Part shown: piece after piece, positions 1 through 64,000 of the stretch
Position numbering within the stretch: position 1 is the stretch's first letter
Layout: each line of letters begins with the position of its first letter
Source of the DNA: Methanomicrobium sp. W14
Lineage (GTDB): Archaea; Halobacteriota; Methanomicrobia; Methanomicrobiales; Methanomicrobiaceae
Length of the DNA: 64,000 bases
Assembly (NCBI RefSeq): GCF_017875315.1
Contig: NZ_JAGGMM010000003.1
Span: 372,001 to 436,000, forward strand
Direction: 5' to 3'
Notes under the pieces: model-generated
What the model was told of the DNA's origin: nothing
The model's database searches: none
The model's input: only the letters and a program-made list of their open reading frames with translations
Program-made: the position numbers and the translations under genes

Positions 1-576
1 ACTTCAGACCCCAATACGGTTAACTGGCTCTGCATAGGAAAAACACAGACCAGTTACCCTACAGGGAAATACCTTTCAGATGCATTCGGTGACCCGAAGT
101 ACATAATATCCCCGTTCTTCAACAACTTCAAACTTACATACGCGACATACCCAAACTGCAGTGACTGCTCAGGGTCAGTATGCAGCGCCAGTTACGCCAA
201 CCTGAGAGTATCGCAGGGGTGGGAAAGCAAAAACTACGCATACGAGTATACCATAAAAAAAGGTGAAAGACACGTATTTACAAGTCCTGAAGGGTGCGAA
301 TCCGAACTTTCTGTAACTTTTGCAGGCGGAGAGGCAACATCGGATAAGTGTTACATCACATCTGAAGAGGGCAAACCGGTATCCGACTTCAAAATAAGCG
401 TTGTACAAAAGGGAACTGTTTCTGACATGACCCCCGCACCTGTTGTAACCATGACACAAACCGAAACGCAGACGGCTACGCCCGAAGAAACGCAGTCCCC
501 CGGATTTTTTGCACTGACTGCGCTTTTTGGAATTGCCATTGTAGCCGCATGCATACTATCGGGTAAAAAAGACTGA
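1..576 (+). CDS. C-terminal part of a PGF-CTERM-type surface protein (5' end outside window)
   Basis: Open from the first base in frame 1 and ending at TGA 574-576, so only the last 191 residues are seen. The visible part is beta-rich and has several cysteines (for example NCSDCSGSVC), then a Thr/Glu/Pro-rich linker, then an SPGF motif, one hydrophobic helix and a short basic tail (GKKD). Hydrophobic helix plus PGF plus basic end is the PGF-CTERM signal that archaeosortase A processes, so the mature protein is probably attached to the cell surface. The function of the extracellular part is not recognised. A T-run at about 603-612 follows the stop and could end transcription. Confidence 0.8.
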   Translation, partial: TSDPNTVNWLCIGKTQTSYPTGKYLSDAFGDPKYIISPFFNNFKLTYATYPNCSDCSGSVCSASYANLRVSQGWESKNYAYEYTIKKGERHVFTSPEGCESELSVTFAGGEATSDKCYITSEEGKPVSDFKISVVQKGTVSDMTPAPVVTMTQTETQTATPEETQSPGFFALTALFGIAIVAACILSGKKD

Positions 577-599
577 AAAACAAAATATCCGCAAAAAAA

Positions 600-616
600 T
601 ATTTTTTTATTTCAAC
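600..616. terminator. A/T-run between convergent genes
   Basis: A run of A followed by seven T lies in the 64-nt gap between the surface protein (+) and the MFS gene (-). Archaeal termination is driven by U-runs, and this A/T arrangement could serve both directions. Inferred from base composition only. Confidence 0.35.
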
Positions 617-640
617 CAACAATCATTGCTTTTTCTTATT

Positions 641-2120
641 TCATTCCCCGTAAATGCTTTCTTTTGGCTTTAAATTTTTTGGAAGTTCATGCAACCCGCT
701 CTCCTCAAGTGATCTCCCTTTTGTTTCAATCCCCAGGACCGAAGTCACCGCAAGGCCCACAAAACACCCGCCCGCAATAAACATTAGTGTAACCGGTGTT
801 CCAAGGATGCCCTGAAAAACAGGAAGCAGAAATATCCCGAAAGCCGCACCGGCCTTTCCCATAGCAGCCGCAAACCCGTGTGCAGTTGCCCTGACCGAGG
901 TCGGAAAAATTTCTGCAGGTACAATGAAAGTCGTCGCATTCGGACCCATATTCATGAACACATTGAATATGATAAACCCCGCAAAAGCAAGAGACAGATA
1001 AGAATTCTCCAGGGCAACGAAAGAGAGCACTAAAAGACCTGCTATCATCCCGGCAAAACCTAAAGTCTGAAGTTTCATCCTCCCAAGCCTTTCCACAAGG
1101 AGGATATTGAGAACAAACCCTATCACAAGGAAGATGTCAAGAAACGCGGTGTACTTCGTTTCATAGAAGTCCGATGCTATCGTGCCGAGACCTGAAATCC
1201 CGGTCCCTGCCATTACACCAATTAAAATAGGAGTGAATATCCCGACGCCGTATGTCGCAATGTCCATGCCAAACCACGGCACTGAAGCAAGAACAGTCTT
1301 TTTCAGGTACCCGGGCCTGAAAAGAATACCAAAACCGGGACTTTTCTTTTTCTTTCTCTCATTAATGCATTCCTCTTCACACTCTGCAAAGAACTCAGCC
1401 TTTTCTTCATCAATATGAGTCAGGCTTCCGACTACAGCCGCAGCATCCTTTGGTCTTCCGTGTTCAATGTACCAGCGCGGGCTTTCCGGAACTTTCATAC
1501 GGAATATAAGTTATAAGGACGGCCGGAATACACCCTGCTATGAGCATAAGGCGCCAGGACACCGGTTCCGGGTACGCCCACAATATAAGAAGACCGCATC
1601 CTGCGGCTGCAAACATTCCAACGGCCTGAAAGGAGAAAGCACCTATAAGCATTCTTCCTCTGTTCCCGGCAGGCATAAACTCCGAGACATAACTTGCGCA
1701 TATGGGATAGTCCGCACCGATTCCTATGCCTAAGAGAAAACGAAAGAGAATAAGCGAATATATATCCCATGCAAAGGTGGTCATCAGGGAAAAAACAAGG
1801 AATAATATCAGATCAACTATGTATATCGCTTTTCTGCCAAGTTTATCGGAAATCTTGCCGCCGGCGGCGGCACCTATTATGGAGCCGATTACAGCCGCAG
1901 AACCGATGAGACCTGTCATCACAGAACCAGGCTCAAACTGCGCAATTATAAGAGGAAGGGCTATCGATATGATAAATAGATCAAAACCGTCAAGAAAAAT
2001 CCCCATAGAGGAAAGGAACCATATTTTCCAGTGCATAGGAGACATCTCTGATTCATCAAGTTTTCTGTGGAGATAACGGCAGTTGTCAGTGTACTTTTGC
2101 TGTGAAGTAAAGTTTTCCAT
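641..2120 (-). pseudogene. MFS transporter (metabolite/phosphate:H+ symporter-like), interrupted by a frameshift
   Basis: Two overlapping minus-strand frames make one 12-helix major facilitator. The first half (2120 to 1464) has helices 1-6 with the loop KISDKLGRKAIY and the motif RFLLGIGIGADYPI. The second half (1498 to 641) starts at MKVPESPRWYIEHGRP, carries helices 7-12, and ends with the sugar-porter signature ETKGRSLEE. In this superfamily PESPRW directly follows helix 6, so the halves belong together. The frame is lost near 1500: removing one base there would read ...LITYIR-MKVPESPRW. It is either a decayed gene or a one-base sequence error. ATG at 2120 fits the family better than the upstream ATG at 2180. 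The substrate cannot be told; PWFGMDIATYG resembles the PHS/metabolite:H+ branch. Confidence 0.8.
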
Positions 2121-2378
2121 AAGGCATCTCTCACTTTGGATTCTATGGCAGTCTCTTAAAAGGAAGAGACCTGAAAACAATCAATATTAACGTTCAAGAG
2201 TTAGGGAATCCAGGATAAATAGATTGCTTTTTTAAAATATACCTTAAATATCTAGGATATACTAATAAGTACTTTATATATTAAAAATATATTATTTGGG
2301 GAAAACACAGAAAGTTTATATTATACATAAAAACCATTAGCTTCCGGCAATGTACTCCCGTTAACCAAGAGCCGTTCT

Positions 2379-2411
2379 GTTTTGTATATCTTATAATAGA
2401 GTATACAAAAC
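2379..2411. promoter_or_regulatory. 10-bp perfect inverted repeat, possible operator or terminator
   Basis: GTTTTGTATA at 2379-2388 is mirrored by TATACAAAAC at 2402-2411 around a 13-nt A/T-rich loop. It lies between the 3' end of the M50 protease gene and the 5' region of the MFS gene, both on the minus strand. It could be the protease terminator, as A/T-runs follow, or a regulator site for the transporter. The rest of the 2181-2438 gap is very AT-rich, with several TATA-like stretches. Confidence 0.4.
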
Positions 2412-2438
2412 CAAAAAAATTACAAAAAAAGATAATTT

Positions 2439-3119
2439 TTAACTGAAAATGCTGATAATTGCAGTTAAAATCCCGCCGTAGTCATAGGATACCAGAAGAA
2501 TTACAAATGACAGCACTATCATAACGGCAAATACAGCAGGGTTCCACGACAGAATCTTTTTGCCGTCAAGGACACTTACAGGGAGAAGGTTGAAAAATGC
2601 AATCATCGAATTTACTGACAGACCTATAAGCCCTGTAAGAAACAGAATGCTGAATATTCCTGCCGAAACAGGGCCAAAAACCGCTGAAGCAATGATAAGC
2701 AAAAAGAAAGGCACACAAAGTATGAGGTTTGTAAGAGGACCTGCCAGTGAAATTATTCCGTTCTCCTCCTTTGTCATGACCCTTCCCTGCTGCGCATAGA
2801 TTACTGTCGCACCGGGCGCTGCAAATACAACACCTACAAGCGCTGCAAGTGCAACTGCGACAAGAAGCATCTGGTTGTCCTTTCTAAACTCCGCCCAGTA
2901 CCCGTATTTCATTGCCATGAACTTATGCGCAAGCTCATGCAGGAGAAAACCAAGGCCTACAGTTAAAAGCGATATGAAAAAATACAATGCAAATTGTGAT
3001 ACTGTCAGGCGGCCTCCCCTTATAAAAATAATCGTGAACGCGATGGCTATCGCCACCCATCCGATTAAAAGGTCATTTCTCTCCCTTTTGGGAATCTTAG
3101 ATATAATATTTCCAAACAT
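2439..3119 (-). CDS. Site-2 protease family (M50) membrane metalloprotease
   Basis: A 226-residue polytopic membrane protein. Zinc-binding HELAH sits at residues 61-65 inside a helix, and the partner motif NLLPVSVLDGKK gives the third zinc ligand Asp185. Family members cut substrates inside the membrane. The usual PDZ and CBS domains are absent, so this is a minimal archaeal form. It has five to six predicted membrane segments. It stands alone: the chorismate mutase gene upstream is divergent. The natural substrate is unknown. Confidence 0.85.
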   Translation of the reverse strand: MFGNIISKIPKRERNDLLIGWVAIAIAFTIIFIRGGRLTVSQFALYFFISLLTVGLGFLLHELAHKFMAMKYGYWAEFRKDNQMLLVAVALAALVGVVFAAPGATVIYAQQGRVMTKEENGIISLAGPLTNLILCVPFFLLIIASAVFGPVSAGIFSILFLTGLIGLSVNSMIAFFNLLPVSVLDGKKILSWNPAVFAVMIVLSFVILLVSYDYGGILTAIISIFS

Positions 3120-3244
3120 CTGTTACTCTATATTAGACTTTCAGCTATCATTATTTTTACCGCATTGAAATTTTTTTGAAGACATGACTGAATGTCCCGG
3201 TTCAGCCATCATTTTTTAGTGATAAACTGTGAAATTATTCTGTA

Positions 3245-3514
3245 ATGGATTTGGAGTCTGCAAGAAACCGTATACAGAAAATAGATATGCAGATAATAGA
3301 CCTGATTAAGAAAAGGCAGGAGTGTGCCCGGGACATCTGCAAAGGAAAGATTTGCGAAAAAATCCCGGTAAGGGATGAGGTGCAGAGAGATGCGGTTTTA
3401 AGAAGAGCCTTTAAAACTGCTGAAAAAGAAGGGCTTAACCCGGAACTTACCAGAAAAATATTTGAAATATTAATTGAGATGAACGAAGAGAAACAGACTG
3501 AACTTAATGAATAA
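3245..3514 (+). CDS. aroQ: Chorismate mutase, AroQ class, monofunctional
   Basis: An 89-residue all-helical protein matching the AroQ fold: an N-terminal helix with ARNRIQKIDMQIIDLIKKR, where Arg and Lys would bind chorismate, and an acidic C-terminal helix (EILIEMNEEKQ). It would convert chorismate to prephenate, the branch step to Phe and Tyr. Many bacteria fuse this domain to prephenate dehydratase or dehydrogenase; here it is free-standing, as in many methanogens. Its stop codon directly abuts the stop of the convergent PAS gene with no base between them. Confidence 0.85.
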   Translation: MDLESARNRIQKIDMQIIDLIKKRQECARDICKGKICEKIPVRDEVQRDAVLRRAFKTAEKEGLNPELTRKIFEILIEMNEEKQTELNE

Positions 3515-3916
3515 TCACCCGGAGTTTTCCGCGTTCACGGCCGAGATGATAATGTTTTCATCATCTATAAAGGCAGAAGAGAGAAGAATCTGAAGTTCAC
3601 CTTTTCCCGAAGGGGAGAAAAGGCAAAGTTTAAAGTTTTTTACAAGTCCTTTTTCCCTCATCAGGCTGAAAAATTCGTCGCGAAGAGGGTCCTTCTTCCA
3701 TACCGCCGTAAAAAGTTTTCCCGAGATACCGGATTTTTCAAGCCCGAAAACTTCCGCAAAGCTTTCGTTTACAATCTTTATCCTGAAATCAGGGTGGGTC
3801 AAAATGCATATTCCGACAGGGTTTTTAAAAAAAGCCTCGCGGAATATTTCAACGGATTTCTTCGCCTTAAACGGTCCGGGTGAAAACAGTCCTGACATTT
3901 CTGCGTACCTGCACAT
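3515..3916 (-). CDS. Single PAS-domain protein
   Basis: 133 residues, mostly one PAS domain (about 25-130): FFKNPVGICILTHPDFRIKIVNESFAEVFGLEKSGISGK is the typical start. No kinase, HTH or membrane segment is present, so it would act as a small sensor or adaptor for another protein. Downstream of argB on the same strand (gap about 60 nt), it may be read from the arg operon. ATG at 3916 is assumed; ATG at 3898 (MSGLF) is an alternative. Confidence 0.7.
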   Translation of the reverse strand: MCRYAEMSGLFSPGPFKAKKSVEIFREAFFKNPVGICILTHPDFRIKIVNESFAEVFGLEKSGISGKLFTAVWKKDPLRDEFFSLMREKGLVKNFKLCLFSPSGKGELQILLSSAFIDDENIIISAVNAENSG

Positions 3917-3978
3917 ATTACAATTCAGACTTTCAAAAAAGACATTTTTTTTACAAAAAATATTGATCTTTTGATTAT

Positions 3979-4860
3979 TTATTCGGAATCGCTGTTTTTT
4001 ATCATCGTCCCTATACCCTCATGTGTGAAGAGCTCAATCAGTATCGTATGGTCATTGTTCCCGTTTATGATATGGGCATATTCAACGCCGTTTTCAATGC
4101 ATTTTAGGCACGCCTGAAGTTTCGGGATCATCCCCCCCACTATAACTCCCTCATCTATAAGCCTGTAAGACTCCTCAGTCGTAAGGCGGTGATACGTCCT
4201 TGTCCTCTGGGCGTTCATCACGCCGTCGATATCTGAAAGGTTGATGAACTTATATGCCTGGAGCGCAACCGCGATGTCTCCGGCCGCAGTGTCGGCGTTG
4301 ACATTGAGACACCTCCCCCTCCGGTCTATTGCAATAGGTGACACAACCGGGATATATCCCTTGTCAAGAAGTCCCGTCAGAAGTTCCGGGTTAATCTGTT
4401 CAATGTCACCCACGTGACCGAGGTCAACCTCCTCTTCTTTGTCCCCGACAAAGATCTTCTTTGCTCCTGCCTTTCTTGCAAACATGAGGTTTCCGTCCTG
4501 GCCGGCAAGTCCCACACCCTTTGCACCGAACTTGGTTATAAGGGAGACAATATTGCCGCGTATCTTTCCAACAAGCACCATCTGGGCAATTTCAAGGGTG
4601 TCGTTGTCAGTTATCCTTAAACCTGCGACAAACTTCGGCTCCTTTCCCATAGCCTTCATCTTTTCGGTTATTTCCGGCCCTCCGCCGTGGACCAGAACGA
4701 CTCTCATCCCGACATAATGCAGAAGAACGACATCCTGTATCACGGTGTCAAGAACATCGGGGTCTACCATAGCATGACCGCCGAGCTTGATGACAATAGT
4801 CTTTCCGTGGAACTGCTGAATGTAGGGCAGAGCCTCCATCAGAATGTCAACACGCTTCAT
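3979..4860 (-). CDS. argB: Acetylglutamate kinase
   Basis: A 293-residue amino-acid kinase of usual length. [10 protein letters not shown] near residue 23 is the nucleotide-binding glycine loop, VHGGGPEI is the substrate loop, and [12 protein letters not shown] is the conserved C-terminal lobe motif. It phosphorylates N-acetylglutamate in the second step of arginine synthesis. It is the last gene of argC-CBS-argJ-argB, and its ATG overlaps the argJ stop (ATGA), pointing to translational coupling. Confidence 0.95.
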
Positions 4861-6068
4861 GTGGTATACTTCCCGTTTATCTCCACATACTTTTCGGTGA
4901 GGTCACACCCCCACGCCGTCGCCGAAAAACCTCCGTAGTCAAGGTCAAGTGTGAATATGACTTTTTTACCGTGCATAAGAGCCTTCGCTTCGGCTAAAGC
5001 TTCAGGGTGATACTTATTGTCTGCTAAAATTTCCCCTTTTTTTGCAAGAAGAACAGTCTTTTTGCCGTTTTCACCCGAGATGCTTACGGTAACGTTTTCA
5101 GGAGGGAATTCTACACCGGCACGTCCCGCAGCCGCAATAAGCCTTCCCCAGTTGGGGTCTTCACCGTAGACTGCCGTCTTTACAAGAGGAGAACCGACTA
5201 TTGTTTTTGCAATTACCTCTGCGTCCTCCTCCGAAGGGGCGTTTGTTATGCGCACTTCAATCATCTTCGTCGCACCCTCACCGTCTTCAGCCATCTGCTT
5301 TGCAAGAGTTGTGCAGACCTCTTCAAGCGCGCCGCAAAACTCCTTATAGTCCACTTTTCCCTTAAGACCGGTAGCGGTCAGGAAAGCGGAGTCGTTTGTA
5401 GACGTGTCACCGTCCACGACAACACGGTTGAAGCTTCTCTTTGAAGCAGTCAAAAGAGCACGCTTAAGCTCGTCGGCAGTGAGTTCGGCGTCGGTATAGA
5501 GAAAAGCAAGCATAGTGCCCATATTTGGAGCAATCATACCACTGCCCTTGGCAATTCCGGCAACCGAAAAACCCTCGCGCCTGCACAGTGCGGTTTTCAT
5601 AAGAAGGTCGGTTGTCATTATGGCCTTTGCGGCGTTTTCCTCCGACTTTTCGTCGTGACCGAGGTCTTTTGAGACGCGCCTGCACTGGTCCTCTATTATT
5701 TCCATATTGAGAAATCTTCCTATAACACCCGTACTTGCAACACCGATGTTTTCAGGGTCTGCAGAAAAGGCCTCCGCTGCAATCTCTGCCATCCTTTCGG
5801 CATCCTTCATGCCCTGTTCGCCGGTATAGACATTTGCATTTCCCGAATTCACAATAATGCCCTCGAGAAAACCCTTCTCAATCCTCCTCTTCATGAGAAT
5901 AACAGGCGAAGCCATAAATTTGTTTTTCGTAAATACAGCCGCAGCAGTCCCCTTGGCCTTAATCAGCGCAAGCCCGTATTTTTTCTCCTTGATTCCTGCC
6001 GCATAGACTCCTTCAACTTCGCAGATACTATTCACTTCTCTAATCACTTCCTTCAGGTGTTTTTTCAT
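4857..6068 (-). CDS. argJ: Glutamate N-acetyltransferase / ornithine acetyltransferase
   Basis: 403 residues. The precursor cuts itself before a conserved threonine; here the site reads APNMGTML with Thr185 as the likely nucleophile, Gly replacing the common Ala before it. [12 protein letters not shown] and [12 protein letters not shown] are typical family motifs. ArgJ moves the acetyl group from acetylornithine to glutamate, giving the cyclic arginine route; whether it also uses acetyl-CoA cannot be seen. Its start lies 29 nt inside the CBS gene, and its stop overlaps argB. Confidence 0.95.
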
Positions 6069-6534
6069 TAAACAGACTTATTCCGCGTACTATGTCCTGC
6101 CGGGTCACTATTCCGACAAGCTTGTCATCACGAATAACAGGAAGACGTGCTATGCCTTCGTCCAGCATAAGCCTGGCTCCCTCCTCTATATCAGCACCGT
6201 CCTCTATTGATACGACGTCACTGCTCATAATATCCGAAACGGGACTTTCCCCGATATCCGAAAGGGCTTTTTTAGTCTTCTCCCAGTTTACGAACTCGCG
6301 TATAGGGACCTCTATAATCTCAAGAGGGGAGGGAAGCCACAGGTCGTCACTCAAATCGCCGGTTTCAAGAAGGGAGAGGATATCAGTCTCCGTTACAATA
6401 CCGACAACCCTTTCGCCGTCCATTACGGGAAGCCCGCCTATTCTGTATTTTCTAAGAATACCTGCCGCTTCTCTCACCTTTGAATCGGCTTTAACCGTAA
6501 CTGGGTCAGGAGTCATCACATCTTTAATCAGCAT
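6040..6534 (-). CDS. CBS-pair protein encoded inside the arginine operon
   Basis: 164 residues made of two CBS domains (about 1-60 and 95-155): MLIKDVMTPDPVTVKADSK and VSDIMSSDVVSIEDGADIE, each ending in the usual GIVT(E/R)xDI. There is no other domain. CBS pairs commonly bind adenosine ligands such as AMP, ATP or SAM. Its position between argC and argJ, with a 29-nt overlap into argJ, suggests an energy- or SAM-linked regulator of this pathway, but that role is inference. Confidence 0.85.
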   Translation of the reverse strand: MLIKDVMTPDPVTVKADSKVREAAGILRKYRIGGLPVMDGERVVGIVTETDILSLLETGDLSDDLWLPSPLEIIEVPIREFVNWEKTKKALSDIGESPVSDIMSSDVVSIEDGADIEEGARLMLDEGIARLPVIRDDKLVGIVTRQDIVRGISLFNEKTPEGSD

Positions 6535-6560
6535 AGTCCAAAATCACTTCCTTAATTTTT

Positions 6561-7547
6561 TCAGGGGAAGACTGGCGCTGTCGTAAGGCCGTCTTTTTCG
6601 TCAAATCCACACATAATATTCATGTTCTGTATTGCCTGCCCGCTTGCGCCCTTAACAAGATTGTCAATTGCGGAGACAGCAACAACTCTCTTTCCGTCGC
6701 ACTCAACCTTTATGTCACAGAAATTGCTTCCCCTGACGCCCCCGAGAGTGGGGTTCTGGAGGCGTACAAAGAATTCATTTTTGTACATATCATTATAGAG
6801 CTTTTCGGCTTCTTCCTGTGACATAGGATCGTCAAGGAGGATGTGGGCCGTTGTAAGAATACCACGGTTTACCGGCAGAAGGTGGGGTGTGAAATAGCAC
6901 TGGGCTTTTGATCCGAGGAATTTTGCCTCCTGAATCATCTCCGGGAGATGACGATGGGTTGTCCATTTGTACGCTGAGAAATTGTCAGCAACGTTTGTGT
7001 ACTGGTTTGCCGGGGTTGGGTTTACACCCGCACCTGACACACCTGTCTTCGAATCATATATTATTGTATTTGCAAACTTTGCAAGAGGTGCTGATGCAAG
7101 TGTCGCCCCCGTCGGAAAACATCCGGGGTTCGCCACGAACTGCGCTTTCTGTATCTCATCCCTGTGAAGCTCGCACAGACCGTAGGGGGCTTTGAAATAA
7201 GCTTTGTGGGAAACGCCGTAAGTCTTCTCGTAAACGTCCTTTGAAAGCCTGTAGTCCGCACTTAAATCCACGCACTTTATTCCCCTGTCCCTGAGAAGAC
7301 CTGCGTAATTCATTGAAACCGTATGCGGAACCGCAAGAAAAACGAAGTCCGCATCTATATCGTTCACATCAGGGTTTGTAAATGAAAGATCTGTCAGACC
7401 ACTCAGACCAGGGTGAAGTGAAGAAAGCGGCTTTCCCTCCTTCTTTCTGGATGTGACGCAGGTAACACATGCTTTTGAATGATGCAGAAGAAGACGGACA
7501 AGATCCCCTCCTGTATAACCCGACGCACCGATAATTGCAATATCCAT
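6561..7547 (-). CDS. argC: N-acetyl-gamma-glutamyl-phosphate reductase
   Basis: A 328-residue NADPH-dependent dehydrogenase. The N-terminal Rossmann motif is [16 protein letters not shown], and the catalytic cysteine is Cys143 in [21 protein letters not shown] and [13 protein letters not shown] are conserved C-terminal motifs. It reduces N-acetylglutamyl phosphate to the semialdehyde, the third arginine step. It is the first gene of the argC-CBS-argJ-argB operon, and 26 nt separate it from the CBS gene. Confidence 0.95.
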
Positions 7548-7574
7548 AGGGAATAATATTGTATTCAGGCGGAA

Positions 7575-8480
7575 TTAATTCTTTGTCCCGTAGCGCATAT
7601 AGAGCCTGTCTGCTATTGTTTCAAGATTTTCGCGGTTTTCAAGGCCCAGAATTAAGTCTTCATCGATTGCTGAAGCCCCATACTGCGCTCCAAACCACGA
7701 ACCGCATATAAACCCTATAGTATCTGTGTTTCCTCCCACTCCTGCCGCAAGGTACATCAGGTCAGGGTCATCGCCGAACTTTTGTATCAGGTAGTACGCC
7801 ATAGGAAGAGTCTGGTAAACGCTTACATCGTTCCCGATTACAGATACCGACGATTCCAGACTTATATCCTCACGTGCTATCCTGAGAGCCTCACCTGTCT
7901 TCAGACCCAGATTATGATCCTCCAGAAAAGCGTTCTTCTGCGCTTCATGAAGGGGTTTTTCATCCCCGTCAAGGGTAGCCCGGATTAATGTCGCAAAGGA
8001 TATTGCTGCGGCATGGGCACCGGGGTTTGTATGGGTGACTGCACATGCTTCGACAAGCTTCTCGCTCATCTCAACGATGTCATGAAAGGCAAGGGCAAAA
8101 GGAAGACCGAGAGGGATGCACCCAGATGTCGTCGAGTTGCACCCGAAATTTTCTTTTTTCGAGGACATATGACGACACGCTGTAACTACCGTTCCGTCAG
8201 GGAACCTCAGCTTTTTGTTTTCGTGAAGCCTCTGCAATTTTGAAGCGTAATTCTCAGGCGTGAAATTTCCGCTCACCAGAAGTTCGGCGCAGGCAAGCAT
8301 TATCTGGGTATCATCCGTATAGCCGCCGGCAGGAAGAGAGGCGTTCGGGTGATTCCTCGGAGCTTTTTTAAACCCTTTTGTCATACTTTTCCCAAAGGCC
8401 GGAGGAGAAGTCTCATAGGGCATCCCGAGTGCATCACCTGCTGCCGCCCCAAGCACTGCACCCCTGTATTCGTTCTTCAT
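7575..8480 (-). CDS. ADP-ribosylglycohydrolase family protein (DraG-like)
   Basis: 301 residues with the helical DraG fold. AAAGDALGMPYE comes first, GGYTDDTQI (Thr55, Asp56, Asp57) gives one half of the metal centre, and GGNTDTIG (250-255) the other. In many hydrolases the latter reads GGDTDT; here the first Asp is Asn251, while Asp253 remains. Family members remove ADP-ribose from proteins or small molecules. It sits 27 nt upstream of argC on the same strand, so the two may share a transcript. The target is unknown. Confidence 0.85.
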   Translation of the reverse strand: MKNEYRGAVLGAAAGDALGMPYETSPPAFGKSMTKGFKKAPRNHPNASLPAGGYTDDTQIMLACAELLVSGNFTPENYASKLQRLHENKKLRFPDGTVVTACRHMSSKKENFGCNSTTSGCIPLGLPFALAFHDIVEMSEKLVEACAVTHTNPGAHAAAISFATLIRATLDGDEKPLHEAQKNAFLEDHNLGLKTGEALRIAREDISLESSVSVIGNDVSVYQTLPMAYYLIQKFGDDPDLMYLAAGVGGNTDTIGFICGSWFGAQYGASAIDEDLILGLENRENLETIADRLYMRYGTKN

Positions 8481-8661
8481 TGGATAGTTTATTGAAAACT
8501 AACAGAGATTAATTCTTCGCAGGAGATAATAACAGAAAAAGACATTATGCAGGATAATTAAAAAACAATTTCAGGTATGATATACATATTTATTTAATGC
8601 AATAGAATTATAGATACATAACAATTCAAAAGTAACTTATTATATTTGAAGGTATATTTTT

Positions 8662-9660
8662 ATGCTACATATTTTAATGGTTGATGAAGAACCGGAAATT
8701 CTTGAAATTGCCTCTATTTACCTCAAAAAATATAATGATTACTCTATTGAAAAAGCATACTCTGCAACAGAAGCACTCTCAAAATTATGCAATAATACTT
8801 ACGATGCAATTGTTTCTGACTATGAAATGCCTGAAATGAACGGTCTTGACTTTCTAAGAAAAGTCCGCGATCTAAACCCGTTCATACCTTTTATAATATT
8901 TTCCGGGAAAGGAAGGGAGCAGGTTGTTCATGAGGCGTTTATGTACGGTGCTGACGGCTATGTCCAGAAAGGCAAAAACCCTGCATCCCAGTTTATCGAA
9001 CTCAACCACCAGATAGATATTGCCTTCAAAAAAAGAAATGCCGAATGCGAACTTAAGATGAAAGAGCATGCCCTGGAGGTATCGTTCAACGGGATATTCC
9101 TGCTTGACGAAAAAGGATTTATAACATATATAAACAATGCAGCACTTCTGCTTCACAAATACAAATCAAAGGATGAAATAATAGGAGAAGAACTGTCCAT
9201 GCTTTTTGACCCCATTAACTCCTGCCACAACAGGATAATACCCGGGCTTTCAGAAACCGGGCAATATTTTGGTGAGGTAAAGGGTTTAAAAAGCGACGGC
9301 AACAAATTTGATGCGCAGTTATCCATCATAAAAATATACAATAAGATGTCAAAGGAATCATACTATTTTGGCTCATATGTGGACATTACAGAAAAAAAAG
9401 AGGCCGAAAAGGCTCTTATGGAATTTCTGACGGAAGCTGCAAGAAGACTTAAGGAGCCTGTAAACCACATATGCAGAAATCTTTCTGAGGCCATCAACGA
9501 TATTGAAAATGGGAAAGACCCGGAAATTATAAAAATGAAACTGTCCGTACAGCTGAAAAACTCCCAGCAGGTAATAGAAAACCTCAAAGAGCTGAACAAA
9601 GCCATTTCCAGGGGATTTGACTATATACCTGACGAATGCAGGGATTTCTTGACCAGGTGA
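8662..9660 (+). CDS. Response regulator with PAS domain and helical tail
   Basis: 332 residues. The receiver domain (1-125) has the acidic pair Asp8-Glu9 and the phospho-acceptor Asp53 in IVSDYEMPEMNG; GKG and YVQKGK supply the later conserved Lys. One PAS domain follows (about 130-245), ending in DITEKKEAEKAL. The C-terminal 80 residues are helical (FLTEAARRLKEPVNHICRN) like a kinase dimerisation segment, but there is no ATPase domain, so it cannot be a kinase. Such output-poor regulators are frequent in Methanomicrobiales. It is coupled to the next gene. Confidence 0.85.
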   Translation: MLHILMVDEEPEILEIASIYLKKYNDYSIEKAYSATEALSKLCNNTYDAIVSDYEMPEMNGLDFLRKVRDLNPFIPFIIFSGKGREQVVHEAFMYGADGYVQKGKNPASQFIELNHQIDIAFKKRNAECELKMKEHALEVSFNGIFLLDEKGFITYINNAALLLHKYKSKDEIIGEELSMLFDPINSCHNRIIPGLSETGQYFGEVKGLKSDGNKFDAQLSIIKIYNKMSKESYYFGSYVDITEKKEAEKALMEFLTEAARRLKEPVNHICRNLSEAINDIENGKDPEIIKMKLSVQLKNSQQVIENLKELNKAISRGFDYIPDECRDFLTR

Positions 9661-9664
9661 GCTA

Positions 9665-10216
9665 TTGTCTGATTTAAACGGAGTACTGTCTGATTTTGGG
9701 AACGGGCGCATTGTCCTCGCAATGGCTCCTGCAGAGGAGCTTATTGAGGCAAATTACAAGATAATAGAAGCCGTAGTCTCCAAAGGATACAGGGCGATTG
9801 TAATAACTGCAAACAATCCGTCTCCTCTGCTAAAGGATATGTACAAATCAAAAGGGCTCGACATCTCAAAAGTGTTTTTTATCGATGCAATAACAAAATA
9901 TGCTCTTGGAAATCTGCCGTCAGACCTTGACAACTCGGTATTCGTAAACAATCCCGGAAACCTCACCGATGTAGGGATAGCATTGACCGAAATGCTCAAG
10001 GAAAATCCCGATGAGAAAACATGCGTTGTTGTGGATTCACTGAATACACTTCTTATATACCTTCCTACACCCACCCTTACAAAATTCATTCATTTTCTTT
10101 CAAGCAAACTGAGGCTAATGAAAAGTTTTGGGTTTTACCTTGCAGCGAAGGACTGCATGGACCCCATGCTTTCTGTGCAGCTGAAGACATTCTCGGATGA
10201 AAGCATAGAGATCTAA
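9665..10216 (+). CDS. RecA/KaiC-like fold protein, no Walker A, coupled to a response regulator
   Basis: 183 residues starting at TTG 9665; GGTGA at 9656-9660, overlapping the upstream stop, serves as ribosome-binding site. The protein shows alternating strands and helices (IVLAMAPAEE, YRAIVITANN, KVFFIDAITKYA, CVVVDSLNTLLIY), with a Walker B-like VVVDS but no GKT loop. It resembles archaeal DUF835/DUF7504-type RecA-like signalling proteins; this assignment is from memory of the pattern and is tentative. Only 4 nt separate it from the response regulator, so the pair probably acts together. Confidence 0.6.
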   Translation: MSDLNGVLSDFGNGRIVLAMAPAEELIEANYKIIEAVVSKGYRAIVITANNPSPLLKDMYKSKGLDISKVFFIDAITKYALGNLPSDLDNSVFVNNPGNLTDVGIALTEMLKENPDEKTCVVVDSLNTLLIYLPTPTLTKFIHFLSSKLRLMKSFGFYLAAKDCMDPMLSVQLKTFSDESIEI

Positions 10217-10281
10217 AAAATTTTACAAAAAATTCAATAATTAAAAAACACCTTAAAACAGGCCCTCTAAACAGATATCCA

Positions 10282-10345
10282 TTTTTCCCCGGGGGGCAAA
10301 AAGAAGGTATTATTTTTCAGAGATTTTTTGGGATGATAAAAATAT
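10282..10345. terminator. Convergent terminator region
   Basis: The 144-nt gap between the 9665 gene (+) and the TPR gene (-) holds a T5-C4-G6-C-A5 near-palindrome at 10282-10302, followed by several T-runs (about 10312-10350). This would allow termination from both sides. Inferred from composition. Confidence 0.35.
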
Positions 10346-10360
10346 TTTTTATAAAACGAA

Positions 10361-13300
10361 TTAAAGATCAGGTTTCTCTTCTTCGAAACCAGAAGCCTTT
10401 TCAGCTCTTGCCGTTTTTTCAAAGCACTCCGATGCCTCCCTGTACCTGCCGAGCTTTGTTAAGCATATGCCTTTACGGTATGAAGCTGCAGCATCCCCGG
10501 GATTCATGGACAAAACCTGATCATATGCCTCTATTGCAGCCTCATGCTTTCCAAGCTGCTCAAGTGCAAGGCCTTTGCCGTACCAGCTTGCAGAGGATGT
10601 CGAACCCATCTCTATCGAACGCTCGAACGATTTGCCGGCATCGTTGTACCTTCCCAGGTTGACGAGAAGCATGCCGCGTGCATCCCATAACGCCGGGTTT
10701 TTATGGTCAGTCTTTATTGCGGCCTCGTAGTTTGAAAGGGCCTCTTCATACTGCCCTATTCTCTCATAGGCATTTGCCTGAATAAGAAGAGCTCCTGAAA
10801 GTTCTGGTTTTTCTTTTAAGACACGCCCGATAAACCGCAGAACCTTTTCATATCCCCCCATATGCATCTGCGCCGTCGCACACTGGAAGAAGCTTTCGAT
10901 ATCACCTTCGGAGTCCTCAAGCGCAGCCGAATAGTTCTGAAGGCTCTCCTTGTATTTTCCCGCCTTAAGCAAAGACTCTGCGCACAAAAGAAGCGTCGCC
11001 TTGTCCTGATGATCTCCTTCGAGAGCTTTTTTGTAGCTTTCTGATGCCTTTTCGAACCTGCCAAGCCTGAAAAGCATGTCTCCCTTCATCCTGTTTGCGG
11101 TGTAATTGTCAGGGTAGTTTTCAGATATGCTGTCGCATGCCTCTATGCAGTCTTCGTACCTCCCCATAACAGCAAGGACTTTTGCAAGCTTAATCCATGT
11201 GTTGAGGTCTTTTTCATTGTCTTCAAGCACTGCGGCGTAATGGCCTGCAGCGAGCTCGAAGTCCCCGGTTTTTTCGCACAGTGACGCAACTTCAAGTCTT
11301 GCAGCTATGTCGTCATCGTCAGTCTCCAGAAAATTCCCGAACTCCTTTACAGCCTCTTTGGTCCTCTTTGCTCCTGAAAGGGCAAACGGATAATTGCGTT
11401 TTGCAACTTTATTTTCAGGTGAAAGTTCAAGAATCCTCTCAAAAACATCACAGGCATTGCTGAAATCCCCCACTTCAAGCATCAAAAGGGCCTGGTCAAG
11501 AAGTATACCCGTGTTGCCGGGGTTTAACCCGGCAGCTTTCTGGAACGATTTTGAAGCTTTTTCAAGACTTCCTGTACGCCTGAGGGTTATTCCAAGCTCC
11601 CTCCATCCGGCCGCATCTTCACGGTTTGCACGTACGTAATGTTCGAAAGCTTTTGAGGCTTCCTCATACCGTCCAAGAAGCTTCAGGCTGTTTGCAAGCG
11701 AGAGGGAAAGACCTTCCCTCTCCGGGTCAATCTCAAAGGCTGCCGAATATGCCTCAACAGAGCCCTCGATATTCCCTGACTTTTCATAAATTTCAGCTTT
11801 CTGACAGAGCAGAAAAGAGTCCGCAACCCCTGCGCTTTCAAGGTTCTCTATTGCGGATACGGCTTCATCGTACCTGCCTGTCATATCAAGAGCGGTGATA
11901 TAATTCCTCCATGCACTGACATCACTTCCACCCTTCTGCATAATCGGCTCAAGGATTTCAAGCGCCTGATCATAGTCCCCTTCGGACATTAAAATCTCCG
12001 CCTTTTTGCTTCTTACCGAATCGTCGCCTGGAGCTTTTGACAAAATAATATCCATACCTTCAAGGGCTTTTTCAAAAAGACCCATTTTAAGCCTGGCTTC
12101 AGTAAGTTTTTGCCATGCCCCCACATTGGAAGGGTCTGATTCCACGACCTTTTCAAAGCATGAAGCCGCCTTTTCGCTGTCCCCGATATGCATCAGGGTA
12201 TTGCCCTTTTTCTCCCACAGGGCAGTTTCATCCGGAAATTTTTCCAGAACATGATTTATGGATTCGGCTGCACCGGCGTATTCTCCAAGGCTTATAAGAG
12301 CATCAGCCCTGTTGCGCCACGCATTGATGTTGTCAGGCCGGGACTCGACAAGTTTGGAGAAGCATGTAAACGCTTCCTCGAATCTCCCAAGGTGCATAAG
12401 CGCTTCTCCCTGCATCTCAAGCATTCTTGACTCTTTTACATCAATGTTGAGCTTTGACTGGACATCTGCCGCCTGTTTTTCAAAAAGGCTTAAGTCTATA
12501 TTATTGTTTATCCAGTTGACACCGCCGTCGGCACTACCTTTCATCACATGTTCAAAGCTGTTCATCACGTCGTTGTACCTGCCAAGCTTTGAAAGGCACA
12601 TTCCTCTCTGGTACCATGCAGCGGAACTGTCAGGGGCGTATTTCAGTATATTGTCAAAGCACACGACAGAACGTTCATACTCTCCCATATGCTCGAGTGA
12701 GATTCCCATCATGTGCCATGCCGATATATCCGCGGGGTTCTTTTTCAGGACAATCTCAAGGGAGAAAACAGCCTCAGAATATAAACCGCTCCAGACAAGG
12801 TTTACTGCCCTGTTGAATGCGGCGACTGCATCAGGTGGCATGTCAGGACCTGCGTTCCTGTAGATTTCGGCAGCTTCAAAGTATCTGCCAAGTCTTTCAC
12901 ACAAAGAAGCCTTGTGGTAGACAGCAGACGTATCCGATGGGGCGGTCCTTAAGGCGACATCGTAAAATCCAAGGGCTTCCTCGGATTTTCCAAGTTTTTC
13001 AAGGACTTCACCCATTTTTATCATTACAAATACATTTTCGGAGTCTGATGAAAGGACCTTTCCAAACACTTCCACGGCCTTGTCAAAATCGCCTGTTCTC
13101 ATACAGAGAGTGCCAAGCTTTTCCATTACATCAACGTTTGAAGGCTCAAGTCCGAGGATGTTTTCACAACATTCCGCTGCACCGGCGAAATTGCCAAGAT
13201 ATTCGAAGGAGTCTGCTTTTTTGTACCAGATATCCAGTACAGACGGGTCCGATGAAAGCACCTTGTCAAAACACTGCACTGCACTGGAAAAGTCCCTCGA

Positions 13301-13582
13301 TTCGTAAAGGGAATTTCCAAGTGCCTGCCATGCATTCATATTTTCAGGCGATGCCGCGACAGCCCGCTTGAAGTATTTTTCAGCTTCGTCAAATTTTGAA
13401 AGGTGCATAAGCGCTGTGCCCATTCTGTAGCATAAAGATCCGTTTTCAGGCTCAATTTCCAGAGCTTTTTCGAGATTCTTTACTGCACCCGCATATTTCC
13501 CCTGATCAAAAAGTGATGCAGCCTTGTCAATCCAGGGGTTTGGATTACTCCCCTGCCCTTTTATTCTGTCAAAGATCGCCAT
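10361..13582 (-). CDS. Giant tetratricopeptide repeat protein
   Basis: 1073 residues consisting almost wholly of 34-residue TPR units, about 30 of them: repeats like WYKKADSFEYLGNFAGAAEC and SLYESRDFSSAVQCFDKVLS recur from residue 20 to the end. The register is broken once, near residues 350-390 (NNNIDLSLFEKQAAD). No signal peptide, membrane segment or catalytic domain is visible, so it is likely a cytoplasmic scaffold forming a long superhelix. The start MAIFDRIKGQG is supported by the upstream stop and the absence of a longer frame. The partner is unknown. Confidence 0.85.
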   Translation of the reverse strand: MAIFDRIKGQGSNPNPWIDKAASLFDQGKYAGAVKNLEKALEIEPENGSLCYRMGTALMHLSKFDEAEKYFKRAVAASPENMNAWQALGNSLYESRDFSSAVQCFDKVLSSDPSVLDIWYKKADSFEYLGNFAGAAECCENILGLEPSNVDVMEKLGTLCMRTGDFDKAVEVFGKVLSSDSENVFVMIKMGEVLEKLGKSEEALGFYDVALRTAPSDTSAVYHKASLCERLGRYFEAAEIYRNAGPDMPPDAVAAFNRAVNLVWSGLYSEAVFSLEIVLKKNPADISAWHMMGISLEHMGEYERSVVCFDNILKYAPDSSAAWYQRGMCLSKLGRYNDVMNSFEHVMKGSADGGVNWINNNIDLSLFEKQAADVQSKLNIDVKESRMLEMQGEALMHLGRFEEAFTCFSKLVESRPDNINAWRNRADALISLGEYAGAAESINHVLEKFPDETALWEKKGNTLMHIGDSEKAASCFEKVVESDPSNVGAWQKLTEARLKMGLFEKALEGMDIILSKAPGDDSVRSKKAEILMSEGDYDQALEILEPIMQKGGSDVSAWRNYITALDMTGRYDEAVSAIENLESAGVADSFLLCQKAEIYEKSGNIEGSVEAYSAAFEIDPEREGLSLSLANSLKLLGRYEEASKAFEHYVRANREDAAGWRELGITLRRTGSLEKASKSFQKAAGLNPGNTGILLDQALLMLEVGDFSNACDVFERILELSPENKVAKRNYPFALSGAKRTKEAVKEFGNFLETDDDDIAARLEVASLCEKTGDFELAAGHYAAVLEDNEKDLNTWIKLAKVLAVMGRYEDCIEACDSISENYPDNYTANRMKGDMLFRLGRFEKASESYKKALEGDHQDKATLLLCAESLLKAGKYKESLQNYSAALEDSEGDIESFFQCATAQMHMGGYEKVLRFIGRVLKEKPELSGALLIQANAYERIGQYEEALSNYEAAIKTDHKNPALWDARGMLLVNLGRYNDAGKSFERSIEMGSTSSASWYGKGLALEQLGKHEAAIEAYDQVLSMNPGDAAASYRKGICLTKLGRYREASECFEKTARAEKASGFEEEKPDL

Positions 13583-13824
13583 AATAGTGCAGACTCCTAA
13601 AGCTTTTTCTTATCCGGGTTTATCTATGTATTTTAGGCATCATAATATTGGCGCCTGAAATATAATCTTTAATGTTTACTCTTATGAAGAAAAATAACTT
13701 GCCTCAGACAGACTGAATGAACAGCCGGCATAAAAAACATCAGGATTTCTGTTTTGACAGTGATTTTGAAAAAAATAAATCCGTATAAGCGTTAAAGTGA
13801 AACAGTTGAAAACAGATAAAACCA

Positions 13825-13833
13825 TTTATATTT
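13825..13833 (+). promoter_or_regulatory. TATA box for a short transcript
   Basis: TTTATATTT is centred about 30 nt before the ATG at 13859, the spacing expected for a leaderless archaeal transcript. It suggests that a short mRNA or small RNA starts near 13855. Confidence 0.4.
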
Positions 13834-13858
13834 CCATTTAAGGCCAAAAAGCCGTGCC

Positions 13859-13990
13859 ATGATGGATGTCGGCCGGAATTTAAGAACCCTTTATGGGGGG
13901 GAAACATTTAGGATTCTTCTGGGGGGGGAAAATCTTCCGGCATCCCTTACCAGGGCAATTCCTTGCATTGAGGCAAACTGTATCCGTTAA
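13859..13990 (+). CDS. Possible 43-residue peptide (or small RNA locus) with G-tracts
   Basis: ATG at 13859 to TAA at 13988-13990. The peptide begins MMDVGRNLRTLYGGETFRIL and contains a repeated Leu/Tyr-Gly-Gly-Glu (YGGE, LGGE), encoded at the two G-runs. It is leaderless behind a good TATA box. No homologue is recognised. The G7 and G8 runs are unusual here and could make the frame slip, or the locus may be an untranslated RNA. Confidence 0.3.
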   Translation: MMDVGRNLRTLYGGETFRILLGGENLPASLTRAIPCIEANCIR

Positions 13991-14210
13991 GTGATGATGG
14001 GGTTTTGGGGGGATTGATCATGGGGATTAACGAATAACTTATTGTGTCAAATTATTGTGTCAGTTTACTTATGCATGCCAGGGATAAGGTGTTACACATC
14101 CTCATGCACAAAAATAATGTTGACTCAATACTATATATACATTTTGTTATTGGATAATCTATAGGATTGATCAACACAGAATTGCTGTATTTATCCATTT
14201 CCCAAATGCC

Positions 14211-14218
14211 TTTATATG
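14211..14218 (+). promoter_or_regulatory. TATA box of the HTH-PAS-GAF gene
   Basis: TTTATATG-type box centred about 31 nt before ATG 14246. This supports that start codon and a leaderless or near-leaderless transcript, since no Shine-Dalgarno sequence is present. Confidence 0.45.
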
Positions 14219-14245
14219 TTGCAAAAGAATAACCTTTAAAATATA

Positions 14246-15397
14246 ATGATTCCTGACAGTCCCGAGAATGCAGCAATACTAAATCTTCTGAAAAAAAATC
14301 CACGTGGGATGTCACTGAGGCAGATATCAGAAGCTATAGGGATGAACAGAATAACTGCGGCAAGATATCTGGATGTTCTCAAAACGGCGGGAATGGTTGA
14401 TATGAAGCCATATGGTCAGGCGAAAGTGTATTTTCTTTCAAAAAGGGTCCCTGTATCCGCAATGCTTGATTTCACTTCAGACCTGGTCCTTATAGTAGGA
14501 TGCGACGACAGAATACTCAACGCAAACAAGCCGCTTTTGGATTTCCTTGACAGAAGTCTTGATGAAGTCACCGGCCTTTACCCTGATGAACTTTTTACGA
14601 CAAAGAAAGGTGAAAGAGACATTATTTCGGGGATTTCAGAGGCTTTTTCAGGCAATATAATCGCTGAAGAGATATTTATAAAAAAGAAAAACAAAGTCAG
14701 ATGTTTTTTCATGAAAATCATCCCGGTGGTCTTCTACGACGGGCAGCCGGGTCTTGCTGTCATACTTAAGGACAACACCGAAAGAAAAAAATTTGAGGAT
14801 ATCGTAGACCTCCAGAAAGACCTTGGCTGGAAGCTTTCATCGGCAATAACCTACCATGACGCACTTCCACTTTCGCTTAAGACAGTAATGGCTATTCTGA
14901 ATATGGAATCCGGCGGAATTTACCTTGTAAACGATACGACAGGGGACCTTGATCTTTTCCTGCCTGACGGGAGTGAAACGAGATTCTTGAATATATACCG
15001 TAAAATAGAGAAGGATTCTGCATTCTACAATATCATATCAGAAAGAAATTACTACCTTAACAGCAATGATTTTGATATATTCCCCCCGAATGAAGTAAAT
15101 AACCTTGAAAAAAGGAAAATCTTATCAATAGCCATAATATCAGTCAAGAGCAGGGACCAGTTCTTCGCTGCAATAATACTGGTGTCAAAAAAGAAGACTG
15201 AATTCGAAAAATGGCTTATCGCGGAGGCAGAGTCCGCGGCTGCAATCACCGCAAACGTAATCATAAGGATAAAAGCCCTTGAAAAGCTTAAAAACAGTGA
15301 GAACCGGTATAAAATGCTTTTTAACCATACAAACGACACAGTAATTCCGGGAAGCAGTGAAGGTGACAAAAATACGCAGGACAGACAGGATATCTGA
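14246..15397 (+). CDS. HTH-PAS-GAF sensory transcription regulator, C-terminus apparently truncated
   Basis: 383 residues: an N-terminal winged/MarR-like HTH (8-65; SLRQISEAIGMNRITAARYLDVLKT), a PAS domain (about 70-185, ending VILKDNTERKKFED) and a GAF-like domain (about 190-345). Residues 350-365 (NSENRYKMLFNHTND) are the classical opening of a second PAS domain, which then breaks off into an unrelated tail and stop, so the protein looks shortened. It probably senses a small ligand or redox state and binds DNA. TATA spacing supports this start. Confidence 0.75.
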   Translation: MIPDSPENAAILNLLKKNPRGMSLRQISEAIGMNRITAARYLDVLKTAGMVDMKPYGQAKVYFLSKRVPVSAMLDFTSDLVLIVGCDDRILNANKPLLDFLDRSLDEVTGLYPDELFTTKKGERDIISGISEAFSGNIIAEEIFIKKKNKVRCFFMKIIPVVFYDGQPGLAVILKDNTERKKFEDIVDLQKDLGWKLSSAITYHDALPLSLKTVMAILNMESGGIYLVNDTTGDLDLFLPDGSETRFLNIYRKIEKDSAFYNIISERNYYLNSNDFDIFPPNEVNNLEKRKILSIAIISVKSRDQFFAAIILVSKKKTEFEKWLIAEAESAAAITANVIIRIKALEKLKNSENRYKMLFNHTNDTVIPGSSEGDKNTQDRQDI

Positions 15398-15495
15398 AAG
15401 AATTTAGGGGCAATAAAAAATCCTTTATTCAATTAATAAAACCAGATACAGACTTTTTGCAGAATCATCGTTAAAATATAATTTGGACTTCAAAA

Positions 15496-15747
15496 ATGGA
15501 CTGGTGCAATAAAAACCTTGAGAATATTCTGGACGAGACGTGCGAAATGCACCACCTCAACGAACTGCTATTAAAACGCTCGGAAAACAAAAGGGGCGCC
15601 ACGGCAGATGACATACTGAACAATATAATCCATCCCACACTTGATGACCTTGAGTATTATCTCAGGTATTATCTGCACGAGGACACAACAAAAGAGGAGC
15701 TCAAAAGGATAATCTTTGAATGGATTGAAGCCCAGAAAGGCAGATAA
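15496..15747 (+). CDS. Small acidic helical protein, unknown
   Basis: 83 residues (MDWCNKNLENILDETCEMHH), predicted all-helical, with two Cys and several His (MHHLNELLLKR) and an acidic C-terminal half. The family is not recognised. It lies 98 nt after the HTH-PAS-GAF gene, and its stop abuts the stop of the convergent histidine kinase (15747/15748) without a gap. Clean coding character and lack of a better frame support it as a gene. Confidence 0.6.
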   Translation: MDWCNKNLENILDETCEMHHLNELLLKRSENKRGATADDILNNIIHPTLDDLEYYLRYYLHEDTTKEELKRIIFEWIEAQKGR

Positions 15748-17178
15748 TCATACCAAAACCGCTTTTTTCAGTGTAATTATTATTTTAAGGCCGCTTTTAT
15801 AGTCCCCTTCCTTTGCATCCTTCGCCTCAATCTTTCCGCCGTAAGCATCGGCAATAAGCCAGCAGAGCCCGAGACCAAGACCCCTGCCCTTTCTGCTGTT
15901 GTTTTCGGGCTGAAATCTTGAGAACAGGGTACTTTTCCGGCTGTCAGGAATTCCCGGGCCGTCGTCGGTCACGGAAATTTCAATGAGTTCACCCTTTTCG
16001 GCTGCATTCACGTCAATTACGGCATTACCTTTTGAAAAGGCAAGGCTGTTTTCGAATATGTAACAAAAAAGATCACAAAGAAATACCCCCGCCATGACAT
16101 AAATCCCGTTAGGACTATAATTCACTTTGATTCCAAGTTTTTTCCCGGCGTCATCTACAGATTTGTCAAGAGAGCACACTACAGGTGTATTATCAATGCT
16201 GTGAATCTCCCTTACCTTTATCACTTTATCGATGATGTTGCTGCTCTGCTTTATCCCGGCCAGCATCTTGTCAAAATACGGCCTGTCATCTTCAGTTATA
16301 TTCTCTCCAAGAAGCTCCGCAAAACCCTGCGCTGCGGTATTTGCATTGTTGATGTCATGCGCCATTATGTCTATGTAAAGGTTTGCCTCATCGTTTGCTG
16401 TTTTAAGCTCCCCGTTGAGACTCATTATCTTTTCAGCATCCGTTTTCCTTTCCGTAATATCGGTAAGGGTCATAACGATTTTTCCGCCGGGTATATTCGA
16501 TGCTGATACAAGGGCATATCCATCATTTCCGTCTTTCGCACGGATTTTCATCTCGTAATTTTCAACCGAATTTCTCTCGTAAAAATTTGAAAGAAATTCG
16601 TCGCACGAATCCATGTTACCACACAGTTCGGCAATACTCTTTTCTGATTCGGAAAAACCCCATCTGTCAAGGAGAGATGAAAATTTTTTATTCATCTCGA
16701 TTATTTTTCCTGAGTCCTTTTCAGCAACGCATATGCCGTTTTCCGAGTAATCGAAAAGAGTCCTGAACTTTATTCTGTCAGACATGAGTCTGTCGGAAAT
16801 TACCGAAACAACGACAGAAATACTTACATATACGTAGAACTGCATCGTAGCCGAGACAATCCCGTAAATGTCAGGTGATATAAAAATATACGCAAATGCA
16901 AGGTATAAGACCGAAAGAACTGTGGATATTACAACCCCCCTTCTGGGGTAGAGAAAAGAGATGATTATTACAGGGAAATAGAAAATATGAGACAATACCA
17001 TAATCGTATTTTCAAAAATTATCTGGTAGGTAATCTCCATCATCAGAAACAACAGGATTACAACCGCAACAGACAGATAAGTTGCAAAAGTTTCGTTTTC
17101 AAAGGCTTTTGAAAGAGTATATTTATGCATCCTGCTTTCTCTATTGGCAGTTTTATCAATAAACTTTTTTAATTGCAA
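15748..17178 (-). CDS. Membrane sensor histidine kinase with PAS domain
   Basis: 476 residues. Four to five membrane helices (about 32-130) form the N-terminal sensor, followed by a PAS domain (about 138-245; LFDYSENGICVAEKDSGKI, ending ITERKTDAEK). The kinase core has the H-box IMAHDINNANTAAQGF with phospho-accepting His274, an N-box FENSLAFS, and G-boxes DDGPGIPDS and GRGLGLGLCW. It would autophosphorylate in response to a signal at the membrane and pass phosphate to a response regulator. No receiver gene is next to it, though one lies at 8662. Confidence 0.85.
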   Translation of the reverse strand: MQLKKFIDKTANRESRMHKYTLSKAFENETFATYLSVAVVILLFLMMEITYQIIFENTIMVLSHIFYFPVIIISFLYPRRGVVISTVLSVLYLAFAYIFISPDIYGIVSATMQFYVYVSISVVVSVISDRLMSDRIKFRTLFDYSENGICVAEKDSGKIIEMNKKFSSLLDRWGFSESEKSIAELCGNMDSCDEFLSNFYERNSVENYEMKIRAKDGNDGYALVSASNIPGGKIVMTLTDITERKTDAEKIMSLNGELKTANDEANLYIDIMAHDINNANTAAQGFAELLGENITEDDRPYFDKMLAGIKQSSNIIDKVIKVREIHSIDNTPVVCSLDKSVDDAGKKLGIKVNYSPNGIYVMAGVFLCDLFCYIFENSLAFSKGNAVIDVNAAEKGELIEISVTDDGPGIPDSRKSTLFSRFQPENNSRKGRGLGLGLCWLIADAYGGKIEAKDAKEGDYKSGLKIIITLKKAVLV

Positions 17179-17275
17179 CTTTTCAGACTGCTTGCTTAGA
17201 TGAAAAGACGATGCAAAGGCGTACAGGTCAAAAAAAGACAGTTAAATGTTTTTCCCCTTAGAAGCGCCAAAGCCG

Positions 17276-18613
17276 TCACTTCAAAAGGGAGTAGGCATAT
17301 TTTATCAGGCCGTAAACACCATCTGTTGAAGGGTGAACTTCGACGAAATCTTCAAAGTCAGATACATTAAGGCCCTTCTCCATCAGATATCCCATATACG
17401 CCGCAACGACTGAAGATGAGGGAGAGCCGAGATACATCCCCTTAATGTCACCGGACTTTCTGTCGACGTTAATCATTGCATTTCCGGTGTTCTTTTCAGG
17501 AACCGACCAGAAGGAGCCGGGTCCTGAAGGCGAGGGAATACTAACAGAACTCGTATTTTCAGTATTCCCGTTACAGTATGAGTGTTCATAAAACAGTTTC
17601 AGGGACTGCGGGATATATTCCGGAATTTTTAAGGGTTTTTCCCCAAGGATGCTTCTTGCAGCGTTTATTCCCTGCATTCTTGCATAAGGTGTCATGAAAA
17701 CTCTTCCCGTGACATCACCCGCGGCATAGACTCCTTTGCAGTTTGTCCTGTAGCCTTCGTCTATTATAATCTCTCCGTGCTCCCCTTTCTTTATACCAGT
17801 GATATTGCCAGTATTGGGAGTCAGGCCGGATGCAAAAAGAACAGCATCACATTTAAATTCCATTTTTTCTCCACCGCTTTCAAGAAAAACCGATTCTGCC
17901 CTTTCCTTACCGGATATATTTCTTACCAGCGTGTACTCTTTTATCGAGACTTTATGCAGGTCTTTTAAGGCCGATCTTCTGAGAAGGTCTGGTTTGCCCC
18001 TTAAAAACTGACTTCTTGAAGCAACGGTCACATCTGAGCCGAACATTGAAAATATATAGGAATATTCGGCTGCAATTACACCGCCTCCCACTATCACCAG
18101 TTTTTTGGGGATATTTCTCATATTAAATATTGTATGCGGGGTATAAACCCCGGGAAGATTGCTATTTGGGATATCCGGAACAAAAGGTTTTGATCCTGTC
18201 GCAATAAGAACGCTTTCGGAGGATAAGATTTCGCCGTTGACTGTAACTGTACTGCCGTCAACAAACGCTTCTGCATCAGTTACGCTAACACCTGCACCCT
18301 TTGTCTCCCTGTCAAGAATATCTGATATCTTGGCCTGTATATTATTCATCTCATCCCAAAGGTCAGGAAGGGATACCCCGGGGTGATTTTTAAGAACATT
18401 CAGGCGGCCGAGTTTCTCAGACTCGTCAATAAGCCTGGCACAGTCATTCAGGCCGCATATAACCATACAGCCCTGGTGAAGACACTGACCGCCGAGTTTC
18501 CCTCTTCTTTCAATAAGACGTACCTCTTCACCTGCCCCTGCAAGGTGTATTGCAGCAAACCTTCCGGCAGGTCCTCCTCCTATAACTGTTATCATTAATT
18601 CAAAACCCTCCAA
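17276..18613 (-). CDS. Dihydrolipoamide dehydrogenase-like FAD/NAD(P) oxidoreductase
   Basis: 445 residues, class I pyridine-nucleotide disulfide oxidoreductase. The FAD motif VIGGGPAGRFAA is followed by the redox pair Cys44/Cys49 in GGQCLHQGCM; a second Rossmann motif VIVGGGVIAAEYSYIF binds NAD(P)H, and YAAGDVTG binds FAD. The C-terminal dimer domain has VHPSTDG, where classic enzymes have HPTxxE. ATG at 18595 (MITVIGG) is an equally good start. No 2-oxoacid dehydrogenase subunits are near, so the electron partner is unknown. Confidence 0.85.
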   Translation of the reverse strand: MEGFELMITVIGGGPAGRFAAIHLAGAGEEVRLIERRGKLGGQCLHQGCMVICGLNDCARLIDESEKLGRLNVLKNHPGVSLPDLWDEMNNIQAKISDILDRETKGAGVSVTDAEAFVDGSTVTVNGEILSSESVLIATGSKPFVPDIPNSNLPGVYTPHTIFNMRNIPKKLVIVGGGVIAAEYSYIFSMFGSDVTVASRSQFLRGKPDLLRRSALKDLHKVSIKEYTLVRNISGKERAESVFLESGGEKMEFKCDAVLFASGLTPNTGNITGIKKGEHGEIIIDEGYRTNCKGVYAAGDVTGRVFMTPYARMQGINAARSILGEKPLKIPEYIPQSLKLFYEHSYCNGNTENTSSVSIPSPSGPGSFWSVPEKNTGNAMINVDRKSGDIKGMYLGSPSSSVVAAYMGYLMEKGLNVSDFEDFVEVHPSTDGVYGLIKYAYSLLK

Positions 18614-18622
18614 AAAATAAAG

Positions 18623-19582
18623 TTAAAGAAGTTCTACACCGTCATCCATAGGTTCTTTAAGTATTTTTCCGGTAAAGGCGTTTATTTCCACAACCTTGTC
18701 CCCGCGGATCTGTATTACCGGCAGATAGACAAGGTCGACCTTAATATTTATCTTGTCCTTGTCCGGAGAGACCTTAACGTCTTCATAGGATATCGTGTCA
18801 CCTTCTGATGTACTTACACGGACGGTCTTTGTAAGGTCTTTTGCGATTTTATCCTTTATATCATCCAGAATTTCATTTTTCTTAATTTTTGCATCGACAA
18901 CCTTTGCATCTCCGGGAACATTTTTCCTCTCGGGTGCGGCCTTTTCAAGCTCTTCGGTCTCAATATCCTGTTTATCCCCAGAAACACCGTTTATAAGCCC
19001 GGTTTCAGAATAATTAAAATCTATAACATGGGACTTGAACACTTTTTCTCCAGTGCTTTCACACCTGTACAGGAAATGAGGCACAAATACCCTTTTAAGT
19101 TCACCCTTTATCCCTGCAATCCTTCTTGCCCTGTCGTCTGACACTGACGCCGGAAGGCACAAAAGTTCGGGTCCGTAGTCGTCATAAGACGATTCGAAGT
19201 AGTCACTGTTACCTGACTGCCCTGCTGAAGAGCCCCCGGCAAGGTCAAGTGCAAGAGTCTGCCCAAGGACATCTGCAACAGTCGCCTGCCCTGCGTACTT
19301 TGCCAGATCTTCATATCCCCACATGATGCAGTTATTTACGTTTAAACCGCTCTTCATTGTAAAAAGCAGTTTTTTGCATTCGGCAACGCAGTCCTCAAGC
19401 TGGACTTTAAACCTTTTGCTCGTAAAATAGTCTATTTCAGAAGCATCGTCGGAACAGAGAACGACAAGGCAGTCATTACCTCCGTATGCAGTCAGATCTA
19501 TTCCTCCGGAACCCTCGTCAACTTCAAACGAGGCTGACTCCAGAATATTTTTTACCGCACTAACAGCCCGTTCTTTTATCAT
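18623..19582 (-). CDS. Unknown protein, possibly nuclease-fold N-terminus
   Basis: 319 residues, no signal peptide or membrane helix. Residues 1-110 (AVKNILESASFEVDE, LVVLCSDDASEID, CVAECKKLLFTM) have the alternating pattern of a restriction-endonuclease-like fold, but no clear D-(D/E)xK triad is seen. The middle is low-complexity Gly/Ser/Tyr, then charged, and the C-terminus is beta-rich (DLVYLPVIQIRGDKVVEINAF). It lies 9 nt upstream of the flavoprotein gene on the same strand, so the two are almost surely co-transcribed. No function is assigned. Confidence 0.65.
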   Translation of the reverse strand: MIKERAVSAVKNILESASFEVDEGSGGIDLTAYGGNDCLVVLCSDDASEIDYFTSKRFKVQLEDCVAECKKLLFTMKSGLNVNNCIMWGYEDLAKYAGQATVADVLGQTLALDLAGGSSAGQSGNSDYFESSYDDYGPELLCLPASVSDDRARRIAGIKGELKRVFVPHFLYRCESTGEKVFKSHVIDFNYSETGLINGVSGDKQDIETEELEKAAPERKNVPGDAKVVDAKIKKNEILDDIKDKIAKDLTKTVRVSTSEGDTISYEDVKVSPDKDKINIKVDLVYLPVIQIRGDKVVEINAFTGKILKEPMDDGVELL

Positions 19583-19759
19583 CTGAATATCCTATAAGAA
19601 CCTAACAACGAATTAGATTTTCTATTGCGAACAGGATAGTAACCCGGATTTAAGAGATAAGGTTAAAAATACAATTTTTAGTTGAAAAAAGCTAAAAAAG
19701 CATGAACCGGCAGTGCCGTTTCCGGGCAGACTCCTGTCTGACAGAAAAATAAAGACGGT

Positions 19760-20563
19760 TCAGTCCTGTGAAAATACTTTCGCATCGCCCAGATTTTTCA
19801 GGTGCTTACAGATAAAACTGCGGTATGTCATGAAGAAATGGACAAAACCGTATGATTCAGAGTAAAGAGCGTTTATATTCTTGTCCCCCGATTTTGAGTC
19901 CATAATAAGAAGCGCCTTTTTTCTGTCTATTATGTATGCACCTGACAGATTGCCTGCATTCTGGCTCTGGGGCTTATGCTCATCAAAAACGAGCACAGAG
20001 GAATTTTTCGGAACTGCACCTTCCCACCTGTCAGTAACAACTTCAATACGCACATTTCCCTTAAAATTTTTGAGTATGCTGAGGACAGACTCCCTGAAAA
20101 CAGCGGACCTGCATATTGCAAAGACCTCCTCTTCGGCCGAAAGTACGATTTCCCTTAACTTTGCCGAGATATTCTCTTCGCCGGTTATACTCCATATATA
20201 CTCCTGTCTTTCCGCGGAATGCACCCTGCGGGACTCATACAACTGGTTCAGCGCATCCAACGCCTCGTCTGCATCCCTTTTTATGGAGTTCAGCATATTC
20301 TTTACTGCTTCCCCTGGCGGAGCAGCGCTGAACCTTTTCGGTGCCGTATTTGAGACGCTCACAATGTTTTTCACAACCATCTTATCTATGGCAGGGTATA
20401 CAGATGCGCGCGGCACTCCGGATATTTCGTGGATCTCTGACGCCGTTGCGCCGTCAACCTGTAACAGAGCCGTATATACAAGGGCCTCATATTTTGTAAG
20501 TCCCAGTGACTTTAAAGACTCACTTATCTTCCCGGACTCAGGCTGATTATCTATCATTGGCAT
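19760..20563 (-). CDS. TrmB-family transcription regulator
   Basis: 267 residues. The N-terminal winged helix (about 15-80; LGLTKYEALVYTALLQVDGATASEIHEISGV split by turns) is the TrmB signature. A helical linker follows, then a C-terminal phospholipase-D-like effector domain (about 120-260) used for sugar or metabolite sensing. It is divergent from the COG1361-type surface protein and cupin Pgi, with only about 70 nt between starts, so it probably controls both itself and them. ATG at 20557 is an alternative start. Confidence 0.85.
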   Translation of the reverse strand: MPMIDNQPESGKISESLKSLGLTKYEALVYTALLQVDGATASEIHEISGVPRASVYPAIDKMVVKNIVSVSNTAPKRFSAAPPGEAVKNMLNSIKRDADEALDALNQLYESRRVHSAERQEYIWSITGEENISAKLREIVLSAEEEVFAICRSAVFRESVLSILKNFKGNVRIEVVTDRWEGAVPKNSSVLVFDEHKPQSQNAGNLSGAYIIDRKKALLIMDSKSGDKNINALYSESYGFVHFFMTYRSFICKHLKNLGDAKVFSQD

Positions 20564-20591
20564 ACAAATATATATCCACAGTTCTAATAAA

Positions 20592-20613
20592 TGTTGTCAC
20601 AAAAATAACAACA
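20592..20613. promoter_or_regulatory. Candidate operator: TGTTGT-N10-ACAACA
   Basis: A perfect 6-bp inverted repeat lies between the divergent TrmB gene and the surface-protein gene, close to the expected transcription start of the latter (TATATAT at about 20568-20575). Binding here could repress the surface-protein/pgi operon and affect the regulator's own promoter. The spacing differs from the published TACTT-type TrmB sites, so this is inference. Confidence 0.4.
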
Positions 20614-20631
20614 CACCCAAAAAGCAAAGAG

Positions 20632-21924
20632 ATGATGAATATGAAATTCACAAATATTCTTGCAATATTCCTGATTTGTGTCGTAATTGCGGCAATGCCC
20701 GCCTCTGCCGGCACAAAATATATTTCAGGCAATCCTGAAATGAGTGTTGCCATATCCGGATCAAACGAGTTTGATCCCGGTGATGATACAACGATTACTA
20801 TCACAGTACAGAACACCGGGACAAAAGAGTTCAAAATAGTGCAGTCAGACATAGTTGACCGTGATGACGTCCCGGATACTGCAAAACTCGTAGAGGTCTC
20901 ACTTGAAGCAAACAAAGCACCTATTACCGTCAAAACAGACCCGCAGATGATAGGAGACATTGCAGCAGGAAGTTCGGACAGCGCCTCATTCAAAATAAAG
21001 GTAGACAAATACGCAAGCCCGGGGAAGTACCCGCTGAATGTAACTCTTAAGTACAAGTACCTTTTCAGTGCGGAACAGACAGGAACAGACACAATAAAAT
21101 ACAACTACAGGACTGTTGAAAAGCCGCTTTCAGTTGATATAAACATCAAATCCGATGTCCAGATAGAAGTTTCAAACGTAAGCGCTGATTCAATGAATGT
21201 AGGCACCGAGGGCTACATCACGATGGACGTTACAAACGTCGGTCATGAAACCGGTGAGAACACGGTTCTAAAACTCTCGGGAGCAACCGGAAGTGCAGTG
21301 GTCCCGACCGATGCAAGCGTCTTTATAGGAAAATTTGCTCCCGGAGAGACCAAAACTGTGACATTCAAAGCATCCGTATCTGACGAAGGAGAAGCCAAAA
21401 ACTACCCGGTCTTGGTTTCAGCAGAATACAAAGACTCCGACGGTGACCAGAAGACATCAGACTCGGAAACCGTAGGTATTGACGTCGGCGGAAAAGTTGA
21501 CTTTGAAATCATATCCGACCCTGCCCAGCTCAGACCCGGACAGAAGGGAGAGATCACAATAGTCTACAAAAATACAGGAGCAACGACGGCATATAACGCC
21601 CAGGCCCGTATCTCGGCTGTGGACCCTTTCACAAGCAACGACGATACCGCATACCTTGGCGATATGGAGCCGGGACAGACTGCAAAAGCCGTATTTGAAG
21701 TCTCCGTAGACTCCGACGCTACAATAAAGACTTACGGAATAGATACCGAAATACGCTACCGCGATGCCCTTGACAACAGCATAATATCAGACTCGATGAA
21801 AGCGCAGATTGGGATTGCAAAAGTCTCAGGCATGGCCATATTTACAAATCCGATAGTAATTACAATAGTCATCTTCGTAATCATCGGGGCAGGGTATTTT
21901 GTATGGTCACGTCGTAAGAAATAA
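20632..21924 (+). CDS. COG1361-type surface protein with Ig-like repeats
   Basis: About 430 residues from ATG 20632 (20641 is also possible); the frame is open further upstream but the signal peptide MKFTNILAIFLICVVIAAMP fixes the start here. After cleavage near ASAG come three CARDB/NEW3-like beta domains (DPGDDTTITITVQNTG, NVGTEGYITMDVTNVG, RPGQKGEITIVYKNTG). A C-terminal membrane helix (VITIVIFVIIGAGYF) and basic tail SRRKK anchor it outside the cell. COG1361 proteins are often partnered with ABC exporters, but none adjoins. Pgi begins 2 nt after its stop. Confidence 0.85.
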   Translation: MMNMKFTNILAIFLICVVIAAMPASAGTKYISGNPEMSVAISGSNEFDPGDDTTITITVQNTGTKEFKIVQSDIVDRDDVPDTAKLVEVSLEANKAPITVKTDPQMIGDIAAGSSDSASFKIKVDKYASPGKYPLNVTLKYKYLFSAEQTGTDTIKYNYRTVEKPLSVDINIKSDVQIEVSNVSADSMNVGTEGYITMDVTNVGHETGENTVLKLSGATGSAVVPTDASVFIGKFAPGETKTVTFKASVSDEGEAKNYPVLVSAEYKDSDGDQKTSDSETVGIDVGGKVDFEIISDPAQLRPGQKGEITIVYKNTGATTAYNAQARISAVDPFTSNDDTAYLGDMEPGQTAKAVFEVSVDSDATIKTYGIDTEIRYRDALDNSIISDSMKAQIGIAKVSGMAIFTNPIVITIVIFVIIGAGYFVWSRRKK

Positions 21925-21926
21925 AG

Positions 21927-22616
21927 ATGGATAAATTCTGGGAAGGAGAGCTCCCTTCTCCGGCTGAACGGACAGTAGGCGACATGCTGTGCGTCCTTGA
22001 GGATGCAGGTGATGCACCTGAAAAACAACCTCTTTATTTTATGTACCGGAGCCTTTCGAAAAGCAGGAAAGATTTTCAGTGGCTTTTTGAAAACAGGCTC
22101 AGATACGATATTACAATAATTCCGCCACGCACTCTTGGCAGGGAATACGTAAAAACAAAAGGCCACTATCACCCTGATGCACCGTGCGGCTGCGGTTACC
22201 CGGAGCTTTACCAGGTGCTTTCCGGAGAAGCCCATTTTCTTCTGCAGACAAAAGACCACTATGATATAGTCGCAATAGAGGCAGAAGAAGGCGAAGTAGC
22301 CCTTATTCCCCCGGGATACGGGCACGTAACGATAAACCCTGGTGAAGACACCCTTATTATGGCGAATATCGTCTCTGACAACTTTGAAAGTGAATACTCC
22401 GAGTATATCCTTATGCACGGTGCGGCATACTATGAACTTTCAGACGACGGGTTCGTAAAAAACCCGAATTACGGGAAAGGATTACCTGATATAAGAGTTG
22501 TTAAGGCAGAAGAGTACCCGGGTCTCAACTTATACCACAAAAAGCCTATATATTCGCTCATAGGAAAAAAAGACTCCCTGGAATTTTTAAATAACCCGTC
22601 AATACTTGGGAAATAA
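21927..22616 (+). CDS. pgiA: Glucose-6-phosphate isomerase, archaeal cupin type
   Basis: 229 residues with the cupin metal site typical of archaeal PGI: His80 and His82 in KGHYHPDAPC, Glu93 in GYPELYQ, and His133 in PGYGHVTIN. It interconverts glucose-6-phosphate and fructose-6-phosphate in gluconeogenesis and the modified Embden-Meyerhof route. Its length is at the upper end for the family. It starts 2 nt after the surface-protein stop, so it is co-transcribed with it, probably under the neighbouring TrmB regulator. Confidence 0.9.
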   Translation: MDKFWEGELPSPAERTVGDMLCVLEDAGDAPEKQPLYFMYRSLSKSRKDFQWLFENRLRYDITIIPPRTLGREYVKTKGHYHPDAPCGCGYPELYQVLSGEAHFLLQTKDHYDIVAIEAEEGEVALIPPGYGHVTINPGEDTLIMANIVSDNFESEYSEYILMHGAAYYELSDDGFVKNPNYGKGLPDIRVVKAEEYPGLNLYHKKPIYSLIGKKDSLEFLNNPSILGK

Positions 22617-22637
22617 AAACATTACACGAAAAATAAA

Positions 22638-22664
22638 AAAAATATAATTTTTTCTTCTTTTTTA
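22638..22664. terminator. Convergent A/T terminator
   Basis: An A-run (about 22628-22640) followed by T-rich sequence separates pgi (+) and nadE (-), and can give U-runs in both directions. Only 45 nt lie between the stops. Confidence 0.4.
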
Positions 22665-23408
22665 GTCCTTCATAAGGTTCGGCGGGGAGTTCCTTTTATG
22701 CAGCGCCGATTTCACCTTTTTTAATATCTCTTTTTCGGAACCACTTTCTGGCTTCCAGCCGTTTGACTCAAGGTTAACCAGATACCTGTCGATTTCATCG
22801 TATGAAAAACCTATCTCCTCCTCGTCGCTCTGCCCGTGGTAGAGACCCGCAGAAGGAGCTTTTTTGATTATAGATTCCGGTATTCCCACCTCTTCTGCAA
22901 TCCTGTAAACTCCGGTCTTGTAAAGGTGCAGGAGAGGCTGGATGTCCGCCGCATCGTCCCCGTGCTTTGTGCAGTAGCCAAGGAGATACTCGCTTTTGTT
23001 TGACGTCCCGCACACCAGGGCGTCTTTCTGGTTTGCGTAGTAATACAGGGTGGTCATCCTTATTCTCGCCATTAAATTCCCGTCAAGGTAAGGCGTGCTC
23101 TCATAGCCGGGAATCTTTCTGAATTCATCAAGTATCCCTGATATAGACACATTAAAACAGGAAATTTTGAATTTTTCACAGAGTTCCAAAACGTCTCTTA
23201 CATCTTTTTCCGGTGTAACAACAGACGGAAGAAAATACCCTGAAACATTCTCAGCACCAACCGCACGGCAGCACAAAACCGCAGAGACAGAAGAGTCAAC
23301 ACCCCCGGAAAGTCCGACGACTATCCTTTTTCTTCCGGAAGACCAGAGGGCGTGCCTTATCATCTGTTCAATTCTTTCACATTCACATCCTTCGCACAGG
23401 TTTTCCAT
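22662..23408 (-). CDS. nadE: NH3-dependent NAD+ synthetase
   Basis: 248 residues. The P-loop SGGVDSS (34-40) is the ATP pyrophosphatase signature; GTSNKSEYLLGYCTKHGD and the ending KRNSPPNL are conserved in archaeal NadE. It amidates nicotinate adenine dinucleotide with ammonia; no glutaminase domain is present. Its ATG overlaps the TAA of the potassium-channel gene by one base (TAATG), so the genes are coupled. Confidence 0.92.
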   Translation of the reverse strand: MENLCEGCECERIEQMIRHALWSSGRKRIVVGLSGGVDSSVSAVLCCRAVGAENVSGYFLPSVVTPEKDVRDVLELCEKFKISCFNVSISGILDEFRKIPGYESTPYLDGNLMARIRMTTLYYYANQKDALVCGTSNKSEYLLGYCTKHGDDAADIQPLLHLYKTGVYRIAEEVGIPESIIKKAPSAGLYHGQSDEEEIGFSYDEIDRYLVNLESNGWKPESGSEKEILKKVKSALHKRNSPPNLMKD

Positions 23409-25174
23409 TACTTTTTTCCTCCAGACAATATCGAAATAAGTTTTCTAAGTGACTGTACGTCTCCAAACGCAATTATACAATCTCCGGGTCTGACCTCCTG
23501 ATCCGGTGAAGGTCTTATTGCGGCATCCTCTTTACCTTCAACCGCAATAATTTTTGCACCTGAAGCATTTTCGCACCATCCTGCGGTGACCCCGCCTTCA
23601 ACAGAACTTTTCTTCATTATGACTTTTTTGTTTCCCGGCAGGTCAAGAAGGACTGATACTATATTGTGAAGAACTATGCCTGCTGCTATCTGGCCGCTTG
23701 TAGTCGGAAGAAGCGTCACGTAATCGGCACCTGCACGATAGAGTTTTTCGACGGACCCGGGTTTGTTTGCCCTTGCAAGAATATGTATGGAATGGTTAAG
23801 ATTTCTTGCGATAAGGGTCGTGAAGATATTCACCTCGTCGTCGTTTACGGCCGCAACGCATACTTCAGCCTCATTTATGTGGGCGTCGATAAGAACCGAC
23901 TCCTCCTGGGCGTATCCTTTTATGACATAAGGCTCTTCAGCCTTCGGGTCTATTACATACGACTGTATACCTGCATCCTTAAGCTCAGAATAAACAACTC
24001 TTCCCAAGTCCCCGAAGCCTGAAATTACGGCAAGTCTTTCTTTTTTGGGACTGCACGAAACCATATTTCCTACGAGACGTGAAAGCGCATCAGAGCGCCC
24101 AAGAAGAAAAAGAGTCGTCGAACGCTGTATCTTTATGTCACCCCCTCCGCGTTCGTGGAAATTTCCCTTGTCCATAATAAAAACCGGGTCAACGCCGTAG
24201 GTCTCAAAAAGCGAGAGTTCGTCAAGTGTTTTGCCTATAACCGGACATTCACCCGTTACAGTAAGGTATATGAACTTCAGCGGATTTTTTTTGTCTTCTG
24301 AAATCCTTTTTTCTCCGTTACGGACAGAAGCCTGGAAGAGGATGTCTACTTCAGGCGTCAGCGAGATGTGCCTTGCAAGGACTTTCCCGGTAAAGTCCTT
24401 CGGGGATATAACGTGATCGGCTCCTGCATATTTGAGGTACCTCTCGTATGAGAGGTCGTCAACGATTGCAGTTATTGTGGCCCTGGTGCGGTTTCTTATC
24501 CCGAGAAGTATAGTCGCCGATTTTTTCTCCCATTCGCATATTATTATGTCCCGTGCATCAGACACACCGACACCGGTCCAGGTCGCATTTTCGTTGTAAT
24601 TTCCCAGGATTACCTTTACCGATTTTTTATTCTTTTTGTAGTAATTAAGAGCGTCAAGACCCTTCTTTTCGTCCTCTTCCACAAGGACGATATCAAGTTG
24701 TGATACAAGCAGGCTGTCTACCAGGGACTTTGATATCTCGTTGTATCCGGCAACTATCACGTGGTCCTTCAGATTTTCATGAAGTCTTGAAGGGGGCAGG
24801 GGTTTGAATACTTCCTGGATATAAGGGGTCAGGACTGCCGGAATTATCATCAAAAACGTAAAGACCCCTGTACACATGATGACAATTATCAGGATGACTG
24901 TTATGGTGTTGTTAACCGGGAAGAAAGTAAGGAGGTCATAACCTACGGTTGTCATGGTCTGGAGGACGAAAAGAGCAGACTGAGACCATGAAAGCTCAAC
25001 GCCCTCAAGATACGGTATCGAATAATGCAGGATTACAGTATAGACGATAACCTGGATGGCAAGAAGCTGCACGTAAAAACTCAGCCTGTCCCTGAAAAGG
25101 TAATTCCTGAACTCCTGCATAAAGCTTTTCAGCGTCACTTTTTTATCTCCCTGAGCACCCTGCATGTATGGCAT
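23408..25174 (-). CDS. Two-RCK potassium channel
   Basis: 588 residues. Two membrane helices flank a pore loop near residue 75, with selectivity filter TTVGYD in place of the usual TVGYG. Two TrkA-N/TrkA-C (RCK) units follow (about 135-350 and 385-585): KDHVIVAGYNEIS and LAVISGFGDLGRV are the two Rossmann motifs. The protein is thus an MthK/GsuK-like gated K+ channel whose RCK pairs bind Ca2+, nucleotides or NAD(H) in relatives. Its start overlaps ncsA by 40 nt, and its stop overlaps nadE; NAD synthesis next door fits possible NAD(H) gating. Confidence 0.88.
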   Translation of the reverse strand: MPYMQGAQGDKKVTLKSFMQEFRNYLFRDRLSFYVQLLAIQVIVYTVILHYSIPYLEGVELSWSQSALFVLQTMTTVGYDLLTFFPVNNTITVILIIVIMCTGVFTFLMIIPAVLTPYIQEVFKPLPPSRLHENLKDHVIVAGYNEISKSLVDSLLVSQLDIVLVEEDEKKGLDALNYYKKNKKSVKVILGNYNENATWTGVGVSDARDIIICEWEKKSATILLGIRNRTRATITAIVDDLSYERYLKYAGADHVISPKDFTGKVLARHISLTPEVDILFQASVRNGEKRISEDKKNPLKFIYLTVTGECPVIGKTLDELSLFETYGVDPVFIMDKGNFHERGGGDIKIQRSTTLFLLGRSDALSRLVGNMVSCSPKKERLAVISGFGDLGRVVYSELKDAGIQSYVIDPKAEEPYVIKGYAQEESVLIDAHINEAEVCVAAVNDDEVNIFTTLIARNLNHSIHILARANKPGSVEKLYRAGADYVTLLPTTSGQIAAGIVLHNIVSVLLDLPGNKKVIMKKSSVEGGVTAGWCENASGAKIIAVEGKEDAAIRPSPDQEVRPGDCIIAFGDVQSLRKLISILSGGKK

Positions 25175-26028
25175 TCACCGAAAACAGGTTCACCGCAGAA
25201 ACTGCACCGGCTTATTTTCGTATTATCATCTTTTAAGCCTTCTTTCAGGTCTTCCCCAAGATTTACAAGTGAATACTTTGCGGAAGGGTGGCGGTAGTTG
25301 TAGTCGTTTAAAAGCTCCCTTACATCGGCCCTGAGGGCGTTGTACGAGTACGGACAGCCACGCTCGTCATAGCCTTCGACATACAAAGAAGCATATAATG
25401 CCACCTCACGCTCGGGAATATACATGAAAGGCTTTATTCTCGGGACCATGCCTTCGGCAGGCGACTGTTTTCTAAGAAGCCTTTCCGAGTCCCCGCGAAG
25501 AACGTTCATTAATACCGACTGTGCCTCGTCATCAAGATTAAAGCCCATCGCTATCTTTGTCGCACCTAGCTCGCGTGCAAAACTGTTTAATATCTGCCTT
25601 CTCAAAACGCCGCAGTAAGAGCAGGAGTTTTTGTCTCCCTTTTTTTTGACTATATCATCCAGTGTTACCCCGAAACGCTCGGAAAAAGACGCAACATAGC
25701 ACTTTGCACCGTATTTCTCTGCGATTCCGCAGACTGACGAGGGGTCGCGGTAGCCTTTTATTCCCTCGTCTATCGTAACACCGAATATTTCCATATCCCT
25801 TCTTTCCCCGAAAACCTTCTTCAGGAAATACAAAACGGCACTGCTGTCCTTTCCGCCGCTCATCGCAACAGCTATCCTGTCACCCGGGGAGACCCATTTG
25901 TGCTGCCTTATTGTCTTTTTCGCACGGCCTTCAAGATCGGCTGTGAAATGTTCACGGCATAAGTGCATGCCCGAATATCTCTGAAATATAACCGCATCCC
26001 TATTGCATTTCAAACATTTCACTGCCAT
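25135..26028 (-). CDS. ncsA: tRNA 2-thiouridine/thiocytidine synthase family (NcsA/TtuA-like)
   Basis: 297 residues, the TIGR00269 architecture. An N-terminal zinc finger (CLKCNRDAV...HLCREH), the PP-loop AMSGGKDSS near residue 54, the redox motif NSCSYCGVLRR, the second Cys in ERGCPYSYNA, and a C-terminal zinc finger (CSFCGEP...CHTC). It adenylates a tRNA uridine (or cytidine) and adds sulfur. GGAGG at 26036-26040 is a good ribosome-binding site. It is the first gene of a three-gene operon and divergent from rio2. Confidence 0.88.
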   Translation of the reverse strand: MAVKCLKCNRDAVIFQRYSGMHLCREHFTADLEGRAKKTIRQHKWVSPGDRIAVAMSGGKDSSAVLYFLKKVFGERRDMEIFGVTIDEGIKGYRDPSSVCGIAEKYGAKCYVASFSERFGVTLDDIVKKKGDKNSCSYCGVLRRQILNSFARELGATKIAMGFNLDDEAQSVLMNVLRGDSERLLRKQSPAEGMVPRIKPFMYIPEREVALYASLYVEGYDERGCPYSYNALRADVRELLNDYNYRHPSAKYSLVNLGEDLKEGLKDDNTKISRCSFCGEPVFGECHTCRVLREIKK

Positions 26029-26117
26029 AGTAAAACCTCCTTAAAACGACTCTTTCGCCCATGTCATTTCTGCAAAGAACTTTCGGGAATAAACAGGGCC
26101 TGTTAAAATCTAATCAG

Positions 26118-26123
26118 TTATAT
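26118..26123 (+). promoter_or_regulatory. TATA box deciding the rio2 start
   Basis: TTATAT lies about 33 nt before ATG 26154. This fits a leaderless transcript starting at MPVSPEDI and argues against the in-frame ATG at 26061, which lies upstream of the box. Confidence 0.45.
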
Positions 26124-26153
26124 CATCTCCAACAGATAAAGTGTTTACAGACT

Positions 26154-27014
26154 ATGCCGGTTTCTCCCGAAGATATTAAAAACATGCATAAATATGAGAC
26201 CCTTCTCCTGATGACCACCGAAAAACTCATGAGAAAATATTCATGGGTCCCGGATGACGTACTCAAAAAGTCGTCAGGTCTGTCGGCACAGGAGACAGAG
26301 TTCCGGCTCGGGCACCTGATGGAAAAGGACATGATAAAAAGCAGCTCCGTCCCCTACAGGGGATACCAGCTGACTTTTACAGGATACGACGCACTTGCAG
26401 TGTTATCGCTTGTAAAAAAGGGGACTATATCAGCCCTCGGCTGTCTTATAGGCGTAGGAAAAGAGTCCACAGTATATGAGGCCCTTGGGACCGGCGTCCT
26501 TGCCCTCAAAATCCACCGTGTCGGACAGCGTTCATTCCAGTCAGCAAGGCTTAACAGAAGCTTCATGCCTGAATGGAAACATTTCCCGTGGATTTTTGCG
26601 TCCACATATTCCGCAAGGCAGGAGTACGAAGCCCTCAAAGCCTTAAGAAAGGGGGGTGTCAGCGTCCCGGTCCCTGTCGCAATAAACCGCAACGCAATTG
26701 CAATGACTTACATTGCCGGAAGAAACATCCAGCAGATAACTCTTGAAAACCCCGGGGAAATATTTGACACTATCCTGGAAAACGTAAAAAAGGCGTATGC
26801 CCTCGGTTATATACACAACGACCTCTCGGAATACAACGTAATGTTCGACGAAAAAGAGGTCTGGCTTATCGACTGGCCCCAGTGGACAGAGACCTCCCAC
26901 CCAAACGCAAAGGATATTCTTATGCATGATCTTGAAAATATTACAGGATATTTTTCAAGAAAATACGGCATCGCCTGCACACCGGAAGATGCCTTTAAAA
27001 CGGTGGTTGGTTGA
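26154..27014 (+). CDS. rio2: RIO-type serine/threonine kinase Rio2
   Basis: 286 residues from ATG 26154. An N-terminal winged helix (MPVSPEDIKNMHKYETLLLM) typical of Rio2 precedes the kinase lobe: glycine loop GVGKESTVYEA, RVGQRSFQSARLNR, catalytic loop HNDLSEYNV and metal motif LIDWPQ. Rio2 is an atypical kinase/ATPase involved in the final maturation of the 30S/40S ribosomal subunit. The frame is open to 26061, but TATA position and family length favour this start. Its TGA overlaps the TTG start of the next gene. Confidence 0.92.
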   Translation: MPVSPEDIKNMHKYETLLLMTTEKLMRKYSWVPDDVLKKSSGLSAQETEFRLGHLMEKDMIKSSSVPYRGYQLTFTGYDALAVLSLVKKGTISALGCLIGVGKESTVYEALGTGVLALKIHRVGQRSFQSARLNRSFMPEWKHFPWIFASTYSARQEYEALKALRKGGVSVPVPVAINRNAIAMTYIAGRNIQQITLENPGEIFDTILENVKKAYALGYIHNDLSEYNVMFDEKEVWLIDWPQWTETSHPNAKDILMHDLENITGYFSRKYGIACTPEDAFKTVVG

Positions 27015-28960
27015 AGGTATTCGGGATAGACATCATCAAGGGGTCAGTCAGGTCCAGGACAAAAAAGCCCGTCTTCGCACTTGCGAAAAGAGAGGACGGA
27101 AAACTCACACAAACCGAAGAGGCATCTCTGTACAGGCTGATAAGGGTGCTTAACAAAGAAAAGCCCGATATACTTGCCGTAGACAGTACAAGAGAGGTCT
27201 CGAAAAACCAGCAGGAACTTATCTTTTTTATGCAGTCCCTGCCTGCCGGGACAAAGCTTGTGCAGGTTACGGGAGGGGAAAGACAGGAGTCTCTCCCGCG
27301 TGTTGCAGCAAGGTACAATATAAAATTAAGCGACAGGTTTGACCCTTTTTCAGAAGCCAAAACCTCCGCTCACGTCGCTGAACTTGGTGCGGGATGCGAA
27401 GTTGTCGCATTTGAAAACTCATGCGACATTGTGGTCTCAAGGAGCCGCTCAATAGGAAAGGGCGGTTGGAGCCAGAACAGGTATATCAGAAAAATCCACG
27501 GCTCGGTCCTTTTAAAAGCACGTGAAATAGAGGACATCCTGAGGGAGAAGGGGTTTAGATACGACAAAAAAGAGTCGAAGGGTTTCGGGGGCCTTAAAAG
27601 GGTCAGTTTTCATGTCTGCGCCGCGAAGAATGAAATATCCGTTCAGTCCGAGAAGCACTCCGATTTCCAGGTGAGAGTCTCTGCAAGAAAGCTTGACAGG
27701 ATAAAATACCTCCCGCAGACTGTTAGAAAAAGGCCTGTAATCGTCGGGATAGACCCGGGAACGACATTCGGCTTTGCCGCGGTCTCACTTGACGGGGAGC
27801 TTGTCGCGCTCAAAAGTTCGCGGCAGATGTCTCTTTCGGACTGGACTGAAGAGATATCCTCAGCAGGAAAGCCTGTTGTAATAGCCTCAGATATAGCAAA
27901 AATGCCTGCTTCAGTTGAAAAGATAAGAAGAGCGTTTAAGGCCGTCTCATACACTCCGAAAGAGGACAGGACGCAGGACGAAAAAGCGTCCATCTGCATA
28001 TCCTCGGGGTTTGAATTTAAAAACGACCACGAGAGGGACTCTCTTTCCGCAGCCCTTGAAGCGTACAGGTCATACAAAAACAAGTTCAAAAGCATTGAAA
28101 GAAGAATACCTCCCGGGTACGACCTCGACTACGTCCGTTCAGGTGTCATAAAGGGGCTTAGCGTTGAAAGAATCCTCTCTGAAATATCGCCGGATTCACT
28201 TAAGGAAGACGAGACAAAAGAAGAGATTGCAGCCGAATTTTCAGGCACGGATACAAGGGTCTCACACCTTGAGGGGATTATAAAAGACCTTAGAAGCCAC
28301 GTATCATCCCTTCAGGCCGACAACGAGAAGAAGTCGTCGGAGATTAAGGGCCTGAAAAAAATTCTTTCGTCCGAGAGGACCAAAAGGGCGGAGGAAAGAC
28401 AGAAAAGCCGTGAGATTTCCGGGATGGACTCCCAGATAACGACCCTTAAAAGGAGGCTTAAAAAAGAGCAGAAAAACACCCAGAGACTTCTAAAGCGGAT
28501 ATCACGTCTCAAAAGGTTTGCTGATCTCCAGATGGGAGGCGACAACATCCCGGTTAAAATACTGCCGGCGTTTACAAAAGAGGGGCTTTCTGCACTTGAA
28601 GACGACCTCGGGATATCGGAAGGTGACATTATATGCGTATCAAAGACAGGCGGATGGGGAAAGGCAACTGTTCTTATGCTCTCGAAATCGCACATAAAGG
28701 CCGTCATCGCAGAAAACTTTGATGAAAAGCTTGACGAGGCGTTCAGGGAGGAAAAGACTCCGCTTCTTAAGGCTTCAGAGGCTTTCGTATCAATAAGGGG
28801 GAGAACCGGCTCTGTAAAACGCGAAGACTTTGAAAAAGCGCTTTTGAAATGGTCATCAGGGCAGGAGAAATTTGAGAGCGAGAAAAAGAAAAGGATGATA
28901 GAGGACATAGTCAGGGAGTACAAAAGCGAACGCGAGGTCGAGGCGAGAAAAAATGGATGA
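27011..28960 (+). CDS. DUF460 protein with RNase H-like fold and coiled coil
   Basis: 649 residues, starting at TTG 27011, which overlaps the rio2 stop (TTGA). Residues 1-240 contain an N-terminal DUF460 part (MKVFGIDIIKGSVRSR). Then comes an RNase H/RuvC-like segment with VIVGIDPGTTFGFAAVS (about 248-265), a charged coiled coil (about 400-500; SHLEGIIKDLRSHVSSLQ) and a C-terminal domain with KTGGWGKATV. Conserved in Euryarchaeota; function is not established. Coupling to rio2 suggests a link to ribosome or RNA maturation, which is inference. Confidence 0.85.
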   Translation: MKVFGIDIIKGSVRSRTKKPVFALAKREDGKLTQTEEASLYRLIRVLNKEKPDILAVDSTREVSKNQQELIFFMQSLPAGTKLVQVTGGERQESLPRVAARYNIKLSDRFDPFSEAKTSAHVAELGAGCEVVAFENSCDIVVSRSRSIGKGGWSQNRYIRKIHGSVLLKAREIEDILREKGFRYDKKESKGFGGLKRVSFHVCAAKNEISVQSEKHSDFQVRVSARKLDRIKYLPQTVRKRPVIVGIDPGTTFGFAAVSLDGELVALKSSRQMSLSDWTEEISSAGKPVVIASDIAKMPASVEKIRRAFKAVSYTPKEDRTQDEKASICISSGFEFKNDHERDSLSAALEAYRSYKNKFKSIERRIPPGYDLDYVRSGVIKGLSVERILSEISPDSLKEDETKEEIAAEFSGTDTRVSHLEGIIKDLRSHVSSLQADNEKKSSEIKGLKKILSSERTKRAEERQKSREISGMDSQITTLKRRLKKEQKNTQRLLKRISRLKRFADLQMGGDNIPVKILPAFTKEGLSALEDDLGISEGDIICVSKTGGWGKATVLMLSKSHIKAVIAENFDEKLDEAFREEKTPLLKASEAFVSIRGRTGSVKREDFEKALLKWSSGQEKFESEKKKRMIEDIVREYKSEREVEARKNG

Positions 28961-29813
28961 CAGGGAGATTGTAAAAAGGATTGCAGGAATTATCGGTAAG
29001 GGTAAAACCGAGGACGACTGTGCAAAAATACCCTTCGGCGACATCTATATCGTCGCTTCAACCGACATGCTCCACGAAAAAACTGATTTTCCAAAGGGCT
29101 GCACCGACAGGCAGGCAGGATGGATGTCCGCCTCCGTAACACTGTCCGATATCGCATCATCAGGAGCTAAACCTGCATGCATCCTTCTTGCGGCAGGCCT
29201 TGACAGGGAGGATAGAATAGACGGAATAACAAAAGGGGCTTTTGAGTGCTGCAAAAAATTTGGAGCTGAACTCTGCGGCGGCGACGTGGACTCGCACGAC
29301 GAGCTTACGATAGTCACTACAGGAATAGGGATAGTCAGAAAAGAGGACTATGTCTCAAGAAAAGGTGCAAAAAAAGGGGATGCCGTATATGTCTGCGGAA
29401 ACCTGGGGCATGCCCAAAAAGGGCTTTGCGGTGACAGACGCTATTTTAAGGACCTCTGCGAACCGCAGCCGAAGGTTTTTGAAGGAACTCTTCTCGGAAA
29501 AGCACATGTATCCTGTATGATGGACGTCTCGGACGGCCTTGCGGTGTCACTCTTCGACCTCTCTGACCTCAACGGATGCGGCTTTGATATAGACAAAAAC
29601 CTTGTCCCGCTTTCTGAAGGCATCGGTTTTGATACCGCCTTCTACTACGGCGGGGACTTCGGGCTTTTGTATACATGCAGTGAGAGCCTCCATGAAAAAA
29701 ACTCTCTCCCGGGAATTAAAATAGGATATGTTTCGGAAAATAAAGGTGTGAGGATATCTGGAACAGATGCGGAAAGAAAGGGCTACTCTCATACCTGGGA
29801 CAAACAGGACTGA
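28953..29813 (+). CDS. thiL: Thiamine-monophosphate kinase family protein
   Basis: 286 residues in the AIR-synthase/ThiL fold. KTEDDCAKIP and IVASTDMLHEKTDFPKG match the N-terminal metal-binding region; SVTLSDIASSGAKP and CGGDVDSHDELTI are ThiL-like, and MMDVSDGLAVSL is the conserved second-half motif. It would phosphorylate TMP to thiamine diphosphate. It overlaps the DUF460 gene by 8 nt and closes the rio2 operon. It is slightly short for ThiL and other thi genes are not adjacent. Confidence 0.8.
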   Translation: MDDREIVKRIAGIIGKGKTEDDCAKIPFGDIYIVASTDMLHEKTDFPKGCTDRQAGWMSASVTLSDIASSGAKPACILLAAGLDREDRIDGITKGAFECCKKFGAELCGGDVDSHDELTIVTTGIGIVRKEDYVSRKGAKKGDAVYVCGNLGHAQKGLCGDRRYFKDLCEPQPKVFEGTLLGKAHVSCMMDVSDGLAVSLFDLSDLNGCGFDIDKNLVPLSEGIGFDTAFYYGGDFGLLYTCSESLHEKNSLPGIKIGYVSENKGVRISGTDAERKGYSHTWDKQD

Positions 29814-29833
29814 CTGCTTTTTTCCAAACCCTG

Positions 29834-29850
29834 AAAAATCACGGATTTTT
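29834..29850 (+). terminator. Hairpin after thiL
   Basis: AAAAATC-acg-GATTTTT is a perfect 7-bp hairpin 21 nt beyond the thiL stop, with a T8 run at about 29900. It is the likely end of the rio2-DUF460-thiL transcript. Confidence 0.45.
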
Positions 29851-29959
29851 AAAAACGAGAGAAAGGATTATCACTTTCAACATTCTTACTTAAACTTTTT
29901 TTTGTAATTATGCCTGATGAGTATAAGGTACCGGTCCTTTACCAACAATCATTCCGGCC

Positions 29960-30364
29960 TTATGTTAAGCCTTTTTCAAAAGCCAGGTATATCACTAAAA
30001 AGAGGACACACCCGCAGAAAATCGAGAGAATAATATTCATTTCCACATAAACCTTTTCCAAAAGAGCGAGTACAATAAGCCACGTGAAAAATCCGGCGAC
30101 AGAAGCCTTAAGACCATTATATCTCTCACGGACCTCTTTTCTGTCACCCTCATCCGGCATCTCCTTTCCGGGTACCAGGTGCATGCTGATAAAAAAGCCT
30201 GCAAACGGAAAAATGAGAAGCGGCCCGATGAAAACCCAGTTTGATAAGGCCCCCACTGTCGCGGAATTATGAAAAAGGATGTTTAAGATGAAATATACGA
30301 TTAACAGGCATGCGAAGATGAAAATTCCCCATTCTTTTATATCCTTAAAATTCTCTGTAGTCAT
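29960..30364 (-). CDS. Small four-helix membrane protein (paralogue 1)
   Basis: 134 residues from ATG 30364 (MTTENFKDIKEWGIFIF); an upstream in-frame ATG exists at 30436, but this start aligns with the paralogue. Four membrane helices; conserved blocks SNWVFIGPLLIF, AGFFISMHL and GLKASVAGFFTWL. The neighbour at 30561-30986 is clearly a duplicate. No known family is recognised, and function is unknown. Confidence 0.7.
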   Translation of the reverse strand: MTTENFKDIKEWGIFIFACLLIVYFILNILFHNSATVGALSNWVFIGPLLIFPFAGFFISMHLVPGKEMPDEGDRKEVRERYNGLKASVAGFFTWLIVLALLEKVYVEMNIILSIFCGCVLFLVIYLAFEKGLT

Positions 30365-30560
30365 GATGTTATCCTGATAATAAACCGCTGAATTATTGCA
30401 GTTTTCCCGTTGTCTATACTTCCTGAAGACATGCACCAGATTGTATGGTCTTTATGAAAAGGAGGGTTTTTCTCCCCCCCATCTTGGGCCTCTGTCCCGG
30501 TAGTACGAATTATAGATGCAGGTAATTATATTTTTATATTCCTTTAAACATCAATATTTA

Positions 30561-30986
30561 TTACCAATATCTTTTGTCAATTCTTTTCAAAAGCCAGAAA
30601 ATCACTAATGACAGGGCATATCCACAGAATATAGAGAGAAAAATATTAATCTGCACTTGGATATAGTCTAAAATAATAAGTGCGATAAACCAGGTAATAA
30701 ACCCGGCGACAGAAGCCTTAAGACCGGTACATCTCTCGTGGATCTTTGCTGTATCACTCTCATCCGGTAGTTCCTTCCCGGATACCAGGTACATGCTGAT
30801 AAAAAAGCCAGCATACTGGAAGATTATTAGCGGGCCAAAGAAGATCCAGTTTGATAAAGGATTTGTAATCCACGAATTAAAGAAGAGAAAGGTTATACAA
30901 AAATTTATACAACAATATACGATAAATAAACCCAGGAATATGAAAATTCCCAATTCTTTTACTTTTTTGTAATATTTGGTAGTCAT
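30561..30986 (-). CDS. Small four-helix membrane protein (paralogue 2)
   Basis: 141 residues (MTTKYYKKVKELGIFIFLGL). It shares with paralogue 1 the blocks SNWIFFGPLIIF, AGFFISMYLV, GKELPDES and GLKASVAGFITWF, and even the bases before the start look alike, so the duplication included the upstream region. This copy is more AT-rich. Each gene has its own upstream space (196 nt between them), so they are not an overlapping operon. Confidence 0.7.
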   Translation of the reverse strand: MTTKYYKKVKELGIFIFLGLFIVYCCINFCITFLFFNSWITNPLSNWIFFGPLIIFQYAGFFISMYLVSGKELPDESDTAKIHERCTGLKASVAGFITWFIALIILDYIQVQINIFLSIFCGYALSLVIFWLLKRIDKRYW

Positions 30987-31439
30987 AATAGTGTCCTATG
31001 CAAAAATAAGGGATAAAATTATGGGTTTCCTATTTCCAGATCGCACCATAATGTGTAAGGCCCTGTTCTTATTATATTTTGGAACATAACCTTACTCCCT
31101 GAGGAACGAGAAAAGCCCTCCAATGCCACTCGTTAGCTTTCAATCCCCGGATACAATCGTTTTCATCATACAAATAGTAATCCGGTTCCTGCACCTACAC
31201 CAGGATTCATTCCATTGCTTCCGGTACTGGAAGACGCACTTACTACCGGCATAAGACTCCTGCAACCTCCTTCTGATGCTGCACGGGATGATTTTTGACT
31301 TAATCATAAAAACCTCTTGTGACCAAATCTTCAAACAATAAACAAATCTACGTTTACTATAAGACAATTTCATGCTCGACACATCAGTTATTTAAAACGT
31401 AGTTTTTGTTTGATTAAATAAATACCCGGTGAAATCCGG
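30987..31439. other. 453-nt region without a clear gene
   Basis: AT-rich sequence with no convincing long reading frame. It contains a 28-codon minus-strand ORF with a Shine-Dalgarno sequence (31166-31252), listed separately. Otherwise nothing was identified. Confidence 0.5.
31166..31252 (-). CDS. Possible 28-residue glycine/serine-rich peptide
   Basis: ATG at 31252 to TGA at 31166: a short peptide starting MPVVSASSSTGSNG and ending GAGTGLLFV. GGAG lies 4 nt before the ATG and a second GGAGG 13 nt before it, an unusually good ribosome-binding region for such a short frame. It may be a real small peptide, the start of a decayed gene, or chance. Confidence 0.25.
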   Translation of the reverse strand: MPVVSASSSTGSNGMNPGVGAGTGLLFV

Positions 31440-31886
31440 TTATTTCATTTCATTCTTATGACTATCTTCATCACTGCTGTATAGCCTGGTGACGGCAAGA
31501 TGACCTGCCAAAACAATCAACGGGATAACCATAAAGACTGCCATAAATTCATTGTATAAATTTAGTCCTCCGCTTAACTTCTGAACTGTCATAGATGAAT
31601 CGATAAAACCGAAGCAGAAGAAAAAAACCGACAAAAGAGCTATTGCCACAATACTTTGCGGATACATTAAAAGGAGAACGCAAAGGGCAGCGGGGATAAA
31701 AAAGTAAGCAAACAATATTATGCCTGCAATCAGACCGTCCGTCTTCATACCTAAAAACCATGTCTCCCAGTTGAGAGTAAATGCAAAAAGATACATCAGC
31801 GAATTTAAAAGCAGAATTAAAAGAAGTAGAACGTAGAGAACTTTATCCAGACTCTTTGCAGTTTTCTGAAAATTCATAATTTTCAT
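31440..31886 (-). CDS. Four-helix membrane protein, possible partner of the upstream gene
   Basis: 148 residues with four strongly hydrophobic segments (YVLLLLILLLNSLMYLF, GLIAGIILFAYFF, VAIALLSVFFFCFGF, FMAVFMVIPLIVLAG) and an acidic tail. No family is recognised. It starts 20 nt after the stop of the 31907 gene on the same strand, so the two are probably one operon; the membrane protein could protect against or anchor the soluble product. ATG at 31877 is an alternative start. Confidence 0.65.
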   Translation of the reverse strand: MKIMNFQKTAKSLDKVLYVLLLLILLLNSLMYLFAFTLNWETWFLGMKTDGLIAGIILFAYFFIPAALCVLLLMYPQSIVAIALLSVFFFCFGFIDSSMTVQKLSGGLNLYNEFMAVFMVIPLIVLAGHLAVTRLYSSDEDSHKNEMK

Positions 31887-31906
31887 ACCCCGGCTTTAAA
31901 AAAAAA

Positions 31907-32590
31907 TTAGTTAAAGTTATAGATTAATTGATCCATGTTTGGATTTCGGTCTTCCAGACTCATGGCGTGATTCCAGACATTACTGATAGAGATCTCATCC
32001 CCTACATGCCAAACTGTCTTTAGCTGACCGTGTTGCCCAACAGTTGTGGCGTAGGCATGTCCATTATCATAATCATTACCAAATTCAATATATCTATGAT
32101 TATAATCATCAGGCTCATAGATAAAGAATCCCTGGAGATCATTCAGCGTCCCATATAAACTCATACGAACAGCATCATAACTTATATCTAATGCCTCAGT
32201 GGGAGCATCCTCATCTTCGAAAAGACAATCATAAAGATCTTTCCCATCGTATCTGCTGTCGACAGATACGGATATGAGATCATTATCTCCATTAACCGAA
32301 TAATATTCTCCAGCTCCATCAATGCCTGTACCTCCATTTACATCATCTGCAACCTGAACAAGAACAAGAGAAAGAGGCAGATTTTTTTCGTTTTGGTTCA
32401 AGGAATTTTCCTTAATTTGAGTAAGATTTTTAAAATCTTCGTCTTTAACTCCTAGTTTTTTCTTAAATTTACTCCAGGATACTTTTTCTATGTGTTCTTG
32501 AACAATGATCTGTTTGAGAGCATCTTTTTCATTTTCTGATAGTTCTTGACCAGTCTCTTTTTTAAAGGATTTTTTCAAAATCACTTTCAT
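31907..32590 (-). CDS. Unknown soluble protein
   Basis: 227 residues without signal peptide or membrane segment. Residues 1-75 are charged and helical (GQELSENEKDALKQIIVQEH). The remainder is acidic and beta-like, with GTGIDGAGEYYSV, FIYEPDDYNHRYIEFG, TVGQHGQLKTVWHVGDEIS and a conserved-looking end SNVWNHAMSLEDRNPNM that has candidate catalytic His, Trp and Asn. Family unknown to me. It is divergent from the secreted protein at 32650 (59 nt apart) and heads an operon with a membrane protein. Confidence 0.6.
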   Translation of the reverse strand: MKVILKKSFKKETGQELSENEKDALKQIIVQEHIEKVSWSKFKKKLGVKDEDFKNLTQIKENSLNQNEKNLPLSLVLVQVADDVNGGTGIDGAGEYYSVNGDNDLISVSVDSRYDGKDLYDCLFEDEDAPTEALDISYDAVRMSLYGTLNDLQGFFIYEPDDYNHRYIEFGNDYDNGHAYATTVGQHGQLKTVWHVGDEISISNVWNHAMSLEDRNPNMDQLIYNFN

Positions 32591-32649
32591 GTTTGTCAGA
32601 TAAAACCTTTAACGTATCAAAGCACAGATATAAAAAACGGGGCATTAAA

Positions 32650-33645
32650 ATGAATTTTAATCCTGCATTTATAATATTTGCATTAACAGCGGTTTTTCTT
32701 GCAGTATGCCCGGCAATGGCCGGAGACAATGCAACCGAACCGATTACAATCACGGCAACGGGTGACGGGACATATTACCTCAACGAAGAAATCATTTTAT
32801 CAGGAACAAACACGGAATCGGGCCACACATACCTGTTTATGACCGGACCGACACTTAATGAAAACGGTGTCAGACCTGACCGCCCTACAACAGACGCGGT
32901 AACAGGTGACGCTGACACTTTTGACGCCGTGAAAGTGGAATCCGACGGAACATGGGAATACTGGCTTGACACCAGCGCCATAGACCTTGATGCCGGATCA
33001 TATACAATCTACGCGGTCACAGAACCGAAGAACAAAGCTTACCTTTCAGGCATCTCCTACAATACAGTCTCGATTACAATAAAAAAGCCTATCATCTCGG
33101 CAAAGGTTTCTGAAAAGAATGTCGAAAAGGGTGAAGAATTGACAATTAAAGGCTCTGCAATCGGGGAACCGGATTCTGTCGGAATATGGGTATTCGGCCC
33201 GGATTACTGGAACGGTGCAGAGTCAGGTTCAATGGTTGCAGTAACACCTGAAGAGGACGGCTCTTTCAGTTACGTAATTGACCAGAGTGAAACAAAAAAT
33301 ATGGAGACCGGGAAATACTACGTCATTGTCCAGCACCCGATGTATAACGACCAGTTTGATGTCACTGCAAATCAGAACCAGGACAAAGATTCAGTAATGG
33401 TATCAAAAGCATATTCTTCAGACCAGAACAGTGATGATTCCTTTTATATCACCGGAAGTTCCGCATTAAGCGGTTCAGACGCTGCAGAAGCGCTTATAGA
33501 AGATCTGAATTCTGGGGTGGATGACTCATACGACATGTGCACATTCTATATAGAAGAAAATTCAGGCAACAATACTGGCAACCCTACATCCGGGGTATTT
33601 TCAGCACTGGGATCATATATCGCAGGCATCTTTGGAATGAACTAA
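32650..33645 (+). CDS. Secreted surface protein with two beta domains
   Basis: 331 residues from ATG 32650; the signal peptide MNFNPAFIIFALTAVFLAVC-PAMAG fixes this start. Two Ig-like domains follow (ITATGDGTYYLNEEIILSGT and VSEKNVEKGEELTIKGSA), like the DUF3821/S-layer-type proteins of Methanomicrobiales. The C-terminus (FSALGSYIAGIFGMN) is mildly hydrophobic but is not a clear anchor, so the protein may be released or held by partners. A T-rich stretch follows the stop. Confidence 0.75.
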   Translation: MNFNPAFIIFALTAVFLAVCPAMAGDNATEPITITATGDGTYYLNEEIILSGTNTESGHTYLFMTGPTLNENGVRPDRPTTDAVTGDADTFDAVKVESDGTWEYWLDTSAIDLDAGSYTIYAVTEPKNKAYLSGISYNTVSITIKKPIISAKVSEKNVEKGEELTIKGSAIGEPDSVGIWVFGPDYWNGAESGSMVAVTPEEDGSFSYVIDQSETKNMETGKYYVIVQHPMYNDQFDVTANQNQDKDSVMVSKAYSSDQNSDDSFYITGSSALSGSDAAEALIEDLNSGVDDSYDMCTFYIEENSGNNTGNPTSGVFSALGSYIAGIFGMN

Positions 33646-33759
33646 AAAACACATTCTTTCTTTTTTCCAAAATTTTTTGAAAATATTGTCTTTATCAATA
33701 AACGGCTTAAAACAGCACAATTGACAACAAATATCCGGTCAAAACAAGATAAAATAATA

Positions 33760-36339
33760 ATGAATTTCCCGTCTAAATGTCTCGCAAAAAAACTGGTTTT
33801 ACTTTTTATTATATTTCAAACGCTTTTTTTTACCGGGGAAGTCCTTGCAGACACGGGAATGTACCTGCCTGACAGCCCGGAAGAAACAAATTTTCTTACT
33901 ATGACGGATTTCTCCGCGGCTTCAACAATAGATAAATACAACCTCACGGAAAGTGAAAAAAAATTATCGACATCGCTCCTCCTGAAAACCAGGGATTCTG
34001 AAAAGACAGCGAATACTGCAGCTGCCGCGAATTCCAATGCCGTGCCGTACAGCATGAATTCAGTGTCCGGCTTAAATCCTCCTGATGAAACTGTATACGT
34101 CTATGTGTACATGTTCCCGGGGCATCCGGCGGATACGATGGATAAAATCGACGGTATCGCGGATGTAACCGAAAAGGACGAAACAAACAATCTTGCAGTG
34201 GCACGGGTTGACATAGATAACCTGGACAAACTCACCGAAATCGAGGGGGTAAGGGCAGTAAGAGAAGTAATCGCTCCGGGAGTAAGTACAGGGTCCGTCA
34301 CGACCGAAGGAGACATAGTCCATAAGACCGCAAACGTCCGTTCAACGTACGGCTACACCGGCGCAGGCGTTAAAATAGGTATTATATCAAACGGTGTTGA
34401 CTATATATCGGATTCACAGGCATCAGGCGACCTCCCCTATGACGTGCACGTTTTGAGCAATGCCAGAGGAGGTGACGAGGGAACGGCGATGCTTGAGATT
34501 GTCCACGACATGGTCCCTGACGCAGAGCTGTATTTTCACGACTGCGGCTATAACTCCCTCGAGTTCAACTCTGCAATAGACGACCTTATTTCAAACGGCT
34601 GCAAAGTGATATGCGACGATATTTACTGGAGTACACAGCCTTTTTTTGAAGACGGCATTGTAGCCTCCCACGTTAAGTCCGTACTTCAGGACAATGACAT
34701 AATATATGTAACTTCAGCGGGAAATAACGCCGAAGAGCACTACCAGGGGGATTTTTATGACGCAGGAGGAGTGCGGAGCGGGCTGCATGACTTCAGCAGC
34801 GGCACAAGTGACAACCGCAAATCCCTGTATGTCAACATAACCGCATATTCGGAGGTTATTATCATCCTGGAATGGAACGATGAGTTCGGCAGCTCAGGCA
34901 ACGATTACGACCTTTACCTGTCAAATGTAACAGATATGTACCCCAATATAACTCTCGGGGACCTGGAATATTCCGAAGACTTTCAGGACGGGTCAGGTGA
35001 TCCCCTCGAATATTTTGTTTATACAAATGACGGGCCGTCAGACATCGTTGGTGAGGTCGATGTCAAAAAAAACAGCAGTGCGGAAAAAAGAACGCTTGAA
35101 GTATTTATTTACCCGAGCAGCGGGGCACGTGTATTCAACAATAATATCGTCTCAGCGGACTCCGTTTTCGGACATGGGGCGGTCCCTGACGTCATTACAA
35201 CGGCCGCGGTAAACTGTAACACACCTTCGGTTATTGAAGACTACTCTTCAAGGGGGCCGGTCACTATATATTACCCGTCCCACGAACTCAGGTCAAAACC
35301 GGACATCACCGGAGTCGACGGTGTAAGCATTACAGGTGCCGGAGGGTTTTCAAACCCGTTCTACGGCACAAGTGCGGCCGCACCCCACGTTGCTGCTGTT
35401 GCAGCGCAAATATGGGGTGCATTCCCATCGATGACCCCGGATGAAGTCAGGACCGCTTTATACAATTCCGCCGAAGACCTCGGAACGAAAGGAAAAGACA
35501 CAACCTTCGGGTACGGCCTTGCCGACGCACTTTCCATGGCTGATTCACTCCGGACTATAGTCTCTTCAGGCCTGAACGTCGCAAAATCAGGCGGGGGGCC
35601 GAACACCGATACGGGATCGGGATTTGCAACCGACCTTAAGGCCGGTGAAAGTGCATCCTTTGACATGGACAAAGGCGCAGTCAGCAAAGTAACACTGACT
35701 GCCGTAAAAGACGTCCCAAAGGTCATGATAACCGTCAAAGAGACAAAGTCTCTTCCTTCGTCTGTAAGCAGACCTGACCGCGATACTTACGAATACGAAG
35801 ACGTAAACCTCTATTACGCTGACAATCCGGACTTTTCCGGGGGTACATTCTTTTTCAGGGTTTCAAAGAGCACGCTTTCACCGGGAGACCATGACTACGG
35901 CGACGTCGTGATGCTCCACTACAACGGAAGCTCGAAAGAGTGGGAGCAGCTTAAAACGACTTTTACCGGAAAAGACGGTTCATATTACTGCTATAGTGCA
36001 GAAACGCCGTCGTTTTCGTGGTTTGCAATAGCGTTCTCAGAAAATGCGACAATTATTCCGGAAACTGCACAGGTGCCGGCAGAGACGGTTGTCCCGACTG
36101 AAATCCAGCCGACAGTGACCGAAACAAAAATTCCGGCAGAACCATGTGAAACGCCTTCACCTGCAAATGCCACTGTAATTTCCGGGGATACCAGTAAAGA
36201 CCTGCAGGACTTTTCATCTCTTAAATCCGTCATAATTCCGGTTCTTGTAGCCTCCATTTTGTTGCTGACCGGGGTTGCCGTTGCAATGAGGCATAAAAGA
36301 AACAAGTACCCCGACTGGTGGTACGACAAGAAAAGGTAA
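33760..36339 (+). CDS. Subtilase-like surface protein with altered catalytic site and PGF-pre-PGF domain
   Basis: 859 residues from ATG 33760; the in-frame TTG at 33721 would add a tail before the signal peptide (AKKLVLLFIIFQTLFF). The S8 domain spans about 190-610. Ser538 (GTSAAAPH) and oxyanion Asn322 (SAGNN) are present. The usual Asp is Asn211 in ISNGVD and the HGTxVA histidine is replaced by Glu240 in DEGTAMLEIVHD. A PGF-pre-PGF domain follows (about 635-755), then a Thr/Pro linker and an anchor helix (SVIIPVLVASILLLTGV) with basic tail. It may be an inactive subtilase or use a Glu/Asp/Ser-type site. Confidence 0.85.
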   Translation: MNFPSKCLAKKLVLLFIIFQTLFFTGEVLADTGMYLPDSPEETNFLTMTDFSAASTIDKYNLTESEKKLSTSLLLKTRDSEKTANTAAAANSNAVPYSMNSVSGLNPPDETVYVYVYMFPGHPADTMDKIDGIADVTEKDETNNLAVARVDIDNLDKLTEIEGVRAVREVIAPGVSTGSVTTEGDIVHKTANVRSTYGYTGAGVKIGIISNGVDYISDSQASGDLPYDVHVLSNARGGDEGTAMLEIVHDMVPDAELYFHDCGYNSLEFNSAIDDLISNGCKVICDDIYWSTQPFFEDGIVASHVKSVLQDNDIIYVTSAGNNAEEHYQGDFYDAGGVRSGLHDFSSGTSDNRKSLYVNITAYSEVIIILEWNDEFGSSGNDYDLYLSNVTDMYPNITLGDLEYSEDFQDGSGDPLEYFVYTNDGPSDIVGEVDVKKNSSAEKRTLEVFIYPSSGARVFNNNIVSADSVFGHGAVPDVITTAAVNCNTPSVIEDYSSRGPVTIYYPSHELRSKPDITGVDGVSITGAGGFSNPFYGTSAAAPHVAAVAAQIWGAFPSMTPDEVRTALYNSAEDLGTKGKDTTFGYGLADALSMADSLRTIVSSGLNVAKSGGGPNTDTGSGFATDLKAGESASFDMDKGAVSKVTLTAVKDVPKVMITVKETKSLPSSVSRPDRDTYEYEDVNLYYADNPDFSGGTFFFRVSKSTLSPGDHDYGDVVMLHYNGSSKEWEQLKTTFTGKDGSYYCYSAETPSFSWFAIAFSENATIIPETAQVPAETVVPTEIQPTVTETKIPAEPCETPSPANATVISGDTSKDLQDFSSLKSVIIPVLVASILLLTGVAVAMRHKRNKYPDWWYDKKR

Positions 36340-36483
36340 AGCATGCTGCCACCGGACAAAAGGATAAACCCATTTTCTTAGTTTTTTGTTCTTTGGGCTT
36401 TTTTTACAGTTTTTACCGGTCAGAAATGTTTTTGCGGGATATCTCATAATTATATGATAGAAATTAAGGGGCACGGGGGCGTC

Positions 36484-36491
36484 TTTATAAA
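36484..36491 (+). promoter_or_regulatory. TATA box of the addBA-ogg operon
   Basis: TTTATAAA is centred about 33 nt before ATG 36521, with no Shine-Dalgarno sequence before the ATG, indicating a leaderless or near-leaderless transcript for the operon. Confidence 0.5.
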
Positions 36492-36520
36492 CATCCCTGA
36501 ACTAAAATTTACACAAAACA

Positions 36521-39500
36521 ATGCCTGAAAAAAATCTTGTAAAGATTCATCCCGGGTGCGGCCCTAAAAGCTGTGTCGAGGCTTTTAAACAGGAATATAC
36601 GGATTTTCCCCTGAAAACATACCTACTCGTCCCTACCGAGAGGCTCAAAAGAGACATCGAAAATACCCTTCTTAAGGAGGAAATTGCAGTCGTTGAAAAG
36701 GCAGTTTCAACCCCTTTGGCGTTTGCATCCGCGACCGTGGAGAAGATTCCCGGCCACAGGCTGATATCCGAAGAGGAGGCGAAGATGATTCTCCTGAAAG
36801 CTGCCAGGAAAAACAGTAGCTACGCCGGTGCACTTTCACCATCAAAGGATTTTTCGTCCAGGCTTTTAAACGACCTCTACGGCCTTGTCAAGGTCGCAAC
36901 TGAGCAGGAGGCGGATTACAGGCAGGTCTTTTCACGTGAAAGCCCTAAAAACAGGGCCATTGCCAGGGTAATCGAGGATTATGCAGAAATCATACGGTCC
37001 GAAAAACTAATCCCTCCCGAAAGGATCTGGACGACAGCCACGGAACATATAAAAGAAAAAGGTTTTTCAGGCGAAACTCCCACATTCTTTTTCTCAGGGA
37101 TATATGAACCCTTTCCAGCCGTAAAATCATTCATTACGGCCTGCTCGTCAAAGAGCAGAAAATGTGTATATTTCATGCCTTTCTGTGAAAACCGCAAAGT
37201 CTGCACAGACAACGGGAAATGGTTCGGTGCGAAAACCACAACCGCCGAGACCGTAAGTGCATGCGACTATACTGTCGTCTTTTCAGGCGGCAACCCTGCC
37301 GGTCTAACGGCGGATATTTTTGCAAAACGCTATGACAACTTCAAATCCGAGATTTCAGGAATAGCGGCTGAAATATCCCGGCTGGTAAAATCAGGCGTGA
37401 AACCTTCTGAAATAGCCGTCGCATTCCCCGACCCTGCCGGTGCAACGGCGGTTGCGGATGAAATCTTTTCGGACTTTGGCCTTTCCTTCTCCTCGTCGGC
37501 GACATTTCCATTGTCTCGCTCCCCCATCGTCCAGTCAGTCATCCTTACGGCTGAAGTCATAGCAAAGAAATTTTCAAAGGGGGCGGTCTCGGAATTTCTT
37601 GCGTCACCATACCTTGCATCGGAAAGGCTCCTGCCTGCAAAAAAGGCGTTCACGGACACTGTAGCTGAAAACGCCCGTATTGACGAAGGGTTTTCGTCCT
37701 GGGAGAAAAACCTTGAAAAATACATAGACAGTCAGAAAAAAAACCTTTTATCGGAAGATCTGCCAAACTCAAAGAAAAAGGACCTGGAAAAAAAGATTAC
37801 GGACGCGAGGTACGTTTTAAAAAACGTCGTCCCTGTTTTGTCTGAGCTGAACGACCTGTCGCACAGCGACACATACCGCGGCCATATCAAAAACTTCACA
37901 GAACTTCTAAAAAAGTGGAAAGTCCCGGTAATAAGCGGCATATGCGGGGAAAAAATCCTTTCAAGGGACAAAAAAGACCTTGAAGACCTGAAAAAACTCT
38001 TAAAAGGACTTTCAAAGACTTCCGAAACTTCCGGGGAGGATAAAGTCCCCTTTTATGAATTTTCAAGGCTTCTCTCCTCGTCCGCGGGAAGCACGAGAAT
38101 CCCCCTTGAAAGGGACGACTCAAAGATTCAGGTCTCGGGAATACAGGGGCTTCAGGACACGGGTTTTTCATACGTGTTCCTTGCAGGTCTTGTCGACGGA
38201 AAAATACCCGACATTCCCGGAATCCTTCCTTATACAACCGACGAAGAAGACCAGAAAATCTGGCCGGGAAAGAAACGCGACAAGGTCCGGGGAGAGAGGT
38301 TTTACTTTGTAAAGGCCCTGTATGCCGGAAGACGGGCCGTATACCTTAGCTGTCACAACGAGGCGGAAGGAAGACAGGAGATCCCATCGCAGTTTTACGA
38401 GACCGCATCCGGCATCCTTGCGGCAAAAGAGCCAAAAGACCCCGGAAGAAAAGGCCCGGTGTCATATTCCCTCGAAGAGACCGGCCGCAGTCTTTCAAAA
38501 GGTATTGTCTGTGACGACTTTTATCTCCCTGAAGGCATATCCCCCGAATCCGTCATGGAGAGAATAAACACCGAAGGCTTTTTCAGGCGGGGACTGTACG
38601 ATTCGGCATATGACGGGCTTTTGTCAGGCGACGACGATATAAAGGAAGCGCTAAATGAAAGGTTCGGCGGGAAATATGCCTATTCACCGACATCGCTTGA
38701 AATATACTCACAGTGCCCGTTCAGGTTCTACCTGAAGCACGTCCTCGGGCTAAACCCGCCACCTAAAACCGACTTTGCACTTTCCGCCGCAGACAGGGGC
38801 GACCTTCTTCACAAAACGCTGTTTTCGTTCTATTCGGAGTGGATGAAAAACCACGAAAGACCCCCTTCAGGAATCGACAGGGACGAGGCGCTGTCCCTTT
38901 TGAAGTCATGTGCAGGCGAAAATATTGAAGCCTACGGGATGCAGGGACCTGCATGGGACTCAATGACAAAGGAGATACTCGGGGAGACCGGGTACGGGAA
39001 AGGGATACTTGAAAAGTTTGCCGACGAAGAGGTGAAACTTTACCCGACCGGGTTCGTCCCGAAATATTTTGAGGCCGGGTTCGGGTCTGCCGGACCGGGA
39101 AATTCTTTTTCGGACGGGCCCGTCGAAATAACGTCAAAGAGCGGCAAAAGCATATTTCTAAGGGGATTTGTCGACAGGATAGACGTAAGAGACGGTGACT
39201 TTGTCATAACTGATTACAAGACGGGAAACAACCCGAAATACAGGGATATTGCCTCAGGCAAAGCCCTCCAGCTCCCCCTATACCTCAAAGCCGCGGAAAA
39301 GTCCATGGACATGAGAGGAATAGGCGGGTTTTACTATAAACTCTCGAAAAAAGAAGTCTTCAGGAGGGCCGAACTGTATGACCCGGATGAAGAGGAGCTA
39401 TTCTCAGCCTTCCAAAAGGCGAGGATAAAAAAAGAGCCGTTTGAGGACATTCTTGACAGGTCCGTAGAATTCGCATGCAGCTATTCCGAATGCATAAGAA

Positions 39501-39664
39501 AAGGGATATTTACTCCCGCAAAAGAGACCGGAGTCTGCCCCGGCTACTGCGAGTTCAAAAACCTGTGCAGGTTCTCGGAGTTCAGAATTCTTGAACAGGA
39601 AAATATACTAAACGGCCCCAAAGAAAAAGGCGAAAACCCCGGAAAAAACAAAGGAGACGACTAA
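36521..39664 (+). CDS. addB: AddB-like nuclease subunit (PD-(D/E)xK, iron-sulfur)
   Basis: 1047 residues. The N-terminal part resembles an inactivated helicase: the P-loop position reads HPGCGPKS, without a proper GKT. The C-terminal nuclease has GFVDRIDVRDGDFVITDYKTG with Asp898 and Lys900, and QLPLYLKAA as motif-QxxxY-like end. Four cysteines, C732 (SQCPFRFY) and C1006/C1010/C1016 (CPGYCEFKNLC), match the AddB 4Fe-4S staple. It would cut the 5'-ended strand during double-strand-break processing together with the helicase gene that follows 2 nt later. Archaea usually use HerA-NurA instead. Confidence 0.85.
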   Translation: MPEKNLVKIHPGCGPKSCVEAFKQEYTDFPLKTYLLVPTERLKRDIENTLLKEEIAVVEKAVSTPLAFASATVEKIPGHRLISEEEAKMILLKAARKNSSYAGALSPSKDFSSRLLNDLYGLVKVATEQEADYRQVFSRESPKNRAIARVIEDYAEIIRSEKLIPPERIWTTATEHIKEKGFSGETPTFFFSGIYEPFPAVKSFITACSSKSRKCVYFMPFCENRKVCTDNGKWFGAKTTTAETVSACDYTVVFSGGNPAGLTADIFAKRYDNFKSEISGIAAEISRLVKSGVKPSEIAVAFPDPAGATAVADEIFSDFGLSFSSSATFPLSRSPIVQSVILTAEVIAKKFSKGAVSEFLASPYLASERLLPAKKAFTDTVAENARIDEGFSSWEKNLEKYIDSQKKNLLSEDLPNSKKKDLEKKITDARYVLKNVVPVLSELNDLSHSDTYRGHIKNFTELLKKWKVPVISGICGEKILSRDKKDLEDLKKLLKGLSKTSETSGEDKVPFYEFSRLLSSSAGSTRIPLERDDSKIQVSGIQGLQDTGFSYVFLAGLVDGKIPDIPGILPYTTDEEDQKIWPGKKRDKVRGERFYFVKALYAGRRAVYLSCHNEAEGRQEIPSQFYETASGILAAKEPKDPGRKGPVSYSLEETGRSLSKGIVCDDFYLPEGISPESVMERINTEGFFRRGLYDSAYDGLLSGDDDIKEALNERFGGKYAYSPTSLEIYSQCPFRFYLKHVLGLNPPPKTDFALSAADRGDLLHKTLFSFYSEWMKNHERPPSGIDRDEALSLLKSCAGENIEAYGMQGPAWDSMTKEILGETGYGKGILEKFADEEVKLYPTGFVPKYFEAGFGSAGPGNSFSDGPVEITSKSGKSIFLRGFVDRIDVRDGDFVITDYKTGNNPKYRDIASGKALQLPLYLKAAEKSMDMRGIGGFYYKLSKKEVFRRAELYDPDEEELFSAFQKARIKKEPFEDILDRSVEFACSYSECIRKGIFTPAKETGVCPGYCEFKNLCRFSEFRILEQENILNGPKEKGENPGKNKGDD

Positions 39665-39666
39665 AA

Positions 39667-42600
39667 ATGCTTACAGACAGGCAGAAAGAGGCGATGAGGC
39701 ATGACATCAGTCTCTGTGTCACGGCAGGGGCGGGGACCGGAAAGACGCATGTCCTTGTAAACCGCTATATAAGCCTCATCGAAGACGCCGGGTGCAGGCC
39801 TTCCGAAATTCTTGCCCTGACATTTACGGACAAGGCCGCGGCCGAGATGAAAGAGAGGGTCGAAAAGGAGATCTTTGAAAAAGAAGGACCTTTCTGGGAC
39901 CAGATTAAAGAGGAGATGATGTGGGCCAACATTTCCACATTCCACTCCTTCTGCTCGAAAGTCCTCAGGGAGTTCCCGGTAGAGGCCGGAATAGAACCCG
40001 GATTTTCGGTCCTGACCGACAGCGAATCCGAGGACATCATAAAGGACACCATAAATTCTCTTTTTACCGGAAAACCCGACCCGTTCGTAAAAGAAAGCCT
40101 TGACGAATGCCTGTGCACATACGGGACATACTACCTCGAGTTATTTTTAAGGGAGATGCATAGGAAGAGAAGATATGCGAACGATTTCTTCGAGGCTCTT
40201 GAAAATTCCCCGGAAAAAACGGCAGTAATGTGGAAAGAGGCGCTATTGCAGGAAAAATTAAGCATTGCAACGGAATTTTGGGAAAGTTCGGTCCTCCCGA
40301 AAGCCGCAGGAGACCTTTTTTCGCTTTCGGAAAGTTTTGCAGGCGACGGCGACAAAGGTGCAAAATACCTGAAATCCGTAAAGGAGTTTCTCATCCTCCT
40401 CAAAAGCGAAGACCCCCGTGATATCTGCAGGGGCCTTCTTGGGATTGCGGAGACTGCCGGCGGCTCAAAGAGCATGGGGAGCAAAAAGGTATTCGGGGAC
40501 TTCAAGGAGAACCTGATATCCTCTTATTCGGCCCTAAAGGACTACGCCGACGGCCTTCCGGGTGATATCCTTGCAGCCGAAACCACGGAAGACACACCGG
40601 AAACGAAAAGGACACTTAAAATCCTGAAATCTCTCTATGTAGTCTACAGGGAGATGGAAAAAGGCATCAGGCGGGAAAAGCATGCCCGCGGCGCCGTGGA
40701 CTTCACCGACATGATAAACCTCACCTATTCGCTCTTCAGAAAATACCCTGATATTGTTGCAAAAAGCTACTCGAAACGTTTCAAATACGTCATGATAGAC
40801 GAGTTCCAGGACACCGACCCTGTCCAGGCCGAAATAACGTCATATATCCTGAACGGCGGCAAACAAAAAGACAACCGGAAATGCAGCAGCATTTTCGTCG
40901 TAGGTGACCCGAAGCAGTCGATTTACCTATTCAGGGACGCCGACGTGACACAGTTCAGGCGTTCGGGTGAAAAAATAAAAAACGAATACAAAGGAGACCT
41001 TGTATCGCTTGACATAAACTTCAGGAGCACAAAGGAAGTCCTTTCGTTTGTCAACCGCATCTTCGGTGAAATATTAAAGGAGACGAAAAAACCGTGGGAC
41101 TTCGGGTACGAGCCGGTCCGTGTCTCTGAAAAAAGAGCTGAAGACTGCGGCTCGGTCGGGCTTATAATAACTCCACCCGGAAAAACGGTTTCGGAAAGGG
41201 CCGTTTTTGAGGCTGATGCAGTTGCAAGGAAAATCAGGATTATTACCGGCGAAAAAAAAGTTCTGGTCTCCCAAAAACCCGCATCGTGGCAGGATATCGC
41301 CATTCTTATCGAGAGGAGAAACAACCTGAAATACATCGAATACTCCCTTAAAAAATACGGAATACCGTACAGGGTCTACGGGGGCCTGGGACTCTACGAA
41401 AAACAGGAGGTCCTTGACGCAGGCTCGGTGCTCTCTTTTCTGAAAAATCCAAAAGACGACTCATCCCTTTATGCGGCTTTAAGATCGCCTTTCTTCGGGT
41501 TTTCCGACGCAGAAATCTTCAGGATATGTAACGGGTACGCTGAAGGCCTTTTTGAAAAATTAAAGAGGGACGAATCCGAAAAATCGAAAAACGCATGCAG
41601 ACTCCTTTCGTCCTGGCTTCTTTATGCAAGAAGAGTTTTGCCCTCCGCACTTTTCAGGAAAATAATCTCGGAATCCGGGATTTACGCGGTTTATGCAGGA
41701 GTCCCCGGAGGCGGACAGGCGATGGCAAACCTCGAAAAGCTCTCGGACATCATACGCGAAAGGGAGAAGGGAGGCTTTTACACCCTCGACAGACTTGTTT
41801 CCGAGCTTTCGTCATCCGTAAGTTCGGGCGAAAAGGAAGGGGAGGCGGAGCCTGAAAACACCGGCGGGGACGCTGTCACCATAATGACAGTCCATGCATC
41901 AAAGGGGCTTGAATTTCCGGTCGTAATAATACCAGGACTTTCGGACTCCTCTCCCTCCGACAACTCCCCGGTCGTCGTCGACGGAGAGCTTGGAGTAGGA
42001 ATAAAAATACCCGATTTCGAGACAGGAGACGACTACGTGAACTCTCCACCTCTTATGGTCCAGAAGTACAGGCAGAGGCAGAAGATGCAGGCGGAAAAAA
42101 AGCGCCTGTTCTACGTTGCCGCGACAAGGGCAAGGGACCACCTGATAATGTGCGCCTCGGAGCCAAAGGAGATGCCTTCATCGTTTGAGGCGTGCAAAAC
42201 GAGGGCCGACTGGGTCATGTTCTGCCTTTTGCGGGGAAAGGACGGACTTCATGACGGCGTATACGAAACCGTATGCGACGGTGAAAAATGCACGGTAAAG
42301 GTGACAAGGGCAGAAAACCTTGCCGATTTCGGTGCAGACGAAAAAAAACCGAAATACGTTCACCTGCCCAAAAATATCCCGGCGCCTGAAAACTATGGAA
42401 AATCCGTTTGGTCATTCCCTGAAGCACGGTTATGTGGCAGTCATGAAAGAGTCTTTTCCGCAACCGAAATAGAAGACTACCTGAGAAAAACAGGTGAAAT
42501 TAAAACCGCACCCCAAAAAAAGGCTGCAAAAAAGCCGTCCGCAAAAGACGGGCTGAAAATGGCGGACAGGGGCACATTTATCCACGAAATATTCGCAGGA

Positions 42601-43047
42601 AAGGACCTGCCTGCCGTTTTATGGAATTACCCTGAAGTCCGGGAAGATGAGGCACAGCTCTACGCAGGGATGTACAGGAAGTTTCTTGACTCCGAATTCA
42701 TGAAAGACGTCAAAAGGTCATATTGCGAGCTTTCGTTTAAGACCGGAATTGCAGGCTACAAAATTTCCGGAGCAATCGACAGGCTCGTCGAGAAAACAGA
42801 CGGGTGGTACGTTATAGACTACAAGACAGGCGACGAAACCGAAGAGGACCACAGCGTACAGATGGGGATATACAAAGAGGCGGCTGAGGGTATTTTAAAG
42901 CTGCCTGTAAAAACTGTTATTTATAAGACCTCTGACGAAAGCTTTAATGAAGTCCCGATAAATTCCGCGGAATTAAGAGACAGGGTCTCTAAAACCTGCG
43001 ACAAAATGACAAGAGAAATATACGATGATACAGACATTCAGCCTTGA
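39667..43047 (+). CDS. addA: AddA-like UvrD-family helicase-nuclease
   Basis: 1126 residues. Walker A TAGAGTGKTHVL (Lys26), motif Ia LTFTDKAAAEMKERV, Walker B VMIDEFQDTDPVQAE, motif III VVGDPKQSIYLFRDAD, motif V MTVHASKGLEFPVV, and motif VI AATRARDHL. The C-terminal PD-(D/E)xK domain reads GAIDRLVEK then VIDYKTGDE (Asp1051, Lys1053) and QMGIYKEA. This is the full layout of bacterial AddA, a 3'-5' helicase with a nuclease for the 3'-ended strand. It overlaps the glycosylase gene by 23 nt. Confidence 0.9.
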   Translation: MLTDRQKEAMRHDISLCVTAGAGTGKTHVLVNRYISLIEDAGCRPSEILALTFTDKAAAEMKERVEKEIFEKEGPFWDQIKEEMMWANISTFHSFCSKVLREFPVEAGIEPGFSVLTDSESEDIIKDTINSLFTGKPDPFVKESLDECLCTYGTYYLELFLREMHRKRRYANDFFEALENSPEKTAVMWKEALLQEKLSIATEFWESSVLPKAAGDLFSLSESFAGDGDKGAKYLKSVKEFLILLKSEDPRDICRGLLGIAETAGGSKSMGSKKVFGDFKENLISSYSALKDYADGLPGDILAAETTEDTPETKRTLKILKSLYVVYREMEKGIRREKHARGAVDFTDMINLTYSLFRKYPDIVAKSYSKRFKYVMIDEFQDTDPVQAEITSYILNGGKQKDNRKCSSIFVVGDPKQSIYLFRDADVTQFRRSGEKIKNEYKGDLVSLDINFRSTKEVLSFVNRIFGEILKETKKPWDFGYEPVRVSEKRAEDCGSVGLIITPPGKTVSERAVFEADAVARKIRIITGEKKVLVSQKPASWQDIAILIERRNNLKYIEYSLKKYGIPYRVYGGLGLYEKQEVLDAGSVLSFLKNPKDDSSLYAALRSPFFGFSDAEIFRICNGYAEGLFEKLKRDESEKSKNACRLLSSWLLYARRVLPSALFRKIISESGIYAVYAGVPGGGQAMANLEKLSDIIREREKGGFYTLDRLVSELSSSVSSGEKEGEAEPENTGGDAVTIMTVHASKGLEFPVVIIPGLSDSSPSDNSPVVVDGELGVGIKIPDFETGDDYVNSPPLMVQKYRQRQKMQAEKKRLFYVAATRARDHLIMCASEPKEMPSSFEACKTRADWVMFCLLRGKDGLHDGVYETVCDGEKCTVKVTRAENLADFGADEKKPKYVHLPKNIPAPENYGKSVWSFPEARLCGSHERVFSATEIEDYLRKTGEIKTAPQKKAAKKPSAKDGLKMADRGTFIHEIFAGKDLPAVLWNYPEVREDEAQLYAGMYRKFLDSEFMKDVKRSYCELSFKTGIAGYKISGAIDRLVEKTDGWYVIDYKTGDETEEDHSVQMGIYKEAAEGILKLPVKTVIYKTSDESFNEVPINSAELRDRVSKTCDKMTREIYDDTDIQP

Positions 43048-43861
43048 AAAAACGCCTTTTTCACTTTCGACAACACTGTCCTGCGGCCAGGTGTTCAGGT
43101 GGCACGAAACCGGCGGTTGGTGGAGGGGCATTGCACACGGAAAACTTATAAAAATAAGGCAAAAAGGCAATATTCTTGAATATTCGGGCTGCGACGAGGA
43201 CTTCATCAGGTATTATTTCCACTTCGACGCAGACCTTGACGAAATCCTCGCTTCGATTAACAGGGACGAAAACATCGATGAGGCGATAAAAGAGCATGCA
43301 GGTCTCAGGGTCGTAAGGCAGGACCCGTGGGAATGCCTGCTGACATACCTTTGCGGACAGAACACGAGTATCCCGCTCATTGAAAAGATGCTTGACAGCA
43401 TGTCCGAAATGTCCGGTGTTCCCGTTGAAGACGGGGAGGAGAAAGCGTACCTTTACCCTACACCCCAGAGCCTGTCAGGGTTCTGCAGGGACGAGATCGC
43501 CAAATGCTCGACAGGGTACAGGGCTTCATACATATGCAGCACGGCCTCGGAGATTGCGGGCGACAAAGGATGGGCGGACAGGATACTTTCCTCGGACTAC
43601 GAGTCTGCCAGGAAGGAGATTATGAAATACAAGGGAATAGGGATGAAGGTCGCCGACTGCATCCTTCTTTTCGGGTTCCAGAAGTACGAGTCCTTCCCGG
43701 TCGACAGGTGGGTCAAAAAGATAATGTACGGGCTCTACGGGGTCGGGGATTCGGAAAAAACTCTTTCCTGCGGAGGATACGAGAAAGTCCGCAGGTTCGG
43801 GCAGGAGCACTTCGGCCCCTACTGCGGGTATGCCCAGGAATACCTTTTTGCGGGACGCTAA
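43025..43861 (+). CDS. ogg: 8-oxoguanine DNA glycosylase/AP lyase (Ogg1-type)
   Basis: 278 residues. An N-terminal OGG domain (SLSTTLSCGQVFRWHETGG) precedes an HhH-GPD fold: LLTYLCGQNTSI, then hairpin YKGIGMKVADCILLFG with catalytic Lys208, then Asp227 in FPVDRW. It removes 8-oxoguanine from DNA and cuts the abasic site. Being coupled to addBA by a 23-nt overlap makes this a DNA-repair operon. Confidence 0.9.
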   Translation: MIQTFSLEKTPFSLSTTLSCGQVFRWHETGGWWRGIAHGKLIKIRQKGNILEYSGCDEDFIRYYFHFDADLDEILASINRDENIDEAIKEHAGLRVVRQDPWECLLTYLCGQNTSIPLIEKMLDSMSEMSGVPVEDGEEKAYLYPTPQSLSGFCRDEIAKCSTGYRASYICSTASEIAGDKGWADRILSSDYESARKEIMKYKGIGMKVADCILLFGFQKYESFPVDRWVKKIMYGLYGVGDSEKTLSCGGYEKVRRFGQEHFGPYCGYAQEYLFAGR

Positions 43862-43887
43862 ATAAGTGCACTTTCGCCCTGCATGCA

Positions 43888-43900
43888 TATTTTATATATA
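43888..43900 (+). promoter_or_regulatory. TATA box for the Cys-rich membrane protein
   Basis: A TATTTTATATAT stretch is centred about 28 nt before ATG 43924, which supports that start and a leaderless transcript separate from the repair operon. Confidence 0.5.
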
Positions 43901-43923
43901 GAAACCGTTCATGATACTGATTC

Positions 43924-44451
43924 ATGGACGAAAATAAATCTTCCGTGGGTATTTACGAGGGGGGAGTCCCTGAATTTGACAAAAAGGGAATCATTTTTGC
44001 AAACATTATTTTGATTGCATGGCTTTTGGCGGGGATTTATGCTGTATATGTTTTCTATCCCCCGGCAGGGATTGTTTACGGGCTGTTTGTAATCATTATG
44101 TTCATGTTCGTCATGAGAAAGGGACTGTGCACGAAATGCTGGTATTACGGTAAAAAATGTTCGATGGGCTGGGGAGTTTACACGGCAAAACTCTTCAGAA
44201 AAGACGATACCGAAAAATTTGAGGGGTGCAAGGCATCTAAATTCGCACCGGTTCTCTGGATGACGGTATCCTTTCTGCCGGTTGTCCTGATTCTCGTATC
44301 GGCGGTTTTGTCGTTTTCGGTTTTCAAGCTTATCATCCTTGCAGTACTTGTGATTTTAATGGCCATATCAGGAAACAAAAAAATAAGGGAGGCTTCTTGC
44401 AGGCAGTGCAAAATGAGATACCTCTGCCACGGGAGTGCCGCAAAGGACTGA
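43924..44451 (+). CDS. Cysteine-motif membrane protein, unknown
   Basis: 175 residues with four membrane helices in two pairs (about 23-65 and 108-150). Between them is CTKCWYYGKKCSMGWG and at the C-terminus CRQCKMRYLCHG, both facing the same side by helix counting. The two clusters could bind zinc, iron-sulfur or another metal. I recall similar unnamed proteins in methanogens but no defined function. Confidence 0.7.
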   Translation: MDENKSSVGIYEGGVPEFDKKGIIFANIILIAWLLAGIYAVYVFYPPAGIVYGLFVIIMFMFVMRKGLCTKCWYYGKKCSMGWGVYTAKLFRKDDTEKFEGCKASKFAPVLWMTVSFLPVVLILVSAVLSFSVFKLIILAVLVILMAISGNKKIREASCRQCKMRYLCHGSAAKD

Positions 44452-44509
44452 ATAAAGGAAAAAAAGGAAAAATAATAAAACAGACCTGACAAAGGAAAAC
44501 AGGATTGAT

Positions 44510-44791
44510 ATGGCACCTTCAAACGATAATCCAGGGGCAAAAAAAGACCTGATGAGAATTCCGGGAGTGGGAAAAAAGACTGCCGAAGACCTTGTGGCGC
44601 TCGGGTATGACTCCGTCAAATCCCTTGCAGGAGAAGACCCGGAGGATATGTACAAAAGGCTCTGCATAATTGACGGCGGATTTTCGGACCGCTGCAACCT
44701 TTACGTCTACCGCTGTGCCGTATACTTTGCTGAAAACGAAGGAAAAACCATGAACCCGGACCTTCTTTTGTGGTGGAACTGGAAGGACTAA
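44510..44791 (+). CDS. Helix-hairpin-helix protein (Cdd1/pathogenicity-locus family)
   Basis: 93 residues. LMRIPGVGKKTAEDLVALGY is a helix-hairpin-helix motif; the rest (AGEDPEDMYKRLCIIDGG, LYVYRCAVYFAEN, LLLWWNWKD) matches the small Cdd1 family, whose members are thought to bind DNA or RNA but have no settled role. It lies 58 nt after the Cys-motif membrane protein on the same strand. Confidence 0.75.
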   Translation: MAPSNDNPGAKKDLMRIPGVGKKTAEDLVALGYDSVKSLAGEDPEDMYKRLCIIDGGFSDRCNLYVYRCAVYFAENEGKTMNPDLLLWWNWKD

Positions 44792-44938
44792 ACAATAATT
44801 CACAGTGAAGGAAGACACTTTCGGAGACAAAAAAAGGCCACAACCTCCTGTATTAAGGCACAAAAGCTTTGTAATTTTGAGAGTCCAAATCCCTCTTCTT
44901 GTCTTTTCCGGTTGCCAGCCGCCAGATTTCATATTTTT

Positions 44939-45103
44939 TTACTTTTTTGCCGTCATGACAATTACGATAAGAAACATCAGGATTACAAAAACTGACAGAT
45001 AAAACCCTGTTTCACTTACTCCCTGGATTATGCTGATGATGCTTGCAAGAATCGCAACGGCTGATGCACCGAATATAACCAGTTCTCTATTTGAATAGCC
45101 CAT
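44939..45103 (-). CDS. 54-residue membrane protein
   Basis: ATG 45103 to TAA 44939-44941. The product begins MGYSNRELVIFGASAVAI and has two hydrophobic helices (about 8-26 and 31-50) ending in MTAKK. ATTTAATA about 28 nt upstream of the ATG fits a TATA box for a leaderless mRNA. The frame looks coding, whereas the plus-strand frame over it does not. Family unknown. Confidence 0.5.
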   Translation of the reverse strand: MGYSNRELVIFGASAVAILASIISIIQGVSETGFYLSVFVILMFLIVIVMTAKK

Positions 45104-45236
45104 GAAGGGTTGTTTACCGCATAAACGTATTAAATCTATTTGACGGATTCGTGATATTTTTCAGGTCTTCGTCCGTCAACACTGGTGCAATTCAAACCCG
45201 TCAGGGTTATTTTCAAAAACTTCATAATATCATGCA

Positions 45237-45320
45237 ATGATTACCAGTGAGCTGAAGAACAAGGTCGACTCTTTATGGACAACGTTCTGGACAGGATGTT
45301 CTGGCTTTACGAGGATATGA
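45237..45320 (+). pseudogene. Relic of a type I restriction methylase (HsdM) start
   Basis: The first 20 codons read ITSELKNKVDSLWTTFWTG after Met, the well-known opening of HsdM N6-adenine methylases, where the next residues should be GxTNPLEVIEQITYL. Here the frame changes to CSGFTRI and stops. No hsdM body, hsdS or hsdR is in the window. It is therefore a remnant left by deletion of a restriction-modification locus. Confidence 0.65.
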
Positions 45321-45375
45321 AAAATTCATAAAAAACATAATGACCGGAATTTGCTGCCCCCCCTTTTTTTGTAAA

Positions 45376-45411
45376 TGTTATTAATTTAACCTCCCCCAAA
45401 CATTAATAACA
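45376..45411. promoter_or_regulatory. Dyad operator before the first binding lipoprotein
   Basis: TGTTATTAAT (45376-45385) and ATTAATAACA (45402-45411) form a perfect 10-bp inverted repeat with a 16-nt spacer, upstream of an A/T-rich TATA candidate (about 45428-45438). Part of it, ATTAATTTAACCT (45380-45392), recurs before the second paralogue. Placement upstream of the TATA box suits an activator or a metal-dependent regulator. Confidence 0.45.
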
Positions 45412-45469
45412 ACCCTGATATACTCCTTTTATTTAAAACATAAACCATTCATTTTTTTCGGATGATACT

Positions 45470-46570
45470 ATGGTTCAGAAAAATTACACCCGTATTCTGG
45501 TTCTCGGGCTGGTGGTACTTGCACTGTTTGCCGCGTTTTCTGCGGGGTGCACATCTACGGACACCGTTACCGGCAATACAACAGCCGCAGACAACGGCAC
45601 AAGAACGATTACCGATATGGCCGGAAGGGAGCTCACGGTTCCTTCCGAAATCAACAAAGTCCTGTGCACAGGGCCCCCGACATATAACCTTGTATACATG
45701 CTTGCCCCTGAAAAGCTTGCAGGATGGTACACCACATTCAATGACAAGGAAAAGGAGTTCATTCCAGCGGAATACCAAAACCTTCCCAACTCAGGGGGAT
45801 GGTATGGAAAACAGACGGGAAACTACGAGACCTTCCTCCAGACTGACCCTGACATATTACTCGACAGCTTCAATGAAATGGGCAATACAAACGAAACTCT
45901 TGACGAAAGGCAGGAAAACATGGGAAGCATACCGGTTATAGGAGTGCTTGACACAACCAACGCGTCGGCGTACTCCGCACCTATCAGGTATGTAGGCAAA
46001 CTCCTGGGCGAGGAGGAGCAGGCGCAGAAACTCACAGACTTCTATGAAGACATACTCGGAAAAGTAAACGAAAGGGTTGCAAAAATGACCGGCTCGGAAA
46101 AACCGACGGTATATTATGCAGAAGGACCTGAAGGCCTTCAGACTGACCCGGCAGGGTCAGCGCACTCGCAGTTAATAGAACTCTGCGGCGGGACAAACAT
46201 CGCGGACTGCAAAATCAACCAGGGATACGGTATGACCGAAGTCTCGATGGAGCAGGTCATTGGCTGGAACCCCGACATAATAATTGCAGGCAGCTCCGAC
46301 TTCTACGACTCAGTATACAACGACTCAAGGTGGAAGGACATAACGGCAGTCAAAAACGGACAGGTTTATCTCGCACCCGTTGGCGTCCCGTTCTCCTGGT
46401 TTGACAGACCCCCGGGCGTAAACAGGATAATAGGAATAGCATGGACGGCAAAAGTCCTTCACCCCGACTTATTCGAAGACTTCGACATGAGAGAGCTCGC
46501 ACAGTATTACTATACAAACTTTATCCACCAGCCTTTAACAGAAGAGCAGATGGACGAGCTCGGGATATAA
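45470..46570 (+). CDS. ABC transporter substrate-binding lipoprotein, iron-complex type (copy 1)
   Basis: 366 residues. A lipoprotein signal ends at Cys27 (FAAFSAGC). The body is a class III periplasmic-binding fold (PF01497-like): RTITDMAGRELTVPSEINKV, LAPEKLAGW, NPDIIIAGSSDFYDSV and DITAVKNGQVYLAPVGVP. Relatives bind iron siderophores, haem, cobalamin or other metal complexes; the ligand here is unknown. No permease or cognate ATPase is in the operon, so it must use one encoded elsewhere. The next gene is a close paralogue. Confidence 0.88.
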   Translation: MVQKNYTRILVLGLVVLALFAAFSAGCTSTDTVTGNTTAADNGTRTITDMAGRELTVPSEINKVLCTGPPTYNLVYMLAPEKLAGWYTTFNDKEKEFIPAEYQNLPNSGGWYGKQTGNYETFLQTDPDILLDSFNEMGNTNETLDERQENMGSIPVIGVLDTTNASAYSAPIRYVGKLLGEEEQAQKLTDFYEDILGKVNERVAKMTGSEKPTVYYAEGPEGLQTDPAGSAHSQLIELCGGTNIADCKINQGYGMTEVSMEQVIGWNPDIIIAGSSDFYDSVYNDSRWKDITAVKNGQVYLAPVGVPFSWFDRPPGVNRIIGIAWTAKVLHPDLFEDFDMRELAQYYYTNFIHQPLTEEQMDELGI

Positions 46571-46577
46571 AGACAAG

Positions 46578-46624
46578 ACCAGGGCTGAAAGACTCTGGTT
46601 TAATGCACACACATCTTTTTTTTA
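46578..46624 (+). terminator. Hairpin plus T-run after copy 1
   Basis: ACCAG (46578-46582) pairs with CTGGT (46595-46599), and T8 follows at 46616-46623. It separates the two paralogues, which therefore have their own transcripts. Confidence 0.5.
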
Positions 46625-46724
46625 TGCCGGGCTTTTGGTGCCAGGCGCCCGGAATTCAGTTATTCAAAGACCAAAAACAAAACCTCTCGGCTTTACGGTA
46701 AGGATTAACTCAATGGTAAACCAC

Positions 46725-46737
46725 ATTAATTTAACCT
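46725..46737. promoter_or_regulatory. Shared 13-mer before the second binding lipoprotein
   Basis: ATTAATTTAACCT is identical to 45380-45392 and lies 76 nt before the start, against 78 nt in copy 1. Conservation amid diverged sequence suggests a common regulator site. Confidence 0.45.
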
Positions 46738-46812
46738 GAATTCTAAATAAACATCAATTCTAATATGCTTTAATTACAACAGTAAAACGATCATTTCTAC
46801 CGGATGATAACT

Positions 46813-47910
46813 ATGGATCAAAAGCAGTACAAAATTATTCTGGTCCTCGGATTAGTCCTGGTGTCACTTACAGCCGCATTCGCGGCCGGGTGCACCACTT
46901 CCGGGACAGACAACACCACAGTTGCCGAAAATTCAACCAGAACCATAACGGACATGGCGGGAAGAGAGGTAACAATTCCCACCGAAATAAACTCGGTTTT
47001 ATGCACTTCCCCCCCGTCCACAATGTTTGTCTACATGCTGGCACCTGACAAGCTTGCAGGCTGGAACTTTAAGCTGGGCAACGGAGCAAAGAATTACATG
47101 CCGGAAAAATACTTCAGCCTCCCCGTAGTGGGCGGATGGTTCGGCACACAGACCGGAAACTATGAGACTTTCCTCAACATCAGCCCCGATATAGTAATAG
47201 AAGGCTTCAATATCCAGGGCAATGCCGTTGACACGGTCGGGGAAAGACAGGAGAACATGGGAAGCATCCCTGTTGTCGGACTTGAAGACACAACCAACGC
47301 ATCAGCGTATTCGGCACCGATAAAGTTTATAGGAGAACTCCTTGGTGAAGAAGAGCAGGCAGAAAAACTTACCGACTTCTACGAGGGCATACTCGGAAAA
47401 GTAAACGAAAGGGTTGCAAACCTGACGGATTCCGGGAAACCGACAGTTTACTACGCGGAAGGACCTGAAGGACTACAGACTGACCCGTCGGGTTCGCAGC
47501 ACTCGCAGTTGATAGAGCTATGCGGCGGTGTAAACATTGCGGACTGCAAGAAAACTCCTGTCTACGGCAGGACCGAAGTCTCACTGGAGCAGGTCATAAG
47601 CTGGAACCCCGACATTATCCTTGCAGGAAGTTCTGATTTCTACAACTCCGTGTACAACGACTCAAGGTGGAAGGACATAACGGCAGTCAAAAACAAACAG
47701 GTATATCTCATCCCGACAGACGTCCCGTTCTGCTGGTTCGACAGGCCGCCGGCAGGTAACAGGATAATAGGAATTGCATGGACGGCAAAAGTTCTCCACC
47801 CTGACCTATTCGAAGACTTCGACATGAAAGAGCTGACGCAGTACTTCTACACAAACTTCATCCACCAGTCTCTTACCGACGAACAGATGGACGAACTTGA
47901 CCTGCAATAA
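46813..47910 (+). CDS. ABC transporter substrate-binding lipoprotein, iron-complex type (copy 2)
   Basis: 365 residues from ATG 46813; this start aligns with copy 1 and puts the lipobox cysteine again at residue 27 (LTAAFAAGC), so the ATG at 46804 is less likely. It is roughly 70% identical to copy 1 by eye (TITDMAGREVTIPTEI, ERQENMGSIPVVGLEDTTNA, KPTVYYAEGPEGLQTDPSG). Differences cluster in the ligand region (STMFVYMLAPDKLAGWNFKL, PTDVPFCWFDRPP with a new Cys). The duplication included upstream DNA. Confidence 0.88.
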   Translation: MDQKQYKIILVLGLVLVSLTAAFAAGCTTSGTDNTTVAENSTRTITDMAGREVTIPTEINSVLCTSPPSTMFVYMLAPDKLAGWNFKLGNGAKNYMPEKYFSLPVVGGWFGTQTGNYETFLNISPDIVIEGFNIQGNAVDTVGERQENMGSIPVVGLEDTTNASAYSAPIKFIGELLGEEEQAEKLTDFYEGILGKVNERVANLTDSGKPTVYYAEGPEGLQTDPSGSQHSQLIELCGGVNIADCKKTPVYGRTEVSLEQVISWNPDIILAGSSDFYNSVYNDSRWKDITAVKNKQVYLIPTDVPFCWFDRPPAGNRIIGIAWTAKVLHPDLFEDFDMKELTQYFYTNFIHQSLTDEQMDELDLQ

Positions 47911-48149
47911 AAAAGTCTTGCAAAAAGAAAATACCTGACCAAGACAGGGATAACAGTCCCTCTCTAAAATTTCAGATAAAGCAGGAGGTTAGAGGTTAAT
48001 CCCTGCCTTAAAATTAAACTCATTTTTCGAGATATCTCTTCCGTAATTTCAGTGGTAATCAAAACCCTCTGCCTCAGAACTTGCCTGAAAAATACAAAAT
48101 TCTGAATGAATGCAGGATTTCTTTAAAAATTTTTCTTTTACCATGACAT

Positions 48150-50000
48150 TTATCCCCCGGATTCATAAAGCTCATAATACAACCCGGACTTCTGCATCAG
48201 GTCGTCGTGACTGCCGCTTTCGACAATCCTGCCCCTGCTCATGACATAAATGGTATCGGCCTTTTTTATCGTCGACAGCCTGTGGGCTATTATAAACGTG
48301 GTGATATTCTCAGAAACGCGGTTTATGGAGTCCTGGACAACCGCCTCCGACTCGTTGTCAAGGTTGCTTGTGGCCTCGTCAAGAACAAGTATCTCGGGAT
48401 TTCTCACAAGTGCCCGTGCTATTGCAACCCTCTGTTTTTCACCGCCGGAAAGCCTGATTCCCTGGTCACCTACAATACTGTCATAACCGTCGGGAAGAGT
48501 CTGTATGAAGTCATGGATGTTCGCCTTTTTTGCCGCATCAACAACCTCCTCATCCGTGTATTCTCCTCCGAAAGATATGTTCTCCCGTATGGTGCTGTTG
48601 TAGATGAAAGTGTCCTGGCTTACATAGCCCACCCTTGATAAAAAAGTCTCCTTTTGGTATTCCTTCAGGTCATACCCGTTTATAAGAATTCTGCCGCCTT
48701 TAGTGTCGTAATACCTGAGAAGAAGCGAGACCAGAGTGGATTTCCCGGAACCCGAATGACCTACAAGTGCCGTTACCCGGTTCATTTTTATCCTGATGTT
48801 TATCCCTTCGATGAGTTTTTGCACCGGATAATACGAGAAAAACACATTGTCAAAGACTATATCGTCGTTTAAAACCTCAAAATTCTTTTTTCCGTCCTTT
48901 ATTTTGTGATAATTTGAATCGTTTAAAAACTCGTAAACCGATTCAAGGTTCGGCCAGCTGTCCATTATATTCATGTACTGGTTGCTTAAAGTGGCCATCC
49001 TCGGGATTACCTTGAGTGCGGAGAACACAAAAGTCCCCATTAAAGGTATAACATACAAAAAATTCTCCCTGTACATATAGTAAAGTGCAATAACCATGAC
49101 TGCAAGGCCGATAAAGAACAGGAACTGAAGTGTTGCCGCCGGAAGCTGCCTGAAAAAACCCATTCTTATGTATTTGTCCCAGAACTTCCGGAGAGCGGTA
49201 TCATATTTCTTCTCCCAGAACTTATCCCCGCAGACCGAACGAATCTGCCTTAAACCCTGGATATAGCTGCTTATGACCTCGTTTTCGGACTGCATCGAAT
49301 GCATCTGGAGAAACCCGAGCCTTACGGCGAATTTGTTGCCGATAAACCTTACAAAAAGGATGAAACCGATGCTTCCCGCAATAAGGAATATGACGGCGTT
49401 TACAGATATGAAAAAAAGTGTTAAAAGAATCGTGAACACTATGATTGAGTCCGAAAACATCGACGTTGCGGTCTCAAGGAATCTTCGTATCTGCGACGGT
49501 GCGGTAACCACACTGTATATTATATCCCCGCGTTTGTTGTCGACATAATACTGGTAATCGTTTTTTACGAGTTTTTCGAATATTGTCCTCTTTGTCGTCG
49601 TTATAATCTTTTTTGTGACGTACAACGAGAGGTACCTGTATACAAGGGAAAGTGCGAACGTAACCGTTACAAGAACCATGAAAAGAAGAGTGAATATCAC
49701 GATATCCGGGAAATTCGCCAGATTCCTGATGAAGTTGTACAAAGGCTCGAAAAGAGCAATCTCTCCTCCCTGAAAATCGATTGTGGCGTTCATTATCGGG
49801 TATAAAAGAACAATCTGAAAAGTTTCGAGAAGACCTATTACAACGCTTAAAAAAAGCAGCAGGACCATATATCCGCGGTAGCCGTCGCTGTAGAACATAA
49901 AAAGCCCTGAAGCCTGCTTTAAGGACTCCATTTTTCTTTTAAAAAAGCCCGCAATACCTTTTTTTGTCATAAGACCGGATGAAACTGACTCTTCTTTCAT
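48150..50000 (-). CDS. ABC exporter, fused membrane and ATPase domains
   Basis: 616 residues, a half-transporter of the MsbA/lipid-exporter type. Six membrane helices lie within about 40-330. The ATPase (about 370-610) has Walker A GHSGSGKST, signature IRLSGGEKQR, Walker B ILVLDEATSNLDN and the H-loop IIAHRLST. It would work as a homodimer exporting lipid-linked sugar, lipid or peptide. It is alone on the minus strand, so no partner gene tells the cargo. Confidence 0.88.
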   Translation of the reverse strand: MKEESVSSGLMTKKGIAGFFKRKMESLKQASGLFMFYSDGYRGYMVLLLFLSVVIGLLETFQIVLLYPIMNATIDFQGGEIALFEPLYNFIRNLANFPDIVIFTLLFMVLVTVTFALSLVYRYLSLYVTKKIITTTKRTIFEKLVKNDYQYYVDNKRGDIIYSVVTAPSQIRRFLETATSMFSDSIIVFTILLTLFFISVNAVIFLIAGSIGFILFVRFIGNKFAVRLGFLQMHSMQSENEVISSYIQGLRQIRSVCGDKFWEKKYDTALRKFWDKYIRMGFFRQLPAATLQFLFFIGLAVMVIALYYMYRENFLYVIPLMGTFVFSALKVIPRMATLSNQYMNIMDSWPNLESVYEFLNDSNYHKIKDGKKNFEVLNDDIVFDNVFFSYYPVQKLIEGINIRIKMNRVTALVGHSGSGKSTLVSLLLRYYDTKGGRILINGYDLKEYQKETFLSRVGYVSQDTFIYNSTIRENISFGGEYTDEEVVDAAKKANIHDFIQTLPDGYDSIVGDQGIRLSGGEKQRVAIARALVRNPEILVLDEATSNLDNESEAVVQDSINRVSENITTFIIAHRLSTIKKADTIYVMSRGRIVESGSHDDLMQKSGLYYELYESGG

Positions 50001-50181
50001 TAATGCACCAAAACCAATAATTATTTTCGGGTATTACAGCCGTTTTGACAAAAAAGGCTTATTCATCAGTAACATTTAAACAGATCGGTTCTTTAAATGT
50101 TATGAATATATTGAATTTTTGTAATATAACAGGATTTCTTTTATGACCTGAAATAAATCTTTTACCGGCATAAACCCTTTT

Positions 50182-51030
50182 TCAGTATCCCGTGGCGTAA
50201 TACCAGCCGTTCTCTTCCCTAATCCTTACAGGGACGTCGAAAAGGCTTCCTATAACTTCACTTTTCAGGATTTCATCCTTGGGACCGTCATTACAGAACT
50301 TTCCGTCCTTCATTAAAATCACCCTTGAAATTTCGGGAATTATGTCGTACAGGTTGTGGGTGACCATTATTATGCCTGTACCGTGACAGGCTATCTTTCT
50401 TATAGTCGTCCTGAAGGTATGAAGGGCGTGGAGGTCAAGCCCTGTTGTAGGTTCGTCAAGGATTAAGGCTTTAGGGTCATGGACAAGTGCACGCCCTATC
50501 AGAAAGCGCCTCGCCTCCCCGGTCGACATCTTTCTCATCGGGCGGTTTTGCAGGTGGGAAATTTCCAGAAAATTCAGAATCTCATCCGTTTTTCTCTCCA
50601 TGTCAGGTGTAACGTCATGGTGAAAAAAAAGCCCGATACTTGAAAAAAATCCCGATAGGATAACGTCACGGCCCGTCGTATCACGTGTGTACGTAAACTG
50701 AAGGTCCTGTGAGACTATTCCAAGCATCTCCCGGAGGTCTGATACATGCCAGACCTCCTTTCCAAGAATCATATATTTCATGCAGGGACTGGCAAGAGGG
50801 TAGTTTTCCCTTGTTATTGTCCTGATAAAGGTGGACTTTCCTGAACCGTTCGGGCCGAGAATTGCCACATGTTCACCGGAGTTCACGATAAGTGAGAGGG
50901 AATCAAGCACTTTGTTATCCTCTCTCATTACGGTGATGCCGGAAAAGTCAATAAGCGGCGGGAAAGGCGGTTTTGAAATGCATTCATCCGGTTTAGTCAT
51001 TTCATTATCATTCACCCACAACATATACAT
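50182..51030 (-). CDS. ABC transporter ATP-binding protein, lone
   Basis: 282 residues. Walker A LGPNGSGKST, Q-loop IVSQDLQF, a shortened signature MSTGEARRF, and Walker B ALILDEPTTGLDLHA with H-loop MVTHNLYDI. There is no membrane domain and no permease gene beside it. It looks like the ModF/iron-complex type of lone ATPase and could be the missing ATPase for the binding lipoproteins 2 kb away, although that is inference. ATG at 51000 (MTKPDE) is an alternative start. Confidence 0.85.
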   Translation of the reverse strand: MYMLWVNDNEMTKPDECISKPPFPPLIDFSGITVMREDNKVLDSLSLIVNSGEHVAILGPNGSGKSTFIRTITRENYPLASPCMKYMILGKEVWHVSDLREMLGIVSQDLQFTYTRDTTGRDVILSGFFSSIGLFFHHDVTPDMERKTDEILNFLEISHLQNRPMRKMSTGEARRFLIGRALVHDPKALILDEPTTGLDLHALHTFRTTIRKIACHGTGIIMVTHNLYDIIPEISRVILMKDGKFCNDGPKDEILKSEVIGSLFDVPVRIREENGWYYATGY

Positions 51031-51113
51031 AATGTGCAGGACTGTGCAGACCAGTGTATTATGGCCTGAGAAAATCTCTTATCCCTTAAAAAACAAGGGC
51101 CTGAAAAGACGTT

Positions 51114-51521
51114 TCAGGCAACGCCGTTTTCCCTGAAGCAGTCAATGTAATTCTTGTCAGTTCCTTTGATGTGCCCTGTAATCCACCCGCTCAGAAATTT
51201 CATGACATCAATGGAAAGACCAAGTTTTCCTGAAGAAAAAGAGTCCTGAAAGTCCACGACCTTTGCGACAAAAGCGTCGTGCTCTTTTTTGTGCTTCTCG
51301 TAGTCGGGATACCCAAATTTCTTCATGTATTTTTCCTCTGTCCCGAAGTGGTACTGGGTATATTCGGCAAGCTCTTTCAGGGTCTTTTCAAGTGCGTCCT
51401 TTCCCTTTCCCGAACGCATTCCGTCATGAAGGGCGTTTATCTGTGATACGAGTTTCTTGTGCTGTTCGTCAATTTCATTTATTTGTACAGAGAGGTCGTC
51501 TGACCAGTTCATATATGCCAT
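51114..51521 (-). CDS. Bacteriohemerythrin
   Basis: 135 residues with all seven di-iron ligands: His21, His58, Glu62, His77, His81, His117, Asp122 (DEQHKKL, YHFGTEEKYM, KHKKEHDAF, HIKGTDKNY). It reversibly binds O2 and may carry or scavenge oxygen in a strict anaerobe, or sense it. It is a single-gene unit; an A/T-rich promoter region lies upstream. Confidence 0.9.
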   Translation of the reverse strand: MAYMNWSDDLSVQINEIDEQHKKLVSQINALHDGMRSGKGKDALEKTLKELAEYTQYHFGTEEKYMKKFGYPDYEKHKKEHDAFVAKVVDFQDSFSSGKLGLSIDVMKFLSGWITGHIKGTDKNYIDCFRENGVA

Positions 51522-51900
51522 AGTATATTGTTCGTATAAGTACTAATTAAATTTTTAGGATCTCAAAACCACAATAAACCCTGAATAACGGATTTTTAAC
51601 TAAAAATAATAACTTTCCCTGTTTTTACGGGCGCGGCAGGGTCAGGGACAGCTACATTGCAAAATTCTGTCAAAAAAACTTACAGGAAAAAATAACGGCT
51701 ATTAAAATAATCATACATTCAGTGATAAATAATATTGACAGAATAAAGAGTTTGAGAATAAATAGTTTAAAAACAATTTATCCTAAAAACAGCAAAATAA
51801 ATGAGGATTACTTCATTCGCCTGAAAAATAAAACTACGTTTAACCGGATTTTCAACGGAAAATTTACAGGTTCCAAAGTTTTGCAGAAAGGACCGGTGAC
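51522..51900. other. 379-nt AT-rich leader of the LamG cluster
   Basis: Divergent region between the hemerythrin and LamG genes. It contains promoter-like A/T sequence and one lysine-rich 60-codon frame (51722-51904), listed separately. No repeat or RNA gene was recognised. Confidence 0.5.
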
Positions 51901-51904
51901 ATGA
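51722..51904 (+). CDS. Possible 60-residue basic peptide coupled to the LamG gene
   Basis: GTG at 51722 to TGA 51902-51904, whose bases overlap the ATG of the LamG gene (ATGA). The product is rich in Lys, Asn and Ile (INNIDRIKSLRINSLKTI) with no recognisable domain. The exact stop-start overlap argues for a real leader gene, but the composition is what random AT-rich DNA would give. Confidence 0.25.
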   Translation: MINNIDRIKSLRINSLKTIYPKNSKINEDYFIRLKNKTTFNRIFNGKFTGSKVLQKGPVT

Positions 51905-54900
51905 TGCAGGATGAACCCAGAGGTGACGGAGGCTACATCTCGATGTCCCTTGACTCCCTTTCATGGGCGCAGACAGATGCTGCAGCAGCCGGCCTGTTTA
52001 CAGGGCAGGAACAGGTCTCGGTGGACGCATGGGTAAGGTTCGACGGCCTTCCGGCCGAAACCACGGTTTTAGGGCAGGAAGGCGTCTTCGCCTTTGGGAG
52101 CAGGTCTGACTCGGTTTATTTCAGGTTTGAGGGACTTTTGGCAGTATTCTCAAACCCTGCTCAGTCTAAACTTCATGACGAAAACTGGCATTATATATGC
52201 GCAACTTTTGACGGCTCGACCGTGAGACTTTATATCGACGGCTGGTTCAATGCAGGCCAGAGCTGCATGGGAAACATTGCCCCTAAAACTAACCCCGTCC
52301 TGATAGGCCGCGGTGTCAGGGGGCTTGTCAGGCGTGTACGTATATATAATACCGCTCTTGACGAAAAGACCGTTCTAAACAATATGTACTGTTCTCCGGC
52401 ATCAGGTACAATTGTTGCCGATTTTGACTTCAACGCAGGTAAGCCCGAAGACAGGGGACCTTCATCTTACCCGGTGTCGCTACAGAACAACGCCTTTATG
52501 GTCAAAGTCACACCCGCACTTTCACCGGGCACGCACGGTTTTGCACGACCGCTGAATGATACCGACATAAATCCCGGCGGAGGACAGGTGGACCCGTATT
52601 CCGTACAGGCCTGGATATACATTTCGTCAAAGTCAAATCCCGTTCAGGCGGTTTTTGTCAACAGTGGCCTGATGGAAGACACGGGAATGGCACTGTATGT
52701 AAGATATGATAAAAATGCATCAGCCTATCGCCTAGTATCACAAAGGGGGTCTTTCGGCAGCAGCGGCCAGGCACTTACATCTTCAGGTACAGTTTCAGAA
52801 GGCACCTGGACAAACGTCGCCACGACATTCGACGGCATTACTCTCAGTCTCTATATAAACGGCGTACTCAGCGGTTCCGTGAACTGCAAACCTGTCCCGC
52901 TGTACAACAGGTTCGGGTATTTACTCATAGGCGCTGCGGTCGAAGAGGGCAGCCCTTTGGCCACTGCAACGTTTCTGGGTTTCATACGCGGAGTGGACGT
53001 CTGGTCGCGTGCATTAACCGCCGCAGAAATCGCAGACTTCATGAAAACCCCTCCTTATACAAAGTCGCAGGGCCTGCAGGCGTCCTATGTCTTTACGAGT
53101 TCTCCGGCGCGAAACTGGGTCAACGGCCACCCGGTTGCGCTTGCAGAGGGGGCAGTCCTTTCGGGCCAGAGAGAAAAGATTTCTGAAAGTGAAGGACTGC
53201 CCCGCGATGAGTACTCCGGAATGCCTGATACGGGACTTGATCCCGGTTTAATGGAAAACATACGTTTCGGTCTCGATTTCCATGAATTTTATGAGAAAAA
53301 CCGCAAAGCCTTTGACGAGGCAGAAGCGAGGGATATTGCGGCGTTTGACGACCCGAAAGACCGGGAAATTATAAAAAAGGCCTGGGATGACGTCAGGGAT
53401 AAAATTGCAAACGACCCTTTGTCCCTGCCTCTTCTTGTGACCCGCCATAAAATCAACGGGGAGCACCTCCTTATAGTCCACAGACCTGAAAGGTCTTATG
53501 TGGCATACCGCACTGCGGAGGAAAATTTCGATGACTGCACAATGTGGAAGATTTCGCTTGTATTCACCATTATTGCCGGTGTACTCGATGCCGTCACGGG
53601 AGTCGGGGCCGTCAAAACCAACAAGGCTGTAATCTATATAGCACGTGTCCTGAAAGTGCCGAAAATAAGAGCAATGCTGGCCCTCGGGGCATCAATCTCC
53701 GCTATAAATATTTTCTCCATAGCGGGCTGCCTTTATTCATCGGGAATGCTGCGTCAGCTCATTCTTCTTGTTCTTGACGTCAGTTTCTGGACTCTTATCA
53801 GGGTACTGGGAAATATTGTCGCATTTGTAACAGGCTTTGCCTCCGCCCGTATCATAGCATCTCTTGTCGCTACAGCAGGGGCTTATGCAATAACATATTC
53901 CGGCAGACCCGCGTCCTGTGACCCGTTCCCCGCCGTGAGTCTGGCAGGCGTCGCATTCGACTACGACCCCGCCGGACAGGCCGTGGACGCACTGACAATC
54001 AGGCGAAACTACGGTTCAGATATAAATGTACCCGAATGGAAACCCGGCATAACACTTCCAAAAGATTCACCTTGCGCCTATGCCCTCAGCCTTATAGAGG
54101 GAAAGACACCGGCAATTCAGGTTACGCTTAACGTTCCAGAATCCACAACACGCACAACAAGTATTCAGGCGACGGGAGGAGGCGTTCTCGGGGCAATCGA
54201 CCCGGCAACTGTAGATTTCAAATCAGGCACGGACGTGACGGTTACCATTCCTCTTTCCCACAACACCATCTCTTCAAACGGGGTCGGACGCTATGACGTG
54301 AAATGGAACTGGCAGTACAAAGGAGAGGACGGCACCTGGGAAAACATGGCCGCAACAACGCACAGGGTCTATGTCCTGCTCGACAAACCGTGCAATCCCT
54401 GGAAGCAGACCCCAAACCGCACAAGCAGACAGCTCCCGTGGACAGACGTCCTTGACTACTCCTGCATATGGGCCGCAGGCGCAAAAACAACAGCCGATAT
54501 CCTGGACAAAATAACGGTAAAAGTCAATTCAGGCCTCGGTCTTAAGTATGATACCTCTCGCGGAAGCTCGGTCTACACCGATCGCAACAACAGTTTTCTG
54601 TGCAGCGATTTTATCAGTTTATTGGCTACAGGAAAAGGAAACGGAAAAATCGTCAACTGCACGGACTGCGCAACGATTGTCACAACATTCGCCAATATCC
54701 TGGGAGCAGATGTAATGGAATCCATCATGACCTCCGACCGTTATGCTTCCGAAGGGTTCAGCTGCAACCAGATACTTGCAATAGGAAAGACTACGTGGGA
54801 AGTACCCTTTAAGTGGGGGTTCAGGTATCATGAAGTGGCGTGGACGGGTTCAGGGTTTATCACCGATAACATATACGATGCCTGCCTTAAGTACGACACC

Positions 54901-55113
54901 GGCAAAGACCCGTGGGGAAGCGGTTCTCACGCTGCAGGACTGCCGGTAAACGTGAAGTTCTCCATATTGCAGCGAAAACCGAAACTTCCGGTCAGTGCCG
55001 ACAGTGCACGCTACCGGGAAAGACTTGCCGCAAATACGAACGCGGGGATTCTGAAATGTTTGCCGCAGGGCGCATCCCCGGGGACCAATTCAGGGAGAAG
55101 GCCAGTAAAATGA
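51901..55113 (+). CDS. LamG-membrane-transglutaminase-like multidomain protein
   Basis: 1070 residues, no N-terminal signal peptide. Two LamG/concanavalin-like domains lie at about 20-180 (WHYICATFDGSTVRLYIDG) and 210-385 (WTNVATTFDGITLSLYING). Then come a charged linker (about 430-540) and a hydrophobic block of three to four helices (about 548-670; LVFTIIAGVLDAVTGVGAV, LIRVLGNIVAFVTGFASAR). A beta region (about 700-840) and a C-terminal domain with Cys923 (NCTDCATIV), His977 (RYHEVAW) and Asp993 (IYDACLKYD) follow, the order and spacing of a transglutaminase/cysteine-protease triad. It may bind glycans and cut or crosslink a target. Two unknown genes follow in operon. Confidence 0.75.
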   Translation: MMQDEPRGDGGYISMSLDSLSWAQTDAAAAGLFTGQEQVSVDAWVRFDGLPAETTVLGQEGVFAFGSRSDSVYFRFEGLLAVFSNPAQSKLHDENWHYICATFDGSTVRLYIDGWFNAGQSCMGNIAPKTNPVLIGRGVRGLVRRVRIYNTALDEKTVLNNMYCSPASGTIVADFDFNAGKPEDRGPSSYPVSLQNNAFMVKVTPALSPGTHGFARPLNDTDINPGGGQVDPYSVQAWIYISSKSNPVQAVFVNSGLMEDTGMALYVRYDKNASAYRLVSQRGSFGSSGQALTSSGTVSEGTWTNVATTFDGITLSLYINGVLSGSVNCKPVPLYNRFGYLLIGAAVEEGSPLATATFLGFIRGVDVWSRALTAAEIADFMKTPPYTKSQGLQASYVFTSSPARNWVNGHPVALAEGAVLSGQREKISESEGLPRDEYSGMPDTGLDPGLMENIRFGLDFHEFYEKNRKAFDEAEARDIAAFDDPKDREIIKKAWDDVRDKIANDPLSLPLLVTRHKINGEHLLIVHRPERSYVAYRTAEENFDDCTMWKISLVFTIIAGVLDAVTGVGAVKTNKAVIYIARVLKVPKIRAMLALGASISAINIFSIAGCLYSSGMLRQLILLVLDVSFWTLIRVLGNIVAFVTGFASARIIASLVATAGAYAITYSGRPASCDPFPAVSLAGVAFDYDPAGQAVDALTIRRNYGSDINVPEWKPGITLPKDSPCAYALSLIEGKTPAIQVTLNVPESTTRTTSIQATGGGVLGAIDPATVDFKSGTDVTVTIPLSHNTISSNGVGRYDVKWNWQYKGEDGTWENMAATTHRVYVLLDKPCNPWKQTPNRTSRQLPWTDVLDYSCIWAAGAKTTADILDKITVKVNSGLGLKYDTSRGSSVYTDRNNSFLCSDFISLLATGKGNGKIVNCTDCATIVTTFANILGADVMESIMTSDRYASEGFSCNQILAIGKTTWEVPFKWGFRYHEVAWTGSGFITDNIYDACLKYDTGKDPWGSGSHAAGLPVNVKFSILQRKPKLPVSADSARYRERLAANTNAGILKCLPQGASPGTNSGRRPVK

Positions 55114-55129
55114 AGGAGGGTTTAGTCTT

Positions 55130-55621
55130 ATGAAAATGCAGGACTGGCTTAAAGGCGCCCGTAAAAGTTTTAATTTCGACGAGTGGCCACACCCTCCGGA
55201 AGAAAATGCACAGGTTAGCGTGAGACAGCTTATCCTTGACCTTAGTAAGACTGCCGGGGACTGGCGCCTGGAAAAGCGTCTCCCATGGGGAAACTTTGGG
55301 TACGTGGACTATTTCCGGAGTGTTAAAAACGACAGGCACAGGGTTATGGTGCGCATCAGCGAGTATGGGACCCATGATGACGCACGCATGGCGCTTTTGG
55401 AAGAGGTCAGCTTTTCGTCGGCACCGACTCTGCCGCGCCTCGATGAACTTGGAATAGAAATAGGAGACGTCGGTTTTACAGGACACGGCGATGTAAACAC
55501 AGGCATCACGTTTGTACGCCGCAACATTCTGGCGGACGTAAGAAGCATAGGAGAGGAGCCCGTATCAGTCAGGGAATTCACGCGGTTTGTGGACAACTAT
55601 ATTATCGGTGCCGGATTATAA
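55130..55621 (+). CDS. Unknown protein of the LamG cluster
   Basis: 163 residues, soluble, no signal. A strong Shine-Dalgarno sequence (AAGGAGGG) overlaps the stop of the LamG gene, 16 nt upstream, giving tight co-expression. The sequence alternates strands and helices (SVRQLILDLSKTAGDW, VMVRISEYGTHDDARMALLEE) and resembles no family I can name. It may be a partner, chaperone or immunity factor of the LamG protein. Confidence 0.65.
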   Translation: MKMQDWLKGARKSFNFDEWPHPPEENAQVSVRQLILDLSKTAGDWRLEKRLPWGNFGYVDYFRSVKNDRHRVMVRISEYGTHDDARMALLEEVSFSSAPTLPRLDELGIEIGDVGFTGHGDVNTGITFVRRNILADVRSIGEEPVSVREFTRFVDNYIIGAGL

Positions 55622-55655
55622 CCAAATTAAAATAACTTACATATAGAGACACAAA

Positions 55656-56678
55656 ATGACAACATACAACGATATTTACATAAGAGACAATTTCGGTGAT
55701 ACAGGGGTCATTCCGTCGACCGGCATCCCTTACCAGTCCCCGGACATCATTCCCTTCCAGGACAAAACGCTTACGTGGGATAAGGCAAACTCGTCATATA
55801 AAGGCCCCCATATCGGAAAATCAATCATAAACAACGGTGTCAACAACATATACGTCCGGGCAAAAAACCTGGGCGATAAAGAGGTATCTGGCAGCACCGT
55901 CAGCCTGTACTACTCTAAAGCCTCCCTGTTTCTTCTGCCGGTCAAATGGACTTCTGTTATGAGTGCAGGAGGAAAAAAGGCCCTTTCGTTCGTCGACGGC
56001 TCAGGAAGCAACTCGATTTCCCCAGGGGGAGTTGCAGTCTCAAACCCTTCCTTTTTTCTGACAGGCCTGCCGCCGGTTTCACGTACACATTACTGTTTAA
56101 TCGGCATAGTGCAGACACCGGACCACCCCGTAACCATTCCCGCGGCATTCACAAGCAATGCCGCCTATGACAAATGGGTAATGAATAACCCCGCCGTTGC
56201 ATACCGCAACATCAGTTATTCCCCCAATACCAAAACACAGGTGAGCAGGGTCTTTGATTTCGGCAACGTTAACCAAAGTTCTGCTTATTTCACTATCATC
56301 ATAACAGGGCACGGTTTCGTCCCCGGGACAGCCGTCAGGTCGCAGTGTACAGACGTAAACTGCCCCATAGACAACAATGCATCTCTTCCCGAGGGTGACC
56401 CGCAGGGCAACCAGAACGCAAGTTTTGTAACGAGTGTCCCCGGAAATTTCAGCGGAAACCTGGTGGTTACCGTCACGTCCCCCGAAGGAAATTTCCCCGC
56501 AGGAGCAAGCCTGACCATTTCATACTTCCAGATTCCAGACAAATCAAACGCCCTGGATATGGCAGTTGCAAGACGTTTTGCCTTAGCGGAGAATGCGGAC
56601 TTAAAAGTGCCCAAACTTATAAGGCTTGGCGAGTGCAGGCTCAACATAACAGGCGACCCCGCACTGGCTGAAGACTGA
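55656..56678 (+). CDS. Beta-rich unknown protein of the LamG cluster
   Basis: 340 residues, soluble, no signal peptide. The N-terminal part (YIRDNFGDTGVIPSTG, NNIYVRAKNLGDKEVSG) looks like a structural beta domain; the middle holds YFTIIITGHGFVPGTAV and GNLVVTVTSPEGNF, and the end is helical (LDMAVARRFALAENAD). It follows the previous gene by 34 nt. I have the impression of similar unnamed bacterial proteins beside LamG genes, which needs a search. No catalytic motif is seen. Confidence 0.65.
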   Translation: MTTYNDIYIRDNFGDTGVIPSTGIPYQSPDIIPFQDKTLTWDKANSSYKGPHIGKSIINNGVNNIYVRAKNLGDKEVSGSTVSLYYSKASLFLLPVKWTSVMSAGGKKALSFVDGSGSNSISPGGVAVSNPSFFLTGLPPVSRTHYCLIGIVQTPDHPVTIPAAFTSNAAYDKWVMNNPAVAYRNISYSPNTKTQVSRVFDFGNVNQSSAYFTIIITGHGFVPGTAVRSQCTDVNCPIDNNASLPEGDPQGNQNASFVTSVPGNFSGNLVVTVTSPEGNFPAGASLTISYFQIPDKSNALDMAVARRFALAENADLKVPKLIRLGECRLNITGDPALAED

Positions 56679-56808
56679 CCGGCATTTACTGGTTTTCCAT
56701 TCCTTTTTTTTAGAATTTTGCAGGATAATAAACGATAACAGATGGAAAAAGAGCAGAGTTTTTCATCAGGATAAAAATATATGTTTTTTTAAAATTTTAC
56801 CGGATATT

Positions 56809-58053
56809 TTACGTCCCGATATCCCAGCTGGTCATGTATTTTTCCTGGTATTCGGAAAGTTTGTCGATTTCAACGCCGAGGGAGGAAAGCTTTAACTTCG
56901 CAACCGAGACGTCGATATCGTTCGGGACTTCGTAAACCCCTCCGGAAAGCTTCGGCCCTTCGTTTTTGATATACTCTGAGCACAAAGCCTGAAGCGCAAA
57001 CGAGAGATCCATTACCTCTACGGGATGGCCCATACCTTTCGGGACTGAAAGGTTTACAAGGCGACCTTCGGCAAGGACACTTATTTTTTTGCCTTTTATG
57101 ATATAGGTGTCAATTCCGTCGCGCTTTTCCATTCCTTCCTTGTGCTCCTCAAGCCATGGGATATCGATTTCGACATTGAAATGACCGGCGTTTGAAAGAA
57201 TCACACCGTCCTTCATAAGCGGGAAGTGGTCCCCGGTTATAATCGACGTGTTTCCGGTGGTGGTTACAAAGATGTCGCCTATCTTTGCCGCCTCCTCCAT
57301 CGTCATCACGTAATATCCGTCCATGTGCGCCTCAAGTGCACGTCTCGGGTCGACCTCGGTCACAATCACCTTTGCGCCGAGACCGTGCGCCATCTTTGCA
57401 AGTCCGTGTCCGCAGAACCCGTATCCCGCAACCACAAACCATTTTCCCCCGATAAGGGTGTTCGTCGTAATCATAACGGCCGAAAGTGCACTCTCCCCTG
57501 TCCCGTGGACATTATCAAAGTGCCTTTTCATCGGGGTATCGTTTACAGCTATAACCGGAAACTCAAGCTTTCCTTCCGCCGCCATCGAGCGGAGGCGGTG
57601 GATTCCTGTCGTCGTCTCCTCGCACCCTCCGACGATATTGTCCAGGAGTTCGCGCCTCTTCGTATGAATCCTGTGTATCAGGTCCATACCGTCGTCGATT
57701 GTAACAGTCGGGTTCGAATCGAGGACACGATCTATTGCGTCATAATATTCATCGACCGAACACGCACGCTTAGCGTAACAGTGGACATTTTTGACCGAAT
57801 TCAACGCCTCTGCAACGTCGTCCTGCGTTGACAGTGGGTTGCATCCGGTGATGTACACTTCCGCACCTCCTGCAGCAAGGGTCTCTACAAGGACGGCCGT
57901 CTTAGCCTCAACGTGAAGCGCCATCCCGATTCTTGTACCTGAAAGGGGCTTTTGTGCCTCAAATCTTTTTCTGATTGCGCCGAGAACAGGCATGTACTGC
58001 CTCGCCCAGCTCATCTTAAGTTCACCTGTATTCAAAATTTCACCTTTTTTCAA
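56809..58053 (-). CDS. ahcY: S-adenosylhomocysteine hydrolase
   Basis: 414 residues. Motifs: GMALHVEAKTAVLVETL, TIDDGMDLI, and NAD-binding GYGFCGHGLAKMAHGLGAKVIVTEVDP. The C-terminal segment is close to archaeal AhcY, lacking the extra loop of eukaryotic forms. It splits S-adenosylhomocysteine to homocysteine and adenosine (or inosine homologue in methanogens), removing the product of methyltransferases. The start at 58053 is supported by the conserved GELKMSWARQYMP opening. Confidence 0.95.
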   Translation of the reverse strand: MKKGEILNTGELKMSWARQYMPVLGAIRKRFEAQKPLSGTRIGMALHVEAKTAVLVETLAAGGAEVYITGCNPLSTQDDVAEALNSVKNVHCYAKRACSVDEYYDAIDRVLDSNPTVTIDDGMDLIHRIHTKRRELLDNIVGGCEETTTGIHRLRSMAAEGKLEFPVIAVNDTPMKRHFDNVHGTGESALSAVMITTNTLIGGKWFVVAGYGFCGHGLAKMAHGLGAKVIVTEVDPRRALEAHMDGYYVMTMEEAAKIGDIFVTTTGNTSIITGDHFPLMKDGVILSNAGHFNVEIDIPWLEEHKEGMEKRDGIDTYIIKGKKISVLAEGRLVNLSVPKGMGHPVEVMDLSFALQALCSEYIKNEGPKLSGGVYEVPNDIDVSVAKLKLSSLGVEIDKLSEYQEKYMTSWDIGT

Positions 58054-58112
58054 ACTGAACAGATATTTTGGATTTAAAGATAATAGTTATTTACCATTCC
58101 TGTGCATGGAAT

Positions 58113-58382
58113 ATGAACAAAGAGGATATGATGGACGGACTTGTGCCTGTAGCAAAAGGACTTCGGGATGAGCTTATTCAGTACGGGGAATTCGTACCGC
58201 GTGAATCCTATGTAAACCCGCAATCAGGTACATTATGGCGGAAAAACCCGGACGGAACACTTAATGACATTACAAAGGACAAATCACGTGTCCTTACGGC
58301 CCTTGAGCACTACGGAATGAATGTTGAAAAAACAAGGGAAAAGTGCAGAAAGGGAAGAGAGGAGTGGACGGGGGAAGAATAG
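58113..58382 (+). CDS. Small unknown protein, divergent from ahcY
   Basis: 89 residues from ATG 58113 (MNKEDMMDGLVPVAKGLRDE); an in-frame TTG at 58068 would overlap the ahcY promoter. Charged, helical at both ends, with PRESYVNPQSGTLWRKNPDGTLND in the middle. No family is recognised. It may share a promoter region with ahcY. Downstream hisF starts 66 nt later on the same strand. Confidence 0.6.
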   Translation: MNKEDMMDGLVPVAKGLRDELIQYGEFVPRESYVNPQSGTLWRKNPDGTLNDITKDKSRVLTALEHYGMNVEKTREKCRKGREEWTGEE

Positions 58383-58447
58383 AACACAGAAGAGAAGACA
58401 AAAATATCTCAGGCATTCATTTAAAGGACTTACATTAAGGATTTACA

Positions 58448-59254
58448 ATGACTCTTACAAAGCGCATAATCCCGTGCCTTGACATAAAAGACGGCAGGGT
58501 CGTGAAGGGGACAAATTTTCTGGGACTTCGCGATGCAGGAGACCCTGTCGAACTTGCCGCAAGCTACAATGAACAGGGCGCCGACGAGGTGGTGTTTCTG
58601 GACATCACCGCGTCGAAAGAGAACAGGAAGGCCCTGATTGATGTAATCCGGCGTGCAGCTGACCAGCTTTTTCTGCCGTTAACGGTAGGCGGCGGAGTCA
58701 GTTCGGTTAAAGATATGCAGGACCTCCTGCGGGCAGGTGCGGACAAAGTCTCCGTAAACACGAGCGGCATCAAAAACCCGGAGCTGATAAGGCAGGGAGC
58801 GGAAAAGTTCGGGAACCAGTGCATAGTCTCCGCAATAGACGTAAGGCGAAACGATACGAAAAAAGAGGGGACCACGGAGATTTTAATGCCCGACGGGAGT
58901 TTATGCTGGTATGAAGTGGTGATATACGGGGGAAGCAGACCTACCGGAATCGATGCGGTCAAATGGGCAAAAGAGGCAGAAAGACTTGGTTCCGGAGAGA
59001 TTCTTTTAACCTCAATGGAAACTGACGGCGTCAAAAAAGGCTTTGACATCCCGGTTACTTCAAAAATTGCATCTGAAGTAGGAATACCTGTTATCGCATC
59101 AGGCGGAGTCGGCAAAGTGGAGCATTTCTATGATGGCTTTGTCTGTGGACATGCAGATGCCTGCCTTGCCGCATCTGTGTTTCACTTCGGCGAGATGAAA
59201 GTAGGCGACGTCAAAAAATATCTCCATGAAAGAGGTGTCTGCGTAAGGGTCTAA
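58448..59254 (+). CDS. hisF: Imidazole glycerol phosphate synthase, cyclase subunit
   Basis: 268 residues, TIM barrel. [15 protein letters not shown] carries the catalytic Asp12; [11 protein letters not shown] and [13 protein letters not shown] are phosphate-binding loops, and IVSAIDVRR holds the second Asp. HisF makes imidazole glycerol phosphate and AICAR using ammonia from HisH. No other his genes adjoin, so histidine genes are scattered. The length is normal for archaeal HisF. Confidence 0.95.
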
Positions 59255-59319
59255 AATTGAAATTACAATTAAACCCATAATAATTAAGTCCATGATAAAT
59301 TCCAAAATAAGATAAAAAA

Positions 59320-60270
59320 TCAGACTGCAAAATCAAGGTCTGTGTAGATATCAGGGCCGTCCATAACAGTCTTTGCAATGGCAAGGTCCTGTATCGCAAG
59401 ACCTGTCGAGTCAAATACCGTAATCCCGGAACCACTGTTTCTTTTTTTCTTCCCTAAAACTACCTCTCCAAGAGTTCCTGAAATTTCGGACTCTGAAAAA
59501 AAACCTTTTGAGAGTGGCACATTTATCTCGCCCGAATGAACAGCCTGTCTCACGTCATCGACATATACCGAAGCTTTTTTAAGAATTCCCGGGTCAAGCT
59601 CCTCCTTTCCGGGTGCATCCGCACCTACCGCGTTTATATGCGTCCCTTCATTTATCCACTCCTCCCTGACAAGAGGAGCCCGCGAAGGGGTCGCCGTTAC
59701 AAGCACATCGCAGTCGCATGCCTTTTGTAGTACGGAAACGCTTCTGCATTCAAAGCCTTTGTTTTTAAGAAAACTGCAAAGGGATGAGGCATGCATTTCA
59801 TTCCTGCTCCACACATAAACCTCCTCTACGTCAAGCTCCTTTGATATTGCCATAACGGATGCTTTCGCCTGGTTTCCGGAACCTACAAGACCAAGCCTTA
59901 TGCTCTTTTTTCCCGACAGGTACTTTGCGGCGACTGCCCCGGCGGCAGCGGTCCTCAAATCAGTAAGATGAGTCGCATTTATGACCGCAACCGGACGGCC
60001 CGTCTCAGTATCAAGAATTACGGTTAAGGCCATTACCGTAGGAAGGCCGAAACTTACGTTTTCGGGGTGGACATTGACTATCTTTACGCCCGCGATATTC
60101 ATTGAGGGAATGTACGCCGGCATTGTCCTGAAGTCTCCTTTAGGGAGGTCTACATATTCCTTGGGCGGCATGGTAACCTGGTTTTTACCGTGCTCCCTGA
60201 ACGCCTCCTCGACAGTATGATTAAGAGATTTTAGATCAATATTTTTCGCCGGGTCAGGGTAATATCTCAT
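59320..60270 (-). CDS. Ornithine cyclodeaminase/alanine dehydrogenase family
   Basis: 316 residues. NAD-binding GLVGSGNQAKASVMAI, substrate region MPPKEYVDLPKGDFRTMPAY, THLTDLRTAAAGAVAAKYL, and INAVGADAPGKEELD with the conserved Asp. Archaeal members act as alanine dehydrogenase; others as ornithine cyclodeaminase or ketimine reductase. The sequence alone cannot separate these, but alanine dehydrogenase is likely in a methanogen without a proline gene nearby. Confidence 0.85.
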   Translation of the reverse strand: MRYYPDPAKNIDLKSLNHTVEEAFREHGKNQVTMPPKEYVDLPKGDFRTMPAYIPSMNIAGVKIVNVHPENVSFGLPTVMALTVILDTETGRPVAVINATHLTDLRTAAAGAVAAKYLSGKKSIRLGLVGSGNQAKASVMAISKELDVEEVYVWSRNEMHASSLCSFLKNKGFECRSVSVLQKACDCDVLVTATPSRAPLVREEWINEGTHINAVGADAPGKEELDPGILKKASVYVDDVRQAVHSGEINVPLSKGFFSESEISGTLGEVVLGKKKRNSGSGITVFDSTGLAIQDLAIAKTVMDGPDIYTDLDFAV

Positions 60271-60401
60271 GATGTGAGAATAACCTTTTTTTGCCTTAAC
60301 TGTTTTTGCCCTGAAACAAAAGGGCGGTTCGCATGCATGACAGGTTATTAAAAAATAATATATACAAGTCGGAAAGAGTATTCGTAAATCTGGTGATTAA
60401 A

Positions 60402-60941
60402 ATGAAAATGAATGTGAGCAGATTTGTTATTATTGCAGCGACAGTAGTTATACTGGCAGGGGTAGTCCTCATATCCGGATGTACGGGAACGGACAGCCAG
60501 AAAATTGTACAGCCGACAGAAACATCAACGGCAACAACCGTTCAGACGGAATCTGCCGCTGCGACAGCAGAGACAACGCAGCCTTCGGTGGAAGACCTCG
60601 AATGGAAAGTATGGCGTGAAGGCTCAAACACCCTTAACGCACTAGGCGGATACTTTGTATACAGCCCTAATGTAAACGGACAAAAATTTAAGGCATTAAA
60701 GGTTCAGGTCACTGCCAGCGGCCCTGTTACGGTCCTATTTTTTAATGACACGCAGCTTTCAAACTTTGAAAAGAAGATGTCTACAAATTCCGGAGATTTT
60801 ACGCCCATTGAGCGTTACGACAATGTCAACTACAAAGAAATGGAAGTATACTCCGATGACTACCTGAATGTCGTCATATTGAATACGGGAGACAAACTTG
60901 TGACTGCTGACTTTAATATCTGGTACAAAAATATTGTCTGA
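60402..60941 (+). CDS. Lipoprotein with Thr/Ala linker, unknown domain
   Basis: 179 residues from ATG 60402, preceded by GGTGA at 60392-60396; the upstream in-frame ATG at 60333 would break the signal. A lipoprotein signal ends at Cys27 (VVLISGC), followed by a Thr/Ala/Glu linker and a beta-rich domain (SNTLNALGGYFVYSPN, LKVQVTASGPVTVLFF, DDYLNVVILNTGDKL). Such domains resemble small ligand- or cell-surface-binding modules. Function unknown. Confidence 0.75.
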   Translation: MKMNVSRFVIIAATVVILAGVVLISGCTGTDSQKIVQPTETSTATTVQTESAAATAETTQPSVEDLEWKVWREGSNTLNALGGYFVYSPNVNGQKFKALKVQVTASGPVTVLFFNDTQLSNFEKKMSTNSGDFTPIERYDNVNYKEMEVYSDDYLNVVILNTGDKLVTADFNIWYKNIV

Positions 60942-61520
60942 GCATTTTTTTAGTAAACTCTCCTTTCAAAAAAATATTTTAATTTCCATTCAGACATCAG
61001 ATTAAATGTGTTTCCTTCATTCGTTTGTTTAAAAAGAGAATAATCTCATTAAATAGAATTAATGGTTGGGTATTTTTTTAATTATCAGAAAAACAGAGTA
61101 TTCAACTCTCAATGATCTGTTGCTGTTTTACAAGCTATTCAATATTTGAGCACAGATTCCCTAAAAATCACATATAATAGAGACCGTATTATTATTGCAT
61201 CAGTTGTGTGCGGGGTCTATAGCTGTATTATTTTGGATTTCCGTTTCAAAACCCGTTCAACGTACAGCCGTTATCCACTCAATTTTTCCAATGAAGGAAA
61301 GACATTGTTCAATCAAAAAACATGCTGATTTTTCAGATTCATATGGTAAAGAATAAATAAAAAACATTTATACCAAATACAAACGATTCTATCTTTAAAG
61401 TGAGACTCATGAAATAAATAATATGCAAATACTATTGGTTCTTTTGATTCAAAAAAATATTATTAAAATATCTAATGCACTGATTTAAAATAGAATAACA
61501 GATGAAACACTGGAGCATAA
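60942..61520. other. 579-nt AT-rich spacer before the sugar-nucleotide genes
   Basis: Very AT-rich and without a convincing gene. It holds several TATA-like runs and the GGAG ribosome-binding site of the next gene (61511-61514). The sharp drop in GC marks the edge of an AT-rich, possibly acquired, block. Confidence 0.55.
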
Positions 61521-62099
61521 ATGATTAAATTCGGAAAAAATCAAATTTGCAAGGATATTGTATTTTTTGAGCCGATAACAATGGGTTTTCCATCAACTGA
61601 AAATCTAAAAAAAACTGACTACAACGGCACAATAATAGGAAAAAATGCTATATTGCGCTCAGGTTCAATATTCTACTGTGATGTTGAAATTGGTGACAAC
61701 TTTTCATCAGGCCACAACATACTGATAAGAGAACACACAAAAATCGGAAATCAGGTCTCTATAGGTACACAAACCATTATTGAGGGACACACAACTATTG
61801 GTAACAACACAAACATACAAAGCATGGTATTTATTCCGACAAATACAAAAATCGGGAATCATGTATTTATTGGCCCAAATGTTGTAATTACAAATGATAA
61901 ATACCCTCCGGGAGATAAGAAAAACCTTATTGGAGCAATTATTTCAGATTACGCGGCCATAGGGGCCAATTCCACAATCCTGCCCGGTATAAAGATTGGT
62001 AAAAATACACTTATTGGTGCCGGGTCTGTAGTCACAAAAGATGTACCCGACGGGATGCTCGCTGTTGGAAATCCTGCAAAAATCATAAAAAAAAGATGA
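61521..62099 (+). CDS. Left-handed beta-helix N-acetyltransferase (WbpD/WlbB-like)
   Basis: 192 residues of hexapeptide repeats ([56 protein letters not shown]) forming a left-handed beta helix, with the usual ending [12 protein letters not shown]. Together with the next two genes it matches acetylation of the 3-amino group in UDP-diacetamido-uronic acid synthesis. GGAG precedes the ATG. Its TGA overlaps the next ATG (ATGA). Confidence 0.85.
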
Positions 62100-63184
62100 T
62101 TCCAATGATACCTATCGCCAAACCATTAATCCAGAATGAAGAAATAAGTGCAGTTACAGAAGTGTTAAGAAGCGGGAAACTAGCCAGCGGCAGTAAAGTC
62201 AAAGAATTTGAAGAGAGATTTGCAGATTATTGTAATACTGACTTTGCTGTAGCGACAAACTCAGGAACTTCAGCTTTACATACGGCTCTTCTTGCTGAAA
62301 ATATTACCCATAATGATGAAGTAATTGTTCCTGATTTTTCATTTGTTGCAACGGCATCTTCAGTTTTAATGTGCGGGGCCAAACCCGTATTTGCAGATAT
62401 TAACATGGATACATATAATATAGATTATCAAAATATTGAAGATTTGATAACATCCAAAACCAAAGCAATAATTTGCGTTCATCTTTTTGGAAATCCCTGC
62501 GATATGGATAAATTGATACAAATCGCAAATGAACATGACCTTGCTATAATTGAAGATGCTGCACAGGCGCATGGATCTAAATATCATAACAAAAAAGCGG
62601 GAAGTTTGGGAGACGCAGGATGTTTTTCATTTTATGCAACAAAAAATATGACAACTGGTGAAGGAGGAATGATTACAACATCGGACCCGGAAGTATATGA
62701 AAAAGCCAAAAAAATTATTGATCATGGACAAAAAGGCAGATATCTTCATGAAATACTTGGGTACAACTATAGAATGACAGACATTGCAGCAGCTATAGGA
62801 ATAGAACAACTAAAAAAATTAGACAAATTTAATTCAGAAAGACAAAATAATGCAAGGAGATACAATGAAAAACTTAATGCAGACGGAATAATTAAACCGC
62901 ACCCAATGGATAACTGCGAACATGTATATCATCAATATGCAATAAGAGTCACTGAAGATTATTCCATGTCCAGAGAAGAATTAATCGAATATCTTAGAAA
63001 TAATGAGATTATTACAGCTGTGCATTATCCGTCCTGCATAAGTTCACAGCCACTTTTCAATAATAAAGAACCTGATAATTCCACTTCAAACAGACTTTCT
63101 AAAGAAATACTAAGTCTTCCGGTTCACCCTTCAGTAAAAGAAAATGAGATTAAATTTATCTGCGATCTTATAAACGAGGCATAA
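62096..63184 (+). CDS. DegT/DnrJ/EryC1 sugar aminotransferase (WbpE/WlbC-like)
   Basis: 362 residues. PLP Lys183 in [13 protein letters not shown], Asp154 in [23 protein letters not shown] for phosphate binding, and [19 protein letters not shown]. It transfers an amino group from glutamate to a 3-keto sugar nucleotide. Coupled to the acetyltransferase (ATGA overlap) and 2 nt before the oxidoreductase gene. AT-rich codon use (AAA, ATA, AAT) differs from the housekeeping genes upstream. Confidence 0.92.
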
Positions 63185-63186
63185 CT

Positions 63187-64000
63187 ATGGATTTAGGCGT
63201 TGTTGGTGTCGGTGCAATGGGAGTTAACCATGCCCGCATTTACTCAGAATTGAAAGAAGTTAAAAACCTGTATATATATGACATTGATCAAAATAAAACT
63301 AAAGAAATAGCTGAGCTATATGATGCAAATATATGTTCATCATATGATGAACTACTAAAATCCGTAGAAGCTGTAAACGTCTGTGTTCCAACTCATTTTC
63401 ACTATGGATTTGCAAAAAAATCAATTGAAAAAAATATTCCCACGCTTATAGAAAAGCCCTTGTGCAATAATCATTTTGAAGCACAAAAAATCATGGAAAT
63501 AATTCCTAAAGGTCTTATTGTAGGTGTAGGCCACATAGAACGTTTTAATCCAATAATTCCTAAAATTTTGAATATTGTAAAAAATCCGTTATATGTAGAA
63601 ATTAATCGTCACAACCCGGACTCTGCAAGAATTAAAGATTCTACGGTTATTGAAGACCTTATGATACATGACATAGATATTGTATTTAACAATTTATTCC
63701 CGGAGAAATATGAAAAAATAAATAACATGGGAAATGCAGACATTGCCTCGTGTCAAGTAAAATTCAAAAACTCAACCGTGCACATATCAGCAAGCAGAAA
63801 AGCATCTAAAAAAATTCGTAGAATTTACATCGAGGAAGAGGAAAGAACAATTGAAGCTGATCTAATGAACCAGGAAATCTATGTTTTCAGAAAACCTACA
63901 AATCTCCAATCAGACAGCAGGCAGTATCTTCAGGAGAATGTCATTGAAAAAATATTAATAAACAAACTTGAGCCTCTGAAAACAGAATTGAATAAATTTA
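63187..64000 (+). CDS. Gfo/Idh/MocA sugar-nucleotide dehydrogenase, 3' end outside window (WbpB/WlbA-like)
   Basis: 271 residues visible, no stop. Rossmann motif VGVGAMGVNHARIYSEL, the signature EKPLCNNHFEAQKI with catalytic Lys, and GHIERFNP; a later DLMIHDIDIV carries the active-site His. It oxidises the 3-hydroxyl of a UDP-sugar to give the substrate of the aminotransferase. The trio acetyltransferase-aminotransferase-dehydrogenase fits UDP-2,3-diacetamido sugar synthesis, known in methanogen N-glycans. Confidence 0.9.
   Translation, partial: MDLGVVGVGAMGVNHARIYSELKEVKNLYIYDIDQNKTKEIAELYDANICSSYDELLKSVEAVNVCVPTHFHYGFAKKSIEKNIPTLIEKPLCNNHFEAQKIMEIIPKGLIVGVGHIERFNPIIPKILNIVKNPLYVEINRHNPDSARIKDSTVIEDLMIHDIDIVFNNLFPEKYEKINNMGNADIASCQVKFKNSTVHISASRKASKKIRRIYIEEEERTIEADLMNQEIYVFRKPTNLQSDSRQYLQENVIEKILINKLEPLKTELNKF

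What the first reader, a model, noticed from the sequence alone, without database searches (positions are those of the whole stretch)
51722..56678. Three-gene LamG / transglutaminase-like cluster with no signal peptides
A 1070-residue protein joins two LamG domains, a hydrophobic helix block and a C-terminal Cys923-His977-Asp993 set spaced like a transglutaminase triad. Two soluble unknowns follow tightly, one with a strong Shine-Dalgarno sequence overlapping the first stop. Lacking signal peptides, the set could be an injected or lysis-released effector with partners, a cell-contact system, or an internal crosslinking machine. I do not recognise it as a described system.
Basis: partly seen in the sequence, partly recalled or inferred. 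Interest (0 to 1): 0.75.

Follow-up and report, generated by a model that had tools for sequence, protein, structure and literature searches.

The report
Mobile LamG–cysteine-enzyme three-gene cassette
A methanogenic archaeon carries a rare three-gene set, also found in a Burkholderiales bacterium, whose main protein combines two sugar-binding-type domains, a membrane-seeking stretch and a new cysteine-enzyme domain, laid out like a one-chain toxin with a dedicated partner protein; the toxin reading is inferred from sequence and has not been tested.

Summary
The three genes are real, intact and under purifying selection. The same set, in the same order, occurs in Methanolacinia petrolearia and in a Burkholderiales MAG (55-66% identical). 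It is absent from the other 230 genomes searched in its order and sits at a variable site that holds other genes in two congeners, so it behaves as a horizontally moved cassette.

The catalytic residues need one correction. Across six homologues the invariant set is Cys920-His977-Asp993 (motif NCTDxA).

The C-terminal domain also exists alone (about 435-500 aa proteins, no LamG) in bacteria. In all seven loci found, gene 2 or a remnant of it follows directly. Gene 3 belongs to a wider family found beside or fused to signal-less hydrolases, next to a Tc-toxin A gene, and beside a giant LamG protein.

No Pfam, NCBIfam, PHROG, PADLOC or PDB-sequence match covers the C-terminal domain or genes 2 and 3 convincingly. 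AlphaFold failed (pLDDT 32-36), so triad geometry is untested.

Best reading: an AB-toxin-like antagonism cassette with LamG binding, hydrophobic insertion, a transglutaminase/papain-like effector and a cognate partner. Confidence about 0.4. Contractile injection is disfavoured.

The parts
51901..55113 (+). gene 1: 1070-aa LamG-LamG-linker-hydrophobic block-beta region-cysteine enzyme domain
   Evidence: full-length homologues in G112 (66%) and L020 (59%)
51988..52395 (+). LamG-1 (about residues 30-165)
   Evidence: second Laminin_G_3 stretch in Pfam; boundaries approximate
52591..53034 (+). LamG-2 (residues 231-378)
   Evidence: Pfam PF13385 best stretch
53539..53874 (+). hydrophobic helical block (residues 547-658), several TM-like stretches
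   Evidence: hydropathy in all three LamG-bearing homologues, absent from the two-gene bacterial forms; least conserved region, 49-51% identity
53887..54396 (+). beta-rich region (residues 663-832), part of the mobile C-terminal unit
   Evidence: aligned in A6; strands in a low-confidence model
54397..54945 (+). cysteine-enzyme (transglutaminase/papain-like) domain, residues 833-1015
   Evidence: six-sequence alignment; 73% and 62% identity to G112 and L020
54658..54660 (+). Cys920 codon, predicted nucleophile in NCTDxA
   Evidence: invariant in six homologues, unlike Cys923
54829..54831 (+). His977 codon (HEVAW)
   Evidence: invariant in six homologues
54877..54879 (+). Asp993 codon
   Evidence: invariant in six homologues
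55113..55120 (+). Shine-Dalgarno AAGGAGGG for gene 2, overlapping last base of the gene 1 stop
55130..55621 (+). gene 2: 163-aa soluble partner of the cysteine-enzyme domain
   Evidence: adjacent to that domain in 7 of 7 loci, as an intact or truncated copy
55656..56678 (+). gene 3: 340-aa protein with the [DI][IL]YxRD...SPDI beta domain, shared with signal-less hydrolases and toxin loci

Best explanation
A horizontally mobile antagonism (toxin-type) cassette. Gene 1 is laid out like a one-chain AB toxin: two LamG domains bind a glycan or surface ligand, a hydrophobic helical block inserts in or crosses a membrane, and the C-terminal cysteine enzyme (Cys920-His977-Asp993, transglutaminase/papain-like) modifies or cleaves a target. 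With no signal peptide and no contractile system, release is most likely by lysis or an unrecognised route. Gene 2 acts on the enzyme domain itself (inhibitor/immunity, or chaperone), because it follows that domain even where LamG and gene 3 are missing. Gene 3 is an accessory protein of a family shared with other signal-less hydrolase and toxin loci. Shown: domain order, invariant residues, partner linkage, transfer between archaea and bacteria, purifying selection. Inferred: enzyme activity, membrane crossing, toxicity, roles of genes 2 and 3.
For: LamG x2; conserved hydrophobic block; invariant C/H/D. The enzyme domain is swapped between different N-termini (LamG versus HHH-like) with gene 2 kept. 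All three genes occur in an archaeon of another genus and in a Burkholderiales MAG whose contig is otherwise bacterial. In two congeners the syntenic site holds other genes. Gene 3 relatives lie upstream of a Tc toxin A gene, beside a 2365-aa LamG protein, beside other ORFs, and fused to C13, S8, M4 and M6-like peptidases; those checked lack signal peptides.
Against: No profile assigns the C-terminal domain to transglutaminases or to any toxin family. Similarity to transglutaminase profiles is not clearly beyond chance. The predicted structures are unusable. No recognised secretion marker. Nothing links the cassette experimentally to killing, and gene 2 matches no known immunity family.
Confidence: 0.4

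Rival explanations
1. An intracellular conflict (abortive-infection-like) module: the cysteine enzyme is held by gene 2 and released when the cell is attacked. LamG and the hydrophobic block only place it at the inner membrane or sense a ligand.
For: The two-gene bacterial form has no lectin and no membrane segment. In G509 it is followed by ORFs with a weak DUF4062/TIR-like match, one also matching PADLOC candidate PDC-S60. The insertion site holds a Fic-like gene in G114.
Against: No PADLOC match for any of the three window genes or the enzyme domain. LamG domains are unusual inside cells (established knowledge).
Confidence: 0.2
2. A surface or envelope crosslinking or processing machine of the producer (for example S-layer or matrix), exported by a route without a classical signal peptide.
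For: LamG and Ig-like beta domains are typical of surfaces; gene 3-type domains occur as C-terminal domains of peptidases.
Against: Found in 2 of 232 genomes of the order, at a variable site, and in a bacterium with a different envelope. No signal peptide.
Confidence: 0.15
3. The C/H/D residues are conserved for another reason (metal or disulfide; Cys855, Cys995 and Cys1053 are also invariant) and the domain is a non-enzymatic binding protein.
For: Other Cys are invariant too; the profile match to transglutaminases is within the shuffled range.
Against: The order and spacing Cys-57-His-16-Asp and the CxDxA motif fit the transglutaminase pattern; the unguided local alignment puts Cys920 on the catalytic Cys.
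Confidence: 0.2

Closest known systems
Polymorphic toxin systems with Tox-transglutaminase/papain-like toxin domains (PMC3482391)
   Same: C-terminal catalytic unit found on different N-termini with a small gene directly downstream; Laminin-G is among the adhesion domains listed there
   Different: No signal peptide or secretion marker, no match to known toxin or immunity profiles, no silent cassettes, hydrophobic block in mid-protein
Single-chain AB toxins (binding, translocation and catalytic domains on one chain)
   Same: Linear order binding-hydrophobic-catalytic
   Different: No sequence relation; not shown to bind, insert or act on any cell
Tc toxin complexes
   Same: A gene 3 relative lies directly upstream of a Tc toxin subunit A gene on a Burkholderia ubonensis plasmid; Tc proteins also lack classical signal peptides (own knowledge)
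   Different: No TcA, TcB or TcC domain in the window proteins
Transglutaminase-like superfamily (PF01841 and relatives)
   Same: CxDxA, His and Asp in the same order
   Different: No significant profile match; fold not established
Hypervariable Ig-domain gene modules of Thermococcales (PMC8416519)
   Same: Variable archaeal island with one large protein and smaller downstream genes
   Different: Many of those large proteins have signal peptides (19 of 30) and the downstream genes are mostly membrane proteins; no link to this cassette was found

Membership tests
Transglutaminase/papain-like superfamily | Cys, His, Asp catalytic triad in that order, conserved | tested here: met
   Cys920, His977, Asp993 invariant in six homologues; sequence level only
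Transglutaminase/papain-like superfamily | Profile similarity to PF01841 or another family of the clan | tested here: not met
   No Pfam hit; hhalign P 0.046, 2 of 100 shuffles as high
Transglutaminase/papain-like superfamily | Fold with the triad brought together | tested here: inconclusive
   AlphaFold2 with two sequences, mean pLDDT 36 and 32
Polymorphic toxin system | Secretion signal or secretion-system marker domain | tested here: not met
   No signal peptide; no such domain in Pfam or NCBIfam
Polymorphic toxin system | Same C-terminal domain on different N-terminal architectures | tested here: met
   LamG form versus HHH-like form
Polymorphic toxin system | Cognate immunity gene directly downstream | tested here: inconclusive
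   Gene 2 linked in 7 of 7 loci; immunity function not testable here
Contractile injection (eCIS) effector | Sheath and baseplate genes in the genome | tested here: not met
   No PF04984 match in G000, G112, G111, G232; the control search worked
Tc toxin complex | TcA/TcB/TcC domains | tested here: not met
   No such Pfam match in the three proteins
Single-chain AB toxin | Binding, translocation and catalytic functions | not testable with these tools
   Only the domain layout was shown

The most novel reading that the evidence does not exclude
The cassette belongs to an undescribed guild of signal-less effectors in archaea and bacteria that share the gene 3 protein as a common delivery or assembly factor, and its gene 1 is an archaeal AB-type toxin with a new cysteine-enzyme family and a dedicated inhibitor (gene 2).
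Probability: 0.22. Interest if true: 0.85.

Novelty: new variant of a known kind. Interest (0 to 1): 0.6.

Why it matters
Protein weapons of archaea are poorly known, and few genes of this type have been traced between archaea and bacteria. If the reading is right, the cassette gives a testable archaeal toxin-partner pair with a new enzyme family, and gene 3 offers a marker for finding other effectors that leave the cell without a signal peptide.

Tried and rejected
Two AlphaFold jobs (residues 668-1070 and 839-1025, window plus L020) gave unusable models; I did not add sequences from the genome search because the tool admits only named sources, and no fold search was run on them. Viral contigs were scanned with four profiles, and phages and plasmids by tblastn: no relative of gene 1's C-terminal part or of gene 2. 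The 182-aa middle gene of the Salipiger locus is not gene 2. A contractile injection link was rejected. Cys923 as nucleophile was rejected. An archaeal TATA element (TTTAWATA) or strong terminator for the cluster was not found. A foreign base composition was not seen: GC3 of the three genes is like that of neighbouring genes. Text searches for LamG with Tc toxins, polymorphic toxins or transglutaminase-like toxins in archaea found no paper. The C-terminal extension of gene 2 in L031/L032 reminded me of chagasin-type inhibitors, but Pfam gave no support.

Full report
Observation. The three ORFs are present as described: gene 1 51901-55113 (1070 aa), gene 2 55130-55621 (163 aa), gene 3 55656-56678 (340 aa), all on the + strand. 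The reported start 51722 lies in upstream non-coding DNA; an in-frame stop sits at 51841. Gene 1 has two Laminin_G_3 stretches, E=2e-38, a hydrophobic block at about 547-658 and no signal peptide. Gene 2's ribosome-binding site AAGGAGGG (55113-55120) overlaps the last base of the gene 1 stop.

Host and relatives. The window's genome is a 2.54-Mb archaeon with 231 other genomes of its order held. Gene 1 full length was found in one other genome of the order, G112, at 66% identity; gene 2 and gene 3 follow it there in the same order. G112's single contig is 2,843,290 bases, the exact genome size published for Methanoplanus (now Methanolacinia) petrolearia SEBR 4847 (PMC3035365, reclassification PMC4149034), so I identify it as that strain. 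The window's own organism is probably another Methanomicrobiaceae genus; this is inference. A scan of about 85,000 named genomes found one more close relative, a Burkholderiales MAG (L020), again with all three genes in order. L020 flanks are bacterial (LapB, PyrF, PfkB and epimerase genes, RNase R), so archaeal contamination of that contig is unlikely.

Mobility. Core gene AdoHcyase is 83% identical between the window and G112, while the cassette is 66%; its LamG-1 part is as close to the bacterium (68%) as to G112 (67%). In congeners G114 and G116 the flanking AdoHcyase and ABC genes are only about 2.0 and 1.5 kb apart, against 5.8 kb in the window, and the gap holds other genes: a Fic-like ORF in G114 (its HPFNDGNGR motif is read by eye) and an unrelated ORF in G116. 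G112 carries the cassette at another place, between an MscS/NAD-synthase pair and a 228-aa ORF; G111 has that same place with gene 3 plus a metallophosphoesterase instead. This fits transfer and a site of variable content. All three genes are under purifying selection (dN 0.21-0.25, dS 1.5-2.0; dS is near saturation).

The catalytic unit. A profile of residues 430-1070 found the C-terminal part without LamG in G406, G542 and G509 (434-499 aa ORFs), and a further profile found a truncated copy in G794. Six aligned sequences leave Cys920, His977 and Asp993 invariant, with N919, D922, E978, W981 and also Cys855, Cys995 and Cys1053. Cys923 is Ser in G542 and G509. The spacing Cys-57-His-16-Asp and CxDxA match the transglutaminase pattern, and an unguided local profile alignment to 11 transglutaminase-core segments of G000, G111 and G112 places Cys920 on the catalytic Cys; but its score is reached by 2 of 100 column-shuffled templates, so this is suggestive only. 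No Pfam, NCBIfam, PHROG, PADLOC or PDB-sequence hit covers the domain. Structure prediction failed with the two admissible sequences. Both poor models start a helix at or next to Cys920, as papain-like enzymes do, but I give this little weight.

Gene 2. It follows the catalytic unit in 7 of 7 loci: G000, G112, G232, G542, G509, G794, and as a truncated start in G406. Two of these loci lack LamG, hydrophobic block and gene 3. Gene 2 is therefore tied to the enzyme domain, as expected of an inhibitor/immunity protein, chaperone or substrate; which of these is not shown. Sequence identity across the set falls to 21-26%.

Gene 3. Its N-terminal beta domain recurs as the C-terminal part of M6-like and thermolysin (M4) peptidases in other methanogens, in a C13 peptidase on a Methanomethylovorans plasmid and an S8 peptidase on a Paracoccus plasmid, as a stand-alone gene directly upstream of a Tc toxin subunit A gene in Burkholderia ubonensis, downstream of a 2365-aa LamG protein in Salipiger, next to a 568-aa ORF in G807 that I read by eye as a zinc phospholipase C type but that has no Pfam match, and next to the G111 metallophosphoesterase. 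The proteins checked lack signal peptides. In G794 a gene 3 fragment runs into the catalytic-domain fragment upstream of gene 2, the mark of a deleted locus that once had all three parts.

Mechanism. The layout binding domain - hydrophobic block - catalytic domain, the swap of the catalytic unit between N-termini, the fixed downstream partner, the patchy and mobile distribution and the gene 3 associations all fit an antagonism cassette working like a one-chain AB or polymorphic toxin. Delivery is the weak point: no signal peptide and no sheath gene, which leaves lysis or an unknown route. I put this reading at 0.4; rivals are an intracellular conflict module (0.2), a non-enzymatic domain (0.2) and an envelope machine (0.15).

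Sampling limits. Genome counts come from samples: the C-terminal unit was found (strong matches) in 4 of 321 genomes of G232's class, 2 of 299 of its phylum and 1 of 295 of the window's phylum, each count including the starting genome. The named-genome scan uses exact short peptides and finds close relatives only. The gene 3 associations are a collected list, not a controlled enrichment.

Noticed in passing
window 36521-43861: An AddB-like and an AddA-like helicase-nuclease pair (below NCBIfam equivalog cut-offs) followed by an 8-oxoguanine glycosylase-like gene in an archaeal genome.
   Followed up: no
window 33721-36339: Subtilase with a PGF-pre-PGF domain and a clear signal peptide; served here as positive control for signal peptides.
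   Followed up: partly
window 51114-56809 and the matching sites L066, L067: The stretch between the ABC gene and AdoHcyase is a variable site: hemerythrin plus this cassette in the window, a Fic-like ORF in G114, another ORF in G116.
   Followed up: partly
L032 10066-12187: Two ORFs after the two-gene module of G509 with similar N-termini; the first has a weak DUF4062/TIR-like match and a PADLOC candidate match (PDC-S60).
   Followed up: partly
L022 9252-10760: Signal-less metallophosphoesterase with an unassigned C-terminal domain beside a lone gene 3 in G111.
   Followed up: partly
L068 6526-8232: 568-aa ORF beside a gene 3 relative in G807; looks like a zinc phospholipase C by eye, no Pfam match.
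   Followed up: partly
window 10361-13582: 1073-aa protein made almost entirely of TPR repeats.
   Followed up: no
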